Positions 1-29,121 of a stretch of 29,121 bases of DNA are shown one piece after another. Positions within the stretch are counted from its first letter, which is position 1, and each line of letters begins with the position of its first letter. The DNA lies in IMG/VR virus record IMGVR_UViG_3300009506_000142, positions 1-29,121 of that record; one strand, written 5' to 3'. The notes under the pieces are model-generated. The model searched no databases. It was given only the letters and a program-made list of their open reading frames with translations, and was not told the DNA's origin. This DNA is from a virus. A program made the position numbers and the translations under genes.

Positions 1-3000
1 CATGGCAATCGGAAGGCCTAGGATCCTAGGATCTCCAACCTCAGCCCTGGCCTTCGCTCTAGCATCTAGATTCATCCCTTCGTAAAGCCTATACGTTGAG
101 GGAGTCATCTTCTGCATCAACTCCTCGTTCACCTTGGCCGCAGAGATGTCAATGCCATCCTCCCTCGCTTCCTTGATCACCTTGTCCATCTCATCCCAGT
201 CTGGCTCTGTGCTGTAGGCGGCCTCTATGTAACGATCTAGATATCTCTGAGTCTTTCTGGCTGTCTCGAACTTGATGTTCGACATCTTCTTGATCGCTTC
301 CCTCTGATTTTTAGCATCCATCGTGGGAAGCCCCACAAATCTGGCCGCCTGTTCGGTGCTAACACCAGGAAGGCTAACCGCATCAAGAAGGCGATTCACG
401 GTAGAATCCAAGAGTCCCTGAGCAGCGGGGTGAGTTCCCTGATCCGTTGCCCTGGACACGCGCTCACGGAATCCGCGCTGTTCATCGGTGATGTATGATT
501 CCAGGGCACCTTGGGTCTTCATGATCTGGTTCCACGCCGGGATCATGTTCTCCAACTGCTTCACGAACTTTCCGAAGTGCTCCCTAGACTTCTCCGTGTT
601 GTCCTCGATCGTGGCTGCCTCAACGCCCTGGATCATCTCGTACATGGCCTGGGTCGTTGGAGATGCGAATCCCGGAAAGAATCCAAACCCGGTGAAGGAT
701 TCCGCGTCTACGTTCGCGTGTTCCGCCACCTTGCTCAACCATCCTGACATCATCAGGTAACGCATCATGAACTGAGCCCCGGCATGGGGACCGTCCGGAT
801 TCCGGAAGGCTCCGTTGCCTAGGAACTCCAACTGCTTCACTGGCCAGGACATGAACTGGAGGGCCATCCGGCCAACCGGATCTCCGGCAATAGGAGATCG
901 ACCTAGAATCCCGTAGATAAACTGGGTCTCGTTGGCTACAGAGTGGGCAAATTGGGCACCCTCCTCCAAAATCTCCGGAGAGTTTTCTCTGATCCAGCTA
1001 ATAGTCTTCTTGGAAAGGCCCTTCTCCTTCAAGAATTGAGACAGGCCGGCATTGAACGCAATCCCACGGTTGATAGTCTCCACGGATTCTCCGGACATCT
1101 TGAGAAGTCCGTCATCAATCTTCCGAAGGAGTCCTGAAGCGCCGAAGGCACCGCGCTCGAAAAGCTGGCTGTAGTCAGCAACTAGATTCCTCTGTCTAGC
1201 CAGGGACCTGAACTCCGGATCCATCAGCTTGGCAACGCCCCTGAGCGTGTTCAGCGGACCAAGCTCGGTCGCCGTGTTGATACCCTGGCTCAGATTCTTG
1301 AGCATGAAACCAACATTCCCACCAAGAAGACCAGAGTAGAATCTCCTGGTGATGAATAGGCTTGCCCGAGTAGCCGGCCTGGGCTTCAACTTGATTCCAA
1401 CGATGGATGCGAAGGATTCTAGTGAGCGGTTCAGATTGGTCTCGAAGTTCCCCGGAATGCCCATCATCCGCTTGAACAGATCGTTGGCGTATCTCTTCTG
1501 GGCACCATTGAACATCCCGGCCCTGGCCGGATCCCCCATAACCTGATTCACGGTCTTGATGGCCGGCTCCAGGTGCAACTTCTTCAGAGCACCATGGGTA
1601 TAGGCCCGGGACGCCCGGATCGCGGAGTATTCCTGCTCCACAATCGCGTCGGCGTACTTCCTTGGGAGTAGATGCTGAAAGTAGACATCGTTGCCCTTGA
1701 CAAAATCCATCTCCATGGGACCGATGGCAGCGTGCCACTTCTCCGGGTTGGATCTCATCGAAAGCATCATGTCGGCAGCTTCCTGCTTTCCCAGAACTCC
1801 AATGTCTACAAGTTCCTGCATGGCCCTGTTGTCGGTCATGTTCTTGTAGATCCTCGGGAAATAACTGGATACAGGAGCACCTTCCTCAAATCCCTTGAAT
1901 CCAGCACGCCCAAATCTGACCGCCCATCCGTCGTAATAAGCACGGAGGTGTTGATAGGCAGCTAGGGCTTCTCCTTCCTTGTCCCAAGCCTTGACTCTGG
2001 CCAACGCATCAGCGTGTCCATCGAGGGCGCGGCCGATCAGAATGTCAAGCTCGCTACCCTCCTTGATGACATTGCCACCAACACGCATGAACTTCTCCGT
2101 CTCCTTGGCCAGGAAGTTGGACTCGGACATCAGCATATCCTCTGCCAACTTCAGCATCCCGAAGATCGGACGGGGAAGAACCTGTTTGGGATCTAACAAT
2201 CCTGTCAGAATGTGCCACTGCTTGGTATCCCATTGTCGGCTATCCAGCATGGAGGTCATCACGTCACCGCGACCCATGATCTCCGGGATGTCGGATGTGC
2301 GATCGACGTTACGAATTCCAGCACCAACTTCCCCGAGTTCCATGGCACCATCCATGGTAATCCCGGCCTTCATCCACCGGGCACGGAGAGCACCGGCAAT
2401 AACTGGATCAACGATGTAGGGACCATTCTCGAATGCTCTACGCTGTGCTGCTCGGAATGCAGCCGAGGCACCATCCGGAGTTTCAATTCCGGCCTTCTTA
2501 AATAGATCTTCGAAGAACTTGTCGACCTTGATCCTGGGCTGTAGCTCCATCTTTCTAGACAGAGGAACCGCGTCCACCATCTTCTCGATGAGCTTGTCCT
2601 TCTCCGTTCTCGAAAGCTTCCCGATGATTCCCCTGGCCGCCTTGGCGTCGAAGCTCATCATCCTAGAAAGTTCCGATCTAGTTTCTCTGATCTTCGATCC
2701 CTTGCTGGATAGGTGCCGGCCTTCGTCGAGGAGATTCATCCGATCGCGCTGGCTTAGAGAATTCCAGAACCCAGCCAAGTCCTCCGGATGGGCAGTCTTG
2801 CTTACCCGGGCTAGAATGTCGGACTTCTTTCCTCCAGCCTTGGCGATATCTCTGGCGGCTTTGATCACCTGGGGATTGGAAGCCTGAAGAGGATCCAGGC
2901 CGAAACGGTTGACTAGCTGGCCGATGATCAGGTTGTCGTCGTATGCCAGTAGTTCCTGGGCTGTTTTCGAGCTGTCACCGATGACGGCCCTGCGGATGTA

Positions 3001-4140
3001 CTGAACCTCGTGCTTCGGGGTACCACGGATCCTGCCCAGTAGTCTGGAAATTGTTTCCGAGATGTTGTCCACATCCGACGTGCTCATCGGAATCCGGCCA
3101 GTATCGGAGAGGATTCTGGAAAGCTCGTCTGGGGTAAGCTCCCTTCCTGCCTTGGTGATTGCATTGATACGATCCACCAAAGCACCACGGATTCCCATTC
3201 CGGTGAGGTAGTCACCGAGGATCGGACGGATCATGTCCAGCTCCTCGGATGTCATGTCCTCCGCAATCCGTGTATAGATGGCTTCCGCTTCTCCACCAGA
3301 TCGTCCAAATCCCTTAAGGAATCCCTTGATGTCATCAATAGACGCGATCGTGGCGGCTCCGCGAATATCAACACCGTGAGTAGCCACCATGGTGGCCTTG
3401 CGGGATGCCTGAGCAAGCTTGTACATATTCTTGAGCCGGTTACCGGTCTTCGCGTACACAGCTCCAGGAACCAAGATCAGAGGATCGAATCCAATCAGCA
3501 GGGCCGCGTGTAGGGCAAATCTCGCTACGCCAGGAAGCTTTTTATCCAGGTCCTCAGTCATGAAGAACTTCTTGCCAACCGCATTGATCAGTTGTTCGGG
3601 CTGGATTCTGGCATTCTGACTCTGCGGGTCATCATCTCGAATGAATCCACGCATCCCAGCACCGATGATTCCGGCTGTATCATCGACACCGAGATCCGTA
3701 TCTTCGAGGGCACGAAGCGTAGCGCCCCACAAGAATTGCTGAGGACGATCAAGTTGGCCGATGATATCGAACAGTAGCTCGATCGGAGTCCCGATGATCT
3801 GGAGGAAGTTTCCCAGGGCTCCTCCAGTTTCACCCTCGATATCCTCCTTGCCCCTGCGGAATTGAGAAGCAAGATCAGTATTCACGGGCGCGGGTAGGCG
3901 TTCGCCGGGGAGATTCCCAAGTGTCTCCCCACCACTTGGGAACTCGACCCTATCATTCGCACCACGGAACGGGTGTCTCGGGTTGATCAATGGAGGAGAA
4001 CCTTCCGGCATCTCTACCGGAGTGTTCAGACCCATGTCGTTCCCGAACGATGATGGCCTTGCCCCGCGAGTGGTAACGCTACCACCCTTCAGAGTTCCGC
4101 CAAGATCACCGTTGAAGAAATCCTGTAGATACCCAGGCAT
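1..4140 (-). CDS. Giant internal virion (ejection) protein, partial at the left edge
   Basis: The frame opens at ATG 4140, overlapping the TGA of the previous gene as TGATG, and runs 1,380 codons to the window edge without a stop, so the C-terminus is missing. I translated it throughout. It is mostly charged and helical, with a hydrophobic segment at about residues 204-230 (VARFALHAALLIGF...). A GLLGGNVGFMLKNLSQ stretch lies near 925-960. Around 1,020-1,105 there is a block with NRGIAFNAG, TQFIYG and QFMSWPVKQLEFL, a style I associate with large podovirus internal proteins. No lytic transglycosylase or polymerase motif is visible in this part. Being last of three consecutive internal-protein genes, it would occupy the place of T7 gp16: released with the DNA and helping form the conduit through the envelope. 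The ejection role is inferred from size and position. A large polyvalent phage protein is the alternative. Confidence 0.75.
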   Translation of the reverse strand, partial: MPGYLQDFFNGDLGGTLKGGSVTTRGARPSSFGNDMGLNTPVEMPEGSPPLINPRHPFRGANDRVEFPSGGETLGNLPGERLPAPVNTDLASQFRRGKEDIEGETGGALGNFLQIIGTPIELLFDIIGQLDRPQQFLWGATLRALEDTDLGVDDTAGIIGAGMRGFIRDDDPQSQNARIQPEQLINAVGKKFFMTEDLDKKLPGVARFALHAALLIGFDPLILVPGAVYAKTGNRLKNMYKLAQASRKATMVATHGVDIRGAATIASIDDIKGFLKGFGRSGGEAEAIYTRIAEDMTSEELDMIRPILGDYLTGMGIRGALVDRINAITKAGRELTPDELSRILSDTGRIPMSTSDVDNISETISRLLGRIRGTPKHEVQYIRRAVIGDSSKTAQELLAYDDNLIIGQLVNRFGLDPLQASNPQVIKAARDIAKAGGKKSDILARVSKTAHPEDLAGFWNSLSQRDRMNLLDEGRHLSSKGSKIRETRSELSRMMSFDAKAARGIIGKLSRTEKDKLIEKMVDAVPLSRKMELQPRIKVDKFFEDLFKKAGIETPDGASAAFRAAQRRAFENGPYIVDPVIAGALRARWMKAGITMDGAMELGEVGAGIRNVDRTSDIPEIMGRGDVMTSMLDSRQWDTKQWHILTGLLDPKQVLPRPIFGMLKLAEDMLMSESNFLAKETEKFMRVGGNVIKEGSELDILIGRALDGHADALARVKAWDKEGEALAAYQHLRAYYDGWAVRFGRAGFKGFEEGAPVSSYFPRIYKNMTDNRAMQELVDIGVLGKQEAADMMLSMRSNPEKWHAAIGPMEMDFVKGNDVYFQHLLPRKYADAIVEQEYSAIRASRAYTHGALKKLHLEPAIKTVNQVMGDPARAGMFNGAQKRYANDLFKRMMGIPGNFETNLNRSLESFASIVGIKLKPRPATRASLFITRRFYSGLLGGNVGFMLKNLSQGINTATELGPLNTLRGVAKLMDPEFRSLARQRNLVADYSQLFERGAFGASGLLRKIDDGLLKMSGESVETINRGIAFNAGLSQFLKEKGLSKKTISWIRENSPEILEEGAQFAHSVANETQFIYGILGRSPIAGDPVGRMALQFMSWPVKQLEFLGNGAFRNPDGPHAGAQFMMRYLMMSGWLSKVAEHANVDAESFTGFGFFPGFASPTTQAMYEMIQGVEAATIEDNTEKSREHFGKFVKQLENMIPAWNQIMKTQGALESYITDEQRGFRERVSRATDQGTHPAAQGLLDSTVNRLLDAVSLPGVSTEQAARFVGLPTMDAKNQREAIKKMSNIKFETARKTQRYLDRYIEAAYSTEPDWDEMDKVIKEAREDGIDISAAKVNEELMQKMTPSTYRLYEGMNLDARAKARAEVGDPRILGLPIAM

Positions 4141-6275
4141 CAGCGTCCTCCGGGAAGCTGATTAATCAAGACATCTGGAATCGGATCCCACACTGGGTAT
4201 GCTGGGAAACCAACGTCAGGACGGGTCCCAAGTGCTTGATTGATGACTGCATCCGAGAGACCCATCTTGGAAAGATCTTTCCTGGATGCCCCGCGATTTG
4301 CCGGATACCCAACCTCAAGAGGGATGGGCCCGATAGATAGTCTGGTCTTCTGCTCGCTCAGTCTGCGAATCTCAGCTCCGGCTTCGGTGACACCCTTCTC
4401 GCCCTTGGCAACAGATTCCTGCAAACTTCTCGCAGTGGCCGCCTCAAGCTTTTTCTGTCTCCCGATTTCCTCGAATCTGCCACTCTCCAGGGCAGCATTC
4501 TGGAACTTGATCGAGTTGTAAGAATTCTCCTGGAGCCTACTGATCCGAGCCCTGGCTTCATCAACAATCGGCTGTGTGATCTCATCCCTAGATGCTTCGT
4601 CAGCCTGTGAAATCGCCTCCACCACGTTCTGAACCTGCGCCTGGAATTCATTTGGATCAGAGTTCCAGCTAATCTCCTTGCCAGACTTCTGGAGAACCGC
4701 GTCAACGGTGGTCTTCTCGTCTGGTGTCATGGGAAGTCCAGCGGGGGTCCCGCTGATTCCCTCCATCATCTGCCCCGGACCCATGGAAATATCACCCGCT
4801 TCCGCTGCGGTCTTCCACTGGTCCACGGTCATGTTCCCTACCTGCGCTAGTGCAGAAATCATCTCCGGGTTGTTGAAGTCTTCCTTGCGGAAGTTTGCAA
4901 GGGCCATGGCTGCGGTCTGATTGAACTCCCCAGTTTCAGGATTCATCAGGATGCTACCCATGGTAACGCCTGGAGAAATCTCTCGTTCGTACAGAATCTC
5001 GTCGAAGTCTCCATCCTGGAATGCCTGCCAAATCTCCTCCTGGCTGGATCCATTCCAGTCTCGGTTTTTCACCTCGTCGAAGGCACCGGACTTGGCCATC
5101 GCGATGATGGTCTTTTGCAAAGTCTGCTGTTCTGAGGTGCTGACGAATTGCTCAGGATCCGCCAAAGCTTCGGTACGAACTTGCTCTAGTGAGCTGCGCA
5201 TCAAGTCCCCGAAGCTTCCGATGGATTCCTTCATGGTTTCTGAAACGTTCCTGCCATCAATCGTAGTTCCATCCGGAGTGATCAGTTCCTTCATTCCCTC
5301 GACGGCGCTGATCCCATACTCGGTGGCACCGAAGGCGTCCTCGATGGCTCGTGCCAGAATCTCGTCCAGCCTCTCCCGGACCGCAGCCTCGGACTGATTG
5401 TAACGGTGAAGCTTGTATGCCTCGATCATCATGTTGGTCGGGGCTTCGTAGGGACTGTCCGGACTGGCCTGCTTGAATTCGACATGATCGCCGACCTGAA
5501 CCGCCTGGATCCGGTTAGCGACCATGTACCTGCGAACCTCCGCCGAGATCCTCTGCGGGTCGATATCATCAATGGAAGTCTGCTGGTTCGGAGGAACTCC
5601 AAGCCGCGCTAGGGCGTGCTGCCACGCAAGGTTGGGGACTAAGAGTTCGTTGTCCCTGCGCATCTTCCCAATGTCAGGAACATTATTGATGAGAGTGTTC
5701 ACCAACCCAGACATACTAGACATCAGTGTCCGCTGGTAATTCTGAGACGACTTGTATCTATCCATCTCCGACATGACGGCCTGATTGGCAATCCCAAGAA
5801 GCTCAAGTCTCATCTCAGGACGCTTGGATGCAAGGATTCCTCCACCCGCCGTCATGAAATTATTGTTCAGGTTGTTGATTGTTTCGAGTGGATTCAGTTC
5901 GTTATCGAATGCATCCTGATACGCAGAAACGACAACATCTGCCATCGCCATTTGGGCAGTGAAGTTGTCCGCCAACTGCTCCTTCAGGAATCCGGCCTTC
6001 GCAGGAGAGATCAAATTCTTGGCGAATGGCTTCTGGTCTTCCGGAAGATTCTTGATGTACGGAGCGTTCAGCTCTGCCCACTGCTTATTGATCAGCTTGA
6101 TCCAGCGATCCGCCTGATCCGGATCCTTGATATCCCCGAGGGTGTCCAGCATCGTGCTCAGGTCAGCGTAGGCTGAATTCCTAATCGTCTGGCGAGCGCT
6201 AAGTTCCTCGCCAAGATTCGTGGGATCAACAATCGCTCTGATGGCAAGCCCTAGGGCCGTGTCTCTGAACGCCAT
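4140..6275 (-). CDS. Internal virion protein, gp15-like (711 aa)
   Basis: This 711-residue protein is predicted almost wholly helical, acidic and rich in Ala, Glu, Gln and Asn, with no recognisable enzymatic motif. Its start ATG overlaps the TAA of the upstream gene (TAATG), and its TGA overlaps the next ATG, so the three genes are probably translationally coupled. The nearest SD-like G-run is about 12 nt upstream, which fits re-initiation better than independent loading. In short-tailed phages a medium and a very large helical internal protein follow each other and are ejected into the cell (T7 gp15/gp16, P22 gp20/gp16). Position, length and composition match the medium partner. I see no convincing direct sequence similarity by eye, so the specific homology is inferred. 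Confidence 0.7.
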   Translation of the reverse strand: MAFRDTALGLAIRAIVDPTNLGEELSARQTIRNSAYADLSTMLDTLGDIKDPDQADRWIKLINKQWAELNAPYIKNLPEDQKPFAKNLISPAKAGFLKEQLADNFTAQMAMADVVVSAYQDAFDNELNPLETINNLNNNFMTAGGGILASKRPEMRLELLGIANQAVMSEMDRYKSSQNYQRTLMSSMSGLVNTLINNVPDIGKMRRDNELLVPNLAWQHALARLGVPPNQQTSIDDIDPQRISAEVRRYMVANRIQAVQVGDHVEFKQASPDSPYEAPTNMMIEAYKLHRYNQSEAAVRERLDEILARAIEDAFGATEYGISAVEGMKELITPDGTTIDGRNVSETMKESIGSFGDLMRSSLEQVRTEALADPEQFVSTSEQQTLQKTIIAMAKSGAFDEVKNRDWNGSSQEEIWQAFQDGDFDEILYEREISPGVTMGSILMNPETGEFNQTAAMALANFRKEDFNNPEMISALAQVGNMTVDQWKTAAEAGDISMGPGQMMEGISGTPAGLPMTPDEKTTVDAVLQKSGKEISWNSDPNEFQAQVQNVVEAISQADEASRDEITQPIVDEARARISRLQENSYNSIKFQNAALESGRFEEIGRQKKLEAATARSLQESVAKGEKGVTEAGAEIRRLSEQKTRLSIGPIPLEVGYPANRGASRKDLSKMGLSDAVINQALGTRPDVGFPAYPVWDPIPDVLINQLPGGR

Positions 6276-7000
6276 TACGCTATCACGCTCCCCCCAGATC
6301 CTCTTGTGTTCTGCATTACGGACTTCAGGATATCGTTGATATTGATCTCACCGCCAAGCCCGAACTGGCTCGTGGTGGTGCTCCTGGGAGATGCGGCAAG
6401 CCTGATGTTGCTCAACCTTCCAAGCTCCCTGGCGTTGATATCGCTGATCCCGCCGAAGATGGAGCTTCCGATCTGGAACAGATTCCCTAGCTGCCTCTGA
6501 TTGGCCTCCAGGTTCCCAAGCAAGTTCTGCCCAACGCTGGATCCTATGGCAATGGGATTGAACTGGGTGGAGGCACCAAGAAGAACGTCCCCGATACTCC
6601 TGGCCCCGGCGTTCACTCCCTCTACACGACGACCAGCCGTCGGGGTGCCGCCCCCGCCAGACACGGCAGCAGATACGGAATGCCCGCCCAAGGTCCTATT
6701 CACGAAGTCACCAATCTGGCCTTCCGCCTGCCGCACCGTGTTCCCGATCAGATTGTTCGAGGTGGCCTGAATCTCCGGGCTCTGACCCATGAAGATCTTG
6801 GCGATGTCGATGGCCTGGGGAATCTGCCGACCCTGGCCAAGAAGCCTTGTCGCCTCTCCCTGGGCCATCTGACCGAACTGGCCCAACGCCTGAATGATGC
6901 CCGGAAGCTGCGCCTGCAACGACTGCTCAAAAGCACCGGGCTTCATCAGATCGACTTTAGAGGTCTGACTTCCTCTAGCGAATGATGTGTTGATTCCCAT
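6275..7000 (-). CDS. Small internal virion protein, gp14-like (241 aa)
   Basis: This 241-residue protein is rich in Gly, Ala, Gln and Ser. A Gln/Leu helical first half (about residues 20-100) leads to a glycine run (SGGGG near 115) and a second helical half. It has no cysteine-rich or catalytic motif. ATG 7000 is preceded by GGAG at good spacing, two bases after the TAG of the acetyltransferase gene. The composition and place as first of three consecutive helical proteins after the tailspikes match the smallest podovirus ejection protein (T7 gp14 or P22 gp7 position), which in those phages inserts in the outer membrane. That role here is an inference from order; the sequence alone shows only a small flexible helical protein. 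Confidence 0.6.
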   Translation of the reverse strand: MGINTSFARGSQTSKVDLMKPGAFEQSLQAQLPGIIQALGQFGQMAQGEATRLLGQGRQIPQAIDIAKIFMGQSPEIQATSNNLIGNTVRQAEGQIGDFVNRTLGGHSVSAAVSGGGGTPTAGRRVEGVNAGARSIGDVLLGASTQFNPIAIGSSVGQNLLGNLEANQRQLGNLFQIGSSIFGGISDINARELGRLSNIRLAASPRSTTTSQFGLGGEININDILKSVMQNTRGSGGSVIA

Positions 7001-7002
7001 AT

Positions 7003-7422
7003 CTACTCCGCCCGGCTACCGGGATTGACGACGATGGCCGCATAGTTCGGGAAGATTCCCACCTTCCTCTTCCGAAGCATCTTGAGATATCCGGCGTTCC
7101 CCGGGGGAACGACCCCCAGGATTCTCTTGATGCCATATCCTTCCAGTACCTTGATCAATGTCAGAAGTAGGTACAGGCCCACCCCTCCGCTCTTTCGATG
7201 ATCTCGGTGGACTACGAAGTGATCCGTGTAGGCGACGGGAACACCCTGGGCCACGAGCGACCAGACGTGGCCGATCAAATTCCCGTCCTCGTCGTGGGCT
7301 ACCAGACCAATCCCGTTCAATTCCTCGGGATCCTCTGGTACCCGGTAGTCGTGATCACGCAGGAGTTCAGCAACTCCTTCGTAGTCCTCCGGGATGTAGA
7401 AGCGGATGGATGGGATTTTCAT
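7003..7422 (-). CDS. GNAT-family N-acetyltransferase (139 aa)
   Basis: GNAT enzymes move an acetyl group from acetyl-CoA to an amine. The protein opens with a beta-strand/helix unit (IRFYIPEDYEGVAELL, residues 6-21) and carries VAHDEDGNLIGHVW (41-54), the usual GNAT beta hairpin. The acetyl-CoA motif A is at 70-86 (VHRDHRKSGGVGLYLLL), in which K77-S-G-G80-V-G82 fits the Q/RxxGxG/A pyrophosphate loop with Lys at the first position. A PPGNAGYLKMLRK helix follows. I chose ATG 7422 over 7440 because it forms an ATGA overlap with the tailspike stop and has GGTGA just upstream. Small GNAT genes occur near internal-protein genes in other podophages. The substrate is unknown and could be a virion protein, a host protein or a small amine. 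Confidence 0.8.
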   Translation of the reverse strand: MKIPSIRFYIPEDYEGVAELLRDHDYRVPEDPEELNGIGLVAHDEDGNLIGHVWSLVAQGVPVAYTDHFVVHRDHRKSGGVGLYLLLTLIKVLEGYGIKRILGVVPPGNAGYLKMLRKRKVGIFPNYAAIVVNPGSRAE

Positions 7423-9248
7423 ATCTTCACCGTTACCCATGTCGGACGGCCAATGATCACCTTGGTCGTCAACTTGCTGTCCACATCGTAGGCGTGGCTC
7501 AGAATCTCTAGATAGGTCTTCAGGGTTAGGTGCGCCGTGAGAACCGACTGGCCCATGCCGGACGAATCCCAGATGTACGCCTCGGGCTGCGTAGCCGTGC
7601 TATTCGGATCTCTTGGGGTTCTTGGTGAGGCGAACACCTCTCCAAGATCGTCAAGTTCCGGACCCAAGTTGAATGTTCCGATTACCGCCCCAACCTCTAT
7701 CTTCAAGTTCGTGGTTCCGTTGTTGGGCTCCACGCGCTCCGGAGTGAGGAGGCTTCCCGGGTTCCCATGACGGTTCACGTACGTGGAGGTGCTGGGGGCT
7801 GGGAAGTAGGTATCGTCCAGCAATCCCTCCATCACGCTGTCCGGATACAAGGAACTCCACGGCCTAGACAGCGACGAGAAGTAGTCGTCGTACGGAAGGG
7901 CCATGTGGTTCCCGTAGGTTCGAGTGAAATCCCGGATCGCTGCCGGATCTCCACGAACTGCCATCCCAGCCGGGGTGGTCCCGAACGGCGGGGAGTAGTC
8001 CATGTTCTTCCAATCCTGGTAGGTCACCTTGTTGGCGTTGCTGTTCGGAAGGAACTTGTACCCGCCGTGTAGTGTGTTCTTGTCCTGGGAAACCACCATG
8101 TTCGCCCGCGCCGTGGCGTAGCTGAGGACGCCGCCGTCCCCAGTCGTGCTGTTGAAGTTGTTGAACATGAACGTCAGATAGGTGGCGTTCGTGTTCACCC
8201 GGATATGGCGCTTCGTGGTCCTGGGAGACTGCTTATCCACGAACACGTTGCCCATCACGTTCAAGGCAGTGGTCTTGGTATTGGCACTCCCGGTGATGAA
8301 CATTCCGTCATCGGTTCCGCCGGATGCCGTGCTGGCGTTGTAGACATCGTTGCCCGAGAAGATCACCAAGGAACTCTTGTCGATGATCACGTTCGTGGCA
8401 CCGTTGTCTCCGATCCAGGAATCCTGGATCCTGATATTGTTCCCGCCGATCATCCAGATGGCCGTAGAGCTGTTCTGCTCGAACGAGGACTCTACGATGT
8501 CGATGTCCTGAACCAACGAATTCCAGTTGGAGTGGGTCATCTTCAGAGAACAGTGCGAAGCCTGACGAACCTGAACGTTGGTCATCCTGATCCCACTGGA
8601 TCCGACAATTTGAGGACCATCGTGGAAGGCGAACGTCGTTGCTCCGTCAATCAGGGGACCCATCCACACACTGTCGATCTCGGCGTCGGCCGAACGGCAG
8701 TTCGTGATCTTCAGAGGAAGCCCCGAGGAGAGCCCCTTCCCGCGACGTCCATTCATTCTGAAGGACTTAAGAGACCAGTTCTTCGCCCCAGCGGTAGCCT
8801 CGAACATGGTGAAGCCGAGACCGAACGCCCCCCCGGCAATCCGGTTCGACGTGGAGATCATCTGTAGTACAGAGGATGGGCCACCACCAATGATCTGAAC
8901 ATCGGAACGCAAGGTGATCTTCTTGGTCACCTGATAGGTGTAGTTCGGCTCGATGAAGATGATCGGGCTCGTCTCGTTCGCCACGATCACCTCAAGGCCA
9001 CGGCCATCCTCTCGGAGATTGATGAAGTTCATGCACTGCTTCACGTTGGACACGAGATTCCCGAACGTGTCGATGGATCCCAGGGCCGTGAACGTCGTCA
9101 TGGTCGTGGTGAGATCGTCGGAAGTCAGAGCACCGAACTTGGCCTGGATCACCTCATTGTTACGATTGATCTTATCGAGGCCAGCCTGGGTATCGAATGG
9201 CTCGTTATCTGTTAGCGTGGTGACCTTTGGCTGTGATCTAGTAGGCAT
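7419..9248 (-). CDS. Tailspike 2, right-handed beta-helix (609 aa)
   Basis: This protein starts with a short unique N-terminus (about residues 1-50) followed by a beta-helix-type body. The body has repeated short strands separated by N/D/G turns, such as LRSDVQIIGGGPSSVL (about 113-128), GGNNIRIQDSWIGDNG and SSLVIFSGNDVYN. The C-terminal 200 residues (Pro/Tyr-rich, ending in a beta-type region) no longer look like coils and could be a receptor-binding or trimerisation part. ATG 9248 follows GGAGG at about 5 nt and sits directly after the TAG of tailspike 1. Such spikes bind and often cut surface polysaccharide. No catalytic Asp/Glu can be assigned from sequence. It shares a KFGxLxxxD motif (37-44) with tailspike 1, suggesting a common way of attaching to the tail. 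Confidence 0.8.
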   Translation of the reverse strand: MPTRSQPKVTTLTDNEPFDTQAGLDKINRNNEVIQAKFGALTSDDLTTTMTTFTALGSIDTFGNLVSNVKQCMNFINLREDGRGLEVIVANETSPIIFIEPNYTYQVTKKITLRSDVQIIGGGPSSVLQMISTSNRIAGGAFGLGFTMFEATAGAKNWSLKSFRMNGRRGKGLSSGLPLKITNCRSADAEIDSVWMGPLIDGATTFAFHDGPQIVGSSGIRMTNVQVRQASHCSLKMTHSNWNSLVQDIDIVESSFEQNSSTAIWMIGGNNIRIQDSWIGDNGATNVIIDKSSLVIFSGNDVYNASTASGGTDDGMFITGSANTKTTALNVMGNVFVDKQSPRTTKRHIRVNTNATYLTFMFNNFNSTTGDGGVLSYATARANMVVSQDKNTLHGGYKFLPNSNANKVTYQDWKNMDYSPPFGTTPAGMAVRGDPAAIRDFTRTYGNHMALPYDDYFSSLSRPWSSLYPDSVMEGLLDDTYFPAPSTSTYVNRHGNPGSLLTPERVEPNNGTTNLKIEVGAVIGTFNLGPELDDLGEVFASPRTPRDPNSTATQPEAYIWDSSGMGQSVLTAHLTLKTYLEILSHAYDVDSKLTTKVIIGRPTWVTVKI

Positions 9249-10613
9249 CTAGACCTCCGCCGTGTACCAAGCGTCGTTAGAACCTGCCAACGCGCTGGAA
9301 TTGTAGAAGTAGATCTTCCCGCTATTCGCGACATATCTAGCACCCAGGACACATCCCTTTACATTGGAAGGTGGGAAAACATCCCAGGTGGCGTGGATTG
9401 CCTGGATGGGTAGATATGTCACTCCCGTGTCAACGATGGTCACGCTCTTTGCCGCCGTGAAGGTGGTCCTTCCGTTGTTGGGGATGTCCATCACCATGTT
9501 CCCCGAGAAGGTTCCTCGCGAGTTGGAACCACCCCAGTACCGCAGTGGCTTTGCCTGTCCACGGCAGTAGTTTCCCAGGACCGTGAAATCGTTGACGAAT
9601 GCCCCGACTCCAATTCCAACGCTGACACCGTTAGCGCCAGTGACCGTGTTGCCGACAACCGAAATTCCCTCGGCCGGAGATCCCTGATCCCCGGCTAGGT
9701 TAACCCCGACGTATCCATCGGGATAGGTGGTCGTGTCGTATCCGAACCTGCGGACCGTGTTGTAGGCCACCCTCCCGAAGCTGGATTCCTGGACGAAGAT
9801 CCCTCCCCAGGAAATATCCTGAACGGTGTTCCCGATGATGTTGAAGTTCTTGCTGTTCCCGGTTACATGGATCCCACGACCAGAGTAGTTGTCCGGATCC
9901 GCAGAACTGTTGTACTGACTGATGAAATTCTGAGAGATGTTGAAATCATCACACGAGTCATCACAACGAATCCCGTGAGACTTGTGGTATCGGATCCAAT
10001 TACGCTTGATGGAGAAGTGCTTACACCCCTCCATGAGCATACCGTGGCTCTTGACACCCGTTGTCGATGAATCCCCGACCCAGACATTGGTGATCTCAAA
10101 GTCGTCACAGTTCCGGCAGTGGATTCCGTGGCCCGAGTTCATGTTGGCCCGGTTCCCGTTAATCATAAGGTTCATGATTCTGAAACGGAAACACCCGTCA
10201 ACGACGATTGCGGTGTCGTCCGAATTGTTCGCCATTTTGATGACCGAACTGTGTCCGGAGCCCACGATGTAGATACGGCTTCGGTTCCCACGAATCTTGA
10301 TGCCACGACTTAGGTTCACCGTGGTATTCCTGGGAAGAACGATTACGCCACCGTTCTCGATGGAGTTGATGGCATTCTCGAAGCCATTTTCGTCCGTGCC
10401 GAATTCCTCCATGTTCAAGATCCCGAACATTTCGCGAACACGGAGAAGCCGGTTCCCGGCCAGATCAATGTCCCCCTGCATGATCAGGGGGAAGAAGAAG
10501 TCGTTCCCAGCGAGGGATCCGAACTTCCCGGCCAGGGTGGAATAGATCGTGTTCAGGTCCGAGGCCGTGGGGCGCTCCTTCAGACTGAACTTCTTGATTG
10601 TCGGAGCTGACAT
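9249..10613 (-). CDS. Tailspike 1, parallel beta-helix (454 aa)
   Basis: The 454 residues contain many parallel beta-helix coils: FRFRIMNLMINGN, FEITNVWVG, FSIKRNWIRYHKSHGIR, FNISQNFISQYN, FNIIGNTVQDISWGGI and ISVVGNTVTG. Each repeats the pattern of small hydrophobic strands and N/G turns of PbH1/pectate-lyase-like spikes. The N-terminal about 45 residues precede the helix and include KFGSLAGND (30-38), also found in modified form in tailspike 2, so they probably dock the trimer to the tail. The C-terminal about 80 residues may be a separate cap or trimerisation domain. The start overlaps the nozzle gene stop (TAATG) and has GAGGG upstream. Its likely task is recognising or depolymerising host surface glycans. 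The catalytic site is not identifiable here. Confidence 0.85.
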   Translation of the reverse strand: MSAPTIKKFSLKERPTASDLNTIYSTLAGKFGSLAGNDFFFPLIMQGDIDLAGNRLLRVREMFGILNMEEFGTDENGFENAINSIENGGVIVLPRNTTVNLSRGIKIRGNRSRIYIVGSGHSSVIKMANNSDDTAIVVDGCFRFRIMNLMINGNRANMNSGHGIHCRNCDDFEITNVWVGDSSTTGVKSHGMLMEGCKHFSIKRNWIRYHKSHGIRCDDSCDDFNISQNFISQYNSSADPDNYSGRGIHVTGNSKNFNIIGNTVQDISWGGIFVQESSFGRVAYNTVRRFGYDTTTYPDGYVGVNLAGDQGSPAEGISVVGNTVTGANGVSVGIGVGAFVNDFTVLGNYCRGQAKPLRYWGGSNSRGTFSGNMVMDIPNNGRTTFTAAKSVTIVDTGVTYLPIQAIHATWDVFPPSNVKGCVLGARYVANSGKIYFYNSSALAGSNDAWYTAEV

Positions 10614-12682
10614 TAGTTGTCCCTCGTACTCGGAGAGTAGTCCGTGTCGTGGAAGCTAACCGCAGCATCCGCTTCCAGATAGGCCAGCCTTCCGGTATTG
10701 CTGTCCTCGATGCGCATCCGGAATGTGTGGCCCGAGCCGCGAGGCCGGAAGGAAGTGGTCGCTGTCGTATCGTCGTCCCCCAGAGCGTTCCCGGGCCAGT
10801 TGTCTCCCAGGGCGTAGCCGTTCCCGAATGCCTTCTCACGATTTGGATTCAGAGAGATCGTATCGTTGTCCTCGTCTCCACCATCCCAGGAATACTTCAC
10901 TGTTGCATCCATGTTCCCTGGTGAGTTGATGTAGAACTGGATTCTGTCGATGGACTTCTTTCTGAATCGGATCTCCGGTGACTCGACGAACAAATCTCCT
11001 GGTTCAATCTTCGTCGTGATTGCCGTAGATGTTCCGAAATCGGTGTTCGTGATCGAGGAGACATCAATGGTCTGATCCCAGTCGGTTTGGTCATCGAAGT
11101 TCAGGACCGCCAGCTTACCAAGGTCATTGTCCGTATCAGTGACCAGATAGATGTATACGCTGTCGGACTCCAGGCCACGACGAGGGCCGATGCTGATCGA
11201 CGAGAAGCTCCCGACATCCCAGATTTGCCACTGCTTCGACACCACCGAGAAGGCAAGAAGCTTGTTCATGTATCTGGATTCCTTGGTGGGAATTCCAAGC
11301 ATGTACAGGCCAAGCCTCGGGATGTAGACGGACTGGGCGTGCTGGGTCCTCTCGTGGTTGATCTCCTCCCACAAGTCCGCGATCGGGAAGGTGAGGTAAG
11401 ACTCCTTCACGTCCCCGTACTCCTGGGTGGTACGCAGGCTATGGACACCCTTCTCGGACATCCAAAGGATGTCGTTTCCCACCTGCTGGATGGACCTGTG
11501 AGAAGCGCAACCGATTGTTCTGCTCACTGTCTGACGACTGAACGGAAGGGCAAAGTCCGACGATAGATCGTTAAAGATCGCTCCGGAAATCCGGTGGGTG
11601 CTGTTGCTCTTGAACACGATGAGGTCCCCGAAGAACGACCGCGCCATGCCCGTAACGGCGTCCTGGTCGTCCGCACTCACCGGAACGGCAACAGCACCCG
11701 CAACCCGGATGTTTTCCGTGTCCCAGTCGTATGGATCGGCAAAACCGAATTCATCCAGACCACATCCCACGATCAAATGGGGGCTCTCCTGGAGCCCACC
11801 AATCCAGATCCGATTCTGGTGGACCGAGAAGAAGGAGCCCCGGGGAGAGGCCTGGAGAGTGCCCATGGACTGGTATCCCCCGGTCCAGACCCGAATTGGA
11901 TAGAGATTCGAGTCGTCGGTCTGGAGCATGATCTTTCCGAACTGAATGAAGTCGGGATTGCACAAGGGAGACCAGATTCTCTCGCTGCTGGAATTCATGG
12001 ATCCTAGCCAGAGCCTCTTGTGCCGGGGGCTCAGTCTGGATCTCCCAGCAGTGAACCGAACGTTGGCACCAGACGCTTGACCAGTAAGCCTGAGAGATCC
12101 ATCTAGATCAGCTACGGAATCCCCGGAAACCCCACGAAGAATGATGCTCCCGACTGGAGTCGTGTAGTCTAGATTGTCGGCAACCACCTCGTAGTAGCCA
12201 CGCAAAGTTCCATCGCTACCCGTGGTCCCCCCCTCACGAACAGCCACCGGTTCGGAGAAGATGAACTCCACTCCTGCGGCAGAGTACACATTTGTTGGAG
12301 AATCCACGAATAGGCGAACGCCATCTTCCCCCGATGTGGCGGGAAGTGAGCTGAAGCTGAATTCCTTGTCTGACAAGAGGAATGAGGATGGTTCCCGATA
12401 CGTCGAGGAGCTGGAGTGATCCAGTGGATCCAGGACTCCGATCAAGCTGGACAAGATCTTCGATGTCCTAGACTGGTATCGGTAGTTGAACATCCCGGTC
12501 ATCACCCCGGCCACTACATTGTCGCCGATCTTGTGAAGGGCCGGGCGACGGCGGAGACGCTGGCGCTCGTCCACCCACAAGTTGGACGTACGCCGGGTCT
12601 GGGCTGCCGCTCCCGTATAGAATGGGTGGGCAGCTAGTGCCTGGGTCGTCCGGAGTGGGATGGGAACTACTGCATCAGCCAT
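10613..12682 (-). CDS. Tail hub/nozzle protein, P22 gp10 / T7 gp12-like (689 aa)
   Basis: The 689-residue protein is nearly all beta-strand. The N-terminus has an Arg-rich element (NLWVDERQRLRRRPAL, about 34-49) that resembles the start of DNA-stabilisation/tail-nozzle proteins. Blade-like repeats follow: NRIWIGG, MARSFFGDLIVFKSNSTHRISG, GNDILWMSEKGVHSL and VYIPRLGLYMLGIP, typical of the beta-propeller hub that closes the portal channel in podoviruses. Its position directly after the adaptor and before the tailspikes is exactly that of the P22 and T7 nozzle genes. It overlaps the adaptor gene by 8 bp, and its SD is weak (GAG), consistent with coupled translation. The role in retaining packaged DNA and connecting spikes is known for the family; membership is inferred from order plus repeat style. 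Confidence 0.8.
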   Translation of the reverse strand: MADAVVPIPLRTTQALAAHPFYTGAAAQTRRTSNLWVDERQRLRRRPALHKIGDNVVAGVMTGMFNYRYQSRTSKILSSLIGVLDPLDHSSSSTYREPSSFLLSDKEFSFSSLPATSGEDGVRLFVDSPTNVYSAAGVEFIFSEPVAVREGGTTGSDGTLRGYYEVVADNLDYTTPVGSIILRGVSGDSVADLDGSLRLTGQASGANVRFTAGRSRLSPRHKRLWLGSMNSSSERIWSPLCNPDFIQFGKIMLQTDDSNLYPIRVWTGGYQSMGTLQASPRGSFFSVHQNRIWIGGLQESPHLIVGCGLDEFGFADPYDWDTENIRVAGAVAVPVSADDQDAVTGMARSFFGDLIVFKSNSTHRISGAIFNDLSSDFALPFSRQTVSRTIGCASHRSIQQVGNDILWMSEKGVHSLRTTQEYGDVKESYLTFPIADLWEEINHERTQHAQSVYIPRLGLYMLGIPTKESRYMNKLLAFSVVSKQWQIWDVGSFSSISIGPRRGLESDSVYIYLVTDTDNDLGKLAVLNFDDQTDWDQTIDVSSITNTDFGTSTAITTKIEPGDLFVESPEIRFRKKSIDRIQFYINSPGNMDATVKYSWDGGDEDNDTISLNPNREKAFGNGYALGDNWPGNALGDDDTTATTSFRPRGSGHTFRMRIEDSNTGRLAYLEADAAVSFHDTDYSPSTRDN

Positions 12683-13610
12683 CGTATGCCGTCTCGTAGT
12701 GCTCCCGGGCCGTGTACGGATTCAGGTAAACCGCACCATTCCCGGAGATGTCTCTCTTCTGCTGCTGGCCAACAACCCGCTCGAACTCTGCTAGCTCGAA
12801 CTGAGCCTGATTCATATCCATCTTGATGTATCGGTAGACGTAGTAACGAGCCCGGAACAGCAGGGCCATCTCGTACTCGGCTAGGTAGCCGGAGTGATCA
12901 CTGTCTACTTCCATCTGGGTGACCACGCCTTCGTACCGGAAGGGGTAGCGGCGCACCTTATCTGGGACAGGATCGAACTCGACGTAGTACCTGGGATCCC
13001 CTTCCTCCATCTTCTTCGAGTAGATGGTGAATCTAATGGGAACACCAGTATTATAGGTACCACCGTTTCTATCAAATTTGATGAGGTCGTAGTCTTCGGG
13101 GGACTTGTACTGGACCTTCCCGGCACCGAAGAAGTCCGTCAGGGTGATCGGCCGCTTGAATCCCGTGGGAAGCAGGTACCGATCCTGGGCGATCTTCCCA
13201 ACCAGACCAGATGCCGTCTCGCCCCGGTAAGTGATCTCGTTTCCAGCAAGATCCCCAAGCGTGAAGGTGAATCCGGTTGGTACGGTGCGAACCCGGTAAA
13301 CCTCGGAGTCCCGGGTGACGTGGAAGATCCGTCCGATCCAGGAGGAATCGGTGGCGGTAGTCGTCGCCACGGTCGCATTCCCCTCCGTAACGGCGACGCC
13401 TTCTACGGACGTCTCCTCTACCGTGGAGATGGTGCCGTGATATTGGAGGGGAGCGTTGGGCACCGCACGGGACACATCAAGCTGCGCGTCCCGAACGAAA
13501 CCCTTGATAAGGGCCATGTCGGAATCGTCCTGGACTCCATCCAGGGTATCTACGACACGGCCGACTCCAGTGGTCGAAACAACACGATTGACAAGTTCAA
13601 GATACGTCAT
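12675..13610 (-). CDS. Head-to-tail adaptor / neck protein (311 aa)
   Basis: The N-terminus MTYLELVNRVVSTTG and the following helices (MALIKGFVRDAQLDVSRAV, about 33-51) look like podovirus adaptor proteins that bind under the portal (P22 gp4 / T7 gp11 class). A beta-rich middle (about 55-215) is followed by a C-terminal helical part with LAEYEMALLFRARYYVYRYIK (about 243-263) and FELAEFERVVGQQQKRD. The helix/beta insertion/helix plan and about 300-residue length suit the class. It overlaps the glycosyltransferase stop by 14 bp and has GGAGG 9-10 nt before its ATG. Its role would be ringing the portal exit and seating the nozzle. The assignment rests on order and the N-terminal pattern. Confidence 0.75.
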   Translation of the reverse strand: MTYLELVNRVVSTTGVGRVVDTLDGVQDDSDMALIKGFVRDAQLDVSRAVPNAPLQYHGTISTVEETSVEGVAVTEGNATVATTTATDSSWIGRIFHVTRDSEVYRVRTVPTGFTFTLGDLAGNEITYRGETASGLVGKIAQDRYLLPTGFKRPITLTDFFGAGKVQYKSPEDYDLIKFDRNGGTYNTGVPIRFTIYSKKMEEGDPRYYVEFDPVPDKVRRYPFRYEGVVTQMEVDSDHSGYLAEYEMALLFRARYYVYRYIKMDMNQAQFELAEFERVVGQQQKRDISGNGAVYLNPYTAREHYETAYDG

Positions 13611-14550
13611 GGGCCAGGGCCTCCAGGATTTCCTCTCCTGTGCGCTCCTTGGCTTGGCCAGCAGAACGATCTACGTCTGCGTGATCATCGGACTGATCCC
13701 GGGCGTCGGTCATATTCGGCATGTCATCGGGCATGGAGAAAATGCGCTGCTTCTGGACGTCGAAGTGGTGACACTGGATGGATCCATCCACCGTGGTTCG
13801 ATACCCAGTCTCCTCCCGAAGGCGACTCACGAATCCGATGTCGTGGCCAACCACGCTCTGAACTGATCCGCTTTCGTTACTCTTCCGGATGTCAGTCCAC
13901 CATGGACTCTCCATCCTGCGGATCGCGGCCATCCGAACCAACATACAGCCGGCACCACAGGCGTAGATGTCCTCCGGAGGAGCTTCGGGATTCGTGTCGA
14001 ATCCCCAGTAGGCACCTACCGATCCATCCTTGTACAGGATCGGCTCCGGAGGATCGGCCCTCGTCCAGACAACTCCGGTAACTAGGCCGATGTCTGGGTA
14101 CTTGCTCATGTGGGCCAGCATCCGATAGAGCGTGTTCGACGGAACGAGCACGTCGTCGTCCCAGTAGAAGACGAAGTTGACTCCCAGGGCCATGGCCTCC
14201 TTGGTCATGGCTTCCCGGAGCACCGCCGATAGATCGTTCTTCTTGACCAGCCACGTAACGGAGACGTTCAACGGCTGGGCTAGCTGCATCTGGTTAACCA
14301 TCAATTCGATAGGGACGAGACCCGGCTGCCGATATTCCCCCACGATGGATCTCTCGCCGTGTTCATCGACATGGATATGCTGCTCCTCCTTGTCGCCGAT
14401 CGGCATGATGACCGCGAGGTGTGGGGCGTTAGCACGATTCTTGATCTGTGAACGGTGTTTGGCGACATAGCCATCCGCTACCTCGCGAACCGATCCGTTC
14501 TCGTTGATCCTCTTCCAAGGTTCATCGACAGCGCGGGTCTCGTCTACCAT
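13597..14550 (-). CDS. Glycosyltransferase, GT-A fold, GT2-like (317 aa)
   Basis: The GT-A features are visible in order: a first strand HLAVIMPIG (about 44-52), a core with FVFYWDDDVLVP in which D131-D132-D133 supplies the metal-binding DxD, then CGAGCMLVR (198-206), GHDIGF (235-240) as probable acceptor or catalytic region, and CHHF (260-263) near the end where a metal-binding His is expected. It would move a sugar from a nucleotide donor. The sugar and acceptor are unknown. The frame extends upstream to 14790, but that extension is antisense-like Arg/Ser/Pro sequence overlapping the previous gene. ATG 14550 has AGGAG 8 nt upstream and lies 13 bp after that gene's stop, so I start there. 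Lying between capsid-associated and neck genes, it may modify a virion protein. Altering host surface glycans is the alternative. Confidence 0.85.
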   Translation of the reverse strand: MVDETRAVDEPWKRINENGSVREVADGYVAKHRSQIKNRANAPHLAVIMPIGDKEEQHIHVDEHGERSIVGEYRQPGLVPIELMVNQMQLAQPLNVSVTWLVKKNDLSAVLREAMTKEAMALGVNFVFYWDDDVLVPSNTLYRMLAHMSKYPDIGLVTGVVWTRADPPEPILYKDGSVGAYWGFDTNPEAPPEDIYACGAGCMLVRMAAIRRMESPWWTDIRKSNESGSVQSVVGHDIGFVSRLREETGYRTTVDGSIQCHHFDVQKQRIFSMPDDMPNMTDARDQSDDHADVDRSAGQAKERTGEEILEALAHDVS

Positions 14551-14563
14551 CAAGGCTTCTCCT

Positions 14564-15427
14564 TTAGCTACGACCGAAATCGGACACGTAGGACTCTCCA
14601 ACAGAAGCGTACTGCTTTTCCTGGGCGACCCATGCACGGTACAGCGGAAGCACGATAGCGGACGTGGACGACTGCTGGATCGTGAAGGTCGGGGCGAGGG
14701 CCCCGAGGTCCGTGATCGGACCGTTCGTGGACAGGACCAGAGTCCCACTGTAGGTCCCCGATCCGTCCTGGGCGAACCACTGGACTTCATTGATCCCGCA
14801 CTTGAACCCCAGGGAGAATGCTACCCCATCGGCGATGGTGTTTCCAACGGACACCGTATCGTCTGTAGTGGCGTCCTGCACTCTCAGCGTGAATCCAGCA
14901 TCAGTCTGGACCCGGTGGAATCCAACCATGTCCACGTTGGCAGCCGTGCCTCCAGATGCCCCAAGGGGGCCGGCAGCTCCGGGATCCGTAGATACACATA
15001 GCCCGAAGAATGCCCTGGTGTTTGCGGCAACGTTGGTCTCGCCCTGCATGAAGAAGTAGATCGGTCGATCAGCAGCCGGGTGGAAGATGTTGGGGCCAAT
15101 CGCGTTGACCTCATGGCTGCCAGTCGTGGATCCAGTCGTGATGTCGATGGAGCCATCGGTGTTCTTCGTGAACCCGGCGGCGGTATTAGCCGTACCGGAG
15201 CTGCCATCGCCAGCGACCAGTCCGGAGACAACGCTCGTTCCGGTTGCTGAGGCCAAGGTTGCATTGATTGCGAAGTCAGCGCAGTTCCACTCCCACACAT
15301 TCCACATGGAGGAATTGAGGGCGTTGATCGGTACGTGAATGGAGTTGGCGTAGATGGAGTCGGGGAGGCATCTGCGATCCGATCCCAGCACCGGCCAACC
15401 AAGGTGTGTTCCAAACTCTCGTGCCAT
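14564..15427 (-). CDS. Probable capsid-associated structural protein (287 aa)
   Basis: This is a beta-rich protein of unknown exact function encoded directly after the major capsid gene. It has an N-terminal segment with Trp and Cys (about 40-50), a Gly/Ser/Thr/Ala-rich middle (about 58-105) and strands such as RPIYFFMQGE and GTLVLSTNG. The overall look is a jelly-roll or lectin-like virion protein, for example a head fibre, decoration or neck component. No catalytic motif is visible. ATG 15427 follows GGGGGAG at 7 nt. That SD is complementary to an upstream hairpin arm, so its translation may be controlled (see 15435-15470). Context supports a virion role but does not say where it sits. Confidence 0.6.
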   Translation of the reverse strand: MAREFGTHLGWPVLGSDRRCLPDSIYANSIHVPINALNSSMWNVWEWNCADFAINATLASATGTSVVSGLVAGDGSSGTANTAAGFTKNTDGSIDITTGSTTGSHEVNAIGPNIFHPAADRPIYFFMQGETNVAANTRAFFGLCVSTDPGAAGPLGASGGTAANVDMVGFHRVQTDAGFTLRVQDATTDDTVSVGNTIADGVAFSLGFKCGINEVQWFAQDGSGTYSGTLVLSTNGPITDLGALAPTFTIQQSSTSAIVLPLYRAWVAQEKQYASVGESYVSDFGRS

Positions 15428-15434
15428 CTGGTTT

Positions 15435-15470
15435 CTCCCCCAGATTGCGGGGGGAGGTTTCCCTCCCCCC
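15435..15470 (-). promoter_or_regulatory. Hairpin and ribosome-binding site that can pair alternatively, between capsid and next gene
   Basis: Eight bases after the capsid stop the minus strand forms a perfect 9-bp stem (arms 15462-15470 and 15449-15457) with a GAAA loop. No U-run follows, so it is not a standard terminator. The 3' arm contains CTCCCCC, which is also perfectly complementary to the ribosome-binding site GGGGGAG of the next gene (15435-15441), with an 8-nt loop between. The two pairings exclude each other. Seen: both complementarities. Inferred: control of downstream translation or mRNA stability. Confidence 0.55.
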
Positions 15471-15478
15471 TATGTTGC

Positions 15479-16402
15479 CTAGCTGGACCCCGAGGATCCG
15501 TAGGTGCCGATCCAGTCACCGGCCCCGCCGACGAACCGCATCGAACCCTTCCGCAGACCAGCGCCCGTGCGGAAATCCATGTCCGCGCCGAGCGTGATGT
15601 CACGCCGCATCCAACCGGTCAGGTTGTGGGTGCCCTTGTCAGCGATCACGAACCAGGAGTTCGAGTCGGTGATGTACGGGCTCCAGCCCCAGGTAAGACC
15701 CGTGGCGAACGGAGTGCTTCGGATGGAGTTGATGGTGTTGTCGGCCGAGTACGGAACCGAGCGGGTCGAGAGGATCTCGTCCGCACGGAACGAAAGAGCC
15801 GAAGGAACCCAGAGCTTCGCAGCCTGGGTCATGACGGGGATCGCACGATGGTTCGTGGTGTCACCGAAGGAGGTGAGCGCCGTCTCCAGGTTGGCCGGGG
15901 AAAGATCCGCAGCCGCGTAGTTGGAGAAAGTTCCACCATCCACCAGGGAGTGGCTCGCGCTGAAAATCGCAGCAGTATCCCAGGTGGTCTCGGTACCGAT
16001 GTTGGAGAGACCGTTGTTGAGGATGTTCCAGAAGTAGGTCTCCTTGGTGGCCTTCACCGAACGAGCCATGGCTCGGGCCGTCTTGGAGAACACTGCGTCC
16101 TGGTCGTCCTCGATGATCTCCTCGGACATCTCCACGATCATCGTGAACTTCTTGTGGACGTACGACTTGTTGTATCCAGGGAGGAACGCATCGGTGTGGT
16201 ACTGCTCGTTCTCTCCGGTCTCCTTCATCAGACCAAGGCCGACGATCTGGGAGACATCCTCCCGCATCCGGCTAGAGGACATGATGTTGAAGACCTGACT
16301 GAACAACTCAGGGAAGTCCGTATAGTCCTCGAAGAAGATCGTGTCCATATACGGAAGACGTGCGTAAAACTGGTCCTGGAAGTTTGTGCGAAGCATAGCC
16401 AT
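15479..16402 (-). CDS. Major capsid protein, HK97-like fold (307 aa)
   Basis: The 307-residue protein has the order of elements expected of a compact HK97-fold capsid protein. An N-terminal helical arm (about 1-45) comes first. A probable E-loop region (about 60-90) follows, with GYNKSYVHKKFTMIVEMSEE. A long spine helix (about 98-130) contains ARAMARSVKATKETYFWNILN. The P/A-domain part then includes IPVMTQAAKLWVPSALSFRADEIL, followed by WGWSPYITDSNSWFVIAD. It has no protease-like N-terminal extension. The gene sits after scaffold and probable decoration genes, the usual place. ATG 16402 is preceded by GGGGA at about 8 nt; a second ATG two codons on is also possible. It would assemble into the procapsid on the scaffold and become the main head shell. 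Confidence 0.85.
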   Translation of the reverse strand: MAMLRTNFQDQFYARLPYMDTIFFEDYTDFPELFSQVFNIMSSSRMREDVSQIVGLGLMKETGENEQYHTDAFLPGYNKSYVHKKFTMIVEMSEEIIEDDQDAVFSKTARAMARSVKATKETYFWNILNNGLSNIGTETTWDTAAIFSASHSLVDGGTFSNYAAADLSPANLETALTSFGDTTNHRAIPVMTQAAKLWVPSALSFRADEILSTRSVPYSADNTINSIRSTPFATGLTWGWSPYITDSNSWFVIADKGTHNLTGWMRRDITLGADMDFRTGAGLRKGSMRFVGGAGDWIGTYGSSGSS

Positions 16403-16413
16403 GATCTATTCCC

Positions 16414-16929
16414 CTAGGTTACGTTGCCTTCGGACAACTTGATCACGACAACCGCACCGGACTCCGCGCCATCCTTGGGATCCTTTCCAAGGGACACGAT
16501 TTCAAACATTCCAGTAGGGAGACCAGAGACATAGGCGGTGGACTGGTGGGTCGCGGCCCGTCCAACCCCGCCGTGCGAGATCACGTTAACCTTGTCGCCG
16601 ACATTCGCCTGGGTAATCGAGCCAGTCATCATGGCCTCCCAGGTGCATCCGGCGACATCGGTAATCACCTGGATTCCACGGGTCTTTCCGTCAGACGGAG
16701 TAGACGTGAGGTATCCATCCGAGACACCGATGAAGGTGCGCAGATTCGTGAGATCGTTCACGAATGTGGTCTTGTGGGCTGCATAGCCATCGGCCCGGAT
16801 CTGCAAGAGATCGCCCTTGAAGATCTTGGCCGCGTAGGTGGTGCTTACCTGTAGAGTGATGCATCCAGGCATTCCGCCACCCATCTTCCGGGGGTTCATC
16901 AATCCCCGGGGATGCCAAGCCTTGGACAT
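16414..16929 (-). CDS. Probable capsid decoration protein (171 aa)
   Basis: This is a small beta-rich protein of the kind often encoded just upstream of the capsid gene in podophages. After a basic N-terminal tail (MSKAWHPRGLMNPRKMGGG), it has strands ITLQVSTTYAAKIFKGDLLQI (about 24-44) and the turn-rich FIGVSDGYL. Later come GDKVNVISHGG and a final SGAVVVIKL. The pattern of GD/GV turns resembles head-decoration proteins that cap capsomers. Twelve bases separate its TAG from the capsid ATG, and GGAG lies 8-9 nt before its own ATG. The decoration role comes from position and fold style; a head-completion protein is another possibility. Confidence 0.6.
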   Translation of the reverse strand: MSKAWHPRGLMNPRKMGGGMPGCITLQVSTTYAAKIFKGDLLQIRADGYAAHKTTFVNDLTNLRTFIGVSDGYLTSTPSDGKTRGIQVITDVAGCTWEAMMTGSITQANVGDKVNVISHGGVGRAATHQSTAYVSGLPTGMFEIVSLGKDPKDGAESGAVVVIKLSEGNVT

Positions 16930-16953
16930 GGTTAGTTCTCCGAATCGAGTGCC

Positions 16954-17616
16954 TTACTTATCGTCCGAAACCTTCGCACGATAACGAACACCGATCGGAT
17001 CGCTTTCGGAGGAAGTCTGGGAATGGATGCGGTCGAAGTTCTGGACACCTGGGGTGACCTGACCCTCCTGAACCGCCTTCTCCATAGCCTGACTGCGCTG
17101 ATAAATCGCAGCGTTCCTCTGCTCGACTTCGGAGTGGGGTCTCTTGGCGAGGTACGAATCTCCAGAGTAGATCCGGCCATCCTCGCCTTTCCGAAGGTGG
17201 GCTGATGGACAGAGCTTCCGAGCGTCCTCCATGTCCGTGATCGGAACCCAATTCTCCATGGTGACACGCTCGCGTACTGCGTCGTGGCACCACCGATAGG
17301 CCATGGGATCGTTCTTCGGTCTGTCGATCTTCAGCCGATTGGCAGGAGACCATTGTGCTTCGAGTTGCATGGATCCGAGGAATCTTGCTCTCTGCTTGCT
17401 GGCGTACTCCGGATCAATAGCATGGCGGAGGCTTTCCGCCTGCTCCTTCAGCGCCTCGTGAACCTCGATTTCCCTCTCGTCTTCCTCGGTCCTCTTCGAG
17501 AAAATCTTCTCCTCGACTAGATCCTCGGCCTTCTTCGGGAACGAAGCCTTCATGCGCTTGGGCTTTGGCAGTTCAACCTGCCCCTCGCCCTCGTAGGGAT
17601 CTGGGTAGTCAGTCAT
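16954..17616 (-). CDS. Unknown head-region protein (220 aa)
   Basis: I do not recognise a named family. The first 70 residues are highly charged (Lys/Glu-rich, helical). The middle has MAYRWCHDAVRERVTMENWVP (about 104-124) and ARKLCPSAHLRKGEDGRIYSGDSYLAKRP (about 131-159), two Cys and several Trp. The last 45 residues are polar. The ATG overlaps the scaffold TGA by one base (TGATG), implying coupled translation with the scaffold. The context makes an assembly partner, head-completion factor or minor capsid protein likely. There is no enzymatic signature and no signal peptide. Confidence 0.65.
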   Translation of the reverse strand: MTDYPDPYEGEGQVELPKPKRMKASFPKKAEDLVEEKIFSKRTEEDEREIEVHEALKEQAESLRHAIDPEYASKQRARFLGSMQLEAQWSPANRLKIDRPKNDPMAYRWCHDAVRERVTMENWVPITDMEDARKLCPSAHLRKGEDGRIYSGDSYLAKRPHSEVEQRNAAIYQRSQAMEKAVQEGQVTPGVQNFDRIHSQTSSESDPIGVRYRAKVSDDK

Positions 17617-18407
17617 CAGGAAATCCTCGCATTAGAGTATTGGGCCTGGAGCTTCTTGAACCTAGCAACAGTCTCCTTGTTGGATGGATCCAGACCCATG
17701 CGAGACATCGTATCCCGCTCTGAATCCGTCAGGTGAGACTTCGGCTTCGCCAGATCGGGGTCGCGCTTAGGCGCTCCCTCGGCAGCCGAGCGTGAGATTC
17801 TCCGCTCTCGACTGTGGTCCGCCGGATTCTCCATCCCCGCCGTCCTTCCAACTCTATGGAGTGCCATGTTGTAGGCCAGATTCTCTGCGCCTTCGCTCTG
17901 AGGATCCACAACTCCGGACTTGAGGAGCTTCTTCTGTTCGGACTTCACCTTCTGGGCGAACTCGGAGTCCGGGTCCTTGAGATCCGGATACAGTTCAGTC
18001 ATGTACTCGGTGATGAACTGCTGGGTTTTCTCCCCCCGATATTCGTTCCGTACCTGCTCCAGGATTTCATCCCGGACCTGATTGGTGTAATGGAAGGCGG
18101 CATCGAACTGGTTCTTGCCGTCGTCTTCCAGGCCGAACTTCTTAAGCTCCTCGGCCGTTCGCTTCTTGGTCTCTTCCACCTTCTCCCGGGTCTGGAGCGC
18201 CGTGTTCTTGGCGAGGAGATCAACGATGTTCTCCTGACTCTTCTCCAGTCTCCGTTCGAGCTGTGCTATCCGATCGTTGAAAGACGCGATTTCCGGAGGA
18301 GCGCCACCGTCCTCGGGATCTGAGCCCGATCCCTGGGCATCCTGGGTGTTCTCGGAGTCCCGTGGCTCCTCTACAGGATCATCAATCGGGAAGTCATGGA
18401 TCGACAT
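17616..18407 (-). CDS. Scaffolding protein (263 aa)
   Basis: The protein has an acidic Pro/Asp/Glu-rich N-terminus (about 1-40) and a long coiled coil (about 42-90: FNDRIAQLERRLEKSQENI and onward). A helical middle follows, then a basic, Lys/Arg-containing C-terminus, the part that in known scaffolds binds capsid protein. It lacks cysteine and any catalytic motif. This composition with a position three genes before the capsid is characteristic. I start at ATG 18407, which has AGGA 6 nt upstream. The frame continues to a GTG at 18446, but that codon lies in a small hairpin. It would direct procapsid assembly and be absent from the finished head. Confidence 0.75.
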   Translation of the reverse strand: MSIHDFPIDDPVEEPRDSENTQDAQGSGSDPEDGGAPPEIASFNDRIAQLERRLEKSQENIVDLLAKNTALQTREKVEETKKRTAEELKKFGLEDDGKNQFDAAFHYTNQVRDEILEQVRNEYRGEKTQQFITEYMTELYPDLKDPDSEFAQKVKSEQKKLLKSGVVDPQSEGAENLAYNMALHRVGRTAGMENPADHSRERRISRSAAEGAPKRDPDLAKPKSHLTDSERDTMSRMGLDPSNKETVARFKKLQAQYSNARIS

Positions 18408-18517
18408 CGGTTTCCTATAGTGGGAACTCAGGGTCCCTCGGGGCACCTCCCCGACGCAAACCCAACAGTTCCAAGGTTTTACGGTCTAGGATACTCCCTC
18501 CGAAGAGTGGAGACGCA
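18408..18517 (-). promoter_or_regulatory. 110-bp gap before the scaffold gene with a T7-promoter-like core
   Basis: This is the longest gap inside the structural operon. The minus strand carries CACTATAGG (18414-18422), identical to the core of the T7 RNA polymerase promoter around its start site, placed 6 bases before the scaffold ATG. It also holds a 5-bp CGGGG/CCCCG hairpin (18439-18453). The upstream half of a T7 promoter is not matched and the motif overlaps the ribosome binding site, so function is uncertain. Confidence 0.3.
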
Positions 18518-18814
18518 TCAGCTTCCTTCTTCTTCCGGGAGGTACTCGTCCCCCGGGGCTTCGGTGTCTTCGACGTTCTCTTCTTCTGGGGCACCGTAGG
18601 TGTCCTCCGTGATTGGTGCTTCCTCCTCCTCGTATCTGGACTGGATCGCCTTTGGCAGGTGATCCCGGATGAAGACCAAAGTCTTCACCTCAGCCTGGAG
18701 GTTTGGCACCTTTTCCTGGTCGGCGAGAATTAGCTGCGCGGTTTTGTTGTCAATGATTTTTGTTAACTCCGCACGGTATATCTTGTACCCGTCCGACTTG
18801 AAGAAATCTCTCAT
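18518..18814 (-). CDS. Small acidic protein of the head module (98 aa)
   Basis: Residues 1-60 are helical with mixed charge (YRAELTKIIDNKTAQLILADQ, then VKTLVFIRDHL). Residues 60-98 are extremely acidic and Pro-containing (YEEEEAP, PEEENVEDTEAPGDEYLPEEE). There are no Cys or Trp. Its ATG overlaps the preceding TGA (ATGA), giving translational coupling. A short helical head with an acidic tail between portal and scaffold genes could be a portal-associated, scaffold-like or head-completion factor. I cannot assign a family. The strong acidity and coupling support a real gene. Confidence 0.65.
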   Translation of the reverse strand: MRDFFKSDGYKIYRAELTKIIDNKTAQLILADQEKVPNLQAEVKTLVFIRDHLPKAIQSRYEEEEAPITEDTYGAPEEENVEDTEAPGDEYLPEEEGS

Positions 18815-19164
18815 CCTGCGGCCATCCAGTTGAAGGTGACGTTGGCAGAACGGGTTTGGACTGCCGTCAGATTCGTCACCGCCTTGGTCGTCCAGACCTG
18901 GACTACTGCTACCCCGTCCAGATCAATCTTCTGGCTATCGGCGAATGTAACGGTGCAGGATTTGGTACTTTCAAGATAGATAACCGATGCATTCGCGATC
19001 GACGGAAAGTGGATCACGGTAGATGATCCGGACGCCAGAACCACGGATCCGGAGTGGAATTCCGTCACCGAGGTCGTCTTGTTTAGGATCTGCTTCACTA
19101 CGGTATCCGTGGCATTTTGCCCCAGTACCGTCCCCTGGATCTTGGTCTTGGTGATGGCTCCCAC
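18811..19164 (-). CDS. Small beta-rich structural protein (117 aa)
   Basis: The gene begins with GTG immediately after the portal TAA and ends in an ATGA overlap with the next gene. The protein is Thr/Ser/Val-rich with alternating hydrophobic strands (SVVLASGSSTVIHFP, ASVIYLESTKSCTVTF, VAVVQVWTTKAVTNL). It has one Cys and no helices of note, resembling a single beta-sandwich domain. This suggests a minor head or decoration protein made at levels tied to the portal. No specific family is recognised. Confidence 0.65.
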   Translation of the reverse strand: MGAITKTKIQGTVLGQNATDTVVKQILNKTTSVTEFHSGSVVLASGSSTVIHFPSIANASVIYLESTKSCTVTFADSQKIDLDGVAVVQVWTTKAVTNLTAVQTRSANVTFNWMAAG

Positions 19165-21528
19165 TTAGTATCCTCCTCCGCTGAAGGTCGATCCGAGCTG
19201 TTCGGCGGCACCTTCGGAAAGTCCAAATCCACCTTCGCCCCCACCTGCGAGCTGGCCTTGGCCGACGAAGTTGCCGAAGGCACCTGGGCCTGCTGTCCGT
19301 CCGCCACCTCCCTGGGCCTGGATCTGCTGCTCGATGATCCGGCGGAATCTGAGGTGAGCCTGCTTGTGAGGCTTCCAGACAGACTCGACCCATTCCTTGG
19401 TCACGGATCCGAAGCCCTCGGAAATCTCGAACGCATCCATGATCGCGATGTGCTCCTCGTGGTTGTCGCCCATGATTGGCTCCACGGGGATTCCCTGGAT
19501 CATGGCGACGATCTCGTCCTCCTGGGTCATCGGGGCACGATCGAAGCCCGGAGCGTCCGGGATGATTTGATCAGCGTTCTTGAAGTCAAGGGCTTCTAGG
19601 AAGTTCCGCACAAGGATTCTTGTGCCCTGGCTGATCGCTTCGGGTGGCATCTGGGAGATGGGCAGTGTGGCTTCCATGGCCATCGCGGCGAACTGACGCC
19701 GGATCTCCTTGTTGGCCGAGACCGTTTCAAGCTCCCAGTAGAAGTCGTACTTGTTGTTCAAGTCCTTCCGGCCGATTGTGCGGAGGCGATCCTTCCCGGT
19801 AACCCGGAACTCCTCCCGATCGGGGGCATTCGCTCTGAGTACACTGAGGGTCTTGTGGGCAATATCGCTCAGAACCGGAGCCAAACGCTGGAGAAGGTAG
19901 TTGAGCTTGATTGCGTCCTGCTGAATGATGGCCAACGTTCCGCGTGCCGTACGGGGTGCATTGGCCCGATCGGGACCCCTCCCCATCGTAAACGTTGATA
20001 CGCTCAAATCTTCAGCCATGGCGAGCAAGAACTGCTCGACGTTCACGGCATCCCTGGGCTGGGAGACTCCAACATACTCCCTCACATCCGTACCAGGGTT
20101 ATCAACTGGGATCCACATGTTGGGCCGCCAGTTGAAGTCCCCTGGATCGAACCCGGATCCTGGCCGGAAGAATCCACCTGGAGAGATCGCCATGGTGGCC
20201 GCGTCGTTCCGGTGGTTGAACACCGTGTTCAGCTCCGTGACGAGCGGGAACAGGATTTCACCAACTCCGACATGAAGAATGCGATTCCCGATGGGGATTA
20301 GACCAGCGTGCACGATGGGCCGTTCGTGCATGTGATACTCGCTGTGTAGGTATTCGATCCGCATGACCTTCTTGGTGCGGGCCTCGTACCAGACCACATA
20401 GTCTTCCTCTTCCCCATCATGGTTCAGATCCAGCCTACGGAATTCCTCCCACACCTCGAATGGGTAGGTTCGGTGGCTATCTGCACCTTCAGCTCGATCT
20501 TGCAAATCTCTCATCCGGTGATCGCCGTCGATCGTGGTGCGCGGAAGGGTTTCAAGTTCCGTGATCCCTTCCTTGATCGCCTTCCCGGTGATGTACTTCT
20601 CCATCTCGTCGAGATCGTCTTTGGTTAGAAGATTCCACTTCCCGCTCTTGACGCCGGCCTGGATCTCCGTCCAACTCTTCTCGCGCCGAATGGCGATGTG
20701 GGATGCGTCCTGGATGCAGCTCACGTTGTACGGGAAGTAGATGTCGTCCATCTCGATGTTGTCGAATTGCGGACGATTGATGATCGTCTCCTTCGAGTCG
20801 AAGGAGCACACGATTTCCCGTGCGTCTGCGTCCTCGTAGGCCTCGATGTTGAAGGTCTTTTCTCTCCGGTCGGCCTCGTCCCAGATCGTGATGGAGTATT
20901 TCTGTCCGAAGGAACCCTGCCCGTTTGGCCTCAGTCCACGAACCTGTTCGTAGACCGAGAAGAAGTCCTCCAGGACGGCGCGCATGGAGATTTTGACCCT
21001 TCTGGTCTCATTCTGGCCGTCCTCGTTCTCGATACTCTCCTCGCGGAATAGAGGGAATCTCTCGATGGTTCTCGTGTTCCGGAGGACCCTGCGCCACCAG
21101 ACGATGCCGAAGGAGTTCCCGTAGAGAAATAGGTTCCTGATGAACCTTTCCAGGGGATCCATGATCTGCATCTTGTTGACGAAGTTGTAGCGCATGTACT
21201 CCGAGGTGTCCTCGGCCCGCTCCAAGGCCATTGGATGGCTGGACACGGGAACGGCGCTCATGCTCTTGAAGGATCCCTCCGGGGCGATCGTCTGGAGTGC
21301 GTGGATGACCATTCGATCCACGGCTCTCGTAACGATGGGCACGGAGGTATTCGAGCATCCACGGAACGGCTGGGCGCGCTTCCGAACCCGGTTCCGATAG
21401 GCATTGTAGAGCTTCAGCCGCTTGGTATCGAACTCTTGGCGATCAGCGGTATTGAGGTGCAAGTCCTGCTCGAACTGCTTGAACAGCTCGAATCGCTGAT
21501 CATCCGTAAGCGGAATCATCATCGGCAT
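19165..21528 (-). CDS. Portal protein (787 aa)
   Basis: This is the large ring protein at the DNA-entry vertex. It follows the terminase and has portal features. An N-terminal helical part is followed by PFRGCSNTSVPIVTRAVDRMV (about 50-70), the early segment seen in podovirus portals. Long mixed alpha/beta wing and stem regions come next. The region MAEDLSVSTFTMGRGPDRANAPRTARGTL is typical of the stem/crown transition. A helical barrel-like part leads to a Gly/Gln-rich end (GGGGRTAGPGAFGNF). Four in-frame ATGs cluster at 21534, 21528, 21522 and 21519; GGGAG stands 6 nt before 21528, so I prefer that one. The gene starts inside the terminase gene (29 bp overlap). Confidence 0.85.
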   Translation of the reverse strand: MPMMIPLTDDQRFELFKQFEQDLHLNTADRQEFDTKRLKLYNAYRNRVRKRAQPFRGCSNTSVPIVTRAVDRMVIHALQTIAPEGSFKSMSAVPVSSHPMALERAEDTSEYMRYNFVNKMQIMDPLERFIRNLFLYGNSFGIVWWRRVLRNTRTIERFPLFREESIENEDGQNETRRVKISMRAVLEDFFSVYEQVRGLRPNGQGSFGQKYSITIWDEADRREKTFNIEAYEDADAREIVCSFDSKETIINRPQFDNIEMDDIYFPYNVSCIQDASHIAIRREKSWTEIQAGVKSGKWNLLTKDDLDEMEKYITGKAIKEGITELETLPRTTIDGDHRMRDLQDRAEGADSHRTYPFEVWEEFRRLDLNHDGEEEDYVVWYEARTKKVMRIEYLHSEYHMHERPIVHAGLIPIGNRILHVGVGEILFPLVTELNTVFNHRNDAATMAISPGGFFRPGSGFDPGDFNWRPNMWIPVDNPGTDVREYVGVSQPRDAVNVEQFLLAMAEDLSVSTFTMGRGPDRANAPRTARGTLAIIQQDAIKLNYLLQRLAPVLSDIAHKTLSVLRANAPDREEFRVTGKDRLRTIGRKDLNNKYDFYWELETVSANKEIRRQFAAMAMEATLPISQMPPEAISQGTRILVRNFLEALDFKNADQIIPDAPGFDRAPMTQEDEIVAMIQGIPVEPIMGDNHEEHIAIMDAFEISEGFGSVTKEWVESVWKPHKQAHLRFRRIIEQQIQAQGGGGRTAGPGAFGNFVGQGQLAGGGEGGFGLSEGAAEQLGSTFSGGGY

Positions 21529-23053
21529 AGTCATCTCCCGGGTCGTAGTAGTCCGACTCTGATCCCTTACCTTCGTATTCCTCGGCCATCACTGCGTAGC
21601 CTTCGTCTGGACTAGGAGCGTCCCAGCTACCCCGGAAGTGCGTGACCCGAGTGAACTTTTCATAGGTAGGATTCCCTGCCTTCATGAACAGTAGGCAGTC
21701 GATCAGATCGTCGTCTTTCTTGTCGCTTCCCTCGGGAATGTCCTTGTACATCTCGGTTCTGGACTTGTTCCGGAGGGGTGGGTGAACGTATCTCTTGATC
21801 TCCCAGACGAGCCGTTCGCATCCCTTAAAGATCGAGATGCCGGGCTCCATGGTAAATTCGTTCACCTTGAAGGCTTCGGCCACGGCATAGACGCGGGCTC
21901 TCTTGTCGGCCTTCGGGGCTGGAGTGCAGGAGATCCCGTAGTCCCGGAAGATGTCGATCATCGACTTCCCGTTGACATCCTTCTGGTTCCCCCACGAATC
22001 CATGGTTGACCACTTAACCTTGTGGTGGCGATTGTGTTCGATCTCGTCCATCCGCTTCTTCAGTTGATCCATGTTGCGGATAGATGAATCGTACAATTCG
22101 TCCGTTACAATCAATCTGTTGGATGGAGTGATTCGTGCCCATAGAACTGCCATAGGCTTCGATAGTGCGGGGTCGATAGCTCTGATACACGGCCACTCGC
22201 TTGGCAACCGTGATTCTTCCACTAGCCATGGTTCCCTCGGCCTGAATTCCTTGAAGATCCGCCCCTGGAGATGCTGGGGCTTTCCGTGGAGGCGTACTTC
22301 GCGCTCCTGGTCGGTAAGTGTTTTCTCGAATCTCTGCACTGAGGATTCATCCAGGGCACCGGTGACTGTTCCGTCTGGATTCACGATCATCAGGTTGTCC
22401 CTGATGTCTCCCGTGGTGGCGTAGTAGTCCGGGTCTCCTTCGTCGTGGCGCTCCCAGATCTCGTCCCAGATCCATCCCTCGGAGAGAAGTGTCAGGGTCA
22501 ACCAGATCCGTCCGCCATGAACGACGATTCCTCGGGTTACCGGTGTCCAGAGTGCGTAGGGTGGAGGCTCGTCGAACCAGTAGAAGTGCTTATCCGCACC
22601 CTCCATCCGGTCCGGATCCATCTGGTAGGTTCCGTATCTGATCTCGGATCCATTCCTGAACTGCCATCCGATGCCACGACCCTGGCGTCGGATCGGTGTC
22701 GCCTCTCCCCTGGGGAGCCACTTGTTGAAGTGGGTGTTCAGGATCTCGTCGGTCTTGTCCCAGGTCTCCGCGAAACACATCCCCTTCACGGGCGGCTTGT
22801 ACGGTGTCCGGTATCTGGCGTGATCTGGACGCAGAAATGGCCGATACCCGATGCAGTAGGAGATGGATTCCAGCACACCGAATGTGCTCTTGCCGACCTT
22901 GTTTCCCCCGAACAGGCACCTGTACGTGGCATCCGAGCTGAACATCCGCTTCTGCGGGTTGTTCGGCCGGAAGAAGAGTGCCGGATGGTCCTTGCGAAAT
23001 CTTTCCAGCACTTCCAGATCCTTCTGGAGGGAAACTAGATCGTGAGCACTCAT
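21500..23053 (-). CDS. terL: Terminase large subunit (517 aa)
   Basis: This is the ATP-driven DNA packaging motor with C-terminal nuclease. Visible motifs are the Walker A loop GGNKVGKST (49-57), a Walker B HFYWFDEPP with D161-E162, and a likely coupling segment LTLTLLSEGW (185-194). The RNase H-like nuclease has acidic residues at D294 (RAIDPALSK), D352 (TMDSWG) and the KKDDDLIDCL cluster (446-454). The C-terminus is acidic (DYYDPGDDYADDDS). The length is normal. The ATG overlaps the upstream TGA (ATGA), and the 3' end overlaps the portal start. No small terminase is identified next to it; the ribbon-helix-helix-like protein at 24577-25110 is one weak candidate. Confidence 0.93.
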   Translation of the reverse strand: MSAHDLVSLQKDLEVLERFRKDHPALFFRPNNPQKRMFSSDATYRCLFGGNKVGKSTFGVLESISYCIGYRPFLRPDHARYRTPYKPPVKGMCFAETWDKTDEILNTHFNKWLPRGEATPIRRQGRGIGWQFRNGSEIRYGTYQMDPDRMEGADKHFYWFDEPPPYALWTPVTRGIVVHGGRIWLTLTLLSEGWIWDEIWERHDEGDPDYYATTGDIRDNLMIVNPDGTVTGALDESSVQRFEKTLTDQEREVRLHGKPQHLQGRIFKEFRPREPWLVEESRLPSEWPCIRAIDPALSKPMAVLWARITPSNRLIVTDELYDSSIRNMDQLKKRMDEIEHNRHHKVKWSTMDSWGNQKDVNGKSMIDIFRDYGISCTPAPKADKRARVYAVAEAFKVNEFTMEPGISIFKGCERLVWEIKRYVHPPLRNKSRTEMYKDIPEGSDKKDDDLIDCLLFMKAGNPTYEKFTRVTHFRGSWDAPSPDEGYAVMAEEYEGKGSESDYYDPGDDYADDDSAYG

Positions 23054-23499
23054 GGAACGAGATATCCCTCGATCATGAAGTTCCAGGAATCTCCATTGGT
23101 TACGGAAGCCCCAACATCAAGGATCACATCCCCGGTGATTCCCGCCCCGGCGTTGTTGATCAGTCCGTACGTGGACAGCTTTCTAAAGTCGAAGGTTGCT
23201 GTTCCGTACTTGGGCAATACGAAGAATGGAACATCGGCAGTGGCATCCCAGGATAGGGAAATTGCCGCCGTGGTGGACAGTAGACCGGCGGCCGAGGTCA
23301 CCGATATCGTCATGATCTTGAACTTGCTGAACAGTTCTCCGTTCAGTGGATTGATCGTGGAGTTGGTTGTCATGTGGGTCAGATCGGCGGAAGCATCAAT
23401 CAGCGTTCCATCTGCGGCAACCCCATTGGTCGTTGCCCTGCCGTTGTACACGAAATATCGACCCTTCTGGTCGATGGTCTCGATTATTGTCCAGGCCAT
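23050..23499 (-). CDS. Small beta-rich protein upstream of terminase (149 aa)
   Basis: This 149-residue protein has no recognised family. It is rich in Thr, Ala, Gly and hydrophobic strands (FKIMTISVTSAAGLL, AISLSWDATADVPFFVLP, DVILDVGASV), with no Cys and few charged residues. It looks like a secreted or virion beta-sandwich domain. The start follows a GGGGGA run, and the stop forms ATGA with the terminase gene. It resembles the next protein upstream in size and style, so the pair may form a decoration or fibre module. A role as small terminase looks unlikely, since those are helical and DNA-binding. Confidence 0.6.
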   Translation of the reverse strand: MAWTIIETIDQKGRYFVYNGRATTNGVAADGTLIDASADLTHMTTNSTINPLNGELFSKFKIMTISVTSAAGLLSTTAAISLSWDATADVPFFVLPKYGTATFDFRKLSTYGLINNAGAGITGDVILDVGASVTNGDSWNFMIEGYLVP

Positions 23500-23508
23500 G
23501 GTTTCCCC

Positions 23509-23964
23509 CTAGACCAGTTCCATCTCGATAAAAATAGACACGTAGTCGATGTTGGCCGTGGCACCGGACTCCGACGGCTTATATTGGAGATTGATATTGT
23601 GTAGAGATCCGGATCTCTCGCAGTAGGCTTCATTGATAGAATCTGATGTGAAGTCCCTCGTAGCGCAGTGTCCATGCTGGACTCCGAAAATGGGAACCGC
23701 ATCAGAACTCACCTGTGGCTGTTGCCAAATGTACCAGCAACCACCAGGGACATATGTGGCAACTTGCTGGTATGAAGACATCCCGATGTATCTGATCCTA
23801 AGCCCGGTGTAGGTTTTCCCGTTTATGGTTGATGTCACATCAGACGCGAAAGCGATTGGCGTTGCCGATGCAGCAGTATCAGTGTCGGCTGTTATGAACA
23901 CGCCGGTGAACGTCAGGGCAGTTCCGTTCTGCGTAATCTTCTCAGCTAGAGTGGTAATTGCCAT
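23509..23964 (-). CDS. Small beta-rich protein, possible virion component (151 aa)
   Basis: The 151 residues are Thr/Ser/Ala-rich with strands (TALTFTGVFITADTD, YTGLRIRYIGMSSYQQ, IDYVSIFIEMELV) and three Cys (GGCWYIW, GHCATRD, EAYCERS). The final IDYVSIFIEMEL strand is of the kind found at the end of phage jelly-roll domains. It lies 9 bp before the next gene and 2 bp after the glycosyltransferase, with an AGGTG ribosome site. I see no catalytic motif. Its pairing with a glycosyltransferase gene makes it a candidate substrate, which is speculation. Confidence 0.6.
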   Translation of the reverse strand: MAITTLAEKITQNGTALTFTGVFITADTDTAASATPIAFASDVTSTINGKTYTGLRIRYIGMSSYQQVATYVPGGCWYIWQQPQVSSDAVPIFGVQHGHCATRDFTSDSINEAYCERSGSLHNINLQYKPSESGATANIDYVSIFIEMELV

Positions 23965-23966
23965 GG

Positions 23967-24674
23967 CTACACCTTCAATCTCTTGGGAAGCATATCCAGT
24001 GGAATCCTGTCGTTCTTCCAGGATTCCATGGACACGTCCTTGAAGTGGAAGACGCGGGAATCTTCCATGGCGTAGGCCACCAAGCCTCGCTCCCGCATCC
24101 TAGATTGGTACTCGTCCTCGTTCCCGTAGTCCGTGATCTTGGGATTGAACAGGACTCCATCCCCGTAGGGGACGATTCGATCTTTCCGTAGGCAGAAGCA
24201 GAACCCATTCACGAAGTCGATCTGGTATCCGGCCCCGGTGGTTTTCTGGGCCTTGGAGTGCTCAATGAAGTGAACTGGGTCGTTGATCGGGAGAAGTTGA
24301 TTGTGCTGGTGGCCGGGCTGGTTAGTCATGGGGGCTGAGATCCCACATTCCTGGTATTGCTCGAAGATGTCCAGAAGTGGGTTCAGCCACCCATGAGTAA
24401 ACACTACGTCGTTGTTGGATATCACGAGATACTCGCAACTGGAATCCATCCACTCGCGATATGCCTGATTCCAACCATCGGTCAGGTTTCCGGATTCGAC
24501 GACGTAGTACGCATCGAACTCTTCCAGGACTTCATCCCCGTTGAACACGACGGATCCCATATCCACGAGGAGCGATCTATACTTCTCCGTTGTTAGACGG
24601 AGGGACTTGATCGCGATATCCGTGTAATCCTGGCGGTCTCTTTGCGTTATCGCCACCATAGTTTCGGATGCCAC
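23967..24674 (-). CDS. Glycosyltransferase, GT2-like (235 aa)
   Basis: This is a single-domain GT-A enzyme. The early strand MVAITQRDRQDYTDIAIKSL (about 6-25) is followed by YLVISNNDVVF with N87-N88-D89 in the position of the metal-binding DxD. Next come VNGFCFCLRKD (155-165), the GNEDEY acidic motif (184-189) that usually holds the catalytic base, and a late His (VFHFKDV, H210). It would transfer an unknown sugar to an unknown acceptor. It differs clearly from the glycosyltransferase at 13597-14550. I keep GTG 24674 because GGGAG lies about 10 nt upstream; ATG 24659 lacks an SD. Either start overlaps the upstream gene's 3' end by about 83-98 bp, which is unusual here. Confidence 0.85.
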   Translation of the reverse strand: MASETMVAITQRDRQDYTDIAIKSLRLTTEKYRSLLVDMGSVVFNGDEVLEEFDAYYVVESGNLTDGWNQAYREWMDSSCEYLVISNNDVVFTHGWLNPLLDIFEQYQECGISAPMTNQPGHQHNQLLPINDPVHFIEHSKAQKTTGAGYQIDFVNGFCFCLRKDRIVPYGDGVLFNPKITDYGNEDEYQSRMRERGLVAYAMEDSRVFHFKDVSMESWKNDRIPLDMLPKRLKV

Positions 24675-25110
24675 TTTTAGTCTTCTCCCACTTGTCCTTG
24701 GCTACGGATCTCTTTACGAGCGGCCTTGGGACTCGATCGTCCCGGCAGATCGCCTGCCTGTCGGTGTTTCTCAGGATCTTGTTGGTGTTCTCTACCCATC
24801 CGTACTTGTAGCAGAGGAGCCACAGCCCGAGTCGGAAGATTGCGCTTTTGGAGATTCCCCACATCTTGGTCATCTCTCCCAGGATCTCTTCCATCTCGGG
24901 GTTAGACGGCATGGTGACGTAGGTTTTCTTCCCTCTCTGGCGCGATCTCTGGTGATCCTTGATCGGGAGCTTGACCCCTTCCTCGCGGATGAGTTTCTCC
25001 ATGATCTCGTAACCGACGAGTGCCGACACGGCGTCTCCGGCGATTTCGTCGGACACCTTCTTGATCCGTGCCATCTGATCCTCTTCGGTCATCTCCTTGA
25101 AGGATTTCAT
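24577..25110 (-). CDS. Ribbon-helix-helix-like DNA-binding protein (177 aa)
   Basis: Residues 62-103 follow the ribbon-helix-helix plan: strand KTYVTMPSN, helix PEMEEILGEMTKMWG, turn, then helix SKSAIFRLGLWLLCYKYG. This suggests an Arc/MetJ-type dimeric DNA-binding protein. The N-terminal 50 residues are helical and charged; the C-terminal 70 are basic and loosely structured. I chose ATG 25110 because it makes an ATGA overlap with the previous stop. The longer frame to 25224 lies inside that gene. It may be a transcriptional regulator or, less likely, a small terminase subunit, since it lies in the late operon three genes before the large terminase. No promoter or operator lies next to it. 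Confidence 0.55.
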   Translation of the reverse strand: MKSFKEMTEEDQMARIKKVSDEIAGDAVSALVGYEIMEKLIREEGVKLPIKDHQRSRQRGKKTYVTMPSNPEMEEILGEMTKMWGISKSAIFRLGLWLLCYKYGWVENTNKILRNTDRQAICRDDRVPRPLVKRSVAKDKWEKTKSGIRNYGGDNAKRPPGLHGYRDQVPPSNNGEV

Positions 25111-25874
25111 GGGGTAACTCCGTCGTTGAGCGTCAGCTCGTGGTACGTGATGACCCTTGGGTAGTCCAGGTATACCGTTGGTCCTGCGAACGCAGCAATT
25201 TGGATCCTGAAATCCGTGGTCCATCCCATCATGTATGCTCTAGAGAACGAACCGGAGCATCGTCTTGAGTAGTTTGGCCACTGGTACACCCAGGAGTTGA
25301 TCCCATTCGTCCAGAAATAGAGTTCGCAGTTCGTGGGACCTACGGTCGTGTCGTTATCGCACGATCCAGACACGGCGTAGCAGTTGTAGGTCCACGGCGG
25401 GTACATCCCGACTCCGGTAACGGTGAACTGGGATCCTCCTGCAACCCGGATGTACCCGGATGTATTTGTCGCGTTTCGTCCGAATCCGATGTTGAATACG
25501 TGGGTGGATCTCCAGAATCCGCTTGGTGCCGCATCTCCATCCCAGAACAGGAGCATGGGTACCGGATCCTGTCGCCATGCTGGTCGGTGTGGTGCTGCTG
25601 TTCCGGTAGGACCTTGGGCCGTGTAGTCCACGATCCTCATGAAGGTGCTCCCGACCTTGACGATGTTGTTGATGGTAAGATCCCCGAATGCCTCTTCGAG
25701 GTTGGAGATCCTGGTCTGGTCGGTGCATACCTGTTCGGCGAGTTGCTGGATGGCCGGAGCCACGGTATTCGCCGGGAGTTTGAAGCAGTCCGTCTCGATG
25801 TTTCCGCCGAGTGGGTAGTCCTGTGCTGTTCGGCTGACGAGTCGGAGTAGTTGGTTCTTCTCGTGGTAGTTCAT
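25107..25874 (-). CDS. Unknown Cys- and Trp-rich beta-type protein (255 aa)
   Basis: The N-terminus (about 1-75) is helical with a leucine-spaced segment (IQQLAEQVCTDQTRISNLEEAF) that could trimerise. From about 100 on the protein becomes beta-rich with many aromatic residues and five Cys (YNCYAVSGSC, PTNCELYFW, RRCSGS). It ends in a strand TVYLDYPRVITYHEL. A short coiled coil followed by a compact beta domain is the layout of a fibre-tip or head-fibre protein. ATG 25874 is chosen for its ATGA overlap with the sulfotransferase stop; the longer frame to 25949 lies within that gene. There is no signal peptide and no family is recognised. Confidence 0.6.
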   Translation of the reverse strand: MNYHEKNQLLRLVSRTAQDYPLGGNIETDCFKLPANTVAPAIQQLAEQVCTDQTRISNLEEAFGDLTINNIVKVGSTFMRIVDYTAQGPTGTAAPHRPAWRQDPVPMLLFWDGDAAPSGFWRSTHVFNIGFGRNATNTSGYIRVAGGSQFTVTGVGMYPPWTYNCYAVSGSCDNDTTVGPTNCELYFWTNGINSWVYQWPNYSRRCSGSFSRAYMMGWTTDFRIQIAAFAGPTVYLDYPRVITYHELTLNDGVTP

Positions 25875-26605
25875 GCCATCCCCCGACTCTTCAGTTCCTC
25901 GCGCATCTGATCCTCGGTAACGGTTCCAGAACTGGTGATCTTGAACCACCGTGGTCCGGCATCGACGAGCTTCATTCTATGGAGGGATGGATCCACGAGT
26001 TCGGCGAGCTTGTGTGGATCTTTCTGGTGATTGACGGGGAGGTTTTGTGCTTCGAGGAAGTTCTTTAGCTTGGTGATCGCGAAGACCGGTTCAGTAATCA
26101 ATTCTCTGTGGGAGATCACGTAGATCGGGATTCCGAGTCCTGATACGTCTCTCCAGAATGTATCCTCGTACTTGTTCGCGATTTGGACTGCTGAACTGAT
26201 GGGGATACTCTCGGCCTTGGCCATGGATGCGGCGACCTCATCGTGTGATCGCCACACCTTAACGATGGCTGGGATTCCCCGAATCACGTCGTTCCAGAAA
26301 TGTGTGAGGATTGTGCTCCTTGGGTCCTTGAAGGCCTGAATCCCTTCATCGGCGATGATCTCTCTGGCTTGCCTCTTAAGGACTTCGAGTTCCTCCTTTT
26401 TGACATCGCCAGGGAATTGATTGGAAAGGTTCAGTAACCTTCTGTTTACCATGCTGAGTTTCATGTGTTCGAAGAATCCACGGGGGTTTTCGGCTGATGG
26501 GAAGGCGAATAGTCCGGTTCTGGATCCCAGGTCGAGCCCGAGGTGGTGGATGATTTGCGCCACGACGGACGTTCCCGAGCGATTTACCCCGCAGATGAGC
26601 AACAT
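25871..26605 (-). CDS. Sulfotransferase-family protein, PAPS-type P-loop (244 aa)
   Basis: This enzyme class moves sulfate from PAPS to a sugar, lipid, small molecule or tyrosine. The 5'-phosphosulfate loop is GVNRSGTSVV at residues 6-15. ENPRGFFEH follows at 39-47. KDPRSTIL (93-100) and VWRSHDEVAASMAK (117-130) match the KDPR and RxPxEVxxS elements that bind the 3'-phosphate. The Arg and Ser of the latter motif are R119 and S127. I start at ATG 26605, with GGAGG 6 nt upstream; a longer TTG start at 26653 has nothing comparable. It heads an ATGA-linked chain of accessory genes. The substrate is unknown: sulfated surface glycan or virion glycan are both possible. A related nucleotide-dependent kinase is less likely. 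Confidence 0.8.
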   Translation of the reverse strand: MLLICGVNRSGTSVVAQIIHHLGLDLGSRTGLFAFPSAENPRGFFEHMKLSMVNRRLLNLSNQFPGDVKKEELEVLKRQAREIIADEGIQAFKDPRSTILTHFWNDVIRGIPAIVKVWRSHDEVAASMAKAESIPISSAVQIANKYEDTFWRDVSGLGIPIYVISHRELITEPVFAITKLKNFLEAQNLPVNHQKDPHKLAELVDPSLHRMKLVDAGPRWFKITSSGTVTEDQMREELKSRGMA

Positions 26606-26649
26606 TTCGGTCCTCCGGGAAGCAGCTATGGGTTGCGACCGTTTGGTTG

Positions 26650-27681
26650 TCAACCTTTTTCCGGATCTGGGTTCATTTCACCCGGTTTTGGGGCTGGATT
26701 GATCCATCCTTCGGGCATTTTCGGGTCTACGCCGCCGTAGATCTTGTTGAAGGTGTCGGACATGTCGGGATACATGCCGTCGGTGGGGTCTGGACCCGGC
26801 TTTTTGGCCTCCTGGGGCTCCTTTTGGCCGTTTGCCCAGTGGTACACGTCGTTCATGGCTGCGTATGCCTCGTGGAGTGACGGGGCGCTGGTTCTCCAGG
26901 CACCTCCCTTGGGGGAATCCCTCCATTCGAAGTATCCCCGCATGTACATGGACAGATCGTCCTTCTCGGGGAAGGTCTTGATCAGGTTCGAGACGGCCTT
27001 GTGGTCCTTGGGCTGGACGACATAGCCGGGGAACTTCCTTTGCCAGGCGTTTATTACGCTTCTGTGCATCGGATTTGGGGATTTTGGGGTTTTTGGCTTG
27101 GAGAATGCGGAGTCGGTGGGAGACGCGCCTGGGGGTCCTTCTTTCGAGGCCGAAGAAGCCGCAGCCGGATCCGATGGTCCCGGAACGGGTTCATCGGAGG
27201 AGGCTGCTGGTATGGTACTACTAGGGTAAATAGGACTTGGTACTACTACGGTCTCAGAATGGGACTTGGGAATTTGGGGTTCCGAAGTCTCAGAATGGGA
27301 CTTGGGGTTTTGGTCGGTTGGTTGAACGGTTTCGGCGGCGAGAACATCGGGGGTAGCGTCCTCCCAGAGCTGTAGCCGGCCGAGTGGGAGTGTGACCTCG
27401 TAGACATTTTTGTTCCCGGTTCCGCCCTTTTGCCGGATGACGTTGAGGTATCCGTGTTCTTCCAGCTCCCTGACGGCTCTCATGGAGCTATTTTTCGAGA
27501 TTCCGCACTGTTTTGCGATTGTTTCGTGTGTTGGGAAGACGACTCCGTAGGTTTGGGACATTCCGAAGAGGTATGTCCAGACGCACTTGCTGGCGGATGT
27601 GACGTTTGGGTCGGATAGGAGGAGTCGTGGCATGGTTTCGTACCTCTGGATTCGTGTCCAGAGGACGGACTTCTTGGGCAT
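26650..27681 (-). CDS. Winged-helix protein, replication-initiator or replisome-organizer-like (343 aa)
   Basis: Residues 28-98 form a winged helix-turn-helix: SASKCVWTYLF, then VFPTHETIAKQCGISKNSSMRAVRELEEHGYL and a wing (VIRQKGGTGNKNVYEVTL). This matches the N-terminal DNA-binding domain of many phage replication initiators. A Pro/Ser-rich linker (about 105-200) has an internal PKSHSET duplication. A C-terminal helical part (about 205-290: VINAWQRKFPGYVVQPKDHKAV and onward) resembles DnaD/replisome-organizer tails. GGAG 6 nt before ATG 27681 overlaps the previous gene's TAA. It would bind an origin or promoter near the operon head. A plain transcription factor is the alternative. Confidence 0.65.
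   Translation of the reverse strand: MPKKSVLWTRIQRYETMPRLLLSDPNVTSASKCVWTYLFGMSQTYGVVFPTHETIAKQCGISKNSSMRAVRELEEHGYLNVIRQKGGTGNKNVYEVTLPLGRLQLWEDATPDVLAAETVQPTDQNPKSHSETSEPQIPKSHSETVVVPSPIYPSSTIPAASSDEPVPGPSDPAAASSASKEGPPGASPTDSAFSKPKTPKSPNPMHRSVINAWQRKFPGYVVQPKDHKAVSNLIKTFPEKDDLSMYMRGYFEWRDSPKGGAWRTSAPSLHEAYAAMNDVYHWANGQKEPQEAKKPGPDPTDGMYPDMSDTFNKIYGGVDPKMPEGWINPAPKPGEMNPDPEKG
27251..27306. repeat. Two copies of a 20-bp direct repeat inside the winged-helix gene
   Basis: GTCTCAGAATGGGACTTGGG occurs at 27251-27270 and 27287-27306, 36 bp apart (12 codons). On the coding strand the copies encode the same PKSHSET peptide in the linker. A second short pair, GGTACTACTA, occurs at 27214-27223 and 27239-27248. 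They look like slippage duplications in a disordered linker. Confidence 0.8.
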
Positions 27682-27690
27682 TGGTTCTCC

Positions 27691-28257
27691 TTAGAGGCGG
27701 AAGTGGTCGTCGATCCACTGCAAGACGGTGGCCAGGGTGTTTCTCGGCTTGGAGGAATCTTCGATGGACTCGTAGGTGATGCTCGACCGTTTACCGTCCG
27801 GCATTTCCATGATCACGCATCGTTTGAGTGGATCGTCATGGAAGTCGAGTCCGTAGGTATTGGCGAACTCGCGGAGGCGGTTGATGTGCTCTAGGAGTTT
27901 CGGAGACCTGGGGTTAGGCTTCGCGGCTGTGTGGATTGGAGGAGCGTAGGTGTTGGGGTACGTCACGAACCACGTTGGAGTCGATGTCGCGAAGTATCCG
28001 CTGCCGGTGGTGAAATTCGTGGTCGTTCCTGTCGTTCTGGTCCAGGTGGTGTACGACGGCAGGGAGGAGAATCCTCCGGTGACCTTTCCTCCGGGCACCT
28101 TCATCGTCCCGAAGATGGCTTCATTCTCCTTTGGCCGGCTTTCTCTCTCCTCCCTTTTTTCTGCTGCGTCCTTTTCCGCCCTCTCAGCCGCCTCTAGGCC
28201 CTTTTCCGCCTTCTCTTCGTACATCTCATTGATCAGATCACCAATGTCGTCACTCAT
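27691..28257 (-). CDS. Unknown protein with charged helix and Thr/Tyr-rich linker (188 aa)
   Basis: No family is recognised. Residues about 10-45 form a highly charged Glu/Lys/Ala helix (KAEKGLEAAERAEKDAAEKR). Residues about 60-110 are low-complexity Thr/Ser/Tyr/Pro (TTWTRTTGTTTNFTTG). The C-terminal 70 residues form a compact mixed domain (RCVIMEMPDGKRSSITYESIED and LQWIDDHFRL). There are no membrane segments. AGGAGG stands 7 nt before ATG 28257. The gene lies 9 bp before the replication-type gene, so it may act with it, but that is only proximity. The Thr-rich linker could be a modification site or simply disordered. Confidence 0.65.
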   Translation of the reverse strand: MSDDIGDLINEMYEEKAEKGLEAAERAEKDAAEKREERESRPKENEAIFGTMKVPGGKVTGGFSSLPSYTTWTRTTGTTTNFTTGSGYFATSTPTWFVTYPNTYAPPIHTAAKPNPRSPKLLEHINRLREFANTYGLDFHDDPLKRCVIMEMPDGKRSSITYESIEDSSKPRNTLATVLQWIDDHFRL

Positions 28258-28289
28258 TTGGGTTCCTCCTGGAAGGTGACACCCAAACG

Positions 28290-28454
28290 CTACGATTCAT
28301 CCGCGAGGTTGGCAAGCGCATTTCTCAGCGCCTTGTCGAATCTCTCCTCCAGCTTCTTCACCAGCCTCTCCTGAATCTCCAATTCCCTTTTCAACTGTTC
28401 ATTCTCTTCCTGGAGCTTCTTCAGCTCCACTCTCATCACTTCGTACCCGGGCAT
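28290..28454 (-). CDS. Tiny coiled-coil protein (54 aa)
   Basis: A 54-codon frame starts at ATG 28454, directly after the TAG of the previous gene, and ends at TAG 28290. The product is one heptad-repeat helix rich in Leu, Glu and Lys (MRVELKKLQEENEQLKRELE, with leucines spaced by seven). It should form a parallel or antiparallel coiled coil. No other domain fits in this length. The tight junction and clear amphipathic pattern support a real gene. It may be a partner or inhibitor of a larger protein, but the target is unknown. Confidence 0.6.
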   Translation of the reverse strand: MPGYEVMRVELKKLQEENEQLKRELEIQERLVKKLEERFDKALRNALANLADES

Positions 28455-28706
28455 CTAGAAACCCCCGAACGGCGCGAACTTCTCCAACATCTCCTCCTCG
28501 CTCCGGAACATCAGATACTCCCCATCCTCCTTGAACATCAAAACAACCCCCCCATCCAACCACGTCACATGATCCCCCCCCCCCTTCAAAAAACTCCCCG
28601 GAATCCCATCACGAATCAAATCCGCAGATCCATAACGACCACCACTCTCCACCAAAAAACCCGCCCAAACATCTAAACGCTCACCAAACCTTCCCAGAAA
28701 TCCCAC
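28455..28706 (-). CDS. Small unknown protein with a G11 tract in its gene (83 aa)
   Basis: GTG 28706 is preceded by GAGGAGGG at about 5-7 nt, a strong ribosome binding site, and the frame runs 83 codons to TAG 28455. The product is Gly/Phe-rich, with the C-terminal half forming strands and a helix (HVTWLDGGVVLMFKEDGEYLMF, then a helical EEEMLEKFAPF). No family is recognised. The coding strand has runs of eleven G (28574-28584) and seven G (28547-28553); the longer one encodes a GGG turn. Any single-base slip would change the frame. Base use is far more G-rich than in the structural genes. It is probably the first gene of the operon. Confidence 0.6.
   Translation of the reverse strand: MGFLGRFGERLDVWAGFLVESGGRYGSADLIRDGIPGSFLKGGGDHVTWLDGGVVLMFKEDGEYLMFRSEEEMLEKFAPFGGF
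28574..28584 (-). repeat. Homopolymer run of eleven G (coding strand)
   Basis: Eleven consecutive C on the plus strand, thus G11 in the mRNA-like strand, lie inside the 83-codon gene. In bacteria such tracts are prone to slippage and can switch genes on and off. Whether this one varies cannot be told from one sequence, and a sequencing length error is possible. Confidence 0.85.
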
Positions 28707-28870
28707 AACAATCCCTCCTCAACTAGGTAACACCAATTACCCTACTTTTACACTATCTTCACACAAACTGCGCAGGTATCACCTCCGCACAACCCTACCT
28801 CAACCCCGCGAAAACCCTCTACAAAAATCGCTTGACAGAACTCCTAAAATCGTGGGAACCTACGGAGGGC

Positions 28871-28996
28871 CTCAAAACAATGAGATCGGGCGGGCGGGAA
28901 GAAGTGCCCGCGCAGGTTAGTCGATAACGCTTCCAAAGGAAGCAACATCGACGCCGCCGAGCAGGCAAGTGATCCTAACAATACCCCACAAGGATC
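28871..28996. other. Cluster of inverted repeats in the leader, centred on a 33-bp dyad
   Basis: Inverted repeats in order are: CTCA/TGAG (28871-28884), GCGGGC/GCCCGC (28890-28911), the 33-bp dyad at 28920-28952 (outer arms GTCGAT/ATCGAC, inner arms GCTTCC/GGAAGC, loop of three), and GATCCT/AGGATC (28971-28996). GTTAG (28916-28920) and CTAAC (28975-28979) could close an outer stem. In minus-strand RNA the two internal GUU loops could form G-U and U-U pairs and make one 15-step helix; in plus-strand RNA they would be A/C mismatches. This mildly favours a minus-strand leader RNA. A protein-binding DNA dyad is equally possible. Confidence 0.55.
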
Positions 28997-29005
28997 ATCT
29001 CTCCC

Positions 29006-29034
29006 ATTATCATCGTTCACTATAAGATCCCCAA
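29006..29034 (-). promoter_or_regulatory. Candidate sigma70-type promoter for the operon
   Basis: On the minus strand TTGGGG (29029-29034; three of six consensus bases) and GATAAT (29006-29011; five of six) are separated by exactly 17 bp. Transcription would begin near 28999 and run through the inverted-repeat cluster to the first gene, about 290 nt away. The -35 match is weak, and a phage-encoded polymerase could use something else. Confidence 0.35.
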
Positions 29035-29070
29035 TGTCTAGATATGTGTGGAATGTCTTAGGAGGATTAG

Positions 29071-29121
29071 TGCGCCTAGGCCCCTATGGGGGTGCCTAGG
29101 TGCCTAGGTGCCTAGGCTTGG
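29071..29121. repeat. CCTAGG cluster with tandem 8-bp repeats at the right edge
   Basis: CCTAGG occurs at 29075, 29095, 29103 and 29111; the last three form tandem copies of an 8-bp unit (GTGCCTAG). Between the first and second lies a CCCC-TAT-GGGG inverted repeat (29081-29091). The cluster reaches the window end and may continue. Similar iterated palindromes serve as operators or origin iterons in phages, but no function is shown here. Confidence 0.7.

Follow-up and report, generated by a model that had tools for sequence, protein, structure and literature searches.

Why would a phage carry a sulfotransferase, two glycosyltransferases and an acetyltransferase amid its virion genes? The question is raised by the window analyzed here, the whole of a 29 kb IMG/VR fragment (29,121 nt) from a phage. 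The open reading frames of the sulfotransferase (ST), the two glycosyltransferases (GT1 and GT2) and the GNAT acetyltransferase are all present on the minus strand, amid genes for the large terminase subunit (TerL), portal, capsid, tail and spikes. The features are as follows.

25871-26605, minus strand: predicted PAPS-type sulfotransferase (ST), 244 aa from an ATG or 260 aa from a TTG at 26653
25107-25874, minus strand: protein of no recognized family, possibly a fibre or decoration protein; its start overlaps the ST stop (ATGA)
24577-25110, minus strand: small regulator-like protein between the ST block and GT1; weak match to the transcriptional repressor phrog_876 (E 0.005)
23967-24674, minus strand: predicted GT-A family 2 glycosyltransferase (GT1), GTG start, NND motif at residues 87-89
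23509-23964, minus strand: small virion-like protein following GT1, 21% Ser+Thr
23050-23499, minus strand: putative head decoration protein, from the position of its homologues
21500-23053, minus strand: terminase large subunit (TerL), tblastn to annotated terminases (best E 8e-22)
19165-21534, minus strand: portal protein (phrog_1216, E 1e-15)
15479-16402, minus strand: major capsid protein (major head phrog_371, E 3e-12), a candidate acceptor
14564-15427, minus strand: protein between capsid and GT2, a candidate acceptor from its position; 19.5% Ser+Thr
13597-14550, minus strand: predicted GT-A glycosyltransferase (GT2), separated from the upstream capsid gene by one small ORF
12675-13610, minus strand: tail protein, tail-tubular-like (phrog_10775, E 5e-8; homologue in contig L006, E 9e-17)
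7003-7440, minus strand: GNAT acetyltransferase (PF00583), between the second spike-like gene and a virion-like gene

The initial annotation had reported the four enzymes from the sequence, and their presence among virion genes was confirmed by the ORFs, the profile matches, the homologues and the models of ST and GT2. Its statement that they lie inside a virion operon holds in that all are among virion genes. ST, GT1 and GT2 are scattered across 13 kb of the window and are not side by side; ST lies upstream of TerL and adjoins a replication-initiator-like gene, which places it at the front of the virion block and not deep inside. The gene order and overlaps suggest that this block may be a late operon and that its genes would be co-expressed late. 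A promoter and terminator scan of the window performed no better than on shuffled sequences and neither supports nor refutes a late operon. In contigs L060, L241, L221 and others, homologues of the 23050-23499 protein closely follow the capsid gene. No Pfam or PHROG family was found for the 25107-25874 and 23509-23964 proteins, and no homologue was found for the 25107-25874 and 14564-15427 proteins.

The ST reading frame spans 26653-25871. The ATG at 26605 is preceded by a good Shine-Dalgarno sequence (cGGAGGAccgaaATG) and is the likelier start, compared with the TTG at 26653. The stop codon (25873-25871) and the next gene's ATG at 25874 overlap by 4 bases. When searched alone, ST matched no Pfam or PHROG family, and 40 of its 45 homologues (family A3) matched Sulfotransfer_3. 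The PF13469 profile misses the window ST in its own record, and the A3 profile was used instead. ST keeps every residue that is invariant in A3, namely RSGTS 25-29, N56, G59, E62, K109, P111, R135 and S143 (numbered from the TTG). These include the 5'-phosphosulfate-binding loop RSGTS, invariant from R25 to S29, and the 3'-phosphate-binding pair R135 and S143, invariant across the 45 A3 sequences.

A structure-based search had been proposed together with the initial annotation, and it returned a sulfotransferase fold for the predicted ST model and a GT-A fold for that of GT2. The AlphaFold (AF2) model of ST (pLDDT 86) has a strand at 18-22 followed by a helix at 25-37, placing the 5'-phosphosulfate loop after the first strand. 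The best 50 solved matches were all of sulfotransferase fold (Z 10.3-15.1), and a BFVD structure search recovered only other viral sulfotransferases, with weak TM scores. ST is thus a predicted PAPS-type sulfotransferase of family Sulfotransfer_3, an assignment settled by profiles together with predicted structure. The top match was a tyrosylprotein sulfotransferase (TPST; Z 15.1, rmsd 4.0, 200 residues aligned), ahead of CurM (Z 13.2). Such matches would fit a protein (tyrosine) sulfotransferase that acts on a virion protein independently of the glycosyltransferases. The identity is just 14%, so the specificity of ST is not readable from the fold, and the phage STs of this family are co-located with glycosyltransferases, which points to a glycan acceptor. 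The tyrosine-specific reading is considered improbable.

GT1 (24674-23967, from its GTG) shares about 98 nt with the end of the RHH-like ORF before it. Its match to PF00535 (E 7e-4) falls just short of the curated cut-off. Homologues of GT1 are encoded on two phage contigs that also carry an ST, L168 (E 5.6e-10) and L210 (E 1.1e-6), and themselves match PF00535 at E 2e-28 and 7e-27. The GT1 profile also matches solved GT-A enzymes, including chondroitin synthase at E 1.5e-20. N87-N88-D89 and H210 are invariant in the 3-sequence alignment. Profile and homologues together identify GT1 as a predicted GT-A family 2 glycosyltransferase.

GT2 (14550-13597) is preceded by the Shine-Dalgarno sequence AAGGAG, its stop is overlapped by the tail-tubular-like gene over 14 nt, and its match to PF13506 (E 2.6e-4) is just short of the curated cut-off. 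It is 41% identical to its relative in contig L006 and 37% to that in L007. D133, P216 and D237 are invariant in 44 sequences, and H262 is kept in over 90%. GT1 and GT2 thus both have the metal/nucleotide motif (DxD or NND) of family-2 GT-A enzymes, followed by the acidic and His residues. The GT2 AF2 model (pLDDT 79.5) matched GT-A enzymes at Z 14.6-19.2. The best solved match was STIV A197 (Z 19.2, rmsd 2.4, 167 of 191 residues aligned), which the GT2 profile also matches (E 4e-9). The profile and the predicted structure settle GT2 as a GT-A glycosyltransferase.

The fourth enzyme stands apart. The GNAT reading frame (7440-7003; start uncertain, given earlier as 7422) matches PF00583 (Acetyltransf_1) at E 3.2e-7 and 31.1 bits, above the 20.7 cut-off. 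A GNAT exceeded the cut-off in only 1 other record of 37, that of L007, where it is far from the GT block, and no phage homologue of the window GNAT was found. Its candidacy as a fourth member of a decoration module was rejected, since hardly any ST phage has a GNAT and GNATs show no ST or GT linkage in relatives. From these gene distributions, the GNAT probably lies outside the module.

The association of ST with glycosyltransferases was found repeatedly in other phages. A GT2-family gene was present in 33 of 40 phage contigs with such an ST and in 5 of 50 capsid-selected contigs (Fisher 1.6e-12), the ST sample being gathered by one exact peptide pattern and the controls being imperfectly matched. 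Within records of at least 20 kb, the counts were 24/27 for ST contigs and 3/16 for controls (p 6e-6). In 27 pairs, ST and GT were encoded on one strand and no more than 3 kb apart. In several lineages, the genes bordering the ST blocks are those for capsid, adaptor, neck, tube and tape-measure proteins, and many ST-GT blocks lie between head/neck genes and tail genes. L210 carries GT2-like, GT1-like, ST and GT2-like genes consecutively between its tail-completion and tail-tube genes, and L169 has ST, two putative glycosyltransferases, TerL and portal in an order resembling that of the window. The order capsid, small ORF, glycosyltransferase is shared by the window (GT2), L006, L007 and two Manatee Spring phages (MW202711 and MW202743), whose capsids differ. 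The view that late operons usually hold only structural and packaging genes was overstated, as glycosyltransferases beside capsid genes recur in environmental phages. Of the proposed four-enzyme decoration set, the GT slot, the contig counts and the L210 block support the ST and GT part, and the unlinked GNAT drops out.

The virion genes of L006 and L007 are interspersed with sugar C-methyltransferases (PF08484), FkbM and further glycosyltransferases. ST was absent from these two closest GT2 relatives in the A3 profile search, which indicates that ST is an optional addition. In a quick tree, the window ST falls outside the main phage ST clade, membership of which is not supported; its branch is long, poorly placed and close to bacterial sequences. 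The phage and bacterial rows in this tree need 11 changes, at least 4 of them forced by well-supported branches. A tblastn of ST against named phages matched nothing but the UNVERIFIED record of Pseudomonas phage Y4; its sequence may derive from the host and served solely as an alignment seed. Scanning IMG/VR with ST, GT2 or portal as single proteins turned up no relatives, and alignments were required; a nine-member capsid alignment was too divergent for searching. For a broader proposition, our judgment is evenly poised: several unrelated tailed-phage lineages may have repeatedly recruited bacterial STs into virion-glycosylation blocks in morphogenesis operons, their particles would carry sulfated glycans, and the window would represent one independent recruitment.

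The best reading, which we hold to be reasonably probable, is a virion-glycosylation module with a sulfation step. It is built on the gene identities, the folds, the active-site residues and a linkage to virion genes observed both in the window and in unrelated phages. From these we infer that the genes are co-expressed late, which protein is the acceptor, which sugar is donated, in what order the steps run and what the benefit would be. Late in infection, the soluble GT-A enzymes GT2 and GT1 would draw host nucleotide sugars and build a short glycan on one of the virion proteins; the capsid protein or its decoration-like neighbor would be the likeliest acceptor. ST would then pass sulfate from host PAPS to the glycan, or to a virion protein residue, giving a negatively charged virion surface. 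The benefit may be shielding or altered adsorption. Several observations count against this reading: the 29 kb fragment showed no gene for the synthesis of sugar nucleotides or PAPS, the three genes are scattered over 13 kb, ST is missing from L006 and L007, and the window ST falls outside the main phage ST clade.

The same enzymes might alter the host surface (O-antigen or capsule) late, and thereby keep released virions from re-adsorbing to debris or infected cells. A classical Gtr serotype-conversion cassette combines a bactoprenol glycosyltransferase with GtrA and GtrC, both multi-spanning membrane proteins. No membrane segment is predicted in ST, GT1 or GT2, the rest of the window has only borderline hydrophobic stretches, and no flippase-like or membrane Gtr protein was found in this 29 kb fragment, which argues against such a cassette and against a host target. 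Soluble GT2-family enzymes also make bacterial undecaprenyl-linked glycans, and related bacterial STs are spread over many phyla, both of which are compatible with a host target. Phages can change the host serotype, according to a review cited in PMC12619734. However, these genes are found repeatedly next to decoration-like proteins, with capsid/neck genes on one side and tail genes on the other, and GT2 is most like STIV A197; a host-surface role is judged unlikely. A third possible target is hypermodified phage DNA, and DNA-modifying phage glycosyltransferases are well known (cited in PMC12619734). The GT genes of the window are embedded among virion genes, and no DNA-base modification enzyme was recognized in the window, though the rest of the genome could carry such genes. 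Glycosylation of DNA is considered very improbable.

Literature searches for phage sulfotransferases in connection with virion glycosylation found nothing, and a sulfotransferase within a virion-glycosylation module looks new. If the module reading is true, the sulfated virion would apparently be the first in a tailed phage, within the literature searched. The tight linkage to glycosyltransferases in head-tail operons would give phage STs a function that is specific and testable. Sulfation of the virion would alter its surface charge, adsorption and inactivation and the way antibodies or predators recognize it, and may offer a way to obtain protein shells that are naturally glycosylated and sulfated.

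Glycosylated virions are indeed known in some phages, as the initial annotation stated: mycobacteriophages Che8, Rita and relatives (Freeman et al. 2023, as cited in passages of PMC11256854 and PMC12619734). As in the window, the glycosyltransferases there are phage-encoded, and the cited passages propose that they act on capsid or tail proteins during infection. No sulfotransferase is described in those passages, whereas the window has ST. In Maravista, as these sources present it, the GT genes lie near the 3' genome end, in contrast to the position next to capsid and terminase genes in the window; mycobacteriophages are also a different phage lineage. STIV A197 is an essential viral glycosyltransferase whose proposed substrate is the STIV capsid protein, a glycoprotein (PMC10551542). 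It resembles GT2 in being viral, in its minimal GT-A fold and in its proposed capsid acceptor, but STIV is an unrelated archaeal virus without a sulfotransferase, and A197 and GT2 are 15% identical. The TPST-1/2 enzymes, the best fold match to ST, are eukaryotic. Phage Sulfotransfer_3 genes have been listed as auxiliary metabolic genes in OM43 phages (PMC10580990) and glacier phages (PMC8290583), and the function of these phage sulfotransferases, reported as metabolic genes, "remains unclear" (PMC10580990). They belong to the same enzyme family as ST; there they are treated as metabolic, whereas here the family is tied to glycosyltransferases and virion operons.

Every plausible gene of the window, a 29,121-bp fragment in IMG/VR, is carried on the minus strand. 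When the ORFs were re-read, the coordinates in the initial annotation proved correct, as did its observation that two glycosyltransferases (GT1 and GT2), a sulfotransferase (ST) and a GNAT acetyltransferase lie among virion genes. The glycosyltransferases are predicted to be GT-A enzymes and ST to be of the PAPS type; ST and GT2 were backed by profiles and predicted structures, and GT1 by profile and homologues.

Genes of the window in transcription order
28257-27691, minus: small protein, first in order
27681-26650, minus: replication-initiator-like protein
26605 (26653)-25871, minus: ST
25874-25107, minus: unknown protein
25110-24577, minus: regulator-like protein
24674-23967, minus: GT1
23964-23509 and 23499-23050, minus: two small virion-like proteins
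minus: terminase, portal and scaffold-like genes, in that order
16402-15479, minus: capsid
15427-14564, minus: ORF between capsid and GT2
14550-13597, minus: GT2
13610-12675, minus: tail protein
minus: stabilisation-like protein, then two spike-like proteins
7440-7003, minus: GNAT
minus: three large virion-like proteins, last

The re-read start sites showed a good Shine-Dalgarno sequence at the ST ATG (26605) and at the GT2 ATG (14550), and an ATGA-type overlap places the start of the downstream gene within the ST stop codon region. At 24577-24674 the beginning of GT1 lies inside the regulator-like ORF before it, an overlap of about 98 nt that is unusually long given the tight packing of the genome. 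The two large spike-like proteins in tandem (7419-10613) had no PHROG match and no relative among the fetched phages.

ST had no match when queried alone against Pfam and PHROG. It was aligned with 44 bacterial relatives (19-28% identity), and Sulfotransfer_3 was matched by 40 of these 45 members. The window ST keeps all family-invariant residues (R25 S26 G27 T28 S29, N56, G59, E62, K109, P111, R135 and S143), and solved sulfotransferases were recovered by the profile at E 1e-6. The best 50 solved entries matched by the AlphaFold model (pLDDT 86) all have the sulfotransferase fold. Human tyrosylprotein sulfotransferases were the top matches (Z 15.1, rmsd 4.0, 200 residues); at 14% identity, such a match does not tell which acceptor the enzyme uses.

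Two phage contigs encode relatives of GT2, L006 at 41% and L007 at 37% identity. The GT2 alignment of 44 sequences shows no variation at D133 and D237 and almost none at H262. The GT2 profile matches STIV A197 (E 4e-9), which is also the closest solved match of the model (pLDDT 79.5; Z 19.2, rmsd 2.4, 167/191 residues), followed by LH3, Mnn9, mimivirus R699 and TarP. A197 is an essential STIV glycosyltransferase, and its proposed target is the STIV capsid protein, itself glycosylated (PMC10551542). GT1 is a predicted family-2 enzyme with an NND motif, and its profile matches solved glycosyltransferases at E 1.5e-20.

The slot of capsid, one small ORF and glycosyltransferase is also found in L006, L007 and two Manatee Spring phages (MW202711 and MW202743), the capsids of the latter two being merely 13-15% identical to that of the window. 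The placement of a glycosyltransferase behind the capsid gene is no accident. L006, from a phage related to the window, holds an NDP-sugar C-methyltransferase (PF08484), an FkbM methyltransferase and two further glycosyltransferases between portal and scaffold-like genes (2263-6580); L007 has a glycosyltransferase, a C-methyltransferase and more glycosyltransferases downstream of the capsid gene. These extra enzymes are sugar-tailoring enzymes. In MW202743, an island of at least five glycosyltransferase and methyltransferase genes (7108-15939) lies with the capsid on one side and tail genes on the other, and its genes bear odd annotations such as 'has synthase'.

A profile scan of IMG/VR gave 51 phage loci with an ST of this family (42 without near-copies), which were located via one exact peptide pattern, with kinship among some records. 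A PF00535 glycosyltransferase was found in 33 of 40 ST records tested versus 5 of 50 control records that were fetched solely by capsid similarity and share a capsid family (Fisher p 1.6e-12). For records of at least 20 kb, the counts were 24/27 and 3/16 (p 6e-6). The nearest glycosyltransferase was on the same strand within 3 kb of ST in 27 cases. The true rate may be even higher, because PF00535 missed two GT-like neighbours in phage locus L169. As a class, phage Sulfotransfer_3 genes in these loci (L166-L216) are surrounded by clustered glycosyltransferase genes, and the site frequently separates head genes from tail genes. Phage sulfotransferases have been catalogued as auxiliary metabolic genes of unclear function (PMC10580990, PMC8290583), and this setting seems to explain many of them. 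A long sulfotransferase ORF is also present in OQ572406, an UNVERIFIED 'Pseudomonas phage Y4' record that lacks annotation and may derive from host DNA.

In 30 of the 51 loci, a structural gene oriented like ST could be recognised; structural genes were called via reference proteins, many PHROG-confirmed and the rest labelled from position and reading. In L175, L178, L191 and their kin, a block of MptE-like, cupin, glycosyltransferase, ST and methyltransferase-like genes is flanked by capsid/head-tail adaptor genes and by neck/tail-tube/tape-measure genes. L209 is organised likewise, but its capsid region has diverged; the L209 block also holds a polysaccharide-deacetylase-like protein, judged by eye (5778-6422). 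In L175 (4192-9150), L178 and L191 the compact order is MptE-like, cupin, GT, GT2, ST, methyltransferase-like and GT, with the head-tail adaptor on one side and neck genes on the other. In L169, ST and the two GT-like genes are followed by terminase and portal, an order that resembles the window's. The most telling case is L210, where four consecutive genes are homologues of GT2, GT1, ST and GT2, flanked by a tail-completion gene and a tail-tube gene. Three enzyme types spread over 13 kb in the window are thus packed together as a single unit in this unrelated phage.

The initial annotation had proposed decoration of virion proteins, or of surface glycans at virion release, with sugar and perhaps sulfate. 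The ST-GT linkage and the virion-operon blocks lend this probable reading more support than sequence alone could give, except for GNAT, which is a real gene yet unlinked to the other enzymes in relatives. Most likely, the GTs would glycosylate a virion protein, and ST would then sulfate the glycan or the protein. No membrane segment was predicted in the window GTs. Soluble cytoplasmic GTs would attach a glycan from host nucleotide sugars, and ST would transfer sulfate from host PAPS. The glycan is favoured as the ST acceptor because STs and GTs are linked in phages, and a protein acceptor is suggested by the TPST-like fold. Candidate acceptors are the major capsid protein and, adjoining GT1 and GT2, decoration-like proteins in which Ser and Thr make up about 20%.

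In the ST tree, phage and bacterial sequences are interleaved with at least four forced changes, and the window ST branch is long and unplaced; the window ST therefore appears to be an independent acquisition. Our literature search found no paper tying phage sulfotransferases to virion glycosylation. Glycosylated virions are already known from mycobacteriophages (Freeman et al. 2023, cited in PMC11256854 and PMC12619734). Compared with that modification, the window system would be a variant with an extra, predicted sulfation step.
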